A program made the translations under genes and the position numbers. Under the pieces are notes generated by a model that was not told where the DNA came from, searched no databases, and worked only from the letters and a program-made list of their open reading frames with translations. Below, piece after piece: positions 1-64,000 of a DNA stretch of 64,000 nucleotides. The stretch comes from Comamonas suwonensis (GTDB taxonomy: Bacteria > Pseudomonadota > Gammaproteobacteria > Burkholderiales > Burkholderiaceae_C), in contig NZ_JABBCQ020000012.1 of NCBI RefSeq assembly GCF_012844455.2, positions 1 to 64,000 on the forward strand, given 5' to 3'. Numbering within the stretch: the first letter of the stretch is position 1; each line of letters starts with the position of its first letter.

Positions 1-58
1 GCGCAGCTGCTTGCGCTGGCTGTGATTGGCGCTCAGAGTCCAAATACCTGCAAACCCA
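1..58. repeat. Possible edge copy of interspersed repeat family A
   Basis: The first bases carry AGCTGCTTGCGCT and, about 15 bases later, GGCGCTCAGAG. This resembles the core of the interspersed element seen complete at 9195-9290, 27684-27774 and 60365-60450. The left part lies outside the window. It could equally be the 3' end of an upstream gene: one plus-strand frame stops at 23-25. Low confidence. Confidence 0.35.
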
Positions 59-59
59 T

Positions 60-91
60 AAAAAGAGAGCGCTGTGCGCTCTCTTTTTATT
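60..91. terminator. Bidirectional intrinsic terminator
   Basis: A perfect 12-bp stem (61-72 with 76-87) has a 3-base loop and is flanked by A-runs on the left and T-runs on the right, so it can terminate transcripts in both directions. On the minus strand it lies just past the stop of the metallo-hydrolase gene. Confidence 0.85.
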
Positions 92-97
92 GAGAAG

Positions 98-1183
98 TTA
101 TTGAGCGGTAGAGGGAAGTTGAAAGCGAAGAACACCCTGCTGATCTACTCTGCGCTCCAACTGTTTGCTGAACCACAGGTAGTGGAGGTGAGCTAGGGCT
201 TCGCCCATGGCAAATGTCATCTGGTGTGTGTCTAGCTGGCGTTGGAAGAGGACGGGCAAAATGTCCGCAGCGCTGAGAGGCTGGCTTTGTACCGCTTTCA
301 TGATGTCGTTCAGATGCTCTTGGTGGTGATCTAGTAGTTGCTGAATTCGTTGATGGAGACCTGTAAATGGTTTGCCATGCGAGGGCAGTACATAGGTGTC
401 CATGGGCAGTGCAAAGTAACGCTGCAGTGATGTGAGAAATAGTTGAAGCGGATTGGCTTCGGGTTCGGAGGAGTGCACGCTGACATTGGCCGATATGCGT
501 GGCAGCACCATATCGCCGCTGATGAGTAAGTTGAGGTCTGGGCAGAATAAGGCCATGTGTTCAGGGGCGTGACCATAGCCTGCGATGCATTGCCAGTTGC
601 GACCGCCGATATCGATATCAAAGCCGTCCATGATGCGGCGATAGGTGTCTGGAATGGGCGCAACCAGGGAGGAGTAATAGCTGCTGCGGGTGCGCACATG
701 CTGGAGAAACTCTTCGTTTCTTTGCCCATGCAGGCTGTAGAAATCCGCACCGGATTCGCCGCCGAAGCCATCTTGGTCTTTCATGGCGACACGGGCGACG
801 TTGTAGTCGGTAGCACTTATCCACAGTGGGGCATTCCAATGCCGGCATAGCCATCCGGCCAGGCCGATATGGTCTGGGTGCATGTGGGTGACGATGATGC
901 GAAGAACTGGTAAGCCTTCGAGCTGAGAAGCAAAAATCTGCTCCCATTGCTCACGTGCTTCGCTACGGTTGACGCAGCAATCCACAATAGTCCAACCCTC
1001 GCGCATCTCGCCGTGCATGTCGATTTGCTGATCACGTAGCAGCCACAGGTTGATGTGGTCGAGCGCAAACGGCAAGGACATGCGAATCCATTTGATGTCG
1101 GGAGCTACCTCGATAGTTTCAGCGAGGCCTGGCAAGGTGTCGCCCAGAGGGTAGTGGAGTGCGGATTCGTGGCTTGATTTCAT
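98..1183 (-). CDS. MBL-fold metallo-hydrolase
   Basis: A 361-residue metallo-beta-lactamase-fold hydrolase. The metal-binding motif HMHPDH sits near residues 100-105. A later 'GYGHAPEHM' (about residue 205) and 'ISGDMVLP' supply the second His and the bridging Asp typical of the fold. The substrate is unknown; glyoxalase-II-like and lactonase-like members look alike at this level. It is divergent from the MerR-type regulator, and a palindrome shared with that regulator's downstream promoter lies 22-43 bases upstream of its ATG. It may therefore belong to the same LiuR regulon, perhaps as a CoA-thioester or lactone hydrolase, which is inference. Confidence 0.85.
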   Translation of the reverse strand: MKSSHESALHYPLGDTLPGLAETIEVAPDIKWIRMSLPFALDHINLWLLRDQQIDMHGEMREGWTIVDCCVNRSEAREQWEQIFASQLEGLPVLRIIVTHMHPDHIGLAGWLCRHWNAPLWISATDYNVARVAMKDQDGFGGESGADFYSLHGQRNEEFLQHVRTRSSYYSSLVAPIPDTYRRIMDGFDIDIGGRNWQCIAGYGHAPEHMALFCPDLNLLISGDMVLPRISANVSVHSSEPEANPLQLFLTSLQRYFALPMDTYVLPSHGKPFTGLHQRIQQLLDHHQEHLNDIMKAVQSQPLSAADILPVLFQRQLDTHQMTFAMGEALAHLHYLWFSKQLERRVDQQGVLRFQLPSTAQ

Positions 1184-1204
1184 GGTGCAGGATATCGTTT
1201 AGCA

Positions 1205-1226
1205 TTGACGTTAACGTAAACGTCAT
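1205..1226. promoter_or_regulatory. LiuR-type palindromic operator 1
   Basis: A 22-bp near-perfect palindrome of the form TTGACGT...ACGTCAT lies between the divergent metallo-hydrolase and liuR genes. It matches the site at 1706-1727 at 20 of 22 positions. LiuR regulators of proteobacteria are known to bind ACGT-rich palindromes of this kind. Its position suits autoregulation of liuR and control of the divergent hydrolase. Confidence 0.8.
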
Positions 1227-1303
1227 TTTTATCAAAGCATTTTAGGGACCGGGCCACTCTTTGTAGTCGCCTGAGTGATGCAAGACTTCACCCAGACAGA
1301 ATC

Positions 1304-1705
1304 ATGTTGACCAGTTACACCATCAGCGATCTTGCCAAAGAGTTCGATCTCACTACGCGGGCGATTCGTTTCTATGAGGATATGGGCTTGCTGCAACCCG
1401 AGCGCTCGGGAACTGGGGGGCGTAATCGCGTGTATTCGGCCAGAGACCGCGCACGTCTGCGCCTGACCTTGCGGGCCAAACGATTGGGCTTGTCACTCTC
1501 AGAAGCCAAGGAAATCATTGATATGTATGACAGCCCGCGCGATACAGGCGTGCAGTTACGCAAATTTCTGGATGTGCTGGCAGTCCACCGCAAACAGCTT
1601 GAAGGGCAGATGGCTGATCTGCAGGTGACGCTGGAAGAAGTACGTGAGCAGGAGAAAGAAGCGCATAGCTTGTTGAGGAAAAGCGAGGGCAAAAATACCG
1701 CATAA
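1304..1705 (+). CDS. liuR: MerR-family regulator of leucine catabolism (LiuR)
   Basis: A 133-residue MerR-family regulator. The N-terminal winged helix-turn-helix reads 'YTISDLAKEFDLTTRAIRFY' (residues 4-23), followed by 'GLLQPERSGTGGRNRVYS'. A C-terminal dimerisation helix covers roughly residues 85-120, and there is no Cys-rich metal site. Size, sequence and the adjacent isovaleryl-CoA dehydrogenase gene identify it as LiuR, which controls leucine and isovalerate degradation in many proteobacteria. Matching palindromes stand on both sides of the gene, and the second overlaps its own stop codon. It probably controls the hydrolase on the left and the thioesterase-liuA transcript on the right. 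Confidence 0.9.
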   Translation: MLTSYTISDLAKEFDLTTRAIRFYEDMGLLQPERSGTGGRNRVYSARDRARLRLTLRAKRLGLSLSEAKEIIDMYDSPRDTGVQLRKFLDVLAVHRKQLEGQMADLQVTLEEVREQEKEAHSLLRKSEGKNTA

Positions 1706-1735
1706 TTGACGTTTACGTAAACGTCAATTTATAAG
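1704..1735 (+). promoter_or_regulatory. LiuR operator 2 with embedded promoter
   Basis: A perfect 26-bp palindrome at 1704-1729 (AATTGACGT...ACGTCAATT) overlaps the liuR stop codon. Its left arm contains a TTGACG -35 hexamer at 1706-1711. A TATAAG -10 follows at 1730-1735 after an 18-base spacer. The operator therefore fills the -35 and the spacer, the geometry used by MerR-family regulators. The transcript would start just upstream of the thioesterase ATG at 1757. Confidence 0.85.
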
Positions 1736-1756
1736 CTTTGCTGCTGGGAGTTGCCA

Positions 1757-2215
1757 ATGTCAGCTTTGGGTGCGAATGAGGTTGTGGACTTCGCTCGTCG
1801 AGTGAGGGAGAGCTTTTCCCGCCAGGGTGCCATGAGGACACTTGGGGCCGAGCTGACCCGTATCGAGCCCGGCACTGTGGATGTCTGTCTGGACTGGGCG
1901 TCCGGGTTGACCCAGCAACATGGCTTTTTACACGCCGGCATGGTGTCCACCGCGCTGGATTCGGCCTGCGGCTATGCAGGGCTGACGCTGATGCCCGCCG
2001 ATGCAGCGGTGCTTACGATCGAATTCAAAATCAATTTATTGGCACCCGCCAAGGGCCAGCGCTTTCGCATGGAAGGCCGTGTTATCAAGCCGGGGCGCAC
2101 GATTACCGTATCTGAGGGCAAGGCGTTTGCCATTGATCAGGGAAAAGAAAAATTGATTGCCACGATGAGTTGCACCTTGATGTGTGTGCAGCATCGCGAG
2201 GGTATCAATAACTAG
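1757..2215 (+). CDS. PaaI-family (hotdog) acyl-CoA thioesterase
   Basis: A 152-residue hotdog-fold thioesterase of the PaaI/YigI type. The motif 'QHGFLHAGMVSTALDSACGYAG' spans the catalytic helix region (HGG-like, here HAGM, with Asp at DSACG). It probably hydrolyses acyl-CoA thioesters to free acid and CoA, sparing CoA during branched-chain acyl-CoA breakdown; the exact substrate is unknown. I chose the ATG at 1757 over the TTG at 1751 because GGGAG lies 6 bases before it. It is the first gene downstream of the LiuR operator at 1704-1729, and liuA follows after 47 bases. Confidence 0.85.
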   Translation: MSALGANEVVDFARRVRESFSRQGAMRTLGAELTRIEPGTVDVCLDWASGLTQQHGFLHAGMVSTALDSACGYAGLTLMPADAAVLTIEFKINLLAPAKGQRFRMEGRVIKPGRTITVSEGKAFAIDQGKEKLIATMSCTLMCVQHREGINN

Positions 2216-2262
2216 AGACTCACAACTGAGACCCGCCAGACCAATACCTATAGGAGACAACC

Positions 2263-3450
2263 ATGAGCCTTGCCAATCTGCCAGGACTGAATTTTCAGCT
2301 CGGAGAAGATATCGATGCGCTGCGTGATGCAGTGCGTGACTTTGCGCAGAGCGAGATTGCACCGCGTGCGGCTGAAATTGATCGTACTGACCAGTTTCCC
2401 ATGGATGTATGGCGCAAGTTTGGTGAGCTGGGAGTGCTTGGCATCACCGTCTCTGAGCAGTATGGCGGTGCCAATATGGGCTATCTCGCCCACATGGTTG
2501 CGATGGAGGAAATTTCGCGTGCCAGTGCCTCCGTCGGTTTGTCCTATGGGGCGCACAGCAATTTGTGTGTGAACCAGATTAATCGCAACGGCACTGAGGC
2601 GCAAAAAGCCAAGTACCTGCCCAAGCTGATCAGCGGCGAGCATGTGGGTGCTCTGGCTATGAGCGAGCCAGGTGCGGGCTCAGATGTCATCAGCATGAAG
2701 CTCAAGGCTGAGGATAAGGGCGGCTATTACCTGCTCAATGGCAGCAAGATGTGGATTACCAATGGCCCCGACGCAGACACGCTGGTGGTCTATGCCAAAA
2801 GTGAGCCTGAAATGGGCGCGCGCGGGGTGACGGCCTTTTTGATCGAGAAAGGCATGCCCGGTTTTTCGATTGCACAAAAGCTGGACAAGCTAGGCATGCG
2901 CGGCAGCCACACGGGTGAGCTGGTGTTCCAGAACGTGGAAGTGCCTGCTGAAAACATTCTTGGTGGCCTGAACATGGGCGCCAAGGTGCTGATGAGCGGT
3001 CTGGACTACGAGCGAGCCGTGCTCACAGGCGGACCACTGGGAATCATGCAAAGTGTGATGGATAACGTGGTTCCGTACATCCATGACCGAAAGCAATTTG
3101 GTCAGAGTATTGGAGAGTTTCAGCTGATTCAAGGCAAGGTGGCAGACATGTACACCGTGCTGCAAGCGGGCCGATCTTTTGCTTATACGGTTGCTAAAAA
3201 TCTCGATCTTCTGGGAACTGACCATGTTCGCCAGGTCCGCAAAGACTGTGCCAGCGTCATTCTCTGGTGCGCGGAGAAGGCTACCTGGATGGCTGGTGAG
3301 GGCGTGCAAATCTATGGTGGCAATGGGTATATCAACGAGTATCCGCTCGGCCGACTGTGGCGAGATGCGAAACTCTATGAGATTGGTGCCGGTACCAGCG
3401 AAATTCGCCGCATGCTGATTGGTCGCGAATTGTTTGCTGAAACCTGCTGA
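2263..3450 (+). CDS. liuA: Isovaleryl-CoA dehydrogenase
   Basis: A 395-residue FAD-dependent acyl-CoA dehydrogenase that oxidises isovaleryl-CoA to 3-methylcrotonyl-CoA, the first committed step after leucine transamination and decarboxylation; electrons pass to ETF. Visible family motifs are '[13 protein letters not shown]' (FAD/substrate), '[11 protein letters not shown]' and '[21 protein letters not shown]' near the C-terminus. The Glu in '[15 protein letters not shown]' matches the catalytic base position that sets isovaleryl-CoA dehydrogenases apart from most acyl-CoA dehydrogenases, where it lies about 120 residues later. It follows the thioesterase under the LiuR operator. A good ribosome site (TAGGAGACA) precedes the ATG. 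Confidence 0.96.
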
Positions 3451-3503
3451 AAAAGCAGGAGCTGCGCCATTCTTTCAACCTCCAAAAAAAGAAGGATAGC
3501 TTC

Positions 3504-4166
3504 ATGACAACGACCTCCATCGAAGAATTGTTTGTCCACAACCGCGAATGGGCAGACCAGATGGAGCGTGATCGTCCTGGTTTCTTTACCGGACTGATGG
3601 CGCAGCAAAAGCCCAAGTACATGTGGATCGGTTGCTCTGACAGCCGTGTCCCCGCCAACCAGATCACAGGTCTGGAGCCGGGTGAAGTCTTCGTGCACCG
3701 TAACGTGGCGAACGTGGTGGTGCCCAGCGATCTGAACTGCCTGTCTACTATTCAATACTCCGTCGATCACCTGAAGATCGAGCACCTGATGGTCGTCGGC
3801 CATTACGGTTGTGGCGGCGTGTATGCCGCACTGAATAATCTGCGTTTAGGTCTGGTGGATAACTGGACTCGCCACGTGCGTGACGTGCGTGACAAGCACA
3901 TCAAGCTGCTGGAAGGTATCTCCACCCAGTTCCGTCACGATGCACTGTGCGAGCTGAACGCCATTGAGCAGGTCGTCAACGTGGCCCAGTCCACGGTGAT
4001 GCAGGATGCCTGGGCGCGTGGCCAGAAGGTCACGCTGCACGGCTGGTGCTATGGCCTGAACAATGGTCACATTACCAACCTCGAAATGACAGTGCCTGAT
4101 GTGGGTGGCATGGAAGAGGTCTATAACCAGGCGATTGAAAAAGTCGCAACCCGCAAGCGCGCCTGA
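3504..4166 (+). CDS. can: Beta-class carbonic anhydrase
   Basis: A 220-residue beta-carbonic anhydrase that interconverts CO2 and bicarbonate. The zinc ligands and catalytic dyad are all present: Cys44, Asp46 and Arg48 in 'CSDSRVPANQ', and His100 and Cys103 in 'GHYGCGGVYAAL'. It lies 53 bases after liuA with its own ribosome site (AGAAGGATAG), inside the leucine-degradation run. Methylcrotonyl-CoA carboxylase, encoded later in the window, consumes bicarbonate, so a supporting role in this pathway is plausible. It may also serve central metabolism as the Can-type enzyme of the cell. Confidence 0.95.
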   Translation: MTTTSIEELFVHNREWADQMERDRPGFFTGLMAQQKPKYMWIGCSDSRVPANQITGLEPGEVFVHRNVANVVVPSDLNCLSTIQYSVDHLKIEHLMVVGHYGCGGVYAALNNLRLGLVDNWTRHVRDVRDKHIKLLEGISTQFRHDALCELNAIEQVVNVAQSTVMQDAWARGQKVTLHGWCYGLNNGHITNLEMTVPDVGGMEEVYNQAIEKVATRKRA

Positions 4167-4267
4167 TTGCTGCCCTGCGCGCAATAGTGCCGCCGCGCTG
4201 GATGTGAGTCTGGGCCGCATCCAGCCTGGTGGCACGGTTTAATTGATACTGGAGCGACTGGCCCGCC

Positions 4268-6115
4268 ATGTTTCCGCAACGACTGGATGCCCCCGAGGCC
4301 TATGCCATTGCACGGGCTCTCATGCATGGCTTCAACCTCTACTACCGCATGTTCAATGCGGTGGCTGCCAACGCCAAGCAACGCTTTGAGTCCATGGACT
4401 GGCAGAGCCAGCAGCAGGCCCAGCGAGAGCGCATAGAGCTTTACGACCTGCAGGTGCGCGCCTCCATTGAAAGGCTCGAGGGCGAATTTGCCACCAGCCA
4501 GCAGTCCATGGCGGTATGGCAGCAAGTCAAACTGCATTACATCGGCTTGATGGTCGATCATCTGCAGCCTGATCTGGCGGAGACTTTCTTTAACTCCGTC
4601 ACTACCAAAATTCTGCACCGCACGCACTTTCAGAACGACTTCATCTTTGTGCGTGCTGCGGTCAGTACCGAGTATTTAGAGAACCCCGTGCCGGGTGCCG
4701 TACCGACTTATCAGGTCTATTACCCAGTCAACCTTGAGCAACTGGAAGGCGCACTGCAAACCGCGTTAGAGCAGTTGCAGTTGCTTGGCCCCTTTGAGGA
4801 TTTGCCGCGGGATGTGCATCTGCTGGCTGAGCGTGTGCGGGAAAAGCTGGCCGGGCTGACGCTGCGTGCCAACTTCCAGATACAGGTGCTCTCTAACCTT
4901 TTCTATCGCAACAAGGGTGCGTATCTGGTGGGCAAGATCATCACCGGCTACACAGAGCTGCCTCTGGCCATTCCCATTCTCCATGGCAATAAAGACCAGC
5001 TCATCTTGCACGCTGCCTTGTTTGGTGAAGATGACCTGCATGCGCTTTTCAGCTTTGCCCGGGCTTACTTCATGGTACATATGGAAGTGCCCAGTGCGTA
5101 TGTCAGCTTTCTGCGCAGTCTCATGCCGCGCAAACCGCGTGCCGAGATTTACAACGCGCTGGGGCTGGCCAAGCAGGGCAAGACGCTGTTCTACCGCGAC
5201 TTTCTGCACCACCTGCGCCACTCCAGCGATCAGCTGCGCATTGCGCCCGGTATCAAAGGGCTGGTCATGCTGGTATTCGATCTGCCCAGTTTCCCTTACG
5301 TCTTCAAGCTCATCAAAGACCGCATCGCCAGCAGCAAGGATGTGACCCGTGCGCAGGTCAAGGCCAAGTACCAACTGGTCAAACAGCATGACCGTGGCGG
5401 CCGCATGGCGGACACCATGGAGTACAGCCTTGTTTCCTTCCCGCGCAGCCGCTTCAGTGAAGAACTGCTGGCCGAGCTGCAGGCACAAGCCCCTGATCAA
5501 ATCGAGATCAGCGATCGCGATGGTGATGGGCAGGAAGAAGTCATCATCAGTCACCTCTACATTGAGCGGCGACTGGTGCCACTGAACCTGTTTTTGATGG
5601 AGTGTCTGGCCGAGGCTGACACCAAACCGGCCCGCCGCGCTGCCATGGAGCGCGCCATTCTGGAATATGGCAACGCCATCAAGGATCTGGTCGCTACCAA
5701 TATTTTCCCGGGCGACATGCTGTGGAAGAACTTTGGCGTGACGCGTGGTGGCAAGGTGGTTTTCTACGACTACGACGAGATTGAATACCTGACGGACTGC
5801 AACTTCCGCAACGTGCCTGAGCCGCGCAATGAGGAAGAGGAAATGTCTGGCGATATCTGGTATTCGGTCGGGCCCAGGGATGTGTTTCCTGAAACCTTTG
5901 GGCCGTTTTTGCTGGGTCATCCTGCCGTGCGTGACATCTTCATGCGCCATCACGCCGACTTGCTGGAGAGCGACTTCTGGCGTGCTCACCAGAGCCGCAT
6001 TCGCGATGGCCACTTTGTCGATGTGTTCCCGTATGAGCGCAGCCGCTTTTTGCATGAAGGCGATGCCGGACTGGACACAAACACTGTCAATATTTCCGCT
6101 AATAGCCTCAACTGA
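4268..6115 (+). CDS. aceK: Isocitrate dehydrogenase kinase/phosphatase
   Basis: A 615-residue AceK, somewhat longer than the roughly 580 residues of the E. coli protein. It phosphorylates and dephosphorylates isocitrate dehydrogenase and so sets the split between the TCA cycle and the glyoxylate bypass. Recognisable parts are the N-terminal regulatory region, 'PGIKGLVMLVFDLPSFPYVFKL' in the kinase small lobe (about residue 330), and the metal-binding 'FYDYDEIEYLTDCNFR' (about residue 500). It stands 101 bases after can and 41 before the thiolase, with no glyoxylate-bypass gene nearby. Placing it beside leucine degradation links acetyl-CoA yield to the bypass. Confidence 0.97.
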   Translation: MFPQRLDAPEAYAIARALMHGFNLYYRMFNAVAANAKQRFESMDWQSQQQAQRERIELYDLQVRASIERLEGEFATSQQSMAVWQQVKLHYIGLMVDHLQPDLAETFFNSVTTKILHRTHFQNDFIFVRAAVSTEYLENPVPGAVPTYQVYYPVNLEQLEGALQTALEQLQLLGPFEDLPRDVHLLAERVREKLAGLTLRANFQIQVLSNLFYRNKGAYLVGKIITGYTELPLAIPILHGNKDQLILHAALFGEDDLHALFSFARAYFMVHMEVPSAYVSFLRSLMPRKPRAEIYNALGLAKQGKTLFYRDFLHHLRHSSDQLRIAPGIKGLVMLVFDLPSFPYVFKLIKDRIASSKDVTRAQVKAKYQLVKQHDRGGRMADTMEYSLVSFPRSRFSEELLAELQAQAPDQIEISDRDGDGQEEVIISHLYIERRLVPLNLFLMECLAEADTKPARRAAMERAILEYGNAIKDLVATNIFPGDMLWKNFGVTRGGKVVFYDYDEIEYLTDCNFRNVPEPRNEEEEMSGDIWYSVGPRDVFPETFGPFLLGHPAVRDIFMRHHADLLESDFWRAHQSRIRDGHFVDVFPYERSRFLHEGDAGLDTNTVNISANSLN

Positions 6116-6156
6116 AGAGGCAGACCGTACCTATCCATCTTTGAAGGAGACAAACC

Positions 6157-7341
6157 GTGCACAAAGACCCCGTAGTAATCGTCAGCGCCGCCCGCACACC
6201 CATGGGCGCGTTTCAAGGTGATTTTTCTGATCTGGCCGCCCATGACCTGGGTGGCGCAGCCATCAAGGCCGCTGTAGAGCGCGCAGGTATCAAGCCTGAA
6301 CTGGTGGAGGAAGTGCTGTTTGGCAATTGTCTGATGGCAGGCCAAGGTCAGGCGCCTGCGCGCCAGGCGGGTTTCAAAGGCGGTCTCCCGCAAAGCACGG
6401 GGGCGGTAACGCTCTCCAAAATGTGCGGCGCGGGCATGGAGGCCACGCTTCTGGCTCATGATCAGCTCATTGCCGGCAGTCGTGACGTGATGGTTGCCGG
6501 TGGCATGGAAAGCATGACCAACGCGCCCTATCTGCTGAAAAAAGGTCGTGGCGGCTACCGCATGGGTCACGACAAGATCTTCGACCACATGATGCTGGAC
6601 GGCCTTGAGGATGCCTATGAAGCCGGTCGGTCCATGGGCACTTTTGGTGAAGACTGCGCTGCCAAATACAGCTTTACCCGTGAGGCCCAGGATGCCTTTG
6701 CCATCGCCAGCGTGCAGCGAGCTCAGACCGCCACAGAAAGCGGTGCGTTTGCTGCTGAAATCACGCCTGTCATCCTCAAAACCCGCAAGGGCGATGTGAC
6801 GGTGAGCGTGGATGAAGGCCCGGCCAAGGCCAAGCCCGAGAAAATTAGCGGCCTCAGGCCTGCGTTCAAAAAAGACGGCACCATCACTGCCGCCTCTAGC
6901 TCCAGCATCAACGATGGTGCGGCTGCCATGGTGCTGATGCGTGAATCCACAGCCAAGCAACTGGGTTGCAAGCCTCTGGCGCGCATCGTCTCTCACGCCT
7001 CGTTTGCGCATGCCCCTGAATGGTTCACCACGGCTCCTGTGGGAGCAACAGAGAAGGCGCTGAAGAAGGCGGGCTGGACGGTGGCTGATGTGGATCTGTG
7101 GGAAATCAATGAGGCTTTTGCCGTTGTGCCCATGGCATTGATGGCAGATTTGAAGGTGCCGCACGACAAAGTCAACGTCAACGGCGGAGCCTGCGCTCTG
7201 GGCCACCCCATCGGTGCCAGTGGTGCGCGCATTCTGGTCACCTTGATCCATGCGCTGCAGGCGCGTGGCAAGAAAAAAGGTCTGGCCACGTTGTGCATTG
7301 GCGGCGGTGAAGCCACGGCCATGGCCATTGAACTGATCTGA
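6157..7341 (+). CDS. Acetyl-CoA C-acetyltransferase (thiolase)
   Basis: A 394-residue degradative/biosynthetic thiolase. The nucleophilic Cys lies in 'LSKMCGAGMEA' (about residue 90), the catalytic His in 'GGACALGHPIGASGARI' (about residue 350) and the second Cys in 'LATLCIGGGEATA' near the C-terminus. The reaction is reversible condensation or cleavage of acetoacetyl-CoA and acetyl-CoA. Next to the liu genes it most likely clears acetoacetyl-CoA derived from HMG-CoA lyase product. Translation starts at GTG, preceded by GAAGGAGA at 6143-6150. A role in polyhydroxyalkanoate synthesis cannot be excluded from sequence. Confidence 0.93.
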   Translation: MHKDPVVIVSAARTPMGAFQGDFSDLAAHDLGGAAIKAAVERAGIKPELVEEVLFGNCLMAGQGQAPARQAGFKGGLPQSTGAVTLSKMCGAGMEATLLAHDQLIAGSRDVMVAGGMESMTNAPYLLKKGRGGYRMGHDKIFDHMMLDGLEDAYEAGRSMGTFGEDCAAKYSFTREAQDAFAIASVQRAQTATESGAFAAEITPVILKTRKGDVTVSVDEGPAKAKPEKISGLRPAFKKDGTITAASSSSINDGAAAMVLMRESTAKQLGCKPLARIVSHASFAHAPEWFTTAPVGATEKALKKAGWTVADVDLWEINEAFAVVPMALMADLKVPHDKVNVNGGACALGHPIGASGARILVTLIHALQARGKKKGLATLCIGGGEATAMAIELI

Positions 7342-7462
7342 AGAGCTCATCTGACGGTGTTTGGGTTGATCCGTCACTGGATTGCTCTACAGTGATCGCA
7401 TGTTCAACGGATTGCACGCATTCGTTTGTGAATGCGTGCAGATCATTTTGCGGAAATCACCC

Positions 7463-8575
7463 ATGAGCGCAGACCTTCCACACGAGCACAGTGACACTGA
7501 GCAGCCGCTGGCACCGCAGCAGATTGATGCCTTCTGGAGCGACTTTTCCAGTCAGCTCAGCGAGCTGGAGGCACTCGATGGTCACGAATTTGTGGAGCGC
7601 GCGAATGAAGTGCTGCAGCAATACGCGCCGGGTCTGAGTCTGGAGCTGGAAGGCAAGCTCAAGGAAGCAGGCTCCAAGCTGGTGATTTCGGCCCATGGCA
7701 ATACCACCCAGTTTGAAAATGCGCAGGCCATGGTGCGCAAAGCACCGCATTTTGAAAACTACAGCGTGCAGGCATTTCGCAGCCGCGCGCTGGGCAGCAA
7801 CTTTGGCATGCGCATGGATGGTTTCGAGCTGGCCTGCAGCGATGTGCGCGTGGGCTACTTCAATGCGGGCGGTATCACCGGGCTCAAGCTCTCGTTTGAG
7901 AAAAGCATTGCGCCAGACATGATCGAGCAAGCGCAGCACATGACTTTCATCATGCTGGATCATGTGCTGGGTGAGTGGGATTTTTCAGTGCGCGTAGGTC
8001 CCGTCGAGTTTGTCGATAAAGCGGCTGATGATGTGCAGGGCACGGCGCTGCTGTCTGACTTCCCCCCCATTTTTGATGCCTTCATTCGCAAGCAGCTGGG
8101 GCGCAGCTACGAGTTTCCGCAAGAAGATACCGACCGCTGGATTTCTCTGGAAGTCCGTGCCCATGGCGCTGCGGAGGATTCACCTCCCGATATTCTGACC
8201 TTTCACGACGGTGCCAATGCCGTGGCCACGCGTGCCGACCTGTCGCACTTTCTGGAGTGGCGCATGCGCTTTTCCAGTCAGCAAGAGTTAGACGGCGTGC
8301 GCGATGCGCAGGACGCGCTGGATGAGCAGCTCAGCAGCCAGCAGCGCGGCATTCTGGCGTTCTCGCGCATTGAAGACATGCGCTCGCGCGTCGCCACCTA
8401 CTATGTGGAAGACCCTGCCCATGCCACGCAACTGGCGCAGCAACTGGCCCAGCAGAATGCGCCGGGACTGGAGGAGCAGCTGTCGGTGATCTTTGATCCT
8501 TCGTGGAATGAATATCTGTCGCTGTACGCCGCAGTTCATCGCAATGATCGCCAGCCGGAGGACCTCGTTTCATGA
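7463..8575 (+). CDS. DUF695-like protein of unknown function
   Basis: A 370-residue soluble protein with no signal peptide or membrane segment. The segment 'LVISAHGNTTQFENAQAMVR' followed by 'APHFENYSVQAFRSR' resembles the DUF695 fold ('ISANGxxxxFxxVxxLVxxAPxLxxWxVxAFRPR'), and the mid-protein 'YFNAGGITGLKLSF' fits too. I cannot assign an enzymatic activity. I chose the ATG at 7463 because the upstream extension is Cys/Phe-rich and unlike the rest of the protein. Its stop overlaps the start of the next gene (ATGA at 8572-8575), so the two are translationally coupled. Confidence 0.75.
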   Translation: MSADLPHEHSDTEQPLAPQQIDAFWSDFSSQLSELEALDGHEFVERANEVLQQYAPGLSLELEGKLKEAGSKLVISAHGNTTQFENAQAMVRKAPHFENYSVQAFRSRALGSNFGMRMDGFELACSDVRVGYFNAGGITGLKLSFEKSIAPDMIEQAQHMTFIMLDHVLGEWDFSVRVGPVEFVDKAADDVQGTALLSDFPPIFDAFIRKQLGRSYEFPQEDTDRWISLEVRAHGAAEDSPPDILTFHDGANAVATRADLSHFLEWRMRFSSQQELDGVRDAQDALDEQLSSQQRGILAFSRIEDMRSRVATYYVEDPAHATQLAQQLAQQNAPGLEEQLSVIFDPSWNEYLSLYAAVHRNDRQPEDLVS

Positions 8576-9201
8576 TCACTTCGCGTGAGCAATTGCAGCA
8601 GCTTTATGCAGCGCCTGCGGAGCGGGCTCTGCTCAAGCAACAGTGGGAACTTGACCGTTACTGCCTGCGCTTTATCGCCCTGTCGCCATTTCTGGTTATG
8701 TCCACGGGCGGCAGCAATGGCAGTTTGCTGGATGCGTCACCCCGTGGCGGCAAGCCCGGCTTCGTCATGGCCGCAGACTCCAATACGCTGCTCATCCCCG
8801 ATGCCGGTGGCAACAACCGGCTGGATAGTCTGTGCAATCTGGTCGACGACCCACGTCTGGGGTTGCTGTTTTTTGTGCCAGGCTTTGACGAGACTCTGCG
8901 CGTCAACGGCACGGCCCAGTTGCGCGATGAAGCGCATTACACAGCGCTGTTCGCCAGTGATTACTTTCGGCCCAAGTTGGTCATTGAAGTTAATGTGAAA
9001 GAGGCTTATCTGCACTGCGCCAAGGCGCTGATGCGATCCAAGCTGTGGAGCGCCGAGGCACAGGTGTCGCGCAATGTCATGCCCTCGCTCAATCAGATCA
9101 TTCAGTCGCAGATGGGCATCACCACCGAGCCTGAAGCGCAGGATCTGATGGTCGCCCGCTACAAGGCCGTGATTGCAGCCGAGGAAATGAAAAAAATTTG
9201 A
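8572..9201 (+). CDS. PPOX-class FMN flavoprotein (pyridoxamine-phosphate-oxidase fold)
   Basis: A 209-residue split-barrel FMN-binding protein of the PPOX class, close to the MSMEG_1061-type group. 'FLVMSTGGSNGSLLDASPRGG' (residues 40-60) and 'LLIPDAGGNNRLDSLCNL' (about residues 77-94) are the typical FMN-contact strands, and 'LRVNGTAQL' follows. The substrate is unknown. It is coupled to the preceding DUF695-like gene by a 4-base overlap. Its TGA stop at 9199-9201 lies inside the TTTGATAG end of an interspersed repeat, so that element defines the C-terminus '...MKKI'. Confidence 0.85.
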   Translation: MITSREQLQQLYAAPAERALLKQQWELDRYCLRFIALSPFLVMSTGGSNGSLLDASPRGGKPGFVMAADSNTLLIPDAGGNNRLDSLCNLVDDPRLGLLFFVPGFDETLRVNGTAQLRDEAHYTALFASDYFRPKLVIEVNVKEAYLHCAKALMRSKLWSAEAQVSRNVMPSLNQIIQSQMGITTEPEAQDLMVARYKAVIAAEEMKKI

Positions 9202-9290
9202 TAGCGGCTAGCGCTTTATTCCAAAGGAATTTTTATGAAAACAGCATTGAAATCCACTTCCGATAAGCGCAAGAAGCTATGAAATCAATA
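9195..9290. repeat. Interspersed repeat family A, full-length copy
   Basis: The left arm TTTGATAGCGGCTAGCGCTT starts at 9197. The right arm is GATAAGCGCAAGAAGCTATG, whose reverse complement matches the left arm (CATAGCTTCTTGCGCTTATC). A small internal hairpin ATTCC-AAA-GGAAT lies at 9218-9230. The element fills the whole gap between the flavoprotein and SDR genes. It contributes the stop codon of the first and the start codon of the second. Confidence 0.8.
9235..9282 (+). CDS. Possible 15-residue leader peptide inside the repeat
   Basis: A short frame encoding MKTALKSTSDKRKKL sits entirely within the interspersed repeat. AAAGGAAT at 9223-9230 can act as its ribosome site. Its TGA overlaps the ATG of the SDR gene (ATGA at 9279-9282), so ribosomes finishing it could restart on the SDR. 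The SDR start has no clear ribosome site of its own, which favours coupling. There is no conservation evidence, and it may be fortuitous. Confidence 0.4.
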   Translation: MKTALKSTSDKRKKL

Positions 9291-9950
9291 CTGATCTTGG
9301 GCGCCTCACGCGGGCTGGGGCGGGCTTTGACAGAGGCTTATCTGGCACAGGGCCAGCGCGTGATTGCCACCGTGCGCAAGAGCGAAGACATGGCCCCGCT
9401 GCAAGCGCTGGGTGCACAGGTGCTGCAGGTCGATCTGGCTGACCCCGCCAGCGTCAGCGGTCTTGCCTGGCAGCTCGATGGCAAAAGCATAGCTCTCGCC
9501 CTGTATGTGGCGGGCGTGTGGGATGGTCATGCTGCTGGCGTGCCACCCACGCAGCAGCAGTTTGACCAGGTCATGCACAGCAATGTGCTGGGCTTTATGC
9601 AGGCCCTGCCGCAGATTGCACCCATGGTGCAAGAAGCTGGTGGCGTGATTGCTGCGTTCTCCAGCGAGATGTCTTTGCTCGGCAGTGCCGACGAAAGCGC
9701 ATGGTTGTACCGCGTCAGCAAGGCGGCGCTCAATATGGCGGTGGCTTCTGCCTGCCAGCAATGGCCGGGCCTGACCTTGCTGGCGCTGGACCCCGGCTGG
9801 ACGCAGACCGATATGGGCGGTCCCGGTGCCACCGTGCCTCTGGCTGAGAGTGTCCGGGGTCTGATGAATGTGCTGACTCAGGTGCAGCCAGAAGACCGTG
9901 GCAGCTTATGGCGCTACGACGGCACAAAAACAGAGCTTTTGGGTGCTTGA
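9279..9950 (+). CDS. Short-chain dehydrogenase/reductase
   Basis: A 223-residue classical SDR. The Rossmann nucleotide motif is 'LGASRGLGRAL' at residues 6-16, the catalytic Ser lies in 'IAAFSSEMSLLG', and the YxxxK dyad in 'YRVSKAALNMA' (about residue 145). It reduces or oxidises an unknown alcohol or ketone using NAD(P)H. The C-terminus 'LDPGWTQTDMGGPGA' is common to csgA/YciK-like SDRs. Its start codon lies in the right arm of the interspersed repeat and overlaps a 15-codon upstream frame. It is 46 bases from the next gene, an acyl-CoA dehydrogenase. Confidence 0.88.
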   Translation: MKSILILGASRGLGRALTEAYLAQGQRVIATVRKSEDMAPLQALGAQVLQVDLADPASVSGLAWQLDGKSIALALYVAGVWDGHAAGVPPTQQQFDQVMHSNVLGFMQALPQIAPMVQEAGGVIAAFSSEMSLLGSADESAWLYRVSKAALNMAVASACQQWPGLTLLALDPGWTQTDMGGPGATVPLAESVRGLMNVLTQVQPEDRGSLWRYDGTKTELLGA

Positions 9951-9996
9951 GCCAAGGTAGAACACAGGTATCCAGCTATCAATATCGGAGACATTC

Positions 9997-11127
9997 ATGC
10001 TGTTGAACCAGGACCAGGAAATGATCCGCGATGCCATGCGCGACTTTGTGCATGAGCAAATCACCCCGCATGCCGCGCGCTGGGACAAGGAGCATCACTT
10101 CCCCAAAGATGTGCATCAGGGGCTGGCCGCACTGGGCGCTTACGGTATCTGCGTGCCTGAGGAGCTGGGCGGCGCGGGCATGGACTACCTGAGTCTGGCG
10201 CTGGTGCTGGAAGAGATTGCGGCGGGAGACGGCGGAACCAGCACTGTCATCAGCGTGACCAACTGCCCGGTCAATGCGATCTTGATGAAATACGGCAACG
10301 CTCAGCAGCAGGAGTTCTGGCTGCGCCCTCTGGCGCAAGGCAAGATGCTGGGCGCTTTCTGCCTGACGGAGCCGCATGTGGGCTCAGATGCATCGGCGCT
10401 GCGCACCACAGCCCTGCGGGATGGAGACGACTACGTCATCAACGGCGTCAAGCAATTCATCACCAGCGGCAAGAATGGCGATGTGGCCATCGTCATTGCC
10501 GTGACGGACAAGGCGGCGGGGAAAAAAGGAATGAGCGCCTTTATCGTACCGACGAACAATCCCGGCTATCAGGTCGCGCGGTTGGAAGAAAAACTGGGCC
10601 AGCACAGCAGCGATACGGCGCAGATCAACTTTGAAAACTGCCGTATTTCCGCGGCCAACCTAATTGGTGCGGAAGGCGAGGGCTACAAGATTGCCCTCTC
10701 CGCTCTCGAAGGCGGACGCATAGGCATCGCCGCCCAAAGCGTGGGCATGGCGCGTGCCGCGTTTGAATGCGCGCTGCAATACAGCAAAGAGCGCGAGAGC
10801 TTTGGCCAACCCATCTTCAATCATCAGGCCGTTGGCTTCAGACTCGCGGAGTGCGCTACGCAAATTGAAGCAGCCAGGCAGCTGATCTGGCATGCGGCCA
10901 GTTTGCGCGATGCAGGTCGGCCATGCCTGAAGGAAGCGGCCATGGCCAAGCTGTTTGCCAGTGAAATGGCCGAGCGTGTTTGCAGTGCGGCCATCCAGAC
11001 GCTGGGCGGCTACGGAGTGGTCAACGACTTCCCGGTGGAGCGCATTTACCGCGATGTACGCGTCTGTCAGATCTATGAAGGCACCAGCGACGTGCAGAAA
11101 ATCCTCATCCAGCGCGCCCTGTCCTGA
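9997..11127 (+). CDS. Acyl-CoA dehydrogenase
   Basis: A 376-residue FAD acyl-CoA dehydrogenase of the short/branched-chain or glutaryl type. 'AFCLTEPHVGSDASALRTTA' (about residue 125) and 'GVKQFITSGKNGDVAIV' are FAD- and substrate-binding motifs. The catalytic Glu is in 'IYEGTSDVQKILIQRAL' at the C-terminus, unlike liuA, where the base lies in mid-protein. This points to straight or 2-methyl-branched acyl-CoAs such as butyryl- or 2-methylbutyryl-CoA. ATCGGAG precedes the ATG. It is probably cotranscribed with the SDR. Confidence 0.93.
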   Translation: MLLNQDQEMIRDAMRDFVHEQITPHAARWDKEHHFPKDVHQGLAALGAYGICVPEELGGAGMDYLSLALVLEEIAAGDGGTSTVISVTNCPVNAILMKYGNAQQQEFWLRPLAQGKMLGAFCLTEPHVGSDASALRTTALRDGDDYVINGVKQFITSGKNGDVAIVIAVTDKAAGKKGMSAFIVPTNNPGYQVARLEEKLGQHSSDTAQINFENCRISAANLIGAEGEGYKIALSALEGGRIGIAAQSVGMARAAFECALQYSKERESFGQPIFNHQAVGFRLAECATQIEAARQLIWHAASLRDAGRPCLKEAAMAKLFASEMAERVCSAAIQTLGGYGVVNDFPVERIYRDVRVCQIYEGTSDVQKILIQRALS

Positions 11128-11210
11128 GGCACGGACAAGCTGGACTGCGCGAAATGCCCATCCTTGTCAACCGCGACCGGCGGCGTTGTGGTGCTCTAGG
11201 GGCAAGCCGG

Positions 11211-11239
11211 TTGCCGATGTCACAAGGCCTGCCTAGGAT
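11211..11239 (+). promoter_or_regulatory. Candidate sigma-70 promoter for the alpha/beta hydrolase gene
   Basis: TTGCCG at 11211-11216 and TAGGAT at 11234-11239 are separated by exactly 17 bases, about 70 bases upstream of the hydrolase ATG. It is located in the 182-base gap after the acyl-CoA dehydrogenase. Confidence 0.5.
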
Positions 11240-11309
11240 GTGATCAGTGGGATCTATCTTTTAAGATGAGTCCCAAGGGTTTCCACCATTTGAAGCAGGA
11301 GTCCAGCGC

Positions 11310-12101
11310 ATGCCTTTTGCCCAGGTCAATGGCCAGAACATCTACTACGAAGACACAGGAGGGCGCGGCCCGGCGATTGTGTTCTCGCATGGCCTGCTCA
11401 TGGATCACGCCATGTTCGAGCCGCAGATACAGGCGTTGCAGGGGCGTTACCGCTGCATCAGCTGGGACGAGCGCGGCCATGGGCAGACGGCGGATCCCGA
11501 GCATTGCGAGTCGTTCACCTATTACGACTCTGCCGATGATCTGGCGGCGCTGCTCAAGCATCTGGGTGTGGACAAAGCCGTGCTGGTGGGCATGTCACAA
11601 GGCGGCTATCTGTCGCTGCGCTGTGCGCTGATTCACCCTGAGGTCGTGGGTGCGCTGGTGTTGATCGACACGCAAGCCATGCTGGAAGACCCCGAGCTGC
11701 TGCCGCATCACGAAGCCTTGCTCAAAGCGTGGATGGAGCATGGTCTGTCTGACGATATGGCCTCGACGGTGGAGCACATTATTCTGGGCCAGGGCTGGGA
11801 AGGAGCACCGGCGTGGCGAGCCAAATGGAAGCAAGCCTCACCGGTCAATCTGGGGCAGAGCTTTGTGGCGCTGGCGCTGCGTGATGACATCAGCCCGCGT
11901 TTGGCAGAAATCAAGGTGCCTGCGCTGGTCATTCATGGCGATAAAGATGCGGCAATCAGCGTAGAGCGCGCGCGGGCCATGTTCAAGGCCTTGCCCGATG
12001 CCCGGTGGATGGATGTGGCGGGTGCAGGTCATGCCGCCAATCTCACGCACCCAGAACCTGTGAATGCCGCCATCCAGCAGTTTCTGGATCAGCTGCACTG
12101 A
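11310..12101 (+). CDS. Alpha/beta hydrolase
   Basis: A 263-residue alpha/beta-hydrolase-fold enzyme. The oxyanion region is 'FSHGLLMDHAMFEPQ', the nucleophile Ser lies in 'VGMSQGGYLS' (about residue 98), the acid in 'VIHGDKDAAIS' (about residue 212) and the His in 'VAGAGHAANLTHPE' (about residue 240). The overall pattern is that of 3-oxoadipate enol-lactonase-like or carboxylesterase members; the substrate is unknown. It has its own candidate promoter and converges on the DUF421 gene, with only two bases between the stop codons. Confidence 0.88.
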   Translation: MPFAQVNGQNIYYEDTGGRGPAIVFSHGLLMDHAMFEPQIQALQGRYRCISWDERGHGQTADPEHCESFTYYDSADDLAALLKHLGVDKAVLVGMSQGGYLSLRCALIHPEVVGALVLIDTQAMLEDPELLPHHEALLKAWMEHGLSDDMASTVEHIILGQGWEGAPAWRAKWKQASPVNLGQSFVALALRDDISPRLAEIKVPALVIHGDKDAAISVERARAMFKALPDARWMDVAGAGHAANLTHPEPVNAAIQQFLDQLH

Positions 12102-12103
12102 AC

Positions 12104-12601
12104 TCAGGCTTCTCCCAGCTCCGCTGAGCTGCGCTTGCGCAAAACCACGGTGATCTGGCCGTTGGTTTCGATGGTGGCGCGCTCTACATCATGGGCGTTC
12201 AGGCAGCCATTGGAGCGAAGGGCGGCCGCCAGGTCTTCCGCCGTAACCTGCTCCTGGGTCATCAGATTGGGTTGCACCAAGCCCTGGTGAATCAAGACCT
12301 TGGGTTTGCCGTTCACCAGTTTGCGCAGACTGGCAAAGTGATAGGTCAGGCGCGAGAGCAGCGCATGGCAAGCAATGAGCGTGCTGGCGCTGATAAGGCC
12401 GCCAATCAGTGAGTTATCACCTGCATTCATGGAGTTCTGTACCGCGTTGGACAGTATCAGCAGCAGCACCAGATCAAAGGGCGCGTATTGCCCTGTCTGG
12501 CGCCTTCCAGTGATGCGCAGAAACACCAGCAAAAACAGATAGACGGCGACGCCGCGAACCACAAACTCCCACCAGGGAACCGCCATGGCCAACATAGACA
12601 C
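12104..12601 (-). CDS. DUF421 membrane protein (YetF-like)
   Basis: A 165-residue inner-membrane protein of the DUF421/YetF family. Three hydrophobic segments span about residues 13-30, 42-56 and 65-85, with the family motif 'RITGRRQTGQYAPFDLVLLL' at residues 29-48. A soluble C-terminal domain ('GKPKVLIHQGLVQPNLM', residues 99-115) carries the typical YetF strand pattern. The function is unknown in general; YetF-like proteins are associated with stress and sporulation in Bacillus. It is divergent from ychJ and convergent with the hydrolase. Confidence 0.9.
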   Translation of the reverse strand: MSMLAMAVPWWEFVVRGVAVYLFLLVFLRITGRRQTGQYAPFDLVLLLILSNAVQNSMNAGDNSLIGGLISASTLIACHALLSRLTYHFASLRKLVNGKPKVLIHQGLVQPNLMTQEQVTAEDLAAALRSNGCLNAHDVERATIETNGQITVVLRKRSSAELGEA

Positions 12602-12728
12602 TCCTTTGAACTGCGAGCACTTTGCGCTTGCGTGCGGGTCTGTGCAAGCGAAGCCTGCATGTTCCGCATTGGGCTGACAATAGTGCGTGGCTGACTCAAG
12701 CTCATTTCAGGGCAGAGAACGAGGTGTT

Positions 12729-13142
12729 GTGAAAGAAGTTGAAAACAAACTGGACTGTCCCTGTGGACGTAAAAATCCCAAAGGCAAGCTGCTCGCCTAT
12801 ACCGATTGCTGTGGTCGCTATATCGATTATTGGGATATGCAGCCCGCGCCGGATGCCGAGGCGCTGATGCGCTCGCGCTACAGTGCTTTTGTGCGCGAGA
12901 ACCCAGCCTATCTGCAAGCGACCTGGCATGAAAGTCAGCGCCCGGCTGATCTGGATTTTGATGCCGCTACCCAATGGCTGGGTCTGGAGGTCAAGCAGTT
13001 CAAGGTGACGGGCGAGGATGCGGCTGAGGTCGAATTCGTGGCCCGCTATCGCCTCTCTGGCCGCGCCGTGCGCCTGCATGAGCGCAGCCGCTTTGTGCGC
13101 GAAGCAGGGCGCTGGTATTACGTGGATGGCGACCAGTTCTGA
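12729..13142 (+). CDS. ychJ: YchJ-family protein
   Basis: A protein of about 137 residues with an N-terminal SEC-C-like metal-binding cluster 'CPCGRKN...DCCGRYID' followed by an NTF2-like fold ('ALMRSRYSAFV', 'WYYVDGDQF'). YchJ-family proteins bind zinc through the Cys cluster, and their cellular role is not settled. I favour the GTG at 12729, with GAGG just upstream, because family members begin close to the Cys cluster; a GTG at 12687 would add 14 residues. The histidine-kinase gene starts one base after its stop. Confidence 0.85.
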   Translation: MKEVENKLDCPCGRKNPKGKLLAYTDCCGRYIDYWDMQPAPDAEALMRSRYSAFVRENPAYLQATWHESQRPADLDFDAATQWLGLEVKQFKVTGEDAAEVEFVARYRLSGRAVRLHERSRFVREAGRWYYVDGDQF

Positions 13143-13143
13143 G

Positions 13144-14970
13144 ATGCCGGTGCCAGTGGACCAGCCCGCCATGATGGCTGTGGATCTGCGAGCGCGGCTG
13201 CGCTTGCTGCAATCGTTGACCTCGCGTGGCTCCTCGGAAATTGCTGCGCTGTTGATTCCTCCAGCCATCCTCTGGCTTGCCACACGCAGCGCTCCGGCGC
13301 TGGTGACTCCGCTGCTTGTCTGGTGGGGCCTCATGGCGGTCATGGCCACGGGGCTGATGGGCTTGCGTCTGCGACTGCGGCGACAGTGGCGGGCTCTGGA
13401 GGGGCGGGAGGCCGATGCGTGCCTGCTGCGGCGCTGGGAGCGCCAGCTGGCGTTGGCCGGGCTGATCAACGGTTTGATGTGGGCCACCGCAATCTGGTTT
13501 ACATGGCCGCCCAGCCATGTCGATCTCAGGCTGTTTGTCTATCTGGTTCTGGTCGGTGTGCTGGCTTCAGGAACAACCTTTCTGGCCCCGGTGCCCCTCG
13601 TTTTTGGCGGCTTTTTCATGAGCATCTATGTGCCCATGTTGGCTGTGGCAGCGTGGTACTTTCCGAGCAAGGGCAATTATTTACTGCCCCTGCTGCTGCT
13701 GTTCGGGATGACGATTGCCCGCCACGCCTGGGGGGCCAGGCAGTTTGTGCGCCAGCAACTCGCACATGAACGTGAACGCCAGGCTTTGGCCGACAGCTAC
13801 AGGATCGCCAAGATTGAAGCGGAGAATGCGCTGGCCGAGAAGAACTGGTTTCTCTCTGCCGCCAGCCATGACTTGCGGCAACCTCTGCATGCCCTGGGGC
13901 TGATGCTGGAAGCCACCCGGCAGCGCAATCACGATGCCGAAGTAGCGGGTTTGCTGGATGATGTGCAGGATTGCGCCCGTGATCTGGGAGGCATGTTCAA
14001 TGACCTGCTGGATCTGTCGCGTCTCGAAAGTCGCAGCTTTGTCCAGCACCCGCAGGCTGTCGCATTGGCTCAGGTGTTTGAAGAGGCGCGACGCATGTTC
14101 GCCCATGATGCGGCCCAGCGTGGATTGACACTTTCCATCTTCACGCCCCGCCGGCATGCGGTGGTACTCCATACCGATCAGGCCTTGCTGCGGCAGATGG
14201 TGTTCAACCTGGTGCAGAACGCTTTGCGCTATACGGCCCGTGGTGGGGTGCTCCTGGGCTGCCGGCGCAGGCAGGGGCGCTGGCAGTTGCAGGTCTGGGA
14301 TACGGGGGCAGGCATCGCCGCTGAGGAGCAGACACGGATCTTTAGTCGTCACTATCGAACCTCATCCGGTCAGGACCGTGAATCGCACCATGGCTTGCCG
14401 CCAAGTTTGCGTGGGCATGGTCTTGGGTTGTCCGTGGTGGCGTTGGCTGCAGGACATCTGGGAGTGGACTACGGTGTGCAGTCATGTCTTGAGCGCGGTT
14501 CCTGCTTCTGGCTGCACTGGCCGCAGCAACCAGAGATGCCTGCAGTCATTGCGGCCAGCAGTCTGGATGGCCGTCCGGGGGCTGGAAAACTGCCCCGTTT
14601 GCAGGGGCGCTGCCTGGTGCTGGACAACGAGGCACTAGTGGGTCAGGCGATGGAGCGAATTCTGCAGGCATGGGGTGTTGAGGTCCGCTGGCTGCGCTCG
14701 GGCCGGCAGGTGTGGACCGTGCTTGCTAGCGGCTGGTTGCCGGACTTCGTGCTGTGCGATCAGCAACTGGACGGCGGCGAACAGGGTTTCGACGTGCTGC
14801 AGCAAGTGCTGGACGATCTGCCTCATGCCAGCGGCGCTTTGATGAGTGGCGACATGACTGCACTGGAGCAGGCGCAAGAGCAAGGCTATCTGGTATTGCC
14901 CAAGCCATTGCAACCGCAGGAATTGCACGCCATCCTCGCGCGGTGCTTTGCTCAGCGGTCCAATGCGTGA
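13144..14970 (+). CDS. Hybrid sensor histidine kinase / response regulator
   Basis: A 608-residue hybrid kinase. About six hydrophobic segments span residues 30-205 and form a membrane sensor without an obvious periplasmic domain. A linker coiled coil ('RERQALADSYRIAKIEAENA') leads to the HisKA H-box 'AASHDLRQPLHALG' (about residue 240). The HATPase boxes are 'NLVQNALRY' (N), 'VWDTGAGI' (G1) and 'GHGLGLSVV' (G2). The C-terminal receiver has the phospho-acceptor Asp in 'FVLCDQQLDGG' and the Lys in 'VLPKPL'. The ATG at 13144 directly follows the ychJ stop. The gene ends 19 bases inside the 3' end of the oppositely oriented response regulator, its likely partner. Confidence 0.92.
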   Translation: MPVPVDQPAMMAVDLRARLRLLQSLTSRGSSEIAALLIPPAILWLATRSAPALVTPLLVWWGLMAVMATGLMGLRLRLRRQWRALEGREADACLLRRWERQLALAGLINGLMWATAIWFTWPPSHVDLRLFVYLVLVGVLASGTTFLAPVPLVFGGFFMSIYVPMLAVAAWYFPSKGNYLLPLLLLFGMTIARHAWGARQFVRQQLAHERERQALADSYRIAKIEAENALAEKNWFLSAASHDLRQPLHALGLMLEATRQRNHDAEVAGLLDDVQDCARDLGGMFNDLLDLSRLESRSFVQHPQAVALAQVFEEARRMFAHDAAQRGLTLSIFTPRRHAVVLHTDQALLRQMVFNLVQNALRYTARGGVLLGCRRRQGRWQLQVWDTGAGIAAEEQTRIFSRHYRTSSGQDRESHHGLPPSLRGHGLGLSVVALAAGHLGVDYGVQSCLERGSCFWLHWPQQPEMPAVIAASSLDGRPGAGKLPRLQGRCLVLDNEALVGQAMERILQAWGVEVRWLRSGRQVWTVLASGWLPDFVLCDQQLDGGEQGFDVLQQVLDDLPHASGALMSGDMTALEQAQEQGYLVLPKPLQPQELHAILARCFAQRSNA

Positions 14971-15653
14971 TCCTCGCTGAGCTCCACCCCGCGCAGCTTG
15001 GTGAATAGCTCGACCCGGTTGGCCGCACCCAGTCGTTGCAGTACCGCTGTCACATGCTCCTTGATCGTGTGCTCCGACAGACTCAAGGCCTGCGCAATTG
15101 CACGATTGGGTTTGCCTCGCAGCACGAGGGTCAGCACCTGGGCCTGGCGGGTGGTGATGCCGAGTTCTCTGGCTGTCATCCGAAATGGGTGGGTCTCGAC
15201 GCTGGCAGGGTGCAAGTGCTCGGGTGTGTCGAACCATTGACCGCCAGACAACAGCGCCTGCACGGCGGCCAAAAAATCCTCTGTGGACCGGGCCTTGGCC
15301 ACAAAGCCGTGCGCCCCGGCTGCACGGGCTTTGCTGGCGATGGCAGGATGCCTGTCTCCGCTGGTCATCAGAATGCGCGTGGCCGGAGCCAGACTCAGCA
15401 TGTCTTTGATGAACCGTGTGGCGTCGTCTTCATCCAGCCAGAAATCGACTACGGTCAGTAGCGGCTCTCCTTCGCTGGCCATCAGCGTCAGGGCCTGATT
15501 GCCACTTTCGGCCGTCAGCACACGCTTGAAGTGAGGCAGTTGCAGCAGCATATGCCGGGCCCCGTGGGCGACGAGGGGATGGTCGTCAATCACGAGCGCG
15601 TAGGCCTGTGAAGTCGTCTGAGAAAACAGTGCAGAGTAAGCCGTCTGGGACAT
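14952..15653 (-). CDS. LuxR/NarL-family response regulator
   Basis: A 233-residue two-component regulator. The N-terminal receiver has the acidic pair in 'ALVIDDHPLV', the phospho-acceptor Asp in 'LTVVDFWLDEDD', the switch residue in 'ILMTSGD' and the Lys in 'GFVAKARS'. The C-terminal LuxR-type HTH is 'ITTRQAQVLTLVLRGK...LSLSEHTIKEHVTAVLQRL' (residues 165-215). Tail-to-tail overlap of 19 bases with the hybrid kinase suggests they form one system. A TACCCC-N8-GGGGTA inverted repeat lies 58-77 bases upstream of its ATG, between it and the divergent lipoprotein gene, and is a candidate target. Confidence 0.92.
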   Translation of the reverse strand: MSQTAYSALFSQTTSQAYALVIDDHPLVAHGARHMLLQLPHFKRVLTAESGNQALTLMASEGEPLLTVVDFWLDEDDATRFIKDMLSLAPATRILMTSGDRHPAIASKARAAGAHGFVAKARSTEDFLAAVQALLSGGQWFDTPEHLHPASVETHPFRMTARELGITTRQAQVLTLVLRGKPNRAIAQALSLSEHTIKEHVTAVLQRLGAANRVELFTKLRGVELSEDHALDR

Positions 15654-15710
15654 GTCTTGTGCTTTATCGGAACGAATCTGTCAGTGCAGCAATCGGTAAG
15701 CGGTAACAAA

Positions 15711-15730
15711 TACCCCCCTCGGGAGGGGTA
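15711..15730. promoter_or_regulatory. TACCCC-N8-GGGGTA inverted repeat, candidate operator
   Basis: Perfect 6-bp outer arms TACCCC (15711-15716) and GGGGTA (15725-15730) enclose a G/C-rich core that adds CCCCTC/GAGGGG pairing. The site is between the divergent response-regulator and lipoprotein genes. Similar TACCCC/GGGGTA sites are, from memory, associated with LuxR-type response regulators in beta- and gammaproteobacteria. Assignment to this regulator is inference. Confidence 0.55.
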
Positions 15731-15823
15731 ACGCCGTTGTGTCTGGATTCAGACAATTGTGGCGGGACAACCGGTGTCCTGTAGCCGGTTTTACGTTCTG
15801 AAATAAGTATGAGGAGAGCATAA

Positions 15824-16903
15824 ATGACATCAGTCCAACTGACCCGCAGAAGCGCAGCCTTGCTGATGCTAGCTAGCCTGGCCGCCTGCGGTGGTGGTGG
15901 CGGAGGGAATGACGGAGGGGAAACTGGCGGTGGTTCGGATGGCGGATCGGGCGGTAACTCTGGCGGAGGTGATGGCGGGGGCAATAACGGAGGCGGTAAC
16001 GGTGGTGGTGCCGGCAATCAGGCCGTAACGGGGACCTACAAGTTGGGTGGTCAGACCGCTACCAGCCATGCGCAGATGCTGGATGCCGCCAACAGCATGG
16101 GTGCAGACGGCTACGTGCTGTTCAGCTCGCTGGCGGGCTCGATCTCTCCGACCGGTGCGGAGATCGGCGACTTCTATCTCACCGATTCCGCCCATGCCGG
16201 GCGTAAGTTCAGCTATGTCAATCCTGCGGCACAGCCATCGCGCATCGGCTTTCTGGCACAGCTGAATCAACAGGGCAGCAGCGGATATATGTACAAGTCC
16301 GATGCGGTGTTCAGCGATGTTAGCGACATCCGCAGCGTCTATGTCAAGGACAACAGCCGCAGCGACCAGTTCAGCTACAGAGCGGTGACGCCGGTGGGGA
16401 CGACCGCCGAAGACTTTGCGGCGGAGCTGAACGGGCAAGGGGCCGAAGGCTATCGCTATCTGGGTCCTCAGATCATCAACAACGAGCTGTTCAGTCTGTA
16501 TGCCAAGCGCAATGACAGCGTCACCTATAGCTACCAGGTCGACAAACTCAGCAGCCCTTCCTCGGCTGCCGATGCTGCACAGATGAGAGCGCGTCTGGCC
16601 CAAAAGGGTGCGGACGGCTGGTTCATTCGCGGCACGCAGGGGCTGGGTAGCGACCCGATGAACATGAACTATGTGGATGTCTTCGAGAAAAGCTCGGCAC
16701 AGAATGGCGCCATCGAATATCTGGTTGAGGCCTCGTCAGTCAATGACGCGCTCACAACCCAGCTGAGCAATATGAACGCCAATGCGGCCAAAGGCTTCTT
16801 CTACTTCAGCGGCATCATGACCGCCGACAACAAGACCAGCACCATCTACGTCAAGAACAGCGCGTGGATGATTCATCCGCTGGCTGGAGTGTCCTTCCCC
16901 TGA
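15824..16903 (+). CDS. Gly-rich-linker lipoprotein with five tandem repeats
   Basis: A 359-residue predicted lipoprotein. The signal peptide with lipobox 'SLAAC' puts the acylated Cys at position 22. A low-complexity Gly/Asn/Ser/Asp linker follows to about residue 66, as in surface-tethered lipoproteins. The rest consists of about five imperfect 50-57-residue units starting near residues 85, 143, 198, 253 and 309. Each begins with a helix ending 'L-N-x-x-G-x-x-G-Y' and continues with 'xYVKDxxxxxxFSY' strands. I recognise no family; the units recall small alpha/beta repeats of the DUF4177 kind. GAGGAG precedes the ATG. It is divergent from the response regulator and has a strong terminator. 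Confidence 0.8.
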   Translation: MTSVQLTRRSAALLMLASLAACGGGGGGNDGGETGGGSDGGSGGNSGGGDGGGNNGGGNGGGAGNQAVTGTYKLGGQTATSHAQMLDAANSMGADGYVLFSSLAGSISPTGAEIGDFYLTDSAHAGRKFSYVNPAAQPSRIGFLAQLNQQGSSGYMYKSDAVFSDVSDIRSVYVKDNSRSDQFSYRAVTPVGTTAEDFAAELNGQGAEGYRYLGPQIINNELFSLYAKRNDSVTYSYQVDKLSSPSSAADAAQMRARLAQKGADGWFIRGTQGLGSDPMNMNYVDVFEKSSAQNGAIEYLVEASSVNDALTTQLSNMNANAAKGFFYFSGIMTADNKTSTIYVKNSAWMIHPLAGVSFP

Positions 16904-16952
16904 ACTTGAAAAGGGCGTGAGCGCATAATATCGCCCTCCGTTTCTTGATTCG

Positions 16953-16975
16953 AGGCGCCGCTGGGCGCCTTTTTT
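16953..16975 (+). terminator. Intrinsic terminator of the lipoprotein gene
   Basis: A 7-bp GC-rich stem (AGGCGCC/GGCGCCT), a 4-base loop and a run of six T, located 50 bases after the lipoprotein stop. Confidence 0.85.
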
Positions 16976-17004
16976 GCATCCGACGATGCGCTGGTAATGC
17001 TTCC

Positions 17005-17730
17005 ATGACTGCTTTTGATGCTGTGCTTTTTGACTGTGATGGCGTGCTGGTCGACAGCGAATCCATTACCAACCGCGTGCTGTGCACCATGCTCAACGAA
17101 TCGGGCTGGGCCATCAGCCAGGAGCAGTGCACGCGCGACTTCATCGGAAAGACCGTGCGCAGCCAGGCCGCGGTGATTGAAGCCCATACCGGCAAGCCTT
17201 TGACCGATGCATGGATGGCCGAGTTCTACGACCGCCGCAACGCCGCCTTGAATGCCGAACTGGTGGCGATTGATGGCGCGCTGGAGGCCGTTAAGCAGAT
17301 GCACGCGATGTGCAACGGCCGCATTGCCTGCGCCTCGGGAGCAGACCGCGCCAAGGTGGAGATGCAGCTGGCCAAGGTCGGCATGTCTGCGTACTTTGAA
17401 GGCCATGTTTATAGCGGTCATGAGATGCCGCGCAGCAAGCCCTTCCCCGATGTGTATCTGGCAGCCGCCAAGGCGCTGAATGCGGACCCCGCCCAATGCC
17501 TGGTGGTGGAAGACACGGTGACGGGCGTGCAGGCGGGCGTTGCCGCGGGCGCAACCGTTTGGGGCTACTTCCCTGCGGATCAGGGGCACGCATCGGCAGA
17601 GCAGTTGCTGGAGGCCGGTGCCGCCTGCGTTTTTGGCGATATGGGTGACTTGCCCGCCATGTTTGATGCAGTGCGCAAGAGCGCAATCAGCATGGTTGCG
17701 GGTGATGGCTATGAGCATGAAATCCAGTAA
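17005..17730 (+). CDS. HAD-IA family hydrolase (phosphatase)
   Basis: A 241-residue haloacid-dehalogenase-superfamily phosphatase of subfamily IA. Motif I is 'FDCDGVLVDSE' at residues 6-16, motif II 'CASGADRAKV' (about residue 110), motif III 'KPFPDVYLAAAK' and motif IV 'VVEDTVTGVQAG' (about residue 172). It resembles phosphoglycolate or sugar-phosphate phosphatases such as YieH/YniC; the substrate is not fixed by sequence. The ATG at 17005 puts the first motif at the usual distance; an upstream in-frame start at 16945 would lie inside the terminator. It converges on the DUF4336 gene 13 bases away. Confidence 0.88.
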   Translation: MTAFDAVLFDCDGVLVDSESITNRVLCTMLNESGWAISQEQCTRDFIGKTVRSQAAVIEAHTGKPLTDAWMAEFYDRRNAALNAELVAIDGALEAVKQMHAMCNGRIACASGADRAKVEMQLAKVGMSAYFEGHVYSGHEMPRSKPFPDVYLAAAKALNADPAQCLVVEDTVTGVQAGVAAGATVWGYFPADQGHASAEQLLEAGAACVFGDMGDLPAMFDAVRKSAISMVAGDGYEHEIQ

Positions 17731-17743
17731 AGCCGGCTGTTGA

Positions 17744-18439
17744 TTAGTCCCAGATTGATAGCGCCTCTCGCAGGCGCTGCATGGGCTGATCGTCAATAAC
17801 GCTGTTGTGCAGCAGTATCACGCGCTGCACGTCCAGGTTTTTGACCTGCTGCACCCACGCGCGCACGGCGGTTTTATCCCTGACCAGCAAGCGCACGGTG
17901 CGCGGCACAGTCAGGCGCTCATGCCCGCCCGTGAGCCCCAGATACATGCGCACTGGCAGGCTCAGCGGGCCTTGCCAGCATTGCAGAACGTCGGTGGCAA
18001 TCAGGCTGCCACTGGCGGGGTGAAACCACAGTGTTTCATCCAGCAGTGCAAGGCCGTCCAGATGAATGCATTGCAGCTCGCCCGCCCAGGGCGCTTCGTC
18101 GTCGGCGGGTAATGGTTCCAGCAGTGGCTGGTCGGGGTGCTTGCGCAGCACGCCTGCGGTTCCATACAGCCGGGCCTGTGGATAAAGTTTGGCCAGCTTG
18201 CCGACAAACAGATGGTGCATGGCGCTGGGGGCAACGATGTGGCGCAGCGGCCCGATGGCATCGAGCGCCGATTTTTGCACGGGCGACAGCGGCACGGCGG
18301 AGTGAGAGAACAGGCTGCCATCAGCCAGTCGTATTACCGTCATGCGCGTGCTGACCTTCATTCCGGCATTGGTGAATGGATAGTGGAGACTCCATACTCC
18401 ATCTGTGATGGATTGCCATTTCTCTGTTGACTCTTGCAT
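17744..18439 (-). CDS. DUF4336 domain protein (degenerate MBL-like)
   Basis: A 231-residue protein of the DUF4336 family, which has a metallo-beta-lactamase-like layout: 'DGVWSLHYPFTNAGMKVSTRM', 'GPLRHIVAPSAMHHLFVG' and 'GSLIATDVLQC'. No complete HxHxDH metal site is visible, so hydrolase activity is doubtful; the function is unknown. The ATG at 18439 is preceded by AAGGAG and lies 14 bases after the AraC-type regulator stop, so the two genes form an operon. A longer frame would overlap the regulator and is less likely. Confidence 0.82.
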   Translation of the reverse strand: MQESTEKWQSITDGVWSLHYPFTNAGMKVSTRMTVIRLADGSLFSHSAVPLSPVQKSALDAIGPLRHIVAPSAMHHLFVGKLAKLYPQARLYGTAGVLRKHPDQPLLEPLPADDEAPWAGELQCIHLDGLALLDETLWFHPASGSLIATDVLQCWQGPLSLPVRMYLGLTGGHERLTVPRTVRLLVRDKTAVRAWVQQVKNLDVQRVILLHNSVIDDQPMQRLREALSIWD

Positions 18440-18453
18440 GCTGGCTCCTTGGC

Positions 18454-19530
18454 TTATGCGGCGCGCTGACCGGCAGTCTTGCGAAATTCTGAGGGCGACA
18501 TTCCCGTCCACAGCCTAAAGGCGCGGATAAAACTTTTGTCGTTCATAAAGCCGCAGGCCTGCGCCACGCGCTTGATGGGGCGGCTGGTGCGCAGCAGCAG
18601 CGCAATCGCACGTTCACGTCGAATGTCGTCCTTCAGCGCTTGCAGTGAAATACCCTCTTCTTTGAGCTGACGGTGCAGGCTGCGTTGCGACAGGTGCAGC
18701 TGGCGCGAGAGGGTTTCGGCCGTCTGCTGCTCTTCACCGCTGGCTGCCAGTAGCTGGCGCACGCGCTGCACCAGTGTTTTCTCGCGCTGATAGGGCCGCA
18801 CCTGAATGGGCAGGGCGCGTTGCAGCATGTGGTTGAGCGCGGTCTCATCGCGCGCCAGCGGGGCCTGCAGCCAGCGCGCTTCAAACTGCAGGCTGGCAAC
18901 CGGCGCATCAAACCCGATGCTGCCCGGCGCAAACAGCACCTTGTAGACATTGGCATGGGCCGGTGTGGCAAATGGAAAGCTGGCGTGCAGCAGGCTGATG
19001 GGTTCGTTGATGAGCCAGCTGGCAAAACCATGAATATTGCGCAGCACTGACACCAGGCAGAACTCGCGCATGGCACCCAGTGCACGGCTTTCATGCAGGG
19101 TGAGCGTGGCCGTGCCTGCCTGCTCGCTGAGCTGTAGCTGAATGTCGCCCGTAATCAGCCCGTGGTGGCGGCACCAGCGCGCCAGAGCCAGACCGAGATT
19201 GGGGGCGCTGATGCTGGCACGGGCCAGCATGCCGTAGCTGCCCCAGGGCAGGCGGCGCTCGAACCATCCCAGCCCTTCATCGTCCAGCTCGCGCATGGCG
19301 GCGTCTGAAAGGGCCTCCATCTGCAAGGCCGTGATGCACTCGCTCGCATTGTTTACCAGACTTGGCGGGATTTGTGCCTTTTCAAGTGCGGCCAGTGGTG
19401 ACATCTGTCTTTGCTCATAGGCCCGGATGATGGGCTGAACAAACGCCATGGGGGTAATTGCCGGGTGCGATTTGAGCACGGAACTGGCATGGTGTGGCAG
19501 TGGAGTCTTGATCAGTGAAGGCGTCAGCAT
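18454..19530 (-). CDS. AraC-family transcriptional regulator
   Basis: A 358-residue regulator with the N-terminal arabinose-binding-like domain of the OruR/ArgR-type AraC group (residues 25-210) and a C-terminal double HTH: 'TAETLSRQLHLSQRSLHRQL' and 'RPIKRVAQACGFMNDKSFIRAFRLWTG' (residues 265-350). The effector is unknown. It is divergent from the acyl-CoA synthetase gene (85 bases between starts) and is followed by the DUF4336 gene. It may control either neighbour. Confidence 0.92.
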   Translation of the reverse strand: MLTPSLIKTPLPHHASSVLKSHPAITPMAFVQPIIRAYEQRQMSPLAALEKAQIPPSLVNNASECITALQMEALSDAAMRELDDEGLGWFERRLPWGSYGMLARASISAPNLGLALARWCRHHGLITGDIQLQLSEQAGTATLTLHESRALGAMREFCLVSVLRNIHGFASWLINEPISLLHASFPFATPAHANVYKVLFAPGSIGFDAPVASLQFEARWLQAPLARDETALNHMLQRALPIQVRPYQREKTLVQRVRQLLAASGEEQQTAETLSRQLHLSQRSLHRQLKEEGISLQALKDDIRRERAIALLLRTSRPIKRVAQACGFMNDKSFIRAFRLWTGMSPSEFRKTAGQRAA

Positions 19531-19615
19531 TTGGCAATTATTGCAACCTGTCTGACTTTATCTGAACAGGGCTTGCCCTTATTCTGGGCTGAATTCGGTG
19601 CCGAGGAGACCCGTG

Positions 19616-21334
<1,719 letters not shown>

Positions 21335-21409
21335 GCGAGAAGCAGGGGCAGAAAAAACAAGCTAGTGGAGCGTGATCGCTCTGAGAGACCAACATTCAAA
21401 AGGCAAGCA

Positions 21410-23017
21410 ATGAGCATTCTGGGGACACAATTGAATTCGCGTTCTGCGGACTTTCTGGCCAACGCCGCCGCCATGCAGACGCTGGTGAATGATCTGCATG
21501 CGCGCTGCGACCTGAACGCGCTGGGCGGCAATGAAGCGGCTCGCGCCAAGCATGTGGCACGCGGCAAGCTGCTGCCACGCGAGCGCGTGCAGCGCCTGCT
21601 GGATGCGGGCACGCCGTTTTTGGAGCTCTCGCCACTGGCTGCGCTCAATATGTATGGCAACGATGCACCGGGTGCGGGCGTCATCGCCGGTGTGGGCCGT
21701 GTCAGCGGTGTGGACTGCATGATCGTCTGTAACGACGCCACAGTTAAGGGCGGCACCTACTACCCCATGACGGTGAAGAAGCATCTGCGCGCGCAGGAGG
21801 TGGCGGCGCAGAACCATCTGCCCTGCATCTATCTGGTGGACTCGGGTGGTGCCAACCTGCCCAATCAGGATGAGGTCTTCCCTGACCGTGAACACTTTGG
21901 CCGCATCTTCTTCAATCAGGCCAATATGAGTGCACAGGGCATTGCCCAGATCGCTGTGGTCATGGGCAGTTGCACGGCGGGCGGCGCCTATGTGCCGGCC
22001 ATGAGCGATGAGTCCATCATCGTCAAAAACCAGGGCACGATTTTTCTCGGTGGCCCGCCGCTGGTGAAGGCCGCCACGGGTGAGGTCGTCAGCGCCGAGG
22101 ATCTGGGCGGCGGCGATGTGCATACGCGCCTTTCGGGCGTGGCCGACCATCTGGCCGAAAACGATTTGCACGCGCTGGCGCTGGCACGCCAGGCTGTTGC
22201 CAATTTGAATAGAAAAAAGCCGCAAGCCCAGGCAGATCAAGCGCCAGCAGCTCCTCTTTTTGAGGATCATGAGCTGTATGGTGTGATCCCCGTCGATACC
22301 CGCAAGCCTTTTGATGTGCGCGAGATCATTGCCCGCATCGTGGACGGCAGCCAGTTTGACGAATTCAAGGCGCGCTTTGGCAACACGCTGGTTTGCGGGT
22401 TTGCGCGCATCGAAGGCATGCAGGTTGGCATCATCGCCAACAACGGCATTTTGTTTTCCGAGTCTGCCGTCAAGGGCGCGCACTTCATCGAGCTGTGCTG
22501 CCAGCGCAAGGTGCCGCTGGTGTTTTTGCAGAACATCACCGGCTTTATGGTGGGCCGCAAGTACGAGAACGAAGGCATTGCCCGCCACGGTGCCAAGCTG
22601 GTCACGGCTGTGGCCACGGCGGCGGTTCCCAAATTCACCATCATCATTGGCGGCAGCTTTGGCGCCGGCAATTACGGCATGTGCGGCCGCGCTTATTCGC
22701 CGCGCTTTTTGTGGATGTGGCCTAACGCGCGCATCAGCGTGATGGGCGGAGAGCAGGCCGCCAGCGTGCTGGCCACTGTCAAGCGCGATGGTATTGAGTC
22801 CAAGGGCGGTAGCTGGAGTGCCGAGGAGGAAGAGGGTTTCAAAGCCCCGATTCGCCAGCAGTACGAAGACCAGGGCCATCCTTACTACGCCACGGCCCGC
22901 CTGTGGGATGACGGTGTCATCGACCCGGCCGACACGCGCCGCGTGCTGGCGCTGGGGCTGGCTGCATCGCGCAACGCACCGATTGAAGACACCCGGTTCG
23001 GCGTCTTCCGCATGTAA
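21410..23017 (+). CDS. liuB: 3-Methylcrotonyl-CoA carboxylase beta subunit (carboxyltransferase)
   Basis: A 535-residue carboxyltransferase subunit. It transfers the carboxyl group from biotin on LiuD to 3-methylcrotonyl-CoA, giving 3-methylglutaconyl-CoA. Family hallmarks are '[15 protein letters not shown]', '[20 protein letters not shown]', the oxyanion Gly-rich '[16 protein letters not shown]', '[17 protein letters not shown]' and '[16 protein letters not shown]' near the C-terminus. The ATG at 21410 gives the usual family length. Residues about 265-282 ('[15 protein letters not shown]') are encoded by a piece of interspersed repeat A located in a surface linker between the N and C domains. 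Confidence 0.96.
22203..22262 (-). repeat. Repeat family A half-element inside liuB
   Basis: The minus strand reads GAGGAGCTGCTGGCGCTTG and, further on, GGGCTTGCGGC, bordered by A/T-rich ends. These are the arms of the interspersed repeat. The copy stays in frame and encodes a Gln/Ala/Pro-rich linker peptide of LiuB, where related proteins have a short variable loop. Confidence 0.6.
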
Positions 23018-23036
23018 AAACGGCAAGGTACAGATC

Positions 23037-23963
23037 ATGAAGCGCCACCATTTTTTCATTGCACTCTCGTCGCTGCTGCTGGTGTTGCCCATGGCGGCAA
23101 GGGCAGAACTGGTTGTGCAGCAAGTGGATGTGCGTATTCCCGTCGCCGTGCCTGCTGCCGGTGCATCGCCCGCGCACACGGCCGAGCTTGTGGGCCATGT
23201 TTACCGGCCACAGGCCGGCGGGCCGTGGGGGCTGGTGGTGCTCAGCCACGGCACGCCCAGCGGCAAAGAGGCGCGTGAGGCATTGACGGAGCGCTACGCA
23301 CCGCAGGCCCGTGCCATTGCGGCACTGGGCTATGTGGTGGTGACGGGTTTGCGCCGGGGTTATGGCGCATCTGATGGGCCGCTGGCCGACCGTTATGGCC
23401 GCTGCGAGACTCCAGATTACATCCATGCCGCGCAAGAGGCTGCGCGTGATGTGGCGGCCATCATGGTCTATGGCCAGAAGCTGCCCGATGTGGATGCCGC
23501 CAAGGTGGTGCTGCTGGGCAAGTCTGCCGGGGGCTTTGCCTCGTTGGCGCTGGCCGCGCAGCAGCCTGCGGGTTTGCGCGGCGTCATCAATTTTGCCGGG
23601 GGGCGTGGTGCCCAGCCGCAGATGCGTGAAAAAGCCAGTGTGTGCGGCGAGCCTGAATTGCTGAAAACCGTGGCCAGTTTTGCCGCCACCAGCCGCGTGC
23701 CGCAGCTGTGGATTTATGCCGAAAACGATAGCTACTTCCGCCCGCCACTGGTGCGCAAGATGGCTCAAAGTTATCAACAGGCCGGACACCCTCTGACGCT
23801 GGTTTTTGTGCCGCCTAGCGGGCATGAAGGCCACCGTTTTTTTGACCTGCCAGCCCACATAGACCAGTGGCTGCCGCAGGTGCGTGAATTTCTCGCGCAG
23901 CAAATGCCGTCCACAGCGATGGCTGCACTGCAAAGCAATCACTCGATGGGAGACAAACCATGA
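23037..23963 (+). CDS. Secreted alpha/beta hydrolase
   Basis: A 308-residue hydrolase with a Sec signal peptide ('ALSSLLLVLPMAARA', cleavage near residue 22), so it should act in the periplasm. 'VVLSHGTPSGK' is the oxyanion segment, 'LLGKSAGGFASLA' holds the nucleophile Ser (GxSxG variant GKSAG), 'YAENDSYFRPPLV' the Asp and 'PSGHEGHRFF' the His. Dienelactone-hydrolase-like enzymes share this plan; the substrate is unknown. It sits between liuB and liuC, 19 bases after liuB and overlapping liuC by 4 bases (ATGA). It is therefore embedded in the leucine operon although it is exported. Confidence 0.85.
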   Translation: MKRHHFFIALSSLLLVLPMAARAELVVQQVDVRIPVAVPAAGASPAHTAELVGHVYRPQAGGPWGLVVLSHGTPSGKEAREALTERYAPQARAIAALGYVVVTGLRRGYGASDGPLADRYGRCETPDYIHAAQEAARDVAAIMVYGQKLPDVDAAKVVLLGKSAGGFASLALAAQQPAGLRGVINFAGGRGAQPQMREKASVCGEPELLKTVASFAATSRVPQLWIYAENDSYFRPPLVRKMAQSYQQAGHPLTLVFVPPSGHEGHRFFDLPAHIDQWLPQVREFLAQQMPSTAMAALQSNHSMGDKP

Positions 23964-24742
23964 CCGCTTTGACCTTGACTGTGGATGGTGGCATTGCCCG
24001 CATCACGCTGGCCCAGCCCGAGATTCGCAACGCCTTCAGCGATACCGGCATTGCCGAAATTACCGCCGCCTTTCACAAGGTGGGTGAGCGCGCCGATGTA
24101 CGTGCCGTGGTGCTGGCGGCCGAAGGTCCGGCCTTTTGCGCGGGGGCCGATCTGAACTGGATGCGCCGCATGGCCGATTACTCCCGCGATGAAAACCGCG
24201 TGGACGCCGGTCTGCTGGCCGAGATGCTGCGCACCATCTACGAATGCCCCAAGCCCACGATTGCGCGCGTGCAGGGCGATGTTTATGCCGGTGGCATGGG
24301 CCTGGTGGCTTGCTGCGACATGGCGGTGGCGGTGGATACCGCAGGCTTTTGCCTGAGCGAGGTGAAGATCGGCCTTATCCCGGCCACCATCAGCCCCTAT
24401 GTGCTGCGCGCCATGGGCGCGCGGGCTGCGCACCGCTACTTTCTGACGGGTGAGCGCTTTTCGGCGCAAGAGGCACACCGCATTGGCTATGTGCACGAGG
24501 TGGTGGATGCGGATGGGCTGGATTCCGTGGTCGACGGCTGGCTCAAACATTTGCTCAGCGCAGGCCCGGCGGCGGTGCGCGCCTGCAAGCGGCTGGTGCT
24601 GGATGTGGCCGAGCGTGAAATCAACGAGCAGCTGATTGCCACCACCGTGGAGTCGATTGCCAACATTCGGGCCAGCAACGAGGGGCGTGAAGGCGTTCAG
24701 GCCTTTCTCAACAAACGCAAGCCGAGCTGGCTGCCCGGATGA
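23960..24742 (+). CDS. liuC: Methylglutaconyl-CoA hydratase
   Basis: A 260-residue crotonase-fold enzyme that hydrates 3-methylglutaconyl-CoA to 3-hydroxy-3-methylglutaryl-CoA. 'FCAGADLNWMRRMADYSRDEN' (residues 54-74) is a signature shared by methylglutaconyl-CoA hydratases, and 'GDVYAGGMGLVACCDMAVA' forms the second oxyanion-hole segment, with 'LSEVKIGLIPATISPYV' after it. The start overlaps the stop of the secreted hydrolase. A membrane protein gene (DUF4126) separates it from liuD. Confidence 0.94.
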   Translation: MTALTLTVDGGIARITLAQPEIRNAFSDTGIAEITAAFHKVGERADVRAVVLAAEGPAFCAGADLNWMRRMADYSRDENRVDAGLLAEMLRTIYECPKPTIARVQGDVYAGGMGLVACCDMAVAVDTAGFCLSEVKIGLIPATISPYVLRAMGARAAHRYFLTGERFSAQEAHRIGYVHEVVDADGLDSVVDGWLKHLLSAGPAAVRACKRLVLDVAEREINEQLIATTVESIANIRASNEGREGVQAFLNKRKPSWLPG

Positions 24743-24817
24743 GCGGAGCAAGACCGAACTGACAAACCTTGTGCCGGAGTCGTTTGAGAGTTTCGCCTCT
24801 GCATCAGGAAAAGCACC

Positions 24818-25570
24818 ATGGATATCTGGCAAACCATCATCAGCTGGCTGCACCGCTCAGGCCTGCACATTGACCCCGAAACGGCGCAAGCCGTGGACGA
24901 TGCTGCCACGCAGGTGGGCGACGTCGCAGCAAAGGCAGGGCAGGCCGTGGGCCAGATGGACATGGGTGCCATGCTGGCGTTGGCCGCCGCACTGGGCTGG
25001 GCCAGCGGCTTTCGGCTCTATGCCGTGGTGTTTGTGGTGGGCATGCTGGGTGTCACGGGCGTGATGCCCCTGCCCGGCAGCTTGCATGTGCTGGCTCACC
25101 CCATGGTGCTTGTCATCAGCGGTGGGCTGCTGTTTGTGGAGTTTTTCGCGGACAAGATTCCCGTGGTTGATTCGGTCTGGGACCTGTTTCAGAGCGTGCT
25201 GCGCATCCCTGCCGGGGCGGCGCTGGCAGCCTCGGTCTTTGGTGCGGACAACACCACCATGGCCATGGCTGCCGCGCTGATGGGTGGCACGCTGGCTGCC
25301 ACCAGTCAGGCGGCCAAGACCACAACGCGGGCACTGATCAACACATCGCCAGAACCGTTCTCCAACGTGGGTGCCAGCTTGGCGGAAGACACGGTGTCAC
25401 TGGGCGCGGTCTGGCTGGCGCTGGCCAACCCGCTGGTGTTTGGTGGCGTGCTGCTGGTGGTGGTCATCGTGATGTGGCTGGTGATCTGGGCGCTGTGGCG
25501 CTTTCTCAAGGCGATTTTTCGACGCCTGCGCGGTGACGTCGATGCGCAGGACTCATTGCAAAAAACATAG
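24818..25570 (+). CDS. DUF4126 membrane protein
   Basis: A 250-residue membrane protein of the DUF4126 family. An N-terminal soluble or amphipathic part (residues 1-45) is followed by hydrophobic segments around residues 48-65, 67-85, 90-108, 130-160 and 205-232, with the family-typical 'ALGWASGFRLYAVVFV' and 'LPGSLHVLAHPMVLVISG'. The function is unknown. It lies between liuC and liuD with a clear ribosome site (AGGAAA) and is probably carried along on the same transcript. A transport role for a pathway acid is possible but unsupported. Confidence 0.85.
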   Translation: MDIWQTIISWLHRSGLHIDPETAQAVDDAATQVGDVAAKAGQAVGQMDMGAMLALAAALGWASGFRLYAVVFVVGMLGVTGVMPLPGSLHVLAHPMVLVISGGLLFVEFFADKIPVVDSVWDLFQSVLRIPAGAALAASVFGADNTTMAMAAALMGGTLAATSQAAKTTTRALINTSPEPFSNVGASLAEDTVSLGAVWLALANPLVFGGVLLVVVIVMWLVIWALWRFLKAIFRRLRGDVDAQDSLQKT

Positions 25571-25630
25571 CTTCTTGCGCTCGATGGATGTGCGCTTAAT
25601 GGCAATTTGAACGAGAAAACTGGAGACGAT

Positions 25631-27658
25631 ATGTTTAAGAAGATTCTGATTGCCAACCGTGGTGAAATCGCCTGCCGAGTCGCAGCTACCGCCCGCCGAA
25701 TGGGTGTGAAAACCGTCGCCGTCTATTCCGATGCAGACGCACTGGCCAAGCATGTAGGGGCCTGTGATGAGGCCGTTCATATCGGCGCAAGCGCACCCAA
25801 AGACAGCTATCTGCGCTGGGAGCGCATTCTGGAGGCCGCCAAGGCCACGGGTGCCGAGGCCATTCATCCCGGCTACGGCTTTCTGTCCGAGAACGAAGAA
25901 TTTGCCAATGCCTGCAAGGCGGCGGGGCTGGTCTTCATCGGCCCGCCTGCCAGTGCCATTCGTGCCATGGGCCTCAAGGCTGAATCCAAGCAGTTGATGG
26001 AAAAGGCTGGCGTGCCGCTGGTGCCCGGCTACCACGGCGCAGGCCAGGATCCTGCCATGCTGCACAAGGAGGCCGACCGTATTGGCTATCCCGTGCTCAT
26101 CAAGGCCAGCGCAGGCGGCGGCGGCAAGGGCATGCGACTGGTAGAGAAGTCCGAAGACTTCGCCGCGCTGCTGGAAAGCTGCAAGCGGGAAGCCATCAAC
26201 AGCTTTGGCAACGATGCCGTGCTGATCGAGAAATACGTGCTGCGCCCGCGCCATATCGAGATTCAGGTGTTTGGTGACACGCATGGCCACTGCGTGTACC
26301 TGTTCGAGCGCGACTGCTCGGTGCAGCGCCGCCACCAGAAGGTGCTGGAAGAAGCCCCCGCGCCCGGCATGACCGAAGCGCTGCGCAAGCAAATGGGCGA
26401 AGCGGCCGTAGCCGCCGCCAAGGCCGTGAACTATGTGGGCGCGGGCACGGTGGAATTCATCGTCGAGCAGCCCGGTGGTTACGACCAGCCCGAGGCCATG
26501 AAGTTCTACTTCATGGAAATGAATACCCGTTTGCAGGTGGAGCACCCGGTGACCGAAGCCATCACCGGCGAAGACCTGGTGCAGTGGCAATTGCAGGTGG
26601 CGGCTGGCAAGACTTTGCCCAAGCTGCAGAGCGAGCTGAAAATCATCGGCCATGCGATTGAAGCGCGTATCTGCGCCGAGAACCCTGAGAACAACTTTCT
26701 GCCCGCCACCGGCCATCTGGCTGTGTACCGCAAGCCTGCGTGCACCAGTTTTGAGATCAGTGATGTGCGAGTGGATGACGGCGTGCGCGAGGGCGATGCC
26801 ATCAGTCCCTTCTATGACAGCATGATCGCCAAGCTCATCGTCCATGGCGATGACCGGGCACAGGCGCTGGCGCGACTTGATGCGGCCTTGACTCAGACCC
26901 ATATCGTGGGGCTGACGACGAATGTGCAGTTTCTGCGCCAGGTGGTGAAGAGTCAGGCCTTCTCTAGCGCGCAGCTCGATACCGCACTGATCGAACGCGA
27001 GCGCGATGCCTTGTTTGGCAAAGACTTTGTGGGCCGGGATCTGGCCGTGGCTGCGGCCATGGTCTGGCAGCTGCAGCGCGAGCAGGCCGCGCAAGGCACA
27101 GACCCCTTCAGCCGCCGCGATGGCTGGCGCATGTCGGGCCGCTATGAGCGCTCGTTCGGCTTTGCGTACCGGGGTGAAGAGTTCGGCGCGGGGTTAGCCT
27201 ATGGCCGTGATGGCCAGACCTATCAGGTCGGCGTGGGTGACGGCGACAGCCGCACCGAAGCCACGCTGCAGTGGCGTGCTTTGCCGGATGGTCGGCTGGA
27301 GCTGAACCTGGGCGGCAAGCGCACGGTGGCCGTGGTGCATGCCCAAGGTGAGCAACTGTCCATCTTTACCGAGGTGGGCAGCGCCCAGATCACTGTGGTG
27401 GACCAGCTGGCCCATGCCGGCGACACGGGTCATGAAGGCGGTCGCCTGACGGCGCCCATGCCGGGCAAGGTGGTGTCTTTCAACGTCAAGGCAGGTGACA
27501 AGGTCAGCAAGGGCCAGCCGCTGGCGGTCATGGAAGCCATGAAGATGGAACACACGATTGCCGCCCCCGGCGATGGCGTGGTGCTGGAGCTGCTCTACAC
27601 CCCCGGCGATCAGGTCAGCGAAGGCGCGGAGCTGCTGCGCATCGAAGTGGCGGCCTGA
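25631..27658 (+). CDS. liuD: 3-Methylcrotonyl-CoA carboxylase alpha (biotin) subunit
   Basis: A 675-residue biotin-dependent carboxylase subunit. The biotin carboxylase domain spans about residues 1-450, with 'FKKILIANRGEIACRV', the Gly-rich loop 'ASAGGGGKGMRLV' and 'FMEMNTRLQVEHPVTE'. A linker or BT domain follows, then a biotin carboxyl carrier domain (about residues 600-675) with biotinylated Lys638 in 'EAMKMEH'. It carboxylates biotin using ATP and bicarbonate and works with LiuB. TGGAG precedes the ATG at 25631. The length and pairing with liuB identify methylcrotonyl- rather than acetyl- or propionyl-CoA carboxylase. Confidence 0.96.
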   Translation: MFKKILIANRGEIACRVAATARRMGVKTVAVYSDADALAKHVGACDEAVHIGASAPKDSYLRWERILEAAKATGAEAIHPGYGFLSENEEFANACKAAGLVFIGPPASAIRAMGLKAESKQLMEKAGVPLVPGYHGAGQDPAMLHKEADRIGYPVLIKASAGGGGKGMRLVEKSEDFAALLESCKREAINSFGNDAVLIEKYVLRPRHIEIQVFGDTHGHCVYLFERDCSVQRRHQKVLEEAPAPGMTEALRKQMGEAAVAAAKAVNYVGAGTVEFIVEQPGGYDQPEAMKFYFMEMNTRLQVEHPVTEAITGEDLVQWQLQVAAGKTLPKLQSELKIIGHAIEARICAENPENNFLPATGHLAVYRKPACTSFEISDVRVDDGVREGDAISPFYDSMIAKLIVHGDDRAQALARLDAALTQTHIVGLTTNVQFLRQVVKSQAFSSAQLDTALIERERDALFGKDFVGRDLAVAAAMVWQLQREQAAQGTDPFSRRDGWRMSGRYERSFGFAYRGEEFGAGLAYGRDGQTYQVGVGDGDSRTEATLQWRALPDGRLELNLGGKRTVAVVHAQGEQLSIFTEVGSAQITVVDQLAHAGDTGHEGGRLTAPMPGKVVSFNVKAGDKVSKGQPLAVMEAMKMEHTIAAPGDGVVLELLYTPGDQVSEGAELLRIEVAA

Positions 27659-27683
27659 TTGCGAGTGGGTTGAACTGTTTTAC

Positions 27684-27774
27684 AAAAAAGAGCGGCTTGC
27701 GCTTGTCTATCCATGACTTCAATGGTTATTGGTACTGAAACCAATACGATGACAGCGCAAGCAGCTTCTTTTTT
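27684..27774. repeat. Interspersed repeat family A, full-length intergenic copy
   Basis: Inverted arms AAAAAAGAGCGGCTTGCGCT (from 27684) and, in reverse complement, AAAAAAGAAGCTGCTTGCGC (ending at 27774) flank an inner hairpin TATTGGT-ACTGAA-ACCAATA at 27727-27746. The whole element can fold into an extended hairpin. It lies between liuD and the 2-hydroxyacid dehydrogenase gene. Confidence 0.8.
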
Positions 27775-27837
27775 GATAGCAGACTCATTGCCATTCACGG
27801 CTGCAGCCAGCGCGCCAAACCGTTAGGCTTCGCATCT

Positions 27838-28761
27838 ATGAAAGTTCTATTTTGCTGTGACGATACGCGGCCAGAACCCTGGCTTAAAGGTTTGCATGAT
27901 GCGCTGCCGGGTGCAGACATCAGCATCTGGGAGCCGGGCGCGGCTCAGGCCGACTATGCGCTGGTCTGGGCTCCACCCCAGCAGTTCATTGACGAGCAGG
28001 CCGCCGGTCTCAAGGCTATGTTCAACATCGGCGCGGGTGTGGATGCGCTGCTGCCGCTGACCATTCCCGCAGTGCTGCCTGTTTACCGTCTGGAAGACGC
28101 GGGCATGGCCGTGCAGATGGCCGAATATGTGACGCAGGCCGTGATTCGCTTCTTCCGTGGGCTGGATCAGTACGAGGCCGATATGGCGCAAGGCGTGTGG
28201 CAGCACCAGCGCAACCCCAAGCGGGTGGACTACCCCGTGGGCGTGATGGGTCTGGGCAAGATGGGCGAGCGCGTGGCCAAGGCGCTCACGGTTTTCGATT
28301 ACCCGGTCAATGGCTGGAGCCGATCGCTGCGCGAGATGGAGGGCGTGAAGTGCTTTGGCGGCATGGATCAGCTGGCGGCTTTTTTGAGCGAGACCCGCAT
28401 CCTCGTCAACCTGCTGCCCCTGCATTCGGAAACCGAAAACATCATCAACGCCCACACGCTGAGCCAGTTGCGCCCCGGTGCCTATGTGATCAACGTAGGC
28501 CGCGGCGGTCATGTGGTGGATGCAGACCTGATGGCGCAGCTGGATGCCGGCCATGTCAGCGGTGCCATGCTGGATGTGTTTCGCGAGGAGCCGCTGCCGG
28601 ACAATCATCCGTTCTGGAATCACCCCAAGATCATCCTCACGCCCCATACCTCGGCCCGCACACTGGCGGCTGACAGCATTGCCCAGATCGTGGGCAAGGT
28701 GGCCGCCATGAGCCGGGGCGAAGCTGTGACCGGGCGTGTTGACCTGAGAAAAGGATATTGA
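27838..28761 (+). CDS. D-2-hydroxyacid dehydrogenase (GhrA-like)
   Basis: A 307-residue NAD(P)-dependent 2-hydroxyacid dehydrogenase, similar in length and motifs to glyoxylate/hydroxypyruvate reductase A. The nucleotide motif is 'VMGLGKMGERVAKAL' (about residue 138). The catalytic Arg lies in 'NVGRGGHVVD', the Glu in 'DVFREEPLP' and the His in 'ILTPHTSARTLA'. It reduces 2-oxoacids such as glyoxylate or hydroxypyruvate. Interspersed repeats stand on both sides (family A before, family B after), so it may be a separate transcription unit between liuD and liuE. Confidence 0.9.
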   Translation: MKVLFCCDDTRPEPWLKGLHDALPGADISIWEPGAAQADYALVWAPPQQFIDEQAAGLKAMFNIGAGVDALLPLTIPAVLPVYRLEDAGMAVQMAEYVTQAVIRFFRGLDQYEADMAQGVWQHQRNPKRVDYPVGVMGLGKMGERVAKALTVFDYPVNGWSRSLREMEGVKCFGGMDQLAAFLSETRILVNLLPLHSETENIINAHTLSQLRPGAYVINVGRGGHVVDADLMAQLDAGHVSGAMLDVFREEPLPDNHPFWNHPKIILTPHTSARTLAADSIAQIVGKVAAMSRGEAVTGRVDLRKGY

Positions 28762-28868
28762 CCCCCCCCAGAGCCGCTGCGCGGCTTCCCCTTTCTCTTC
28801 GGAAGGGGGGGGCGACGCCAATGCTGCGGGGCGGCCCTTGCCAGGCGTCTCTCGCAAGAGGTGTGCTT
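28762..28868 (+). repeat. Interspersed repeat family B, copy 1
   Basis: An element of about 105 bp starting with a C-run, then GAGCCGCTGCGCGGCTTCCC, a second G-run hairpin, and GCTGCGGGGCGGCCCTTGCC. It aligns with the minus strand of 55399-55506 over its length (shared GCGGGGCGGCCCTTGC, GCGGCTT, CGACGCC). It lies between the hydroxyacid dehydrogenase and liuE. Confidence 0.85.
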
Positions 28869-28906
28869 GTTCAATAGTCAGCGTAAAGAAACGATAGGAG
28901 AGCGAA

Positions 28907-29815
28907 ATGAAGTACCCCGCACGCGTCAAACTCATCGATGTAGGGCCGCGCGACGGCCTGCAAAATGAAAAGCAGCCTGTGCCAGCCGCCGTGAAGATCG
29001 AGTTGGTCAAGCGCCTGCAGGACGCGGGCCTCAAAGAGATCGAAGTCACCAGCTATGTGTCGCCCAAATGGGTGCCGCAGATGGCGGACAACGCCGAGGT
29101 CATGGCGGGCATTCATCGCCAGAGCGGGGTACTTTATTCGGTGCTCACCCCCAATCTCAAAGGTTTTGAGGCTGCGTTGGCGGGCAAGCCCGATGAGATT
29201 GTGGTGTTTGGCGCGGCCAGCGAGGCTTTCAGTCAGAAAAACATCAACTGCTCGATTGCCGAAAGCATTGAGCGCTTTGCCCCCGTGGTGCAGGCTGCGC
29301 TGGATGCTGGCATTGCCGTGCGCGGAGCCATGAGCTGTACCGTGGGTTGCCCGTATGAGGGCGAGATTGCGCCTGAAAAAGTGGGCTATGTGGCAGGCTT
29401 GATGAAGGGCATTGGCGTGCAGCGCGTGGATGTGGCCGACACCATTGGCGTGGGCACGCCCATCAAGGTGCAAAAGGCGCTGCAGGCCACGCTGGCGCAC
29501 TTTGGCATCGATCAGGTGTCGGGGCATTTTCACGACACCTACGGGCAGGCACTTTCCAACACGCTGGCGGCGCTGGAGCTGGGGGTGTGGAACTTTCAAT
29601 CGTCGGTGGCGGGTCTGGGCGGCTGTCCTTATGCCAAGGGAGCCACGGGTAATGTGGCGACGGAGGATGTGGTCTATTTGCTGCAAGGCATGGGTATCGA
29701 TACGGGAGTCGACCTCGACAAGCTCATCGATGCAGGCCAGTTCATCAGCGAGCATCTGGGTCGCCCTACGCAGTCGCGCGTAGCCAGGGCGTTGCTCGCC
29801 AAACGCGCAGGCTGA
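28907..29815 (+). CDS. liuE: Hydroxymethylglutaryl-CoA lyase
   Basis: A 302-residue TIM-barrel lyase that splits HMG-CoA to acetoacetate and acetyl-CoA, ending leucine degradation. 'LIDVGPRDGLQNEKQPVP' (residues 8-25) is the divalent-cation and substrate motif. 'VSGHFHDTYGQALSN' holds the metal-ligand His pair. 'GLGGCPYAKGATGNVATEDV' includes the catalytic Cys. It follows repeat B, with 'TAGGAGAG' as ribosome site. Together with liuA, B, C and D it completes the pathway in this window. Confidence 0.96.
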   Translation: MKYPARVKLIDVGPRDGLQNEKQPVPAAVKIELVKRLQDAGLKEIEVTSYVSPKWVPQMADNAEVMAGIHRQSGVLYSVLTPNLKGFEAALAGKPDEIVVFGAASEAFSQKNINCSIAESIERFAPVVQAALDAGIAVRGAMSCTVGCPYEGEIAPEKVGYVAGLMKGIGVQRVDVADTIGVGTPIKVQKALQATLAHFGIDQVSGHFHDTYGQALSNTLAALELGVWNFQSSVAGLGGCPYAKGATGNVATEDVVYLLQGMGIDTGVDLDKLIDAGQFISEHLGRPTQSRVARALLAKRAG

Positions 29816-29857
29816 TGTTGTGACGTAAGCCGCATGGGCGTTGTTACCATCACGCCC

Positions 29858-30394
29858 ATGCAAGCAAGATTTCGTTTTTCTCTGGCGCTGTGTTTCGCTG
29901 TGGTGCTGTCGGGCTGCAGCACCATGGATGCACAGGAGTGCAGAGACACTGACTGGGCCTATCTGGGGCAGCTCGACGCCATGGATGGCAAGCAAGATAT
30001 CAACACCCGGGCCAAGCGCCATTTCAGAACTTGCAAGGACCAAGGCGTGCAGATGGACCCCCGCGCCTATCAGCAAGGCTGGATGCGCGGTCTGCGGGAT
30101 TTCTGCACGCCACAGAGCGGCAAGGCCTATGCCGAGGCCGGTAACAAGTATTCCTACGGCTACTGTCCCGCTCAGCTTGAGGGCGCCTTTTTGCAAGGCT
30201 ATAGCCCGGCGCGTGAAATCATTGAAACCAAGGAGCATGCGAGCGAGCTGGAGCGTCGCATCAGCGCCAAGAAAAAAGAATTGCGCGAGGCACGGGATGC
30301 CAAGAACAGTGCCAGCCATATCGCCTATGTCCAGAAAGACCTGCGTGATTTGCAGCTGGAGCTGGTGCAGCTCAAATTCAAACTGGCACAGTAG
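29858..30394 (+). CDS. DUF2799-like lipoprotein
   Basis: A protein of about 178 residues with a lipoprotein signal ('CFAVVLSGCSTM', lipobox LSGC). The body contains the DUF2799 pattern: 'DWAYLGQLDAMDG', 'YQQGWMRGLRDFCTPQSG' and 'YCPAQLEGAFLQGYSPAREI'. A Lys/Glu-rich helix (about residues 125-178) is likely a coiled coil. The function is unknown. The start is either ATG 29858 or ATG 29834; neither has a clear ribosome site, and the shorter form gives a normal signal peptide. Confidence 0.82.
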   Translation: MQARFRFSLALCFAVVLSGCSTMDAQECRDTDWAYLGQLDAMDGKQDINTRAKRHFRTCKDQGVQMDPRAYQQGWMRGLRDFCTPQSGKAYAEAGNKYSYGYCPAQLEGAFLQGYSPAREIIETKEHASELERRISAKKKELREARDAKNSASHIAYVQKDLRDLQLELVQLKFKLAQ

Positions 30395-30443
30395 AGGCTA
30401 GGGCGCAGCTTGGGTGCGGCGCCATTTCCAGGAAATGAAAACA

Positions 30444-30941
30444 ATGTGTGGGTCAGAACTTCATGCGCTGCCGGAAGGTGTGCAGCGGGTCAGTCGCTTT
30501 TTGCAGGATGCCGGCCATCCTCATGCGCGGCAGATGCTGGATGGCGCTGCGCGCACTGCGCAAGAGGCCGCCGATCAGCTCAGCATTCTGGTAGGGCAGG
30601 TGGCCAAGAGCATCATCTTCAAGCGCCGCATCGATAGCGTGGCTGTGCTGGTGGTGACATCGGGCGACAAGCGAGTGGATGAAAAAAAAGTCGCCGCTCT
30701 GGTCGGCCCTGTGGGGCGTGCTGATGCGGATTTTGTCAAAACCAGTACCGGCTTTTCGATTGGCGGCGTAAGCCCTGTGGCCCATGCCAGCAAGGTGGTC
30801 ACTTTGATGGATGCCGAACTGAAGCGCTTTGATACGGTGTGGGCTGCCGCTGGGCATCCTTATGGTGTGTTTCCCGCGTCTCCTGAGCAGTTGCAGCAAC
30901 TGACGGATGCGCCTTGGTCGGATGTGGTGGTGCAGGCATGA
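30444..30941 (+). CDS. YbaK/ProX-type aminoacyl-tRNA deacylase
   Basis: A 165-residue member of the YbaK/EbsC/ProX trans-editing family. The fold is seen in 'AKSIIFKRRIDSVAVLVVTS' with its conserved Lys, 'GPVGRADADFVKTSTGFSIGGVSPVAH' and 'WAAAGHPYGVFPASPEQL'. Such proteins hydrolyse misacylated tRNA (Cys-tRNAPro and similar). The ATG at 30444 has AGGA ten bases before it; 30435 is an alternative. The stop overlaps the start of the DUF1289 gene (ATGA), so the two are coupled. Confidence 0.88.
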   Translation: MCGSELHALPEGVQRVSRFLQDAGHPHARQMLDGAARTAQEAADQLSILVGQVAKSIIFKRRIDSVAVLVVTSGDKRVDEKKVAALVGPVGRADADFVKTSTGFSIGGVSPVAHASKVVTLMDAELKRFDTVWAAAGHPYGVFPASPEQLQQLTDAPWSDVVVQA

Positions 30942-31228
30942 GTACAGAACTTCTTCAGGAGCAGCAAGAGCTGCAAGCACAGCAGCTGGTGCAGCTGGCC
31001 AGCAAGGCCGAAGTGGCGCTGGTCTGGGCCGAGGCCGATCAACCCGTGGCATCGCCCTGCATCAATGTCTGCCGCATGACGGAAGATCGCAGCTACTGCA
31101 AGGGCTGCTTCAGAACCATTGATGAAATTCGTGCCTGGTCCAAGGGCGACAGCGAGCTGCGTCTGCAGATCTGGGGCCAGCTGCTGCAACGCGCGGGCTT
31201 GAAAGACCCGCGCGAATCTGACATCTGA
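30938..31228 (+). CDS. DUF1289 Cys-rich protein
   Basis: A 96-residue protein whose C-terminal half is the DUF1289 domain: 'SPCINVCRMTEDRSYCKGC' with four conserved Cys, then 'RTIDEIRAWSK'. The Cys pattern suggests a metal or Fe-S site. The N-terminal third is Gln/Glu/Leu-rich. The function is unknown. It is translationally coupled to the upstream deacylase by a 4-base overlap. Confidence 0.88.
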   Translation: MSTELLQEQQELQAQQLVQLASKAEVALVWAEADQPVASPCINVCRMTEDRSYCKGCFRTIDEIRAWSKGDSELRLQIWGQLLQRAGLKDPRESDI

Positions 31229-31259
31229 CGATTAACCCGTTCCCAAAATGCGAGCCGGC

Positions 31260-31895
31260 ATGAAGCACATTACCTTTTATCTGGATTTTGTTTCCCCCTA
31301 TGCCTGGCTGGCGCTGGAGCAGATGCCCAAGGCGTTGCAGGGCCTCAGCTATCACGTGGAATATCGCCCGGTGCTGCTGGGTGCGTTGCTGCAGGGCAAT
31401 GCCAACCCCGGCCCGGCAGGCATTCCAGCCAAAAGGCTGTGGACTTACCGGCATGCGACATGGCTGGGGAAGTCCCTGGGCATTGGCTTGCAGATGCCGG
31501 CGCAGCACCCGTTCAAGCCCACGCCTTTGTTGCGGCTGGCGCTGGCCCATGGGCGTGATGGCGGCATCAACCGCTTTGTGGCGCAGGCGGTAATGCAGCA
31601 TGTCTGGGTCGGCGGTGAAGATGCCAATGACCCGCAGCGCTTGCAACGCCTGCGCACCCTGCTGCAGGAGCAGAAGCGCTATGACGAAACAGGTGACGAA
31701 GCCAAGCAATGGCTGCGTGCGAATACCGAGCAAGCGAGCAAGGCGGGTGTGTTTGGCGTGCCCGCATGGGAGGTGGGTGGCCATGTCTTCTGGGGGCTGG
31801 ATGCACTGCCCATGCTGCGCAGCTATCTTGAAGGCGATAGCTGGTTTGATACGCATTGGCCGGCAGTGGCCCATGTGGAGTCAGGCCTGAGCTAA
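31260..31895 (+). CDS. 2-Hydroxychromene-2-carboxylate isomerase family protein
   Basis: A 211-residue DsbA-like/kappa-class GST-fold protein. 'FYLDFVSPYAWLALEQMP' carries the Ser that replaces the thioredoxin Cys and binds glutathione in 2-hydroxychromene-2-carboxylate isomerases. 'GVFGVPAWEVGGHVFWG' is the cis-Pro loop region, and 'FWGLDALPML' ends the fold. NahD-type enzymes act in naphthalene degradation, but no aromatic-degradation genes are nearby, so the role here is open. The ATG at 31260 places the motif at the usual distance. It converges on the OYE gene with a shared terminator. Confidence 0.88.
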   Translation: MKHITFYLDFVSPYAWLALEQMPKALQGLSYHVEYRPVLLGALLQGNANPGPAGIPAKRLWTYRHATWLGKSLGIGLQMPAQHPFKPTPLLRLALAHGRDGGINRFVAQAVMQHVWVGGEDANDPQRLQRLRTLLQEQKRYDETGDEAKQWLRANTEQASKAGVFGVPAWEVGGHVFWGLDALPMLRSYLEGDSWFDTHWPAVAHVESGLS

Positions 31896-31910
31896 TGCAG
31901 AAGCCGATGC

Positions 31911-31940
31911 AAAAAAAGAGACCTGCCGCGGCAGGTCTCT
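31911..31940. terminator. Bidirectional intrinsic terminator
   Basis: A perfect 11-bp stem (31917-31927 with 31930-31940) around CCGCGG, bordered by seven A on the left, which gives a U-run on the minus strand. It serves the OYE gene and probably the convergent isomerase transcript. Confidence 0.85.
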
Positions 31941-31950
31941 TGCTTGTTAT

Positions 31951-33072
31951 TTACTTCGCTGCAGCCAACTTGCCTGCACCGCGGTAACGCTCCAGCCAGT
32001 GAGCGTAGGGTGCGGGCAATGTCCAGTCAGGACGATCCACGCCAAGAGTCTGGGCCAGCTGGTAGGTGTAATGTGGGTTGGCCAGATGGGCACGGCCAAT
32101 CATGACCAGTTCGACCTGACCATCCGCCACGATGCGCTCTGCTGTTTGCGGGTCATCCATGCCCCAGCTCGATGCCACGGGAATGCCGGCTTCGCGGCTC
32201 ACGCGCTGGGCGATGGGGGCGAGGAAGGCGGGCGTGCCCCAGGGAATTTTCACATCGGGAATCACGAAGTTGACGCTGACGTTGAGCAGGTCCAGTCCGC
32301 GCTCGCGCATCTGCTTGGTAACGGCAATGGATTCCTCCAGAGTTTGTTCGTCGCGGCCGTCGTATTCGATAACGCCGAAACGTGCCGTCAGTGGCAGGTG
32401 CTCGGGCCAGACTTGGCGCACGGCAGCCACGGTCTCCAGCAGAAAGCGTGCACGGTTGTCGAAGCTGCCACCGTAAGCGTCAGTGCGCTGGTTGCTGTGG
32501 GCCGAGAAAAAGCTCTGCGCCAGATAGCCGTGGGCAAAGTGCAGCTCCAGCCATTCAAAACCAGCCTCCAGTGCGCGACGGGCAGCGGCCACAAAGTCGG
32601 CCTGCACGCGGGCGATGTCTTCCAATGTCATGGCGCGGGGCACGCGCGGCAGTCCGTCGCCAAAAGCGATGGCCGAGGGCGCGATGGGTTGCCAGCCGCG
32701 CGCATCGCCTTCGGCAATGTGCTCGTCGCCTTCCCAGGGATTGTTGGCGCTGGCCTTGCGTCCGGCATGGCCGATCTGGATGCCGGGCACGGAGCCTGCG
32801 GCCTTGATACCGGCGGCAATGCGGGACATACCCTCGATCTGGCCGTCGTTCCAGAGGCCGGTGCAGTCCGGCGAGATGCGGCCTTCGGGCGAGACGCCGG
32901 TGGCTTCGACGATCACCAGCCCAGCACCACCCCGCGCGATAGAGGTGTAGTGAGTCTGGTGCCAGTCATTGGTCAGACCGTAGGTGGCGCTGTACTGGCA
33001 CATCGGCGGAATAGCGATGCGGTTGCGCAGCGTGAGGCTTTTGAGCGTGAAAGGGCTAAAGAGTGCAGACAT
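31951..33072 (-). CDS. Old Yellow Enzyme family ene-reductase (NADH:flavin oxidoreductase)
   Basis: A 373-residue FMN-dependent OYE of the YqjM/XenA (thermophilic-like) class. Near the N-terminus are 'IAIPPMCQYSATYG', with the Cys that tunes the flavin, and 'TDWH...YTSIARGG'-like residues ('NDWHQTHYTSIARGG'). Then come 'IQIGHAGRKAS' (the His/Arg FMN and substrate contacts), 'ELHFAHGYLAQSFFSAHSN' and 'TDAYGGSFDNRARFLLE'. It reduces activated C=C bonds of enones or nitro esters with NAD(P)H. It is divergent from the LysR regulator across a 400-base gap. Confidence 0.94.
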   Translation of the reverse strand: MSALFSPFTLKSLTLRNRIAIPPMCQYSATYGLTNDWHQTHYTSIARGGAGLVIVEATGVSPEGRISPDCTGLWNDGQIEGMSRIAAGIKAAGSVPGIQIGHAGRKASANNPWEGDEHIAEGDARGWQPIAPSAIAFGDGLPRVPRAMTLEDIARVQADFVAAARRALEAGFEWLELHFAHGYLAQSFFSAHSNQRTDAYGGSFDNRARFLLETVAAVRQVWPEHLPLTARFGVIEYDGRDEQTLEESIAVTKQMRERGLDLLNVSVNFVIPDVKIPWGTPAFLAPIAQRVSREAGIPVASSWGMDDPQTAERIVADGQVELVMIGRAHLANPHYTYQLAQTLGVDRPDWTLPAPYAHWLERYRGAGKLAAAK

Positions 33073-33472
33073 GGTGAAAAGCTTTGGGAGCGTGTGAGGG
33101 TGGTTTGCCGAATGCCCAGCTTGTTTCTGGGTATTCTTAAAAAATTTGATAGTGCCTGACGCTAGCCACTCCTTGTTTAAGGAATGAATTGCATATCAAC
33201 GCCATACTTTGCAAGCGGTAGCTGCTATCAAAATTTGAAGTTTGAGCCGAGGCGCATGGGCTGCGGCATTGGCCTGCTGCTCGCTATTGGCCGTCGAGGC
33301 GGTTATCGCGTGGCCAACCTTCTTGTCAATGAAGGCAAGGTTTCTGGTCGGGGTCGGCAATGGACGGCGGGTCAATGAAGACGATGCATGCAGGGGTTTT
33401 GTGAATATGAAGGGATCAATCATCGCGTTTGTGTTGAAATAAATCCAATCGATATTTGTTATTTATGAAATC
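33073..33472. other. 400-base gap between the divergent OYE and LysR genes
   Basis: The gap holds a full interspersed repeat A (33141-33238) near the OYE side. Beyond it lies an A/T-rich stretch close to the LysR start (33425-33472) that probably contains the regulator's promoter. No convincing gene or RNA structure other than the repeat is visible. Confidence 0.6.
33141..33238. repeat. Interspersed repeat family A, full-length intergenic copy
   Basis: The left arm AAATTTGATAGTGCCTGACG (from about 33142) matches the reverse complement of the right arm, AAATTTTGATAGCAGCTACC (ending near 33236). Internal CCTT-GTTT-AAGG forms a small hairpin. It lies between the divergent OYE and LysR genes. 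Confidence 0.8.
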
Positions 33473-34393
33473 GTGCCAACTAATATCAAAAATCTGGATT
33501 TGAACCTGCTCAAGGCCTTGGATGCCCTGCTAGACGAGCGCAGCGTGACCCGCGCCGCCGAGCGCTTGTCGCTGACCCAGCCTGCAGTTAGCGGCATGCT
33601 GACGCGGCTGCGCGAGAGCTTTGACGACCCGCTGTTTGTGCGCACGCAGCGCGGTATTGCCCCCACTCTGCGCGCCCAGGCGCTGGCCGGGCCGCTCAAG
33701 GAGCTGCTGTGCAATGCCGAGGCGCTGCTGCGCCCCCAGGGCTTTGATCCGGCCACGGCGCATATGACGCTGCGCATCGCTGCGACGGATTACGCGCTCC
33801 AGGCCGTGGTCCTGCCGTTTCTGGCCGTGTTGCGTCAGCGCGCGCCCGGAGTGTGCGTGGCCGTGGTGCCGGCCCAGCATCTGCCGCTGCATGAGCGGCT
33901 GGAGCGCGGCGATATCGACCTGGCGCTGATTACGCCGGAGAACACGGCTCCGGATCTGCATGCTCGCCGTTTGTTCGACGAACGCTATGTCTGCGTGATG
34001 CGAGCCGATCATCCGGATGCGCGCAGGCGCTGCTTGTCGCTGGCGCGCTTTTGCGAGCTCGACCATGCGCTGGTTTCTTACGGTGGTGGCAGCTTTCGCG
34101 GTGTGACGGACGAGGCGCTGGAGCGCCTGGGTCGCCAGCGACGCGTGGCGCTATCGGTCACCAGTTTTCTGGTACTGCCCGAGATACTGCGCAGCAGCGA
34201 TCTGATCGCTGTCGTGCCGCAGCGCCTGGTCACGCCGGATTCGGGTCTGGTGGTGCTGGAGCCGCCGCTGGAGATCCCGGGGTTCACCAAGACGGCTGCC
34301 TGGCATGAGCGCACGCATCGCTCGCCCGGGCACCAGTGGGCAAGAGAGCTGCTGTTCGAACTGGCGGAAAACGACGGACTGGGCGCGCCATGA
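33473..34393 (+). CDS. LysR-family transcriptional regulator
   Basis: A 306-residue LysR regulator of the NodD/SyrM-like branch. The N-terminal HTH is 'NLDLNLLKALDALLDERSVTRAAERLSLTQPAVSGMLTRLRE' (spanning residues 5-46), followed by 'FVRTQRGIAPTLRAQAL' and a periplasmic-binding-like effector domain. GTG at 33473 is the most likely start, because no ATG in frame precedes the HTH. It is divergent from the OYE gene and may regulate it; the effector is unknown. Confidence 0.92.
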   Translation: MPTNIKNLDLNLLKALDALLDERSVTRAAERLSLTQPAVSGMLTRLRESFDDPLFVRTQRGIAPTLRAQALAGPLKELLCNAEALLRPQGFDPATAHMTLRIAATDYALQAVVLPFLAVLRQRAPGVCVAVVPAQHLPLHERLERGDIDLALITPENTAPDLHARRLFDERYVCVMRADHPDARRRCLSLARFCELDHALVSYGGGSFRGVTDEALERLGRQRRVALSVTSFLVLPEILRSSDLIAVVPQRLVTPDSGLVVLEPPLEIPGFTKTAAWHERTHRSPGHQWARELLFELAENDGLGAP

Positions 34394-34396
34394 AAT

Positions 34397-34431
34397 TGGC
34401 CCGCAGAAACAGCAGCGTTTTCTGCGGGCCA
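34397..34431. terminator. Hairpin after the LysR gene
   Basis: A perfect 13-bp stem (34397-34409 with 34419-34431), 9-base loop, 4 bases after the LysR stop. No strong T-run follows on the plus strand, so termination efficiency is uncertain. Confidence 0.6.
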
Positions 34432-34469
34432 TTCGAGGAACTCAAAGCGCCGTTGGCGTAATTCACCTC

Positions 34470-34493
34470 AAAGGCCCGGCTTTGCACCGGGCC
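34470..34493 (-). terminator. Intrinsic terminator of the symporter operon
   Basis: GGCCCGG (34473-34479) pairs with CCGGGCC (34487-34493) across a 7-base loop, followed by a short T-run on the minus strand. It lies 10 bases past the symporter stop. Confidence 0.65.
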
Positions 34494-34502
34494 AGTTCGT
34501 TA

Positions 34503-36236
34503 TCAGTGACCCGATGCGCCGGCTGCGCCCAGACCGGTTTCCGAACGCACCTGCTGTGCATCGAAAGCCTCACGTTCCTTGGCGGCCTGCGCGCTCTTGT
34601 CGAGTACCGAGAACAGCCATACGCCGAAGAAGCCAATCGCCATGGAGAACAGCGCGGGCGAGGCATAGGGGAACCAGGCTGAACCAGCGGGATTGCCCAG
34701 TGTGCCTTCCCATACCGAGGGCGATACAACGGTCAGGCCCACCGAGGAGACCAGACCCATGAAACCGCCGATCACCGCACCCTTGGTGGTGCAGTCTTTC
34801 CACAGCACCGACAGCAGCAGTGGTGGGAAGTTGGCAGAAGCAGCCACCGCAAAAGCCAGCGAGACCATGAAGGCGATGTTCTGCTTCTCGAACACAATGC
34901 CCAGCAGCACGGCCACAACGCCCAGACACAGCGTGGTGATGCGCGAGACCTTGAGTTCGGAAGCACTGTCAGCCTTGCCCTTCTTGACCACCGTGGCATA
35001 CAGGTCGTGTGACACGGCGGAGGCACCCGACAGGGTCAGGCCTGCCACCACGGCCAGAATGGTCGCAAAAGCCACGGCGGAGATGAAGCCGTAGAACACA
35101 TCGCCGCCCACGGTCTTGGCCACCAGCACGGCCGCCATATTGGCCGTGCCTGCACCGCCGTGAATGATGCCCTTGGCTGTGTCGGCCATCTCGGGGTTAG
35201 TCAGCACCAGAGTGATGGCACCAAAGCCGATGATGAAGATCAGCACGTAGAAGTAGCCGATCCAGGTGGTGGCCCAGAACACGCTCTTGCGCGCTTCTTT
35301 GGCGTCAGGCACGGTGAAGAAGCGCATCAGGATGTGGGGCAGGCCCAGTGTGCCGAACATCAGCGCCATGCCGAAGCTGATGGCGGAGATGGGGTCCTTG
35401 ATGAAGCCGCCCGGGCCCATGATGGCCAGGCCCAGCTTTTCTGCCACGGACGGCTCGGCACCGCCATTGGCCGCAATCTGGGTGCGCACCTTCACGCCTT
35501 CGGCAAACAGTGCTTCGGGGCTGAAACCGTACTTGGCCAGCACCATGAAGCCCATGAAGGTCACACCGGCCAGCAGCAGGCAAGCCTTGATGATCTGTAC
35601 CCAGGTGGTGGCCGTCATGCCGCCAAACAGAACATAGACCATCATCAGGCCGCCGACCAGCACCACGGCAATCCAATAGTCTAGGCCGAACAGCAGCTTG
35701 ATGAGCTGGCCCGCACCGACCATCTGGGCAATCAGATAGAAGGCCACGACGACCAGCGTGCCGCAGGCCGCAAAAATGCGGAAGGGTGCTTGTGCAAAAC
35801 GGTAGCCTGCCACGTCGGCAAAGGTGAAGCGACCCAGATTGCGCAGACGTTCTGCTAGCAAAAAGGTGAGCAAAGGCCAGCCGACCAGAAAGCCGATGGA
35901 GTAGATCAGGCCGTCATAACCGCTGGCCATGACGGAGGCGGAAATGCCCAGGAACGAGGCTGCGGACATGTAGTCGCCCGCAATCGCCAGACCGTTCTGA
36001 AAGCCGGTGATGCCGCCGCCAGCGGTGTAGAAGTCCGAAGCCGATTTGGTGCGGCCTGCTGCCCACTTGGTGATCCACAAAGTGGCTACCACGAAGGCGG
36101 TGAACATGATGATGGCCGTCCAGTTGGTGGCCTGCTTGGCGGCATTGCCCACATCGCCGCCAGCTGCTAGCACGGGAGCGGTCGCAGCCAGCGCCGCAGC
36201 GCTTGCCAGCCATTGCAAAGAGTTGCGCTGCTTCAT
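34503..36236 (-). CDS. actP: ActP-type cation/acetate symporter (sodium:solute symporter family)
   Basis: A 577-residue SSS-family symporter with about 13 membrane segments and the N-terminal hydrophobic leader typical of ActP ('[15 protein letters not shown]'). Motifs include '[31 protein letters not shown]' (about residues 68-98), '[34 protein letters not shown]' in mid-protein and '[28 protein letters not shown]'. The likely substrate is acetate or a short carboxylate. It overlaps the DUF485 gene by 4 bases, the same pairing as yjcH-actP in E. coli. Confidence 0.9.
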
Positions 36237-36541
36237 GATTTGACGCCTTTGAGAATGTCGCGTGTGAGCTGATCAAACTCGCTGTTGGCGCGGCGCACAT
36301 AGAGGCCGGTAATGATCACGGAAAAGATGATGACGCCCATGCCGATGGGAATGCCCACCGTGGTCACGCCAGCGCCAATGGGCGTAGCCAGGAGTTCTTT
36401 GTCGAATGCGATCAGCGCGACATAGCCGTAGTACACGACCAGCATCAGCAAGGTCAGCGAAAAGCCCAGGCGATTACGTTTGCGGCGCAGTTCCTTGTAG
36501 GCGGGGTTGTTTTGGATTGTCTCTATCACCGGGTCTCTCAC
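36233..36541 (-). CDS. DUF485 membrane protein (YjcH-like)
   Basis: A 102-residue protein with two membrane helices (about residues 25-46 and 60-82) and the DUF485 N-terminus '[22 protein letters not shown]'. It is the small partner gene found upstream of actP-type symporters; its function is not established, possibly assembly or regulation of the transporter. It overlaps the symporter start by ATGA. The 293-base gap to the divergent MHS transporter holds no recognised feature apart from presumptive promoters. Confidence 0.92.
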
Positions 36542-36834
36542 AGCGTTGTCTCCTTCGAATATTTACAGCCAGCGATCCAGTGCGAATGGCCTGCTGGTCG
36601 GTGCATTCTGAGAAGCCCGTCTGACCGCCTCCTTACTTACGTTATCGGTGTTTCCACCCGGTTTTTCACATCGGGGAAAAATGGATCCGGGTAAGTGCGG
36701 AGAGGGTCGGGTAAAGCCCTGTCTTGAAATTTTGGAAAGCGAATTTTTGTAAGTTAGCGGTCAGTTGTCGCTTTGATATTGGGCAAGCAGGTGAGTTGGC
36801 AGCACCTGATATTTCAAAAATCAAGGAGACAACC

Positions 36835-38517
36835 ATGGCCATCAACGCGACAGCAAATGTAGGAGGTAAGTCGGCCCCGCGGCCGATGACCCCGGAAGAG
36901 CGCAAAGTCATCTTTGCGTCCTCACTCGGAACGGTTTTCGAGTGGTATGACTTCTATCTGTACGGTTCGCTGGCGGCCATCATCGCCAAGCAATTCTTCA
37001 GTGGTCTGGATTCAGGCTCCGCCTTTATCTTTGCGCTGCTGGCCTTTGCGGCGGGCTTCATCGTGCGTCCATTCGGTGCGCTGGTGTTTGGCCGTCTGGG
37101 GGACATGATCGGGCGCAAATACACCTTTCTGGTGACGATTTTGCTCATGGGTCTGTCCACTTTCATCGTGGGCATCCTGCCAACCTACGCCAGCATCGGC
37201 GTGGCTGCACCCATCATCTTGATCGTGCTGCGCATGCTGCAAGGTTTGGCGCTGGGCGGTGAGTACGGCGGTGCTGCCACCTATGTCGCTGAGCATGCGC
37301 CGGACGGCAAGCGCGGTGCCTATACCTCCTGGATTCAGACCACGGCCACGCTGGGCTTGTTCCTGTCGCTGCTGGTGATTCTGGGTGTGCGCACATCGCT
37401 GGGCGAAGAGGCCTTTGCGGACTGGGGCTGGCGCATTCCGTTCCTGGTGTCCATTCTGCTGCTGGCGGTTTCCGTGTGGATTCGCATGACGCTGTCTGAA
37501 TCGCCTGCCTTCCAGAAAATGAAGGCAGAGGGCAAGGTGTCCAAAGCTCCTCTGACGGAATCCTTCGGTCAGTGGAAAAACCTCAAGATTGTGATTCTGG
37601 CGCTGGTTGGTTTGACAGCAGGCCAGGCCGTGGTCTGGTACACGGGACAGTTCTACGCGCTGTTCTTCCTGACGCAGCAGCTCAAGGTGGACGCTGTGAC
37701 GGCCAATCTGCTGATTGCGGCTGCGCTGCTGCTGGGCACGCCGTTCTTTGTGATCTTCGGTACGCTGTCGGACAAAATTGGTCGCAAGCCCATCATCATG
37801 CTGGGCTGCATTCTGGCGGTGCTGACTTACTTTCCCGCGTTCAAGGCGCTGACCGAAGCGGCCAACCCAGATCTGGCTGCGGCACAGGCCCGGAACAAGG
37901 TGGTTATCGTTGCTGACCCTGCGGAATGCTCGTTCCAGTTCAACCCGACGGGGACCTCCAAGTTCACCAGCTCCTGTGACGTGGCCAAGCAAGCGTTGGC
38001 CAATCGCTCGGTGAGCTATGAAAGTGAAGATGCGCCTGCCGGAACGCCTGCGGTCATCAAGATCGGCAGCGACACGATCGCCGGCTATTCACTGGTGGGT
38101 TTGAGTGGCGACGAGCTGAAGGCCAAGGGTGCAGCATTCAACAAGGCCGTGACCGAGACCCTGAAGAAGGACGGCTACCCTGACAAGGCAGACCCGAGCA
38201 AGATGAACAAGCCCGTGATGATCGCCATCTTGTTCTATCTGGTGCTGTTGGTGACCATGGTCTACGGCCCTATCGCAGCCATGCTGGTGGAGCTGTTCCC
38301 CACACGTATCCGCTACACCTCGATGAGCCTGCCTTACCACATCGGTAATGGCTGGTTTGGCGGTCTTTTGCCCACCATGTCGTTCGCCATCGTGGCGCAG
38401 ACCGGCAATATGTATAACGGCCTCTGGTACCCCATCATCATCGCAGGCGTGACCGCTGTGATCGGTACGCTGTTCGTACCCGAAACCAAGGACCGCGACA
38501 TCTACGCAGAAGACTGA
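36835..38517 (+). CDS. MHS-family MFS transporter with periplasmic insert
   Basis: A 560-residue major facilitator of the metabolite:H+ symporter family (ProP/ShiA/KgtP-like). 'SSLGTVFEWYDFYLYGSLAAI' opens TM1, 'FGRLGDMIGRKYTFL' is the TM2-3 loop motif, 'GGEYGGAATYVAEHAP' follows, and 'DKIGRKPIIMLG' is the TM8-9 motif. Between TM9 and TM10 a soluble stretch of about 115 residues (340-455) with exactly two Cys ('AECSFQF', 'TSSCDVA') should face the periplasm. The substrate may be an organic acid. AAGGAG precedes the ATG at 36835. Confidence 0.9.
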   Translation: MAINATANVGGKSAPRPMTPEERKVIFASSLGTVFEWYDFYLYGSLAAIIAKQFFSGLDSGSAFIFALLAFAAGFIVRPFGALVFGRLGDMIGRKYTFLVTILLMGLSTFIVGILPTYASIGVAAPIILIVLRMLQGLALGGEYGGAATYVAEHAPDGKRGAYTSWIQTTATLGLFLSLLVILGVRTSLGEEAFADWGWRIPFLVSILLLAVSVWIRMTLSESPAFQKMKAEGKVSKAPLTESFGQWKNLKIVILALVGLTAGQAVVWYTGQFYALFFLTQQLKVDAVTANLLIAAALLLGTPFFVIFGTLSDKIGRKPIIMLGCILAVLTYFPAFKALTEAANPDLAAAQARNKVVIVADPAECSFQFNPTGTSKFTSSCDVAKQALANRSVSYESEDAPAGTPAVIKIGSDTIAGYSLVGLSGDELKAKGAAFNKAVTETLKKDGYPDKADPSKMNKPVMIAILFYLVLLVTMVYGPIAAMLVELFPTRIRYTSMSLPYHIGNGWFGGLLPTMSFAIVAQTGNMYNGLWYPIIIAGVTAVIGTLFVPETKDRDIYAED

Positions 38518-38529
38518 TTCGCTTCATGA

Positions 38530-38556
38530 GTGCTGCAATTTACGCAGCACTATTTT
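38530..38556 (+). terminator. Intrinsic terminator 1 after the MHS transporter
   Basis: GTGCTGC (38530-38536) and GCAGCAC (38544-38550) form a stem with a 7-base loop followed by TATTTT. Confidence 0.75.
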
Positions 38557-38557
38557 C

Positions 38558-38596
38558 AATGCCCGCAAGGCGAATGCCGCGCGGGCATTATCGTTT
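38558..38596 (+). terminator. Intrinsic terminator 2 after the MHS transporter
   Basis: AATGCCCGC (38558-38566) pairs with GCGGGCATT (38581-38589), then ATCGTTTTT. It is the second of two tandem hairpins that insulate the transporter from the porin gene. Confidence 0.8.
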
Positions 38597-38775
38597 TTAC
38601 CTAGTGATGAGTTGTGACAAAGGTGTGGCAACAAAGCATCATTGCGTCGATTTTTTGAGCCGCAGATCCAGCATTTCAGAGCGGCCCACCTAGAATCGAC
38701 CCTAGCCGCGGTAAGGCATCAAACCTACAGCCAATGCGGTGCAAAAAACACTATCTCAAGATACAGGAGCATTGA

Positions 38776-39810
38776 ATGACCAAGATGACTCGCATCGCAC
38801 TGGCCGCACTGGCTGTGATGGGCGCAACTACCGCAATCGCACAAAGCAGCGTGACGCTGTATGGTCGTATCAACACCACGGTTGAACGTCAAAAGTCTGG
38901 AAACCAGACCGTCACAGGCATGCAGAACAACGCTTCGCGCTGGGGTATCCGTGGTACCGAAGACCTGGGTGGCGGCTTGAAGGCTGGCTTCACTTTGGAG
39001 TCCGGCTTCAATTCCGATACCGGCACGGGTTCCGGCTGGACACACCCAACGACCGGTATGTCGTTTGCTCGTCAAAGCGAAGTCAATCTGTCGGGCGGCT
39101 TCGGTATGGTGCGTCTGGGTAACTTCGTGCCCGAGTCTTACTATGCAACTGCCGACTATGTCAGCATGCATAACCACGACACGGGTTCTTCCTCGGATGC
39201 TTTCTACGATGACCCAGTTTGGTTTGGTGGTGTCAACGGTGGTGGCCTGAGCACGCGCAACAAGATCGGCTATCGCACTCCTAGCATGGGCGGCGTGACT
39301 GTCGATGCTGCGATCTCTCTGGCTGAAAAGGATCCGGCTTTGTTCCAGAAGAACAAAAATGGTTACGACCTGGCCGCCAACTACAACACCGGTCCTGTGC
39401 ATCTGGGCGCAGGCTACAGCAAGGTTGGCGACAACTGGCAAGCGGCTTTCCGTGGCCTGTACACCTTTGGTCAGTTCACGGTGGGTGGTTACTATCAGCG
39501 TAGCCACGTGGGCTTTGCCCTGCCCGGTCAAGTCGCTGCAGGCAATCGCAACAACTTCCGCCTGTCGGCCATGTATGCACTGGGCGCATCGGAATTCCAC
39601 GCCAACGTGGGTCGTGCCAACAAGTGGAGCAATATCGCCGACTCCGCCGCAACCCAATACACGCTGGGCTACAACTACAACCTGAGCAAGCGCACCAAGG
39701 TCTACGGTTACTACACCAAGGTTAACAACAGCAAGGGCGCTGCTTACATGACCGGCACGGCCGGCGCAGACTTCAGCTCCTTCGCTCTGGGCGTGCGCCA
39801 CAACTTCTAA
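38776..39810 (+). CDS. Outer-membrane trimeric porin (Burkholderiales type)
   Basis: A 344-residue general porin. The signal peptide 'IALAALAVMGATTAIAQ' is cleaved near residue 22, and the mature protein begins 'SSVTLYGRINTTVERQK', the hallmark of betaproteobacterial porins. 'ASRWGIRGTEDLGGGLKAGF', 'SEVNLSGGFGMVRLG' and the terminal 'FALGVRHNF' with C-terminal Phe support a 16-stranded barrel. It passes small hydrophilic solutes. ACAGGAG precedes the ATG. It is flanked by strong terminators, so it is monocistronic. Confidence 0.96.
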   Translation: MTKMTRIALAALAVMGATTAIAQSSVTLYGRINTTVERQKSGNQTVTGMQNNASRWGIRGTEDLGGGLKAGFTLESGFNSDTGTGSGWTHPTTGMSFARQSEVNLSGGFGMVRLGNFVPESYYATADYVSMHNHDTGSSSDAFYDDPVWFGGVNGGGLSTRNKIGYRTPSMGGVTVDAAISLAEKDPALFQKNKNGYDLAANYNTGPVHLGAGYSKVGDNWQAAFRGLYTFGQFTVGGYYQRSHVGFALPGQVAAGNRNNFRLSAMYALGASEFHANVGRANKWSNIADSAATQYTLGYNYNLSKRTKVYGYYTKVNNSKGAAYMTGTAGADFSSFALGVRHNF

Positions 39811-39880
39811 TGTGTGCACTGCGTAAGCGGTGTCTCCAGCACCTGCAGCTGACAATGCAGACCATTACTCCAAGTTCATA

Positions 39881-39908
39881 CCCCATGTCGAAAGACATGG
39901 GGTTTTTT
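39881..39908 (+). terminator. Intrinsic terminator of the porin gene
   Basis: A 9-bp stem CCCCATGTC/GACATGGGG with a GAAA tetraloop and six T. Confidence 0.95.
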
Positions 39909-39960
39909 CTTATGCATTCGGCTTGTGTCAGTAAGCTCCGAGAAATGTGTGCCGGTTTCA

Positions 39961-40164
39961 ATGAATAGCGATCAGCGCATGGAAAGTGCAGCCCTTCGCG
40001 ACAACATCAAAAGACTGGAGACAAGCATGTGGAAGCTGGTGGTTGGATTTATTGTGTTTGCAGCGGTGTCGCTGTTCGTCATCATGAAGGCGGGCGACAA
40101 GGTGGATATGAGTGGTGAAAAGCATGGCGCAGACGCCATCTCTGCTCCGGCAGAAACCAAGTAA
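39961..40164 (+). CDS. Small single-pass membrane protein
   Basis: A 67-residue protein with a charged N-terminus ('MESAALRDNIKRLETSMWK'), one membrane helix ('LVVGFIVFAAVSLFVIM', about residues 26-42) and a short polar tail. It is not recognised as a known family. No clear ribosome site precedes the ATG at 39961; an upstream in-frame start at 39925 would add 12 residues. It stands alone between two strong terminators. The helical N-terminus and single TM recall small coiled-coil membrane proteins, but no function can be proposed. Confidence 0.6.
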   Translation: MNSDQRMESAALRDNIKRLETSMWKLVVGFIVFAAVSLFVIMKAGDKVDMSGEKHGADAISAPAETK

Positions 40165-40182
40165 GAAGCCTGATATCAAACG

Positions 40183-40209
40183 AAAGCCCCGCAAGCCGGG
40201 GCTTTTTCT
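40183..40209 (+). terminator. Intrinsic terminator of the small membrane protein gene
   Basis: AAAGCCCC (40183-40190) pairs with GGGGCTTT (40198-40205), continuing into a T-run. It lies 18 bases after the stop. Confidence 0.9.
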
Positions 40210-40314
40210 TGTGGGCGACTTCGTGATTTTGCAAAGCCGTAATGCACGTGCGGATCTGCGGTGCATGTCAGGACTGCCTAGAATGTTTGGCCTCCATAGA
40301 AAAGACCGCAGAAC

Positions 40315-43300
40315 ATGACGCAAGGCCTGATTCGTATTCGTGGTGCACGCCAGCACAATCTTCGCAATCTGGACATCGATATCCGCACCGGTGAGCTGAC
40401 CGTGGTCACGGGCCCCAGTGGCTCGGGCAAGTCCAGCCTGGTGTTCGATACGCTGTACGCCGAAGGCCAGCGCCGCTATGTAGAGACCTTTTCGGCCTAT
40501 GCGCGCCAGTTTCTGGATCGCATGGACAAACCTGCGGTGGACAAGGTCGAAGGCGTCCCCCCCGCGATTGCGATTGACCAGACCAATCCCGTGCGTAACT
40601 CCCGCTCTACCGTGGGAACGATGACGGAGATCAACGACCACCTCAAGCTGCTGTTTGCGCGTGCTGGCAGTCTGTTTGACCGAGAGACGGCATTGCCCGT
40701 CAGCCACGATACGGCAGACACTATTTATGCCGCTCTGGCGCAGCGCTGTGAAGCAGCGGGCGACCCGCGTATTGCCATCACCTTTCCGGTCGAGTTGCCA
40801 GCCAATACAACCGCAGAAGAAGTAGAGCAATGGCTGTCTGCCAGCGGCTTTACCAAGGTTCAGGCTGAGCGTGAGGTCGAGCGTGCTTTGCCAGCTGGTG
40901 AAGACGTTCCCGCCAAGAGCAAGAAGACCAAAGCGGCACCTGAAAAAATCAAGGTGCTGGACGTGATTGCTGATCGTTTTCGCCTCAGCAAGGCGGAGCG
41001 TGTGCGAGCCATGGAAGCCATTGAAGTCGGCCTCAAGCGTGGCAGTGGCCGTCTCACGGTCTATGTGCTGCCTGAAAGTGGTGCCGAGGCTGAGCCTGAG
41101 CTGTGGAAATTCTCGCAAGGCCTGCATTGCCCCGAAAGCAATCTGACCTACCTGCAGCCCATTCCCTCGCTGTTCTCCTTCAACTCTGCGGTGGGCGCCT
41201 GTGATGCCTGCCGTGGATTTGGCCGCGTGATTGGGGTGGACTGGGGGTTGGTGATCCCTAACGACAAGCTCACGCTGCGCACGGGGGCCATCAAGCCGAT
41301 TCAGACCCCTGCGTGGAAGGAAATTCAGGATGACCTGATGCGCCACTCCGAGGCCGAAGGCATTCCGCGCGATACCGCTTGGGCCAAGCTGACCCAAGAA
41401 CAAAAAGACTGGGTGATCGAAGGCTCACCCAACTGGAACGGCAAATGGAGCCAGACCTGGTACGGCATTCGCCGCTACTTCGAGTATCTGGAAAGCAAGG
41501 CCTACAAGATGCATATCCGGGTGCTGCTGTCCAAGTACCGCAGCTACACCGAATGCCCCACTTGCGGCGGCGCACGCCTCAAGACCGAGAGCTTGCTCTG
41601 GCGCATCGGTGGCAAGCAGGCTGCCGACGCTGTGCTTCCCGTCCATGATGCCAGTGGCCGATACCAGCGCTTTATGCCGCAGGGCGTGAACTGGAGCCGT
41701 GAGCAACTGGAAGGTCTGCCCGGCCTGTGCCTTCATGATCTGATGCGACTGCCTATTACGCGGCTGCGCGAATTCTTTGCTCAGTTGGCACCAAGCGCCG
41801 ATGCCGATAAGAACGATGGCGAGGCGCAGGCGCTCAAAATGCTGCACGCAGAAGTGATGACGCGCCTGCAGTATCTGTGCGATGTGGGCATTGGCTATCT
41901 CACGCTAGACCGTCAGAGCCGCACGCTGAGCGGCGGTGAGGTGCAGCGTATCAACCTGACCACGGCGCTGGGCACCTCGCTGGTCAACACGCTGTTTGTG
42001 CTCGATGAACCATCGATTGGCCTGCACCCACGTGATATGGAACGCATTACCGAAGCCATGCAGCGCCTGCGCGATGCGGGCAACACGCTGGTGGTGGTGG
42101 AACATGACCCGGCCGTCATGTTTGCCGCTGACCGGGTGATCGACATGGGCCCCGGCCCGGGTGCGCGCGGTGGCAATATCGTGTTTGATGGAACACCCGA
42201 TGAGCTGCGCACTGCCGATACCTTGACCGGTGCCTATATGGGGGGGCGCAAGCAAGTCGGTTTCGGGCTCAAGCGCATGGTGCTTGATTTCACGCCGCGC
42301 CTGATTCTGGAGGGTGCGCGCGAGCACAACTTGCAAGACATCAGCGTGGACTTTCCGCTGCAGCGTCTGGTGACGATTACTGGCGTTTCAGGCTCGGGCA
42401 AATCCACGCTGATTCAGGATGTGCTGGTGCCCGCACTGATGCGCCACTTTGGCAAACCCACCGATGCGGCGGGTGCATTTGACCGCCTGCTGGGTGCTGA
42501 TCATCTGGCCGATGTGATGTTTGTGGATCAGTCGCCCATTGGCAAGACGGCGCGCTCCAACCCGGTCAGCTATGTGGGGGCCTGGGATGCGCTGCGCGAG
42601 CTGTTTGCCGTGGCACCGCTGTCGCGCCAGCGCGGTTACACCGCGTCCAAGTTCAGCTTCAACAGCGGCGACGGGCGTTGCCCGACCTGCGGCGGCTCAG
42701 GCTTTGAGCATGTGGAGATGCAGTTTCTCTCGGATGTGTATCTGCGCTGCCCGGACTGCAATGGCACACGTTATCGCCCCGAAATTCTGGAAGTGACAAT
42801 CGAGCGCAATGGCCAGCTCTTGAATGTGGCCGATGTGCTGGATTTGACGGTCGCCGAAGCGGCCTTGCGGTTCTCTCAAGACCGCGATGTGATTCGTGCG
42901 CTGCAGCCCATTGTTGATGTGGGGCTGGAATACGTGAAGCTGGGCCAGCCCGTGCCGACCTTGTCGGGTGGTGAAGCCCAGCGTTTGAAGCTGGCCGGCT
43001 TTCTGGCCGAGGCTGCCAAGGCACAGTCCAAAAGCAAGCAGTCGCTGGCCAAAAAAGGCACGCTGTTCCTGTTTGACGAGCCCACCACGGGCCTGCACTT
43101 TGAAGACATTGCCAAGCTCATGCGTGCGCTGCGCAAACTGCTTGAAGCCGGACATTCGCTGATCGTCATCGAGCACAACCTGGACGTAATTCGCGCCAGC
43201 GACTGGCTGATTGATCTGGGCCCCGAAGGCGGCGATGGCGGCGGTCTGATCGTGGCCCAGGGGACGCCTGAAGATGTGCGCCATGTGAAGGCCTCGCACA

Positions 43301-46263
43301 CGGCACAGGCTCTGCGCGAATACGACCTGGCCATGGGTGTGGGCGGCGAGGCGGTGCGCGAAGTCGCACCCATGCTCTATAAACCGGAGCGCAGAGCCAA
43401 GGCGGCACAAGCGCCACAGGCCAAAAATGCGATTGAAATCGTCAACGCCAAAGAGCACAACCTCAAGTCGTTGAGCGTGGATGTGCCGCGTGGCAAGTTC
43501 AATGTGGTGACGGGTGTTTCCGGCTCGGGCAAGTCCACGCTGGCCTTCGATATTCTGTTCAACGAAGGCCAGCGCCGCTATCTCGAATCGCTCAATGCCT
43601 ATGCACGCTCCATTGTCCAGCCCGCAGGCCGGCCCGAAGTGGATGCGGTGTATGGCATTCCGCCCACGGTGGCGATTGAGCAGCGCCTGTCTCGCGGCGG
43701 GCGCAAGTCCACGGTGGGAACGACCACCGAGGTCTGGCATTTCTTGCGACTGCTCTACGTCAAGCTGGGCATTCAGCACTGTATTCACGACGATGCCATC
43801 GTGCAGCCGCAAACCGAGGAAAGCATTGCCGCGCAGCTGATGACGAACTTCCGCGGCCAGACCATTGGCCTGCTGGCCCCGCTGGTCGTCAACCGCAAGG
43901 GCGTCTACACCGAGCTGGCCGACTGGGCGCGACCCAAGGGCTACACCCATCTGCGGGTGGATGGCGAGTTTCTGCCGACCACGGGTTTCCCGCGCATTGA
44001 TCGCTTCAAGGAACACACGATCGAGCTTCCCGTGGCCAGCGTGACGGTGACTGCGGCCACTGAGAAAGAGTTGCGCGGCCATCTGCGTCAGGCGCTGGAG
44101 ATTGGCAAGGGCGTGCTGCATGTGCTGTCAGGCCTGGAAAATCTGGCCGATGCCATGCAGGGCGGGCAGAGCACGGCAGGCATTGGTGCGCTGCAGGTGT
44201 TCTCTACCCAGCGCGCCTGCCCGGTTTGCGCCACCAGCTATGGCGAGCTGGACCCGCGTCTGTTCTCGTACAACAGCAAGCATGGCTGGTGCCCTGACTG
44301 TGTGGGCACGGGCGTGAAGCTGACCAAGGATCAGCGCAAGGTCTATGACGATACCTTGATGGCCGAAGACAACCGGGGCCGCGAGGTGAAATTTGAAGGC
44401 CAGGAAGTGGAAGATCTGGCCGAAGTGGCCTGTCCCAAATGCCTTGGCACGCGACTGAATCCCACGGCGCGGGCCGTGAGATTTCACCATGTTGGCATTA
44501 CCGATGTGGCGCAGCTCTCGGTGACCGATGTGCGTCGCTGGGTGCAGCAGCTGGCGCTGTCGGGTCGTGAAAGCGATATTGCACGCGACCTGATTCCCGA
44601 GATCCAGAGTCGTCTGGAGTTCCTTGAGGAAGTCGGCCTCAACTATCTGACGCTGGACCGTGGTGCGCCTACGCTCAGTGGTGGCGAGGCGCAGCGTATC
44701 CGCCTTGCCGCGCAACTGGGCAGCAATCTGCAGGGCGTCTGCTATGTGCTGGATGAGCCCACGATTGGCCTGCATGCACGCGACAACCAGATCCTGCTCA
44801 ACGCCCTGCACAAGCTCGGCGACAAGGGCAATACGCTGGTGGTGGTGGAGCATGACGAGGACACGATTCGCCGTGCCGATCACATCATCGATATCGGACC
44901 CAGTGCCGGTATTCGTGGCGGTCGTCTGGTCGCTCAAGGCTCGGTTCAGGACATCATGGCGGCCGAGGATTCCGTCACCGGCCGCTACCTGCTGCATGCC
45001 ATGCGTCACCCCTTCAAGCCACGCCTGTGGGTGGGCGAGGGCGTGCCTCCCGCAGCACCGGCGGCAGAGTCGCCTGCTATCAATGCAGAAGCTACTAGCG
45101 CTGTTGATGTAGCGGTTGCAGAGATAAAACCATCTAAAACCAAGAAAAAGAAAGCGGCAGCAGCTACTGAAAATGTAGTGGCTGAGGACAGCAATGCACT
45201 GCACTGGCTCAGCGTGCTGGGCGCTCATCTGCACAACCTGCAGCACGTGGATGCCCGCGTTCCGCTCAAGCGCCTGGTGGCGGTGACGGGCGTTTCTGGC
45301 TCGGGCAAGTCCACGCTGGCGCGCGATGTGCTGCTGACCAATGTGGCGGCCTGGGTGCAGCAGCGATCGACCAAGGCGGGGCGCGATGCCATGGATGCAG
45401 GGCAGGCGCCCAAGCTGGTCGGCTGCAAGGGCATCAAGGGCTTTGAAACGGTAGACCGGGTGCTGGAAGTCGATCAGACACCGATTGGCAAAACGCCGCG
45501 CTCCTGCCCGGCCACCTATATCGGCTTCTGGGACACGATTCGCAAGCTGTTTGCCGAAACGCTGGAAGCCAAGGCGCGCGGCTATGCGGCCGGGCGCTTC
45601 AGTTTCAACACCGGCGAAGGCCGCTGCCCGGCTTGCGAAGGCCAGGGCGTGCGCACCATCGAAATGAGCTTTTTGCCCGATGTGAAAGTGGCTTGCGAGG
45701 TTTGCCACGGCGCGCGCTTCAACCCCGAAACACTGGCCGTGACCTGGCGCGGCAAGAACATCGGCGATGTGCTGCAGATGGAGGTCGATGCGGCGGTGGA
45801 GTTCTTTGCTGCCATGCCTTCCATTGCGCACCCGCTGCAGCTGCTCAAGGATGTGGGGCTGGGTTATCTCACGCTGGGCCAGCCATCGCCTACGCTGAGC
45901 GGTGGCGAGGCCCAGCGTATCAAGCTGGTGACCGAGCTGACCAAGGTGCGTGATGAAGTCGGCCGCCGGGGCCAGAAGGCACCGCATACGCTGTATGTGC
46001 TGGATGAGCCCACAGTGGGCCTGCACATGGCGGATGTGGACAAGCTTATCCACGTGCTGCACCGCCTGGTGGATGGTGGCCATAGCGTCATCGTCATCGA
46101 GCATGACCTGGACGTAATTGCCGAGGCGGACTGGATCATTGATCTGGGCCCCGAAGGCGGCAATGATGGCGGCCGCATCGTGGCGGAGGGTACGCCAGAG
46201 GAGCTGGTCAGGATCGGTACCCACACAGGCAAGGCATTGGCGCCGGTTCTGGCACGGCAGTGA
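40315..46263 (+). CDS. uvrA: Double-length UvrA-like protein (fused tandem UvrA)
   Basis: A 1982-residue protein equal to two complete UvrA units in one chain; ordinary UvrA has about 940-970 residues. Four ABC modules are visible. Walker A motifs lie near residues 33 (GPSGSGKS), 690, 1064 and 1659 (GVSGSGKS each), and LSGGE signatures near 539, 883, 1454 and 1861. In the second half the UvrB-binding region ('LAPLVVNRKGVYTELADWA', 'LRVDGEF') and the CxxC...CxxC zinc module ('CPVCATSYGELDPRLFSYNS', 'CPDC') are canonical. In the first half the corresponding module starts 'HCPES' and has lost a Cys. An Ala/Lys-rich linker (about residues 1575-1640) in the second half contains repeat-A sequence. 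It probably binds damaged DNA; whether it acts in normal excision repair or a side role is open. Confidence 0.93.
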   Translation: MTQGLIRIRGARQHNLRNLDIDIRTGELTVVTGPSGSGKSSLVFDTLYAEGQRRYVETFSAYARQFLDRMDKPAVDKVEGVPPAIAIDQTNPVRNSRSTVGTMTEINDHLKLLFARAGSLFDRETALPVSHDTADTIYAALAQRCEAAGDPRIAITFPVELPANTTAEEVEQWLSASGFTKVQAEREVERALPAGEDVPAKSKKTKAAPEKIKVLDVIADRFRLSKAERVRAMEAIEVGLKRGSGRLTVYVLPESGAEAEPELWKFSQGLHCPESNLTYLQPIPSLFSFNSAVGACDACRGFGRVIGVDWGLVIPNDKLTLRTGAIKPIQTPAWKEIQDDLMRHSEAEGIPRDTAWAKLTQEQKDWVIEGSPNWNGKWSQTWYGIRRYFEYLESKAYKMHIRVLLSKYRSYTECPTCGGARLKTESLLWRIGGKQAADAVLPVHDASGRYQRFMPQGVNWSREQLEGLPGLCLHDLMRLPITRLREFFAQLAPSADADKNDGEAQALKMLHAEVMTRLQYLCDVGIGYLTLDRQSRTLSGGEVQRINLTTALGTSLVNTLFVLDEPSIGLHPRDMERITEAMQRLRDAGNTLVVVEHDPAVMFAADRVIDMGPGPGARGGNIVFDGTPDELRTADTLTGAYMGGRKQVGFGLKRMVLDFTPRLILEGAREHNLQDISVDFPLQRLVTITGVSGSGKSTLIQDVLVPALMRHFGKPTDAAGAFDRLLGADHLADVMFVDQSPIGKTARSNPVSYVGAWDALRELFAVAPLSRQRGYTASKFSFNSGDGRCPTCGGSGFEHVEMQFLSDVYLRCPDCNGTRYRPEILEVTIERNGQLLNVADVLDLTVAEAALRFSQDRDVIRALQPIVDVGLEYVKLGQPVPTLSGGEAQRLKLAGFLAEAAKAQSKSKQSLAKKGTLFLFDEPTTGLHFEDIAKLMRALRKLLEAGHSLIVIEHNLDVIRASDWLIDLGPEGGDGGGLIVAQGTPEDVRHVKASHTAQALREYDLAMGVGGEAVREVAPMLYKPERRAKAAQAPQAKNAIEIVNAKEHNLKSLSVDVPRGKFNVVTGVSGSGKSTLAFDILFNEGQRRYLESLNAYARSIVQPAGRPEVDAVYGIPPTVAIEQRLSRGGRKSTVGTTTEVWHFLRLLYVKLGIQHCIHDDAIVQPQTEESIAAQLMTNFRGQTIGLLAPLVVNRKGVYTELADWARPKGYTHLRVDGEFLPTTGFPRIDRFKEHTIELPVASVTVTAATEKELRGHLRQALEIGKGVLHVLSGLENLADAMQGGQSTAGIGALQVFSTQRACPVCATSYGELDPRLFSYNSKHGWCPDCVGTGVKLTKDQRKVYDDTLMAEDNRGREVKFEGQEVEDLAEVACPKCLGTRLNPTARAVRFHHVGITDVAQLSVTDVRRWVQQLALSGRESDIARDLIPEIQSRLEFLEEVGLNYLTLDRGAPTLSGGEAQRIRLAAQLGSNLQGVCYVLDEPTIGLHARDNQILLNALHKLGDKGNTLVVVEHDEDTIRRADHIIDIGPSAGIRGGRLVAQGSVQDIMAAEDSVTGRYLLHAMRHPFKPRLWVGEGVPPAAPAAESPAINAEATSAVDVAVAEIKPSKTKKKKAAAATENVVAEDSNALHWLSVLGAHLHNLQHVDARVPLKRLVAVTGVSGSGKSTLARDVLLTNVAAWVQQRSTKAGRDAMDAGQAPKLVGCKGIKGFETVDRVLEVDQTPIGKTPRSCPATYIGFWDTIRKLFAETLEAKARGYAAGRFSFNTGEGRCPACEGQGVRTIEMSFLPDVKVACEVCHGARFNPETLAVTWRGKNIGDVLQMEVDAAVEFFAAMPSIAHPLQLLKDVGLGYLTLGQPSPTLSGGEAQRIKLVTELTKVRDEVGRRGQKAPHTLYVLDEPTVGLHMADVDKLIHVLHRLVDGGHSVIVIEHDLDVIAEADWIIDLGPEGGNDGGRIVAEGTPEELVRIGTHTGKALAPVLARQ
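45070..45130 (-). repeat. Repeat family A fragment inside uvrA
   Basis: The plus strand contains CTGCTATCAATGCAGAAGCT followed by ACTAGCGCT and TAGCGGTTGCAGAG, which resembles the repeat arms in reverse. It encodes 'AINAEATSAVDVAVAEIK', part of the low-complexity linker ahead of the fourth ABC module, and is more A/T-rich than the surrounding gene. Confidence 0.55.
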
Positions 46264-46339
46264 TGCCATAAAAATATTGCGCAAGGGTTGAAGCACTACA
46301 CAGAAACTCCACGCTGCTCCGAATAATCAGCGTGGAGAA

Positions 46340-49300
46340 ATGAGTGGCACCACGGTGTCCGGGTGCGCGGTTGCATCCGGGGTTGCTGCTGAACCCATGT
46401 CTGAAACGGTTGTCTTGCGCGGGCCTGAAAGGCCGGACTTGCTGCGCCATGAGGTGCTGGCGGATATTTTTGAAACAACGGCAGCTGCCCATCCTGAGCA
46501 GATTGCGCTGATGGAGGGGCAGGGCGATCAGCTGCGGCAACGCAACTATGCCCAGCTGGATGCAGAGGCCAGCCTTGCAGCCCACCGGCTGATCGAGGCC
46601 GGCATACGCCCCGGCGACATGGTGGGCCTGTGGCTGCCACGCGGCATCGAGCTGCTGACCCTGCAACTGGCCATTGCCAAGACCGGGGCCGCCTGGCTGC
46701 CCTTTGATGCTGAAACCCCGCTGGAGCGCATTGCGACCTGCCTTGAAGATGCACAGGCCAAGGCACTATTGATTGCGCAGCAGCATACGCAAGCAGTACA
46801 AGCGCAACAGAGTATTACGGCGCAGATATTTTCAGAAGTGGATCTGCTGACGGCATTGCCCGAAGGCGTTGATCTGTGCCGCCGTGAGGGCGCATTGCCC
46901 AGTCACCCGGCCTATGTGATCTACACCAGCGGCTCCACGGGCAAGCCCAAAGGCATTGCCATCACGCAGGGCAGCATCTGCCATTTTTTGCGCAGCGAGA
47001 ATGCGCGCCTGGGCGTGCGCCAGAGCGACAAGGTTTACCAAGGTTTCTCGGTGGCCTTTGACATGTCGTTTGAGGAAATCTGGATCAGCTATCTGGTGGG
47101 GGCCACCCTGTGGCTGGCCCCGCGCGAGATTGCTGGCGATCCCGAAGCTCTGCCCGCTGCGCTGATTGCGCAGCAGGTCACGGTGCTGCATGCCGTGCCC
47201 ACGCTGCTGGCGCTGTTCGCGCAGGACGTGCCCAGTCTGCGCCTCATCAATCTGGGCGGCGAGATGTGCCCTGAAACACTGGTGGCGCGCTGGGCCAATG
47301 CGTCCCGCCAGATGTTCAACACCTACGGGCCTACCGAGGCCACGGTGTCGGCCAGTCTGGCCGAACTCAAGGCAGGCGAGCCCGTGACCATTGGCTCCCC
47401 CCTGCCCAATTACGCCATGCTGGTGGTGCAGGTGATTGAGTCGGATAGCTTTCCCGCAGGCACGGCCCCCGCGCTGCATGGCTTGCCGCAGGGCGAGGTG
47501 GGCGAGCTGTGCATTACCGGCCCCGGCGTAGCCACAGGCTATCTGGGTCGGCCAGAGCTGACGGCCGAGAAATTTCTGCACAACCCCTGGGCCAACGGGC
47601 CGCAGGACGAGCGGCTTTACCGCACGGGTGATCTGGCTCGCATTGATGAGCAGGGGCAGATTCACTGCCTGGGCCGGGCCGATGATCAGGTCAAGATTCG
47701 TGGCTTTCGGGTGGAGCTGGGCGAGATTGAAGCCGTGCTGGCGCAGCAACCGGGCGTGGGCACCACGGCGGTGCTGCTGCGCCAGGATGACGGCATGGAT
47801 CAACTGGTGGCCTTTTACGTGCCCAGCGATGAGCCGCCCACGCCATCAGCGCTGCGCAGCGCGCTGGCCGAGCGGCTGCCGCCTTATATGGTGCCCGCGC
47901 GCTTTGATGCCTTGAGAGAGATGCCGCGTCTGACATCGGGCAAGATCGACCGCAAGGCGCTCAAGGCCATGCAGCTGTCTGCCGTGGTGGACTTGTCTGA
48001 CTCCGATACACCGGAGACTCTAGCTGAAGAGGTGCTGTTTGCCGCACTGGCGCAACTTTTCCCCGGGCAGCCCGTGCGCCGGGGGCTGGATTTTTTCAGC
48101 GATCTGGGCGGACACTCGCTGTTTGCTGCACGGCTGATTTCGCAGCTGCGTGCTGACCCGCGCTTTGCGCAGGCGACCGTGAGCACGATTTATCAGCAGC
48201 GCAAAATCGGTTTGATTGCCGAGGCCTTGCAGGCGGTCATGTCGGTGGGCGATGCTGCGGCGCAGGAGCGCCCTTTTCGCATTCACTCCGCGTGGCGGCG
48301 CTGGCGCTGCGGGGCGGCCCAGGCGCTGGTAATTCCGCTGCTGGTGCTGATCAAGATGGCGCAGTGGCTGGCGCCATTTTTTACCTACCATTTCTTCACC
48401 GGCGATGAGATGGACTCCGTGCCTTTTGCCGTCGAGATGTCGGTGCTGGCATTTGCCATTGCCACGCTGGCCGAATTCGCCATCGCCTGGGCCGGAAAGT
48501 GGCTGATCGCAGGGCGATTGAAGCCGGGCCGCTACCCGCTGTGGGGCTTGACGTATTTCCGCTGGTGGCTGGCTGACAGGCTGGTGGATGCCGTGCCGCT
48601 GGCCATGATCACCGGCTCATCACTGCACCCGGTGTGGCTGCGCATGCTGGGCGCGAAGGTGGGGCATGAGTGCAATCTGGGCTCGATGACGGTGCGTGCC
48701 CCTGACCTGTTGCGCATCGGTGATGGCGCAAGCATTGGTAATGCGGTCAGCCTGGAAAATGCCCGCGTTGAAGGTGGAGAGCTGGTGCTGGGCCGTATCG
48801 ACATAGGCGATGAAGTCTGCATTGGCTCGTATGTGGTGATTGAAGGCAATACGCGACTGGAGGACTGGGCGCATCTGGAAGGCCAGTCCGCACTGGCCGA
48901 TGGCACGGTGCTGTCTGCGCGCAGTGTGTGGGCGGGGTCGCCTGCGCGAGAAGTCGGTCGCTTCGATCCTGCCAGTCTGCAGCCGCGCCACCTGGTGGGC
49001 CGTTTGCGCAAGGCGGCCGAAATGCTGGCTTATCTGACGGGTGGTCTTCTGGTTGCCACGCTTTTCTTCATGCCGGTGTTCCCGACCTTCATGCTGATCG
49101 ACATTCTGGATATTGAAGAAATTTCGGTCAGGCCGTTGCTGGAGCAAGGCATTGTCGATGCGGGCGGAGCCTTTGTGCTGCGCCTGATCAAGTTCTTCTT
49201 GCTGGCTCTTCCTGCCAGTGCGGTGCTGGTGGCCTGCACGGTGCTGGTAGCGGCACTGGTGCGCTATCTGTTTTTGCCACGCACCAAGGCAGGCACCTGG

Positions 49301-50470
49301 TCCATTCACAGTCGCCGCTATCTGGGTAAATGGATGGTTAACCAGATTCAGGAGGCCAGCCTGAGCACGTTGCATGGCATTTATGCCACGGTGTATTCAT
49401 CGACCTGGTACCGGCTGCTGGGTGCCAAGGTGGGCAAGCAGACGGAGCTATCCACCGCATTGGGCGTGGTACCCGACATGCTGACGCTGGGCGACGAATG
49501 CTTTGTGGCCGATGCGGTGATGCTGGGCGATGAGCATATCGACGGCGGCTGGATGACGGTCAAGCCCACGGTTGTTTCGCGCCGCAGTTTCATTGGCAAT
49601 GGGGCTTATGTGCCGGATGGCTCGACCATTCCTGAAAACGTGCTCGTCGGCGTGATGACGGCCGTGCCGCGCAATGCCGATATGCAGAGCGGCGATACCT
49701 GGCTGGGATCGCCCGCCATCAACCTGCCTGCGCGCGAAGTGGCTCAAGGCTACCCGGAGCACCTGACGTTTGCACCGTCGCTGTGGCGGCGCGTGGGGCG
49801 CGGGCTGGTGGAAGCCTTCCGCATCGCCGTGCCCCATGCACTGGTGATTGCCGTGGGTTACGCCGTGGTGCTGGATGCCATGCCGCTGGCCTCTGCCGAC
49901 CGCTGGGGTGCAGTGGTGCTGGACTTGGCCATTTCAGGTGTGATCTTTGGCATGGTGGTCTTTGTGCTGGTGGCGCTCTTCAAATGGCTGGCCGTGCGCC
50001 GCTACAGCAAGACAGCCGTGCCCATGTGGACGCCGTTTGTCTGGCTCTCTGAAGCGGTTACCAATCTGTATGAAGGCCTGGCGGTTCCCAACTTCCTGCG
50101 CTATCTGCGCGGCACGCCCTGGCTGCCGCTGGCGCTGAACCTGATGGGTAGCCGCATTGCCTCCAGTGCCTGGCTTGATACCACGGACATCACGGAGCAC
50201 GACTGTGTGCAGATCGGCGAACACAGCGAACTCAATGCACTTTGCTGCCCGCAGACGCATCTGTTTGAGGATCGAGTGATGAAGATCGACCAGGTGCTCA
50301 TAGGCAGCCGCGTGACCATGGGTGCCCGCTGCACGGTGTTGTATGGCGCAACGGTGGGCGACGGCGTGCAGTTGGGGCCGTTGACGCTGGTGATGAAGGG
50401 CGAGGCTTTGCCTGCGGCCACGCACTGGCACGGCGCGCCTGCATCGCCCGTGCCGCTCAAGGTGGCATAG
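46340..50470 (+). CDS. Pls/PosA-like membrane nonribosomal peptide synthetase (A-T-TM-LbH)
   Basis: A 1376-residue single-module synthetase. The adenylation domain (about 40-545) has A3 'TSGSTGKPKG' (196-205), A4 'FDMSFE' (240-245), A5 'NTYGPTE' (327-333), A7 'YRTGDL' (427-432) and the A10 Lys535 in 'TSGKIDRK'. The carrier domain has Ser593 in 'LGGHSL'. The C-terminal half has three repeats, each a pair of membrane helices (about 660-720, 895-980, 1162-1218) followed by a left-handed beta-helix-like domain (about 765-870, 1020-1125, 1265-1370). There is no classical condensation or thioesterase domain. By family knowledge this is the epsilon-polylysine synthetase (Pls) layout, making amino-acid homopolymers or amides. 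My manual specificity residues are D-M-E-H-I-L-T-V-S-K. The start is uncertain (46397 is an alternative). Confidence 0.9.
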   Translation: MSGTTVSGCAVASGVAAEPMSETVVLRGPERPDLLRHEVLADIFETTAAAHPEQIALMEGQGDQLRQRNYAQLDAEASLAAHRLIEAGIRPGDMVGLWLPRGIELLTLQLAIAKTGAAWLPFDAETPLERIATCLEDAQAKALLIAQQHTQAVQAQQSITAQIFSEVDLLTALPEGVDLCRREGALPSHPAYVIYTSGSTGKPKGIAITQGSICHFLRSENARLGVRQSDKVYQGFSVAFDMSFEEIWISYLVGATLWLAPREIAGDPEALPAALIAQQVTVLHAVPTLLALFAQDVPSLRLINLGGEMCPETLVARWANASRQMFNTYGPTEATVSASLAELKAGEPVTIGSPLPNYAMLVVQVIESDSFPAGTAPALHGLPQGEVGELCITGPGVATGYLGRPELTAEKFLHNPWANGPQDERLYRTGDLARIDEQGQIHCLGRADDQVKIRGFRVELGEIEAVLAQQPGVGTTAVLLRQDDGMDQLVAFYVPSDEPPTPSALRSALAERLPPYMVPARFDALREMPRLTSGKIDRKALKAMQLSAVVDLSDSDTPETLAEEVLFAALAQLFPGQPVRRGLDFFSDLGGHSLFAARLISQLRADPRFAQATVSTIYQQRKIGLIAEALQAVMSVGDAAAQERPFRIHSAWRRWRCGAAQALVIPLLVLIKMAQWLAPFFTYHFFTGDEMDSVPFAVEMSVLAFAIATLAEFAIAWAGKWLIAGRLKPGRYPLWGLTYFRWWLADRLVDAVPLAMITGSSLHPVWLRMLGAKVGHECNLGSMTVRAPDLLRIGDGASIGNAVSLENARVEGGELVLGRIDIGDEVCIGSYVVIEGNTRLEDWAHLEGQSALADGTVLSARSVWAGSPAREVGRFDPASLQPRHLVGRLRKAAEMLAYLTGGLLVATLFFMPVFPTFMLIDILDIEEISVRPLLEQGIVDAGGAFVLRLIKFFLLALPASAVLVACTVLVAALVRYLFLPRTKAGTWSIHSRRYLGKWMVNQIQEASLSTLHGIYATVYSSTWYRLLGAKVGKQTELSTALGVVPDMLTLGDECFVADAVMLGDEHIDGGWMTVKPTVVSRRSFIGNGAYVPDGSTIPENVLVGVMTAVPRNADMQSGDTWLGSPAINLPAREVAQGYPEHLTFAPSLWRRVGRGLVEAFRIAVPHALVIAVGYAVVLDAMPLASADRWGAVVLDLAISGVIFGMVVFVLVALFKWLAVRRYSKTAVPMWTPFVWLSEAVTNLYEGLAVPNFLRYLRGTPWLPLALNLMGSRIASSAWLDTTDITEHDCVQIGEHSELNALCCPQTHLFEDRVMKIDQVLIGSRVTMGARCTVLYGATVGDGVQLGPLTLVMKGEALPAATHWHGAPASPVPLKVA
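46781..46834 (-). repeat. Possible repeat family A fragment in the synthetase gene
   Basis: The minus strand reads AAAATATCTGCGCCGTAATA and GCGCTTGTACTGCTTGCG, spaced as in the repeat. It encodes a Gln/Ala-rich stretch 'AQQHTQAVQAQQSITAQ' in a variable loop of the adenylation domain. Weak match. Confidence 0.35.
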
Positions 50471-50474
50471 GCCG

Positions 50475-51062
50475 GTGCAGGTTCAGCACTGCGTTGTGGA
50501 GGGCGGGGCACTGCAGGGTGTCCCGCAGTTGCGGCTGTTGCAGGGCTTGAGTCATGACAGAGAGTCGGCGCGATTTCAGGCCCGCGTGGCCTTGCGAAGT
50601 TGTCTGGCCCGGGAACTGGCTTGCCCTGAAGCTGCCTTGCACATCAGCAATCAGCGTAATGAGGCTCCGCAACTGTGGCTGCATGGCGAGAGGCTGTCAC
50701 AGCCCTTTTGCTCCATCAGTCATACGCCGGGGCTGGCTCTGCTGGCATGGCATGACGGCGGGTCGGTGGGCGTCGATATTCAGGCAGTGAACGAAGGAGT
50801 GTCGCGCCATGAATTACGGGCAGTGGCTCAGATTTTTCTAGCGCCAAATACGGCTCAAGCGCTTGATGGTATTGCGCTAGATGCTCTGTTTTTCAAAGCC
50901 TTTGCAAGCGCCTGGGCCGCGCAGGAAGCTCGTTTGAAATGCGCGGGTGTGGGCCTGGTGGAGTGGAGCGTCAAACTCGAAGCCTCTCTGGCATGTCTGC
51001 ATTGCACACCCGTGGCACTGGCGGATGGCTATGCAGCCGCTGTTGCATGGCATCTGCGTTAA
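50475..51062 (+). CDS. 4'-Phosphopantetheinyl transferase (Sfp superfamily)
   Basis: A 195-residue PPTase superfamily protein that would convert the carrier domain of the adjacent synthetase from apo to holo form using CoA. 'FCSISHTPGLALLAWHDGG' and 'VGVDIQAVNEG' (about residues 93-103) are the metal-binding region, and 'AWAAQEARLKCAG' corresponds to the WxxKEAxxK motif. The usual Glu of 'GVDIE' is Gln, and the first Lys of 'KEA' is also Gln. The first change is tolerated in some family members. It starts 4 bases after the synthetase stop. Its middle part is encoded by a repeat-A half-element. Confidence 0.85.
   Translation: MQVQHCVVEGGALQGVPQLRLLQGLSHDRESARFQARVALRSCLARELACPEAALHISNQRNEAPQLWLHGERLSQPFCSISHTPGLALLAWHDGGSVGVDIQAVNEGVSRHELRAVAQIFLAPNTAQALDGIALDALFFKAFASAWAAQEARLKCAGVGLVEWSVKLEASLACLHCTPVALADGYAAAVAWHLR
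50831..50898 (-). repeat. Repeat family A half-element inside the PPTase gene
   Basis: The minus strand reads CAGAGCATCTAGCGCAATAC and ATCAAGCGCTTGAGCCGTAT, then GGCGCTAGAAAAATC, the typical half-element arms. It encodes 'IFLAPNTAQALDGIALDALF' just before the catalytic W/QEA helix. Confidence 0.6.
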
Positions 51063-51194
51063 GACTATGTAGATCACTGAATCCAGCCGCCGCGCCTGGG
51101 GTGAATGCTCAGAACCGTCTCATGGTTTTCGCCTGCATGAGAAGCAGCGCATTTTGCGAAGTCCGGGCAGCTTTTCCACTTCCGCAAGCACCAT

Positions 51195-51230
51195 GAAAAA
51201 GGGCTGCCAATCTTTCGATTGGGCAGCCCT
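51195..51230 (-). terminator. Intrinsic terminator of the TRAP transporter operon
   Basis: AAGGGCTGCC-AAT and ATTGGGCAGCCCTT form a long stem with one bulge, followed on the minus strand by five T. It lies 18 bases past the large-permease stop. Confidence 0.88.
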
Positions 51231-51248
51231 TGATTCAAGTCTTGGCGA

Positions 51249-52535
51249 TTACTGGAAGCCCAGCATATGCGGCAACCAGGTGGAGAGTTGCGGAATGAAG
51301 GTCAGCATGCACAGCACGACAAAGTGCGCCAGCAGGAACAGAGGCATCTCTCGCGTCAGGTCGGTAATCGAGACGCGCGTGGCGACCGAGGTCACAAACA
51401 GCAGGCCACCCACGGGCGGCGTGATCATGCCCAGCGTGAGGTTGACGATCACCACCATGGCAAAGTGCGTGGGATCAATGCCAAGGCTGAAAGCGATGGG
51501 GGCCAGGATGGGCACCAGAATCATCACGCCCGGCAGCGGCTCCATGAAGATGCCGAAGACCAGCAGCAAGATGTTCACCGCGACCAGGAACATCACGGGG
51601 GACAGCTCCCAGCTAACGATCAGCTCGGATAGGTATTGCGGAATGCCTTCCACCGTCAGCACCCAGGCAAAGGCAGCCGAAGTCGCCATCACCAGCAGCA
51701 CGGATGCGGTGAGCATGGCCGAGCGCGCCAGAATGCCGGGCAGGGCCGACCATTGCAGCGTGCGGTAAATCCATTTGCCGCAGACCAGCGCATAGAACAC
51801 GGCCACCACCGAGGCTTCGGTGGGTGTGAAGATGCCGAAGCGGATACCTACCACGATGAGCACGATCAGCATCAATGCCGGAATGGCCTTGAAGCTGTTG
51901 ACCCACATTTCGCGAGCCGAAGGGCGGGGATCGGTTGAACGATAGTCGCGCTTTTTGCAGACCCACCAGTTGACGGCGGCCATGGCCAGCGCAATCAAAA
52001 TGCCGGGGATGAAACCGGCCATGAACAGACCGCCCACCGATACATTTTCATCTTGCAGCGCATAGATGATCATGCTGACGGAAGGCGGAATGATGGGGCC
52101 GACGATGGCAGTGCTGGCGGTCAGTGCCGCAGCATAAGGGCGGCTGTAGCCGGCCTTGTCCATCATCTTGACCATCATGGAGCCGGGGCCGGCCGCATCG
52201 GCCAGGGCGGAGCCGGAGATGCCCGAGAACAGCGTGAGCGACATGACGTTGGCATAGCCGAGGCCGCCCCGCAGATGACCTACGAACTGTGCCGCAAAGC
52301 GCAGCAGAACATGTGTGAGTGCACCGCCTGACATCAGCTCGGCGGCCAAAATGAAGAAGGGAACGGCCATCAGCGGAAAGCTGTCGATGCCGGTGAACAT
52401 TTCCTTGAAGACGATGAGCTGGGGATAGCGCCCGCCTACGAAGACTGCCAGAGCGGCCGAGATGGCCAGCGCAAAAGCCACCGGAAAGCCCAGCACCAGC
52501 AGGACGATGATGGCAATAAATAAAGTGATACCCAT
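51249..52535 (-). CDS. TRAP transporter large permease (DctM)
   Basis: A 428-residue membrane protein with about 12 hydrophobic segments. It starts 'MGITLFIAIIVLLVLGFPVAFALAIS' (TM1) and contains the DctM signatures 'MTLFSGISGSALADAAGPGSMMVKMMDKAGY'-like residues (about 118-150) and 'AALTASTAIVGPIIPPSVSMIIYA'. It forms the translocation channel of a sodium-driven tripartite ATP-independent transporter for a carboxylate or related acid. It is the third gene of a dctP-dctQ-dctM type operon read on the minus strand, 21 bases after the small permease. Confidence 0.95.
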   Translation of the reverse strand: MGITLFIAIIVLLVLGFPVAFALAISAALAVFVGGRYPQLIVFKEMFTGIDSFPLMAVPFFILAAELMSGGALTHVLLRFAAQFVGHLRGGLGYANVMSLTLFSGISGSALADAAGPGSMMVKMMDKAGYSRPYAAALTASTAIVGPIIPPSVSMIIYALQDENVSVGGLFMAGFIPGILIALAMAAVNWWVCKKRDYRSTDPRPSAREMWVNSFKAIPALMLIVLIVVGIRFGIFTPTEASVVAVFYALVCGKWIYRTLQWSALPGILARSAMLTASVLLVMATSAAFAWVLTVEGIPQYLSELIVSWELSPVMFLVAVNILLLVFGIFMEPLPGVMILVPILAPIAFSLGIDPTHFAMVVIVNLTLGMITPPVGGLLFVTSVATRVSITDLTREMPLFLLAHFVVLCMLTFIPQLSTWLPHMLGFQ

Positions 52536-52556
52536 GATGTGTGAACCTGCGCTGTC

Positions 52557-53072
52557 TTAGATGGATGCGGCTGCGTCGGCGTCCATTTCGTCGGATTCCG
52601 CAAAGCTGCCGGACTGGATGTAGCCTTTGGCAATAAACAGCAGGTGAATCAGCATCAGCACAAAGCCTACGGGCATGGCGCCGTAGATGTAAGAGATGGG
52701 GATGTCCGTGGCCGCCGTGGTCTGGAAGCGCGTGGCATAGACATACTGGGATGACGTGACGGTCATCACGGCAAAGAACACGACCAGACTGATGACGACA
52801 AAACCGCGAATGTACTGGGCGCTGCGGGTGCTGACGCTGCGGTGCAGATTGTCGATTGCCACATGGCCGCCAAAGCGCAGCACGAGTCCGGCACCCAGAA
52901 AAGTGACCCAGATCATCATGTGACGAGCCACTTCTTCGGCCCAGACAATGGAGTCACCCGTGGTGTAGCGCAGCACCACGTTGGCAAAAACGATGCAGGC
53001 CATGGCCAGCAACAGCACGATGAGCAGCCAGCGGTTGCCGGCGACAAGAGTGCGTTCGATACGATCAAGCAT
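52557..53072 (-). CDS. TRAP transporter small permease (DctQ)
   Basis: A 171-residue protein with four membrane helices and the DctQ pattern 'VVLRYTTGDSIVWAEEVARHMMIWVTFLGAGLVL' (about residues 35-70), then 'HVAIDNLHR'. It complements the large permease in the membrane. I chose the ATG at 53072 because the family begins 'MLDRIERTLVA'; a TTG-initiated extension to 53189 would add a 39-residue polar leader unlike the family. No strong ribosome site is visible. Confidence 0.9.
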   Translation of the reverse strand: MLDRIERTLVAGNRWLLIVLLLAMACIVFANVVLRYTTGDSIVWAEEVARHMMIWVTFLGAGLVLRFGGHVAIDNLHRSVSTRSAQYIRGFVVISLVVFFAVMTVTSSQYVYATRFQTTAATDIPISYIYGAMPVGFVLMLIHLLFIAKGYIQSGSFAESDEMDADAAASI

Positions 53073-53262
53073 AGGAGATGGGGCGTCAACAGCGTGCAGG
53101 GTGAGTGCCGTGTTGAAGAGCAGAAAAGAGATGAGGTCATCATGCCGCGCAAGGCATGAATTTCCATTCGGAGTGCCCGCAGTCCTCAACGTCTGATGCG
53201 CATGGCACTCAGATGGAGAAGCCGGTGACGTATGCCACCGGCTGTAAGGACTCAGACGCGCA

Positions 53263-54249
53263 TTACTTCACGCTGGTGATGGAGTCCAGAGTCTTCTGGC
53301 CAAACTTCTTGGCGTATTCCTTGTATGCGGGCTCCAGCGCGGTGCGGAAGGCGGCTTGGTCCACCTTTTCAACGACTTTCATGCCATTGGCCTTGGCTTC
53401 TTCAACGCCCTTTTTTTCCACGGTGTCGACAAAACCACGCGAAGCCAGAGCACCTTTCTTGGCACCTTCGGTGAAGGCGGCCTTCTGGCTGGCGTTCAGC
53501 GAACCCCAGAACGAGGGCGACACGATCAGTGCCATGGGGGCGTAGACGTGCGAAGTCAGCGTCAGGTGCTTTTGCACCTGCCACAGCTTGGCGGATACCA
53601 GCACGGACACAGGATTTTCCTGGCCGTCGATCGTGCCTTGCTGCAGGGCGCCGATCACTTCGGGCCAGGACATGGGGGTGGGCGATGCGCCCAGTGTGCG
53701 GAAGGCCGTGATATGCACGGGGTTCTCGGTCACGCGAATCTTCAGACCCTTGAGGTCGGCCACGCCGTTGACGGCATGCTTGTTGTTGCTCAGGTGGCGA
53801 AAGCCTTGCTCACCCCAGGCCAGAGCGATCAGACCGCGCTTCTGGAACTTGGCCAGCAGGTCCTGACCAAAAGCACCGTCCATCACGGCGCGGGCGTGTT
53901 GTGTGTCGCGGAACAGGAAGGGGATGTCGACCACACCCACGTCAGGCACAAAGTTGCTCAGTGCGCCGGTGGAGACGATGGCCGCTTCCACCGTGCCCAG
54001 CTGCAGACCTTCGATCAGCTCGCGTTCGCCGCCCAGCGCGGATGCCGGGAACTGCTTGAACTTGTAGGCACCGTTCGTGCCTTTTTCCACGCCTTCGCCC
54101 CAGGCGTTGGCGGCTGCACCGTAGTGCGAATTGATCGCCAGCGCATAGCCAATCTTGACTTCCTTGCCCTGGGCAAAAGCAGTGCCGGCAGCCAACGTGA
54201 CTGTGGCGGCCACGGCCGTGGCGACAAAAGTGCGGCGGATCATGCGCAT
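53263..54249 (-). CDS. TRAP transporter substrate-binding protein (DctP)
   Basis: A 328-residue periplasmic binding protein with signal peptide 'FVATAVAATVTLAAGTAFA' (cleavage near residue 26). 'IGYALAINSHYGAAANAWGEGVEK', 'GLKIRVTENPVHITAFRTLGASPTPMSWPEV', with the carboxylate-binding Arg in 'KIRVTEN', and 'ALQQGTIDGQENPV' define the DctP fold. The ligand is probably a carboxylate, otherwise unknown. It is the first gene of the operon; a 190-base gap separates it from the small permease and shows no gene. Confidence 0.95.
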   Translation of the reverse strand: MRMIRRTFVATAVAATVTLAAGTAFAQGKEVKIGYALAINSHYGAAANAWGEGVEKGTNGAYKFKQFPASALGGERELIEGLQLGTVEAAIVSTGALSNFVPDVGVVDIPFLFRDTQHARAVMDGAFGQDLLAKFQKRGLIALAWGEQGFRHLSNNKHAVNGVADLKGLKIRVTENPVHITAFRTLGASPTPMSWPEVIGALQQGTIDGQENPVSVLVSAKLWQVQKHLTLTSHVYAPMALIVSPSFWGSLNASQKAAFTEGAKKGALASRGFVDTVEKKGVEEAKANGMKVVEKVDQAAFRTALEPAYKEYAKKFGQKTLDSITSVK

Positions 54250-54377
54250 GGTTTAGGTCTCTCTGAAATGTTTTGAAATGAACCAAAAATTGTAGTGAGT
54301 GCCAACCATGGGTTTGTACGGATAAGGTGGTCGTCTTGTACGCGCTGGCTCATCGCGGTTTGCGATGGGGTGTGCAT

Positions 54378-54407
54378 GAAAAAGCCCGCAGGGCAGGTCT
54401 GCGGGCT
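54378..54407 (-). terminator. Second tandem terminator downstream of the HAD gene
   Basis: AGCCCGCA (54383-54390) pairs with TGCGGGCT (54400-54407) across 9 bases; on the minus strand a T-run follows. Confidence 0.75.
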
Positions 54408-54443
54408 GGAGGTTGGGGGATGGGCACCCGGACTACAGATGCG

Positions 54444-54474
54444 AAAAAGGCCTGCGAATAGGCTGCAGGCCTTT
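54444..54474 (-). terminator. First terminator downstream of the HAD gene
   Basis: A perfect 10-bp stem AAAGGCCTGC/GCAGGCCTTT with a 9-base loop and five T following on the minus strand. Confidence 0.88.
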
Positions 54475-54479
54475 AAAAA

Positions 54480-54563
54480 GATGAGCGCTTAGCGCTGGTG
54501 TTGTCTGAACTTCAGCGGGATATCAGTGCATATCGCTTTAGAAGTAGGCGCAAGCAGCTATTA
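54480..54563. repeat. Interspersed repeat family A, copy abutting a stop codon
   Basis: On the minus strand the element begins TAATAGCTGCTTGCGCC at the TAA of the HAD gene. It ends with an arm whose reverse complement is GATGAGCGCTTAGCGCTGG. Inner GATAT-CAGTGC-ATATC can pair. It occupies the space between the stop codon and the terminators. Confidence 0.7.
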
Positions 54564-55361
54564 CTTCTGAGTGCCCAGCAACTGATCGGCCAGCTGTACA
54601 AAGCCATCGCCGCGCTCGGCGGTGGTGACGTAGCGGGGCAGATGCTTGAGCTGGGGCACAAAGCGCTCGATGTTGGCCACGCCCACGCTGTGGGGCATGT
54701 GCTGGAACATCAACTGGTCATTGGTGGAGTCGCCGATGTAGACCCACTGGCCTAGCGTGACGTCCAGGTCGATATCGAAGAGTTCACGAACAATCCAGCG
54801 GGCGCCTTCCAGTTTGTTGTGCTCGCCAAACCAGCCGTTGATGTGGATGGAACTGACCGTCGCATTCATGCCGGCGGCCTTCATCAGGGCCATGCACTGG
54901 TCGATCTGCGCCTGGGGCATGTTCGTGAACTCGCTGTGGTCCACGGCGATGTCGCACTCGCGGCCCGCAGAGTCTGTGGCGCGGGCGGCTCCGGGCACGG
55001 TGGCTTCGATCTGCTCCAGCACTGTCTGCATCTTGGCAAAGTTGCTGGCGCGTTCTTCGGCGTCTTGCTGGTAGAGCTTGTCCAGGCTGCCTTGCGCATT
55101 GCGGCGCAGGGCTACGGCACCGTTTTCGGCCACGATGGAATCCACGGGCCAGGCCGATGCAAAAGGCACGCTCCAGCCCACGGGGCGGCCGGTGATGGGG
55201 ACGACCTTCAGGCCTGCGTCTTTGAGGCGGGCGATAGCGGCCACCACATGGTCTGGCACCACGCCATCAGTGGTCAACGTGTCGTCGATATCGGTCAGCA
55301 CGCCCAGCAAGTTGGCAGGCACCGGTAGTTCAGACAGGGGACGCAGGAAATCTTGGCTCAC
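54561..55361 (-). CDS. HAD-IIB family phosphatase
   Basis: A 266-residue HAD-superfamily IIB (Cof-like) hydrolase. Motif I is 'LTDIDDTLTTDG' (about residues 21-32), with the nucleophile Asp and acid/base Asp; 'VPITGRPVGW' is motif II; 'NKLEGARWIVREL' supplies the Lys of motif III; 'VYIGDSTNDQLMF' is motif IV. It resembles sucrose-phosphate or mannosyl-3-phosphoglycerate phosphatases, but the substrate is unknown. Its stop codon borders a repeat-A element. A family-B repeat lies between it and prfC upstream on the same strand. Confidence 0.88.
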   Translation of the reverse strand: MSQDFLRPLSELPVPANLLGVLTDIDDTLTTDGVVPDHVVAAIARLKDAGLKVVPITGRPVGWSVPFASAWPVDSIVAENGAVALRRNAQGSLDKLYQQDAEERASNFAKMQTVLEQIEATVPGAARATDSAGRECDIAVDHSEFTNMPQAQIDQCMALMKAAGMNATVSSIHINGWFGEHNKLEGARWIVRELFDIDLDVTLGQWVYIGDSTNDQLMFQHMPHSVGVANIERFVPQLKHLPRYVTTAERGDGFVQLADQLLGTQK

Positions 55362-55398
55362 AGCAAACTCTCAATACAAGGCAGATGACGTCTACACG

Positions 55399-55506
55399 GG
55401 GCACAGCCCATCGGCAGGACGCCGAGCAAGGGCCGCCCCGCAGCGAGGGCGTCGTCCCCCTCCCGCGCAGCGAGAGAGGGGGAAGCGGCAAAGCCGCTCA
55501 GGGGGT
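55399..55506 (-). repeat. Interspersed repeat family B, copy 2
   Basis: On the minus strand it begins CCCCCTGAGCGGCTTTGCCG (a GAGCGGC/GCCGCTC-like hairpin), continues through a C-run/G-run hairpin and then GCGGGGCGGCCCTTGCTCGG. It starts three bases after the prfC stop codon and matches 28762-28868. Confidence 0.85.
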
Positions 55507-55509
55507 TTT

Positions 55510-57138
55510 TTAGTTCGCAGAGCCCAGTGCCAAGCCTGCGTGTTCACGCAGCGGATGGAAGTGGATCTTGGGGAAGCGCTCCTGCGCCAGACGCACGTCG
55601 TAAGGGCTGGTACACAGATAGGCCAGCGTGTCGGCCGCGTCGTGAGCCAGGCGCAGCGGGTAGGCGTTTTCGAACTCGCGCAGATCGGCGGCGTTGTCGG
55701 CCGTAATCCAGCGGGCGCTGGTGTACTGGCAGCCCTCCAGGCGCACATCGCAGTCGTACTCCGTTTTCAGGCGGTGCTGCACCACTTCAAACTGCAGCTG
55801 ACCGATGGCACCCAGCAGCATATTGCCGCCGACATCGGGCTTGAACACCTGAATCGCACCTTCTTCGCCCAGCTGCATCAGGCCTTGCTGCAGCTGCTTG
55901 GTGCGCAGCGGGTTTTTCAGCACCACGGTCATGAACATTTCGGGTGCGAAGAAGGGCAGGCCGGTGAATTGCAGGCTGGGGCCGTCAGTGATCGAGTCAC
56001 CCAGCTGCACGCCGCCGTGAATGGTGAAGCCGATGATGTCGCCTGCGTAGGCTTCATCCACCGCTTCACGGCGTTGCGACATGAAAGTCACCACGCTGGT
56101 GGGGCGCAGTTCCTTGCCGGTGCGCTGCACCTTCATCTTCATGCCGGGCGTGTACTTGCCGCTGGCCACGCGCACAAAGGCGATGCGGTCGCGGTGGTTG
56201 CTGTCCATATTGGCTTGCACCTTGAACACCACGCCGGAGAAGTTCTTGTCCTCTGGGCGAACGATTTTTTCTTCGCGGTTGCGGTTCACTTCCGTGAACG
56301 CCACGCGCGGGCCGGGCGGGGGCGACATGTCGACCACGGCGTCCAGCACTTCCATCACACCGAAGTTGTTCACACCCGAGCCGAAGAACACGGGCGTCAG
56401 CTTACCGGCCAGAAAGGCTTCATGGCTCCACTCGGCGGATGCGCCCACGGCCAGTTCCATGCTGTCGAGGGCATCGTCAAAGGCCTGGCCAAAACGTGCA
56501 CGCAGCTTGTCGGCTTCGGTCAGAGGGATGACTTCAAAGTCCTTGGGGCCACGGTCGCTGCCGGGGGTGAACACCGTCATGCTCTGCGTGCGCAGATTGA
56601 TGATGCCGCCGAAGCTCTTGCCCTGGCCCACAGGCCAGGTGATGGGGCAGCAGGGCATGCCCAGCTCGCGCTCCACCTCGTCCATGATGTCCAGCGGGTC
56701 GCGCACTTCACGGTCAAACTTGTTGACGAAGGTGATGATGGGCGTGTTGCGCTGGCGGCAAACTTCGATCAGGCGGCGGGTTTGCGACTCCACGCCGTTG
56801 GCCGCGTCAATCACCATCAAGGCCGAATCCACGGCTGTCAGCACGCGGTAGGTGTCTTCCGAGAAGTCCTTGTGGCCGGGGGTGTCGAGCAGGTTGATGA
56901 CGTGGTCGCGGTAGCTCATCTGCATCACCGACGATGCGACCGAGATACCACGCTGCTTTTCAATTTCCATCCAGTCGGAGGTGGCGTGGCGGCTGGCTTT
57001 GCGGCCCTTGACGGCTCCGGCGATCTGAATCGCGCCCGAGAACAGCAGCAGCTTTTCGGTCAGCGTGGTCTTACCCGCATCCGGGTGGGAAATGATGGCG
57101 AACGTACGACGGCGCTGAGTTTCTGGGGCGTATGACAC
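55510..57138 (-). CDS. prfC: Peptide chain release factor 3
   Basis: A 542-residue RF3 GTPase that recycles release factors RF1/RF2 from the ribosome. The G1 motif is 'ISHPDAGKTTLTEKLL' near the N-terminus, G3 'LLDTPGHKDFSEDTYR', G4 'FVNKFDREVRDP'; the RF3-specific 'GCQYTSARWI' is near the C-terminus. I take the GTG at 57138 as start, giving 'SYAPETQRRRTFAI', which matches family N-termini; a TTG at 57216 would place a terminator hairpin within the coding region. It is divergent from the MFS gene. A possible attenuator lies in its leader. Confidence 0.95.
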   Translation of the reverse strand: MSYAPETQRRRTFAIISHPDAGKTTLTEKLLLFSGAIQIAGAVKGRKASRHATSDWMEIEKQRGISVASSVMQMSYRDHVINLLDTPGHKDFSEDTYRVLTAVDSALMVIDAANGVESQTRRLIEVCRQRNTPIITFVNKFDREVRDPLDIMDEVERELGMPCCPITWPVGQGKSFGGIINLRTQSMTVFTPGSDRGPKDFEVIPLTEADKLRARFGQAFDDALDSMELAVGASAEWSHEAFLAGKLTPVFFGSGVNNFGVMEVLDAVVDMSPPPGPRVAFTEVNRNREEKIVRPEDKNFSGVVFKVQANMDSNHRDRIAFVRVASGKYTPGMKMKVQRTGKELRPTSVVTFMSQRREAVDEAYAGDIIGFTIHGGVQLGDSITDGPSLQFTGLPFFAPEMFMTVVLKNPLRTKQLQQGLMQLGEEGAIQVFKPDVGGNMLLGAIGQLQFEVVQHRLKTEYDCDVRLEGCQYTSARWITADNAADLREFENAYPLRLAHDAADTLAYLCTSPYDVRLAQERFPKIHFHPLREHAGLALGSAN

Positions 57139-57184
57139 GGTATTGAGAGCTGTAAATACAACCGGAGATGCCGGCTGTGACCAC

Positions 57185-57214
57185 AAAAAAGGTGCAGCGA
57201 TCGATTGGCTGCAC
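57185..57214 (-). terminator. Terminator-like hairpin in the prfC leader
   Basis: On the minus strand GTGCAGC (57214-57208), a 9-base loop and GCTGCAC (57198-57192) are followed by C and TTTTTT (57190-57185). The hairpin stands about 47-76 bases upstream of the prfC start, and no minus-strand gene precedes it in this window. It therefore looks like a leader terminator (attenuator) or the end of a short RNA. Confidence 0.65.
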
Positions 57215-57384
57215 AAGGCCCGCGCCCATGCAGGGCAGGCCTGTGAATAAGGCTTGAGGGCGCTTATTTTAACGGCAGGGGCAATTCATGGGGTCGGGGC
57301 GGGCATGAGTGCTTGCCGCGCGTCTTGGCTGGCCGGTATGCGGAGCACAATAGCCGCATCGCCTCAGGTTTTCGTTGGTCAGTC

Positions 57385-58656
57385 ATGAACCGTGCCCCGC
57401 AGGATGTGAATCCCCCCTTGCCGACCGAGCCTCAAGGCTTGGCTGCTCCTGTCTGGATCAAACGAGGGACTCCCGATTACTGGCGGGTCAGCGTGGCGTT
57501 GTTTCTGGCGGGCTTTGCCACCTTCTCGCTGCTGTACTGTGTGCAGCCGCTGCTGCCCGAGCTGGCGCGCACCTTTGCGGTCAGCCCCGCCCAGAGCGCG
57601 CTGGCGCTGTCGGTGTCCACAGCGTGTCTGGCGGTTTCCATTGTTCTGGCCGGGGCGCTGTCCGAGGGGCTGGGTCGGCGCAAGCTGATGTTTGTTTCCA
57701 TGGCGCTGGCCGCCTTGTGCAATCTGGGTGCCTCGTTTTTACCGCAGTGGCATGCGCTGCTGGCTGCACGGGCGCTGGAGGGTTTGCTGTTGGGCGGCGT
57801 GCCTGCGGTGGCCATGGCTTACCTGTCTGAAGAGATTGACCCGCCGGGCCTGGGTTTTGCCATGGGCCTGTATGTGGGTGGCACCGCGCTGGGCGGTATG
57901 CTGGGCCGCGTGGGCATGAGCGCCATGACGGAGTTCTGGGGCTGGCGCCACGCGCTGGCCGCGCTTTCGGTGCTGGATTTGCTGGCGGCGCTGGGCTTTG
58001 TCTGGTTGCTGCCCAATTCGCGAAACTTCGTGAAAAAGACGGGGCTGGGTGCCCAGCACCACCTGCAGGCCTGGGGCCAGCATTTGCAGCACAAGGGCTT
58101 GCCACTGCTGTTTTTCATCGCTTTTGGCCTGATGGGGGTGTTTGTCAGCATCTACAACTACGCGGGCTTTTTACTCAGTGCATCGCCGTACAACATGAGC
58201 CAGTTGGAGATCAGTCATATCTTCTACGCCTATCTGCTGGGCACGGCGGCGTCGCCCATTGCCGGCGGGCTGGCCGACAAGCTGGGGCGTGGCCCGGTGC
58301 TGGTTGCGGGGACGTTACTCATGGCTGCGGGCGTGGGGCTGACGCTGTTTGAGCCGCTGGCGGTCATCGTCACCGGGGTTGTTTTGCTGACGGCGGGGTT
58401 TTTTGTGGCGCACTCTGTGGCCAGCGGCTGGGTAGGGCGGCTGGCTACGCAGTCCAAGGGACATGCGTCCTCGCTATACCTGTGGAGCTATTACATGGGC
58501 TCCAGCGTGCTGGGGGCTGGGGCGGGCTGGTTTTGGTCGCGCTGGGGCTGGCTGGGCGTCAGCTCTGTGGCTTTGCTGGTGCTGACGCTGGTGATGGCGC
58601 TGGCACTGCGCGTGCAGTGGCTGTCGGTGCAGGCCACAAAGGGCCGATTGGCCTGA
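57385..58656 (+). CDS. MFS transporter (exporter-like, 12 TM)
   Basis: A 423-residue major-facilitator protein with 12 membrane segments. TM1 'VALFLAGFATFSLLYCVQPLLPELARTFAVSPAQSALALSVST' spans residues 30-75 and is typical of YnfM/AraJ-like exporters. 'EGLGRRKLMFVSMALAALCNLGA' is the loop 2-3 motif, and 'GLADKLGRGPVLVAGTLL' its second-half counterpart. The substrate is unknown; drug or sugar efflux is common in this group. The ATG at 57385 is preferred, although the ribosome site is weak. It is divergent from prfC and precedes the riboswitch. Confidence 0.9.
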   Translation: MNRAPQDVNPPLPTEPQGLAAPVWIKRGTPDYWRVSVALFLAGFATFSLLYCVQPLLPELARTFAVSPAQSALALSVSTACLAVSIVLAGALSEGLGRRKLMFVSMALAALCNLGASFLPQWHALLAARALEGLLLGGVPAVAMAYLSEEIDPPGLGFAMGLYVGGTALGGMLGRVGMSAMTEFWGWRHALAALSVLDLLAALGFVWLLPNSRNFVKKTGLGAQHHLQAWGQHLQHKGLPLLFFIAFGLMGVFVSIYNYAGFLLSASPYNMSQLEISHIFYAYLLGTAASPIAGGLADKLGRGPVLVAGTLLMAAGVGLTLFEPLAVIVTGVVLLTAGFFVAHSVASGWVGRLATQSKGHASSLYLWSYYMGSSVLGAGAGWFWSRWGWLGVSSVALLVLTLVMALALRVQWLSVQATKGRLA

Positions 58657-58698
58657 AATCAGTCGGTTATCGCCTGGCGGGCGGGAAGGGGATTCCCT

Positions 58699-58704
58699 TA
58701 TAAT
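58699..58704 (+). promoter_or_regulatory. -10 element of the ahcY promoter
   Basis: A perfect TATAAT ten bases before the first paired base of the SAH riboswitch. The -35 is weak (T/G-rich TGGCGG near 58675), as expected for a promoter whose output is also set by the riboswitch. Confidence 0.7.
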
Positions 58705-58713
58705 CGGCCTCCA

Positions 58714-58804
58714 TCCGAGGAGCGTTGCAGCGTTCCCCAGCCGGTTTGACACCGGCCGCAGCGGGGCGTGAGGCTCGGATTTCATCTCGCAACGACGCTC
58801 ACCC
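58714..58804 (+). ncRNA. S-adenosylhomocysteine (SAH) riboswitch
   Basis: The leader of ahcY folds as the SAH riboswitch. P1 pairs TCCGAG (58714-58719) with CTCGGA (58774-58779). A long P2 arm ends in GCCGGT-TTGAC-ACCGGC. The pseudoknot P4 pairs GAGCG and TTGC (58720-58728) with CGCTC (58796-58800) and GCAA (58789-58792). The highly conserved 'GAGGAGCG' and 'CAACGACGCTCACCC' are present. It turns on ahcY when SAH accumulates. The ahcY start is about 80 bases downstream. Confidence 0.96.
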
Positions 58805-58883
58805 ACGCTTTCTGTGCGGTGAGATGGCATTCCCTCCTTCTTCCGCGGAACGTGGTTTCTCATTCAAATTTTGGAGAAAAACC

Positions 58884-60314
58884 ATGAACGCTGCTGTTCG
58901 CTTCAACCCTGCTGATTCGGCCATTACCGACATTACCCTTGCCGCCTGGGGCCGCAAGGAAATCCTCATCGCCGAAACCGAAATGCCCGGCCTGATGGCC
59001 ATCCGCGAAGAATTCGCCGCATCGCAGCCCCTGAAGGGCGCGCGCATCACAGGTTCGCTGCACATGACCATTCAAACGGCCGTGCTGATCGAGACACTGA
59101 AGGACCTGGGCGCGACCGTGCGCTGGGCTTCGTGCAACATCTTCTCTACCCAGGACCACGCTGCCGCCGCTATCGCTGCTACCGGCACGCCCGTGTTCGC
59201 CATCAAGGGTGAGTCGCTCAAGGATTACTGGGACTACACCCACAACATCTTCGAATTCGGCGCCAAGGGCACTGAAGGAGAAGGCCCCAACATGATTCTG
59301 GACGACGGCGGCGATGCCACCGTGCTGCTGCACCTGGGCCAGAAGGCCGAGAAGGACATCTCCGTGCTGGCCAACCCCGGCTCGGAAGAAGAAAAGATCA
59401 TGTTCGCGGCGATCAAGGCCAAGCTGGCGATCGATTCCACCTGGTACACCCGCAAGTCGGCTGAGATTCGCGGCGTGACCGAAGAAACCACCACCGGCGT
59501 GCACCGCCTGAACGAAATGTCGGCTAAGGGCAGATTGCTGTTCCGCGCCATCAACGTCAACGACTCGGTGACCAAGTCCAAGTTCGACAACCTGTACGGC
59601 TGCCGCGAATCGCTGGTGGACGGCATCAAGCGCGCCACCGACGTGATGATCGCCGGCAAGGTCGCTGTGGTGGCTGGCTACGGTGACGTGGGCAAGGGCT
59701 GCGCCCAGGCTCTGTCCGCGCTGCGCGCCCAAGTGTGGGTGACCGAGATTGACCCCATCAACGCCCTGCAGGCCGCGATGGAAGGCTACAAGGTCGTGAC
59801 CATGGAATATGCCGCCGACAAGTGCGACATCTTCGTGACCACCACCGGCAACAAGGACATCATTCGCCACGAGCACATGGTGGCCATGAAGGACGAGGCC
59901 ATCGTCTGTAACATCGGTCACTTCGACAACGAAATCGACGTGGCGTCGATCGAGAAGTACGAGTGGGAAGAAATCAAGCCCCAGGTTGATCACATCAAGT
60001 TCCCTGATGGCAAGAAGATCATCCTGCTGGCCAAGGGCCGCCTGGTGAACCTGGGTTGTGCCACTGGCCACCCATCGTTCGTGATGAGCGCCTCGTTTGC
60101 CAACCAGACCATCGCCCAGATCGAACTGTTCACCCGCCCTGAAGCCTACGAAGTGGGCAAGGTCTACGTGCTACCCAAGGTGCTGGACGAAAAGGTGGCA
60201 CGCCTGCACCTGAAGAAGGTCGGCGCCCAGCTGACCGAGCTGAGCGACACCCAAGCCGCCTACATTGGCGTGAAGAAGGAAGGCCCTTACAAGCCTGAAA
60301 CTTACCGCTACTAA
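58884..60314 (+). CDS. ahcY: Adenosylhomocysteinase (SAH hydrolase)
   Basis: A 476-residue NAD-dependent enzyme that splits S-adenosylhomocysteine into adenosine and homocysteine, removing a strong inhibitor of methyltransferases. Motifs seen are '[20 protein letters not shown]' (substrate), '[15 protein letters not shown]', '[20 protein letters not shown]', '[16 protein letters not shown]' (NAD-binding GxGxxG) and the C-terminal '[13 protein letters not shown]' with the Lys and Tyr that contact NAD. TTGGAG precedes the ATG at 58884. It is controlled by the SAH riboswitch and ends in a strong terminator. Confidence 0.98.
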
Positions 60315-60326
60315 GCCAGCGGCCAT

Positions 60327-60371
60327 GCAGTGCAGTCAGCCTGAGTTGACTGCACTGCTCAATATTTTTGA
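60327..60371 (+). terminator. Intrinsic terminator of ahcY
   Basis: A perfect 12-bp stem GCAGTGCAGTCA/TGACTGCACTGC with an 8-base loop, then TCAATATTTTT. The T-run merges with the start of a repeat-A element. Confidence 0.88.
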
Positions 60372-60450
60372 TAGCTGCTAGCGCTCTATTTAATTGGACT
60401 TCATATAGGTTAAGACCTGAAATTCCATTGAATCAAGCGCAAGCAGCTAC
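60365..60450. repeat. Interspersed repeat family A, full-length intergenic copy
   Basis: The left arm TTTTTGATAGCTGCTAGCGC matches the reverse complement of the right arm (GTAGCTGCTTGCGCTTGATT). The centre has AGGT-TAAG-ACCT at 60407-60418. This is the clearest full copy in the window; it lies between ahcY and tlyA. Confidence 0.88.
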
Positions 60451-60526
60451 ATAAAACATAGTTCTATCGCCTCGCTGCACCTCTGTGCAGTGCCCGGCAC
60501 CGGTTAATTTCAAAGGAAGCGACGCT

Positions 60527-61726
60527 ATGCGCGCAGATGTTTTTTTGGTGGAAGCAGGCCATGCTTCGACACGCTCACAGGCGCAGCGCCTGATTGCTTC
60601 GGGCGTGGAGTGGCGCCTGACGCCGCTGGCACCCTGGAAGAAGGTTGCCAAGAACGGTGACGACATTCCTGCTGGCGCTGAGCTGCAATTGCTGGATGCG
60701 GCTGAAGCCAAGTACATCTCGCGTGGTGGTCTCAAGCTCGAAGGCGCGCTGGCTGCCACAGGCATTGCCGTCAAGGGCCTGCGCTGCCTGGATGTAGGCC
60801 AGAGCACGGGCGGCTTTACCGACTGCCTGCTGCAAGCCGGTGCCGCCCAGGTGGTGGGTGTGGACGTGGGCCACAGCCAGCTGCACGAGCGCCTGCGCAG
60901 CGACGATCGCGTGATCTGCGTGGAAAGCTTCAACGCCCGCACGCTGACCCCCGAGTCGCTGGAAGTCGCCTGCGATGAAGCGCTGTGCGATGTCATCGAA
61001 GAAGAAGAAGACAACGACACCCAGCCCCAGGCTCCTTATGCCTGGATGCGCAACGGCGGTCAGGTCGACGAAGACTATGACGACAGCGACGACGCCAAGG
61101 AGCAGGACATCGAGTCCTTCAAGGCCGAACGCGTTGCCAAGGCCAAGGCCAAGTCTGAAGGTGTGGCTCCTGTCGAGCTGCGCCGCAGGCCTGGTACCCA
61201 GAACATCGACATCACGCCCGCGTTTGACTTTGTCACCGGCGATGTGTCCTTTATCTCGCTGACGCTGGTGCTGCCTTCCGTGGTGCAAGTGCTCAAGCCA
61301 CATGGCCAGCTGCTGATGTTGGTCAAGCCACAATTCGAGTTGCAACCCGGCCAGATCGGCAAGGGCGGCATTGTGCGCGACAAGGCTCTATATGTTGAAG
61401 TCGAGCAGCGCATCCGCAGCTGTATCACCGACCTGGGTCTGACGGTCAAACAGTGGATGGATTCGACCATCGAAGGCGGTGACGGCAACCACGAATTTTT
61501 CGTCTGGGCCGAGCAGGGCGCTGAAATCAAGGCTCCAGCCCCTCAGGTCGCTGCCGATGAAGAAGCAACGGCCAAGCCCGCTGTCAAGGCTGCAGCCAAG
61601 CGCCCATCGCGTGCCGACATCAAGGCCCAGCGCGCCAAGCAAGAGCTGTATGCCGACCCTGAGGTAGCCAGCTTTGGTCAGCCCGGCCCCGGTCGTGGCA
61701 AGCAGAAAAAACGCAACGAGCGCTAA
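60527..61726 (+). CDS. tlyA: TlyA-family rRNA methyltransferase with acidic insertion
   Basis: A 399-residue member of the TlyA/hemolysin family, which 2'-O-methylates rRNA cytidines; most members have 240-280 residues. An N-terminal S4 RNA-binding domain ('MRADVFLVEAGHASTRSQAQ') is followed by the SAM-binding Rossmann fold: 'CLDVGQSTGGFTDCLLQAGA' (motif I, about residue 88) and 'FVTGDVSFISLTLVLPSV' (about residue 236). An extra segment (about residues 145-232) rich in Asp/Glu and then Lys/Ala separates strands of the Rossmann fold. The C-terminal tail is Lys/Arg/Ala-rich. AAAGGAAG precedes the ATG. It lies between ahcY and metF. Confidence 0.92.
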   Translation: MRADVFLVEAGHASTRSQAQRLIASGVEWRLTPLAPWKKVAKNGDDIPAGAELQLLDAAEAKYISRGGLKLEGALAATGIAVKGLRCLDVGQSTGGFTDCLLQAGAAQVVGVDVGHSQLHERLRSDDRVICVESFNARTLTPESLEVACDEALCDVIEEEEDNDTQPQAPYAWMRNGGQVDEDYDDSDDAKEQDIESFKAERVAKAKAKSEGVAPVELRRRPGTQNIDITPAFDFVTGDVSFISLTLVLPSVVQVLKPHGQLLMLVKPQFELQPGQIGKGGIVRDKALYVEVEQRIRSCITDLGLTVKQWMDSTIEGGDGNHEFFVWAEQGAEIKAPAPQVAADEEATAKPAVKAAAKRPSRADIKAQRAKQELYADPEVASFGQPGPGRGKQKKRNER

Positions 61727-61739
61727 GCAAAAACGCCAT

Positions 61740-61761
61740 GAGCGCTGAGTTTTCAGCGCTC
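61740..61761 (+). other. Hairpin between tlyA and metF
   Basis: A 9-bp perfect stem GAGCGCTGA/TCAGCGCTC with a GTTT loop, without a following T-run. It is in the 71-base gap between tlyA and metF and could modulate readthrough or mRNA stability. Confidence 0.6.
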
Positions 61762-61797
61762 GCCCATGACCCATAAGATTCAGAGACAACTGCAGCC

Positions 61798-62625
61798 ATG
61801 AGTTACCCCGTCAGCTTCGAGTTTTTCCCCACCAAGACGCCTGAAGGCGCGGCAAAGCATGTGGCCGTGCGTCAGGCGCTGTATGCGCGCAAGCCTCAGT
61901 TCTGCTCCGTCACCTATGGTGCGGGCGGCTCTACGCAGGCGGGTACTTTCACGATGGTGCAGGACATCCAAAGCGAAGGGGTGAGCGCGGCTTCGCACTT
62001 CTCCTGCATCGGAGCCACTCAAGACTCGGTGCGTGAAGAACTCACACAGCTCAAGGCCATGGGCGTCAAGCGCATCGTGGCCCTGCGCGGTGACTTGCCC
62101 AGCGGTTATGGGCTGGGTGGCGAGTTCCATTACGCCAGCGATCTTGTTGCATTTGTCCGACAGGAATTTGGCGACTGGTTTTATATCGAAGTAGCCGCCT
62201 ACCCCGAAACACACCCTCAAGCAAAGTCCCCACGTAGTGATCTTGACGCATTTGTTGCTAAAGTTCGCGCTGGTGCAGATTCCGCCATCACGCAATACTT
62301 CTACAATGCCGACGCATACATGCGCTTTGTAGATGAGGTGAAGGCCCTCGGGCTCGACGTTCCAGTCGTGCCGGGAATCATGCCAATCACCAGCTCTACA
62401 CAGCTGATGCGCTTCTCGGATGCATGCGGCACCGAGATCCCGCGCTGGATTCGTCTGCGTCTGCAGGCGTACGGTGATGACACCGCTTCCATTCGTGCGT
62501 TCGGACTGGATGTCGTGACACATCTTTGCGAGCAGTTGCGCAGCCAGGGGGCTCCCGGGTTGCACTTCTATACGATGAACCAGAGCGTCGCCACTCTGGA
62601 GATCTGTGATCGTCTGGGTCTGTAA
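61798..62625 (+). CDS. metF: 5,10-Methylenetetrahydrofolate reductase
   Basis: A 275-residue FAD-dependent enzyme that reduces 5,10-methylene-THF to 5-methyl-THF for methionine synthesis. 'VSFEFFPTKTPEGAAKH' (catalytic Glu at the start of the barrel), 'SVTYGAGGSTQAGTF', 'RIVALRGDLPSG' with the FAD- and folate-contacting Asp, 'ITQYFYNADAYMRFVD' and 'PVVPGIMPITSSTQLMRF' identify it. With ahcY it forms a methyl-cycle cluster: AhcY yields homocysteine, and MetF makes the methyl donor that turns it into methionine. Confidence 0.97.
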   Translation: MSYPVSFEFFPTKTPEGAAKHVAVRQALYARKPQFCSVTYGAGGSTQAGTFTMVQDIQSEGVSAASHFSCIGATQDSVREELTQLKAMGVKRIVALRGDLPSGYGLGGEFHYASDLVAFVRQEFGDWFYIEVAAYPETHPQAKSPRSDLDAFVAKVRAGADSAITQYFYNADAYMRFVDEVKALGLDVPVVPGIMPITSSTQLMRFSDACGTEIPRWIRLRLQAYGDDTASIRAFGLDVVTHLCEQLRSQGAPGLHFYTMNQSVATLEICDRLGL

Positions 62626-62698
62626 GCCATAAGCTTGCTGGCTGCGAGGCGGCCAGTCTTTGGCGGCTCTCACTTGAGATTTCAAGGAGATTGCGCCC

Positions 62699-63448
62699 GT
62701 GCAACCCAAATTTTCGCGCTTGCGTTGTTATCAATGGATAGGCCTTGCCGTCGTCACTGCGACCATGGCGGGCTGTGCACCGCTGGCTGAAAACACGGCA
62801 GATCAGGCTGCAGGCATTCAGAGCCGTCCTTCAAGAGCTGCGGCACAAGCCAGTGCCTCGGCACCGTTGCTGCCGGACGCTTACACCCGCAGCAACGCCC
62901 GCGACAAAGGTCTGGGCATCAAGGCCAACAAGCCGGTCGATGCCGATCAGGCCGATACCCCCGAAGACAGCAATAAGTACGAATTGAGCGTGCCGCGCGA
63001 AAGCGACCAGTCGGGTCTGGCTTCCTGGTATGGCGGTCAGTTCCATGGCCGCAAGACGGCCAGCGGCGAGCGTTTTGACAGCATGGACCTGACGGCGGCT
63101 CACAAGACCCTGCCCTTTGGGACGCGTGTCTGCGTGCGCAGCGCAGTGACTGGCAAAAGCGTGGTGGTGCGAATCAACGACCGCGGCCCATTTGCGCCCG
63201 GTCGCATTATTGACCTGAGCAAGGGCGCCGCCCAAGAACTGGGCATGCTGGGCCTTGGCATCAAGCCAGTAGAGCTGTGGCAGCTTGAATCGGATGAAGA
63301 TGAGTGCCCGGCACGTCTCTCGACAGCAAGCAAAAAGCGCTCATCCAAGATGGCGGCAGGCACTTCTGCCAAGGGAGCCAAGGTACGGGCCGCATCGGCA
63401 AGCAAGCCTGTTCGCAAAGTTTCTCAGACGGCCAAGCAAAGGCGCTGA
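62699..63448 (+). CDS. rlpA: RlpA-family septal ring lipoprotein
   Basis: A 249-residue protein with a lipoprotein signal ('TATMAGCAPL', lipidated Cys near residue 26) and a double-psi beta-barrel domain: 'QSGLASWYGGQFHGRKTASGERFD' (residues 103-126), 'LPFGTRVCVRSAVTGKSVVVRINDRGPF', 'RIIDLSKGAAQELGM'. The conserved Asp in 'NDRGPF' is the catalytic position of RlpA lytic transglycosylases, which cut denuded septal glycan. The C-terminal tail (about residues 205-249) is Lys/Ala/Ser-rich and lacks the SPOR domain of E. coli RlpA. It starts with GTG and has AAGGAGA upstream. Confidence 0.92.
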   Translation: MQPKFSRLRCYQWIGLAVVTATMAGCAPLAENTADQAAGIQSRPSRAAAQASASAPLLPDAYTRSNARDKGLGIKANKPVDADQADTPEDSNKYELSVPRESDQSGLASWYGGQFHGRKTASGERFDSMDLTAAHKTLPFGTRVCVRSAVTGKSVVVRINDRGPFAPGRIIDLSKGAAQELGMLGLGIKPVELWQLESDEDECPARLSTASKKRSSKMAAGTSAKGAKVRAASASKPVRKVSQTAKQRR

Positions 63449-63655
63449 GCTGCCAGGGATGGGCGCGTAGGCTAGAGCCTAGCTTTTGCCCATTTGCAGA
63501 TGTGCTGCCTTTAATGGGCGGCAGTGATTGCGCCAGTTCAGCGAATCATTCAGGTTGACGCTCACGTCATTGGGCACTGCAACACTTACTTGCTTGTACA
63601 GCAGAAGCCCAGTGCAGGCGCAGCCTGGCGACTGCGCCCTGAGGTCTGGGGCTAA

Positions 63656-64000
63656 TTACTTCCCGCCGGATTCCAGTGTGAACGCTGCATTTTCGTCTTG
63701 ACCCAGCAGCTTGACGAGCTGGGGCATGGCAGGCTTGAGCTGTTCTTTCAGATTGAATGGCGGGTTGATCAGGAACATGCCGCTGGCAGGCAGGCCGCCG
63801 CGCTCGGAGGTCTTGTTGCTCTTGACCGTGAGCGTGGCATGCAGCCAGCTCTTTCCGGCTTTGGTCGCCATGGTCTTGAGGCGCTTGGGCAGATCATGCG
63901 CATCAGGGCGAGGAATGATGGGGTACCAGACGGCGTACGTGCCGGTGGGGAAGCGCTTCAAGCTGTCCGCCACCATATCCAGCACGCGGCCATAGTCAGT
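63656..64000 (-). CDS. rlmJ: 23S rRNA (adenine-2030-N6)-methyltransferase, 3' part
   Basis: The C-terminal 114 residues or so of an RlmJ/YhiR-type methyltransferase; the gene runs out of the window. 'GTYAVWYPIIPRPDAHDLPKRL', 'SGMFLINPPFNLKEQLKPAMP' with the NPPF variant of the NPPW strand, and the preceding 'TDYGRVLDMVAD' fit RlmJ. It methylates A2030 of 23S rRNA and lets cells use DNA as nutrient in E. coli. Internal GTG codons (for example 63985) are not the start. The 207-base gap to rlpA holds only a weak hairpin near 63470. Confidence 0.88.
   Translation of the reverse strand, partial: TDYGRVLDMVADSLKRFPTGTYAVWYPIIPRPDAHDLPKRLKTMATKAGKSWLHATLTVKSNKTSERGGLPASGMFLINPPFNLKEQLKPAMPQLVKLLGQDENAAFTLESGGK

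What the first reader, a model, noticed from the sequence alone, without database searches (positions are those of the whole stretch)
46340..51062. Membrane Pls/PosA-like synthetase with dedicated PPTase: candidate producer of an unknown amino-acid polymer or amide
One chain combines an adenylation domain, a carrier domain and three tandem 'membrane pair + beta-helix' units, with no condensation or thioesterase domain. A phosphopantetheinyl transferase starts four bases later. This is the architecture of epsilon-polylysine synthetase (family knowledge). My manual reading of the specificity pocket is D-M-E-H-I-L-T-V-S-K (D241, M242, E245, H284, I303, L305, T328, V336, S337, K535). The Glu at position 3 would suit a basic side chain, but this code is not one I can match. 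No exporter, regulator or resistance gene is adjacent.
Basis: partly seen in the sequence, partly recalled or inferred. Interest (0 to 1): 0.85.

Follow-up and report, generated by a model that had tools for sequence, protein, structure and literature searches.

The report
Comamonas poly-ornithine synthetase with its PPTase
This looks like the Comamonas relative of a known bacterial enzyme (PosA) that links ornithine units into a short positively charged polymer, so the product is predictable rather than unknown; the less familiar part is that in this genus it travels with its own small activating enzyme.

Summary
The gene pair is real: an A-T-membrane synthetase (46340-50470; better start 46397) and, four bases on, an Sfp-fold PPTase (50475-51062). 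The terminal domain scores 766 bits on the Pls/PosA model (cut-off 423) and models as three helix-pair plus beta-helix units. The 'unmatched' code is an error: positions 5 and 6 were read one residue early (I303/L305 for N304/G306). Corrected, the code is DMEHNGTVSK, identical to that published for PosA, the delta-poly-L-ornithine synthetase of Acinetobacter baumannii; an EntF control supports the register. The A core is 62% identical to PosA, the chain about 52%; a tree without the pocket columns puts both in one clade (support 99) whose 32 rows all carry DMEHNG[TS]VSK. Best reading: a PosA orthologue, a new member of a known kind. Additions: all 26 genomes of the genus with the synthetase carry the adjacent PPTase, and none was found in the 27 others; invariant polar residues concentrate in the third unit, suggesting one active site. 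Activity and product are inferred, not shown.

The parts
46340..50470 (+). Pls/PosA-family synthetase, 1376 aa from the first ATG (residue numbers in this report count from here)
   Evidence: 51.7% identical over 98% of its length to A. baumannii proteins, one of which has an A core identical to PosA 8G95 (L172)
46397..46399 (+). more likely start codon (M20, MSETVVLRGPERPDLL); protein then 1357 aa
   Evidence: ATG shared by the 16 relatives read; only 1 of them (L009) keeps the first ATG with its peptide
46469..47944 (+). adenylation domain (residues 44-535)
   Evidence: Pfam AMP-binding and AMP-binding_C; 240 of 387 residues identical to 8G95
47060..47944 (+). substrate pocket D241 M242 E245 H284 N304 G306 T328 V336 S337 K535 = DMEHNGTVSK
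   Evidence: register with PosA 8G95, EntF control
47249..47257 (+).
48116..48118 (+). Ser593 of the carrier motif LGGHSL, predicted 4'-phosphopantetheine site
   Evidence: sequence and alignment of 19 members
48317..50443 (+). terminal polymerisation domain TIGR02353 (residues 660-1368)
   Evidence: AlphaFold2 model of residues 630-1376, pLDDT 90.5, pTM 0.90
48290..48991 (+). unit 1: helix pair (651-685, 694-724) and beta-helix
   Evidence: 10 invariant residues of which 1 polar among 19 members
48992..49756 (+). unit 2: helices near 888-908 and 941-978 and beta-helix
   Evidence: 11 invariant, 3 polar
49757..50467 (+). unit 3: helix pair (1148-1185, 1189-1219) and beta-helix; proposed active site among E1286, Q1305, H1307, E1310, K1315, Y1335, K1353, E1355
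   Evidence: 20 invariant, 10 polar
50475..51062 (+). Sfp-type 4'-phosphopantetheinyl transferase, 195 aa, GTG start
   Evidence: Pfam ACPS; model pLDDT 95.9; Foldseek to Sfp 1QR0 and human AASDHPPT; D101, W147, E151, K155 invariant in the 31 rows of A3

Best explanation
[quoted passage not shown] Proposed steps: the PPTase loads 4'-phosphopantetheine on Ser593; the A domain adenylates L-ornithine (D241 to the alpha-amine; E245, T328 and S337 to the delta-amine; M242 limiting chain length) and loads it on the carrier; the membrane-embedded terminal domain, probably through one active site in its third beta-helix unit, joins units through the delta-amine to give a short cationic polymer. Shown here: domains, pocket letters, kinship, PPTase fold and co-occurrence. 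Inferred from PosA biochemistry: substrate, linkage and product. Inferred only: the single active site in unit 3, the exclusive role of the PPTase, and any export through the membrane domain.
For: Pocket identical in 10 of 10 positions to the code published for PosA, including the residues shown there to contact or limit the substrate (PMC10522769; register; control; the tenth letter checked on L172). A core 240 of 387 identical to 8G95; full chain 51.7% to A. baumannii proteins; one of them, L172, has an A core identical to 8G95 and a terminal domain 49% identical to the window's. One clade with PosA at SH-aLRT 99, pocket columns removed. Of the 80 best named relatives 77 carry DMEHNGTVSK and 3 DMEHNGSVSK. 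Members with other codes fall elsewhere in the tree, among them a Streptomyces protein beside a diaminobutyrate transaminase and an aspartate kinase, code DFECLSAVTK. Terminal domain over the family cut-off with the expected fold. PPTase fold; PPTase adjacent in 26 of 26 synthetase-bearing genomes of the genus.
Against: No biochemistry was found for this protein. In the searches made here PosA is the only member of the clade with a shown product, and its polymer was made in vitro; a posA deletion in A. baumannii gave only slightly more biofilm. Identity of pocket letters does not exclude a second-shell effect at 38% A-core divergence. PosA also takes D-ornithine (about half the efficiency) and weakly lysine. 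One distant row outside the clade (L169) has nearly the same code, DMEHNGTVTK, so letters alone do not prove kinship. In A. baumannii posA is a single-gene operon with no PPTase annotated within about 4 kb, so the pair is not the PosA arrangement.
Confidence: 0.83

Rival explanations
1. Same enzyme class, but the polymer is of another diamino acid (2,4-diaminobutyrate, lysine or diaminopropionate).
For: Glu at position 3 suits any basic side chain; PosA shows modest activity with L-Lys and low with Dab.
Against: Position 2 is Met as in PosA; the paper reports Ala in lysine enzymes and Phe in Dap/Dab enzymes. The Phe-coded members, one of them beside Dab-supply genes, branch elsewhere.
Confidence: 0.1
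2. The enzyme makes not a homopolymer but a short capped amide or an ornithine conjugate, released or anchored in the envelope.
For: No thioesterase domain reported; the nearest folds are hexapeptide acetyltransferases; the product of this protein has not been seen.
Against: PosA, with the same domains, makes 7-12-mers in vitro. In the few loci whose neighbours I scanned (window, L041, L043, L033, L032) no third gene recurs between the two Comamonas contexts.
Confidence: 0.05
3. One reading: an unknown polymer set by a new code DMEHILTVSK.
For: The letters I303 and L305 are there, and the first extraction with these columns showed them conserved in the clade.
Against: They are not the pocket positions. 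PosA itself has I and L at the same two columns, and an EntF equivalog reads DVWHVCLVDK instead of DVWHFSLVDK with those columns.
Confidence: 0.02

Closest known systems
PosA, delta-poly-L-ornithine synthetase of Acinetobacter baumannii (PDB 8G95-8G98; PMC10522769)
   Same: A-T-terminal-domain order, 10 of 10 pocket residues, 62% A-core and about 52% full-length identity, no co-transcribed exporter or regulator seen
   Different: posA stands alone; here a PPTase follows and is co-inherited within the genus
epsilon-poly-L-lysine synthetase Pls (PDB 7WEW)
   Same: same architecture (from PMC10522769)
   Different: lysine enzymes have Ala at position 2 (from PMC10522769); weaker A-domain match here (263.6 bits against 506.5 for 8G95)
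Dap/Dab polymer synthetases (Phe at position 2), likely example Streptomyces L174 beside Dab-supply genes
   Same: family and domain order
   Different: code DFECLSAVTK or other DFE codes, separate part of the tree, own precursor genes
Sfp-type PPTases (1QR0, 4MRT; human AASDHPPT 2C43)
   Same: fold, and Asp, Glu and Lys of the active site kept (their roles recalled)
   Different: 16-19% identity; Gln at the place of Sfp's third acidic metal ligand and of the Lys of its WxxKE motif (Sfp residues recalled, not from a call)

Membership tests
Pls/PosA (CHPA synthetases) | TIGR02353 terminal domain over its curated cut-off | tested here: met
   765.9 against 423.1 bits
Pls/PosA (CHPA synthetases) | one adenylation and one carrier domain, no classical condensation or thioesterase domain | tested here: met
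   carrier motif seen in alignment, carrier not scored by PF00550 at E 0.001
Pls/PosA (CHPA synthetases) | three pairs of membrane helices with three beta-helix segments | tested here: met
   model of residues 630-1376, pLDDT 90.5; hydropathy peaks in each unit. Membrane insertion itself not tested
PosA (delta-poly-L-ornithine synthetase) | substrate code DMEHNGTVSK | tested here: met
PosA (delta-poly-L-ornithine synthetase) | common clade with PosA | tested here: met
   32-row clade, SH-aLRT 99, pocket columns removed, 59 rows chosen by me, quick tree
PosA (delta-poly-L-ornithine synthetase) | activates L-ornithine best and makes delta-linked 7-12-mers | not testable with these tools
   needs enzyme assay and LC/MS
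epsilon-poly-L-lysine synthetase | Ala at code position 2 (feature from PMC10522769) | tested here: not met
   Met242
Sfp-type PPTase | Sfp fold and conserved Asp/Glu/Lys | tested here: met
Sfp-type PPTase | transfers phosphopantetheine to this carrier domain | not testable with these tools
   needs assay

The most novel reading that the evidence does not exclude
A two-gene cassette in which a diverged Sfp-type PPTase serves only this synthetase, and in which the pseudo-threefold membrane domain polymerises ornithine at one active site in its third beta-helix while the other two beta-helices have lost catalytic residues, with the domain itself passing the polymer out of the cell. That would give a mechanism for the uncharacterised polymerisation domain of this family.
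Probability: 0.2. Interest if true: 0.65.

Novelty: new member of a known kind. Interest (0 to 1): 0.35.

Why it matters
It turns an 'unknown polymer' into a testable prediction (delta-poly-L-ornithine in Comamonas and relatives in Burkholderiales and some Pseudomonas), shows how a one-residue misregistration makes a false new code, and points to residues in the third beta-helix unit for testing the unexplained condensation step of the family. [quoted passage not shown]

Tried and rejected
Unknown-code reading: rejected after register with 8G95 and an EntF control. I also at first took the best PDB hit 8G95 ('Dimodular nonribosomal peptide synthase') for a glycine enzyme from memory; the paper shows it is PosA. 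RNA element or hairpin before the gene: Rfam gave no match at gathering scores over 45900-51500; an inverted repeat near 46312-46337, seen by eye, lies in a stretch that is alike only in the nearest relatives (L009, L010, partly L016); not pursued. Promoter scan found none, mean 1.1 in shuffles: no information. Solved relatives of the terminal domain by sequence: only weak gamma-carbonic-anhydrase-type beta-helices; by fold, hexapeptide acetyltransferases and gamma carbonic anhydrases, which support the fold and not a mechanism. An attempt to print the 7WEW (Pls) alignment through a homologue failed because other chains ranked first, so the Pls residue is taken from the paper.

Rows dropped or chosen: L061 had no A-domain motif; L103 was left out of the PPTase profile because the ORF taken was in a wrong frame; L145 and L147 (duplicates) left out; L013 and L022 gave no upstream match. 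The 59 rows, the 19, the 37 of A2 and the 31 of A3 are choices of mine from those at hand. Literature: Comamonas with 'poly-lysine synthetase' and with 'poly-L-lysine' and 'nonribosomal peptide synthetase' gave 0 papers; ornithine-polymer searches listed only the PosA paper as relevant by title and abstract. Only open-licence PMC full text was searched. Of all papers listed I opened one, PMC10522769 (Results and Discussion sections); its supplement, which lists further homologues, was not readable here, so Comamonas may already be named there.

Full report
What is there. The window is contig 3 of a 4.7 Mb genome. The genus is Comamonas: a same-genus genome (G017) has its hit on a contig of the same length as the Comamonas testosteroni JL40 contig found by name. 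The ORF 46340-50470 (+) encodes 1376 aa and the ORF 50475-51062 (+) 195 aa, four bases apart. Pfam and NCBIfam give an adenylation domain and a Pls/PosA terminal domain at 765.9 bits (cut-off 423.1); no condensation or thioesterase family is among Pfam's four matches. The carrier motif is FSDLGGHSL. It is the only Pls/PosA terminal domain over the cut-off in its genome. The upstream neighbour is a double-length UvrA and the downstream neighbour a convergent TRAP importer.

Start codon. I tried 18 relatives and could read 16. All 16 have an ATG that corresponds to window 46397, followed by a shared MS..(V)LRGPER. Only L009 keeps the window's first ATG with its peptide; the others have a stop, lack the ATG or are unlike there.

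The code. HMMER aligns the window without gaps through this stretch to 8G95: window LRLINLGGEMCP, PosA LRIINLGGEMCP. The paper names D217, M218, E221, H260, N280, T304 and S313 and prints the code as D M E H N G T V S K; counting on from H260, N280 is the Asn of INLGGE, that is N304 in the window, and the sixth letter is G306. With these columns the window reads DMEHNGTVSK. [quoted passage not shown]

Kinship. The A core is identical to 8G95 in 240 of 387 aligned residues. A. baumannii records hold proteins 51.7% identical over 98% of the query; the one fetched (L172) has an A core identical to 8G95 over 387 residues and a terminal domain 49% identical to the window's. In a quick tree of 59 A cores with the pocket columns left out, window and PosA fall in one 32-row clade (SH-aLRT 99) in which every row carries DMEHNG[TS]VSK. 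The DLED and DFE codes form their own groups with less support (86 and 94); the three DAES rows do not form one group; one distant row (L169) carries DMEHNGTVTK outside the clade. Of 98 rows, 85 carry DMEHNGTVSK, 4 DMEHNGSVSK and 9 are distant members or other NRPS; the 80 best named relatives are all in the first two groups (77 and 3). That set was kept by similarity (80 of 568), so it shows constancy in the clade, not in the family.

Distribution. In the genus 25 of 53 genomes have the terminal domain over the cut-off and one more (G015) has the gene in pieces. The clade includes Comamonadaceae, Oxalobacteraceae, Alcaligenaceae, Azonexaceae, Sphaerotilaceae and some Pseudomonas. Within Comamonas the pair sits between uvrA and the TRAP genes in the window's group; in a second group at about 79% identity no uvrA or TRAP match was found around it, so the two genes are what is kept.

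The PPTase. Pfam is weak (27.8 bits), but the AlphaFold2 model (pLDDT 95.9) matches Sfp (E 6.3e-8) and human AASDHPPT. In the 31 rows of A3, R29, R33, A91, G99, D101, W147, E151, A152, K155 and E163 are invariant, besides M1. A profile of this group finds a strong match (157-213 bits) in 26 of 53 genomes of the genus, the same 26 that hold the synthetase, each next to it (in G015 and G046 next to the end piece of the synthetase on its contig); among the 27 others, 5 have only weak matches of 45-70 bits and 22 none (compared). The first look scored at most 59 candidates a genome and some genomes are incomplete, so absence is not proof. Two of the 26 matches were flagged with an in-frame stop; read directly, one has it next to the C-terminal end and the other is open over the 200 codons read. 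In the own genome Pfam's ACPS model finds only this protein and one AcpS-like match. Among the 80 named loci 60 have the PPTase within the fetched flank on the same strand; 2 of the other 20 end at the contig edge, 18 lack it there. The profile was built partly from these loci. In four of the 60 (L072, L073, L074, L076) the PPTase lies 1.3-1.7 kb further down; the gene between is a phospholipase A1 in the two tested, L072 and L073. So outside Comamonas the link is common but not universal. In A. baumannii none is annotated near posA. A distant alphaproteobacterial member has a GNAT gene and then a PPTase in the same place.

The polymerisation domain. The model of residues 630-1376 (37 sequences, pLDDT 90.5, pTM 0.90) has three helix-pair plus beta-helix units, as PMC10522769 reported for PosA from its own modelling. 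Foldseek finds hexapeptide acetyltransferases and gamma carbonic anhydrases. In 19 members chosen down to Streptomyces, Rhodococcus and Aureimonas proteins, 41 positions from residue 650 on are invariant: 10 in unit 1, 11 in unit 2, 20 in unit 3; of the polar ones (D, E, H, K, R, N, Q, S, T, Y, C) 1, 3 and 10. Unit borders were set by me from the model. I infer one active site in unit 3 around H1307. This is a hypothesis from conservation alone.

Verdict. A PosA orthologue with a co-inherited PPTase: a new member of a known kind. Activity, product, linkage and role are unproven for this protein.

Noticed in passing
window 40315-46263 (+): UvrA of 1982 aa, about twice the usual length (recalled), with two UvrA interaction domains, directly upstream; 76 bases separate its stop from the first ATG of the synthetase.
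   Followed up: partly
L041 4265-6891: In a second Comamonas group the pair lies about 0.2 kb downstream of an HlyD-type membrane-fusion gene and an outer-membrane efflux gene on the same strand; a possible exporter that the window's locus lacks. Another locus of that group (L043) did not show it directly upstream.
   Followed up: partly
L072 (Ottowia sp. GY511) 8078-9466 and L073 (MAG) 8172-9413: A phospholipase A1 gene sits between synthetase and PPTase.
   Followed up: no
L174 (Streptomyces sp. NBC_01527 plasmid) 2917-9240: Pls/PosA-family gene with code DFECLSAVTK followed by a diaminobutyrate transaminase and an aspartate kinase: a likely poly-diaminobutyrate cassette on a linear plasmid.
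   Followed up: partly
L052, L148-L161, L173, L177: A sister group, mostly outside the window's class, with codes DLED[IL]G[TS]VVK, the type that PMC10522769 lists as a unique signature of unknown product.
   Followed up: no
L169: A distant member outside the PosA clade with the nearly identical code DMEHNGTVTK, possibly convergent.
   Followed up: no
window 50763-50972: The PPTase has GVDIQ and WAAQEARLK where Sfp-type enzymes usually have an acidic third metal ligand and WxxKE (recalled); the relatives aligned also lack these two residues while Asp101, Glu151 and Lys155 are kept in A3.
   Followed up: partly
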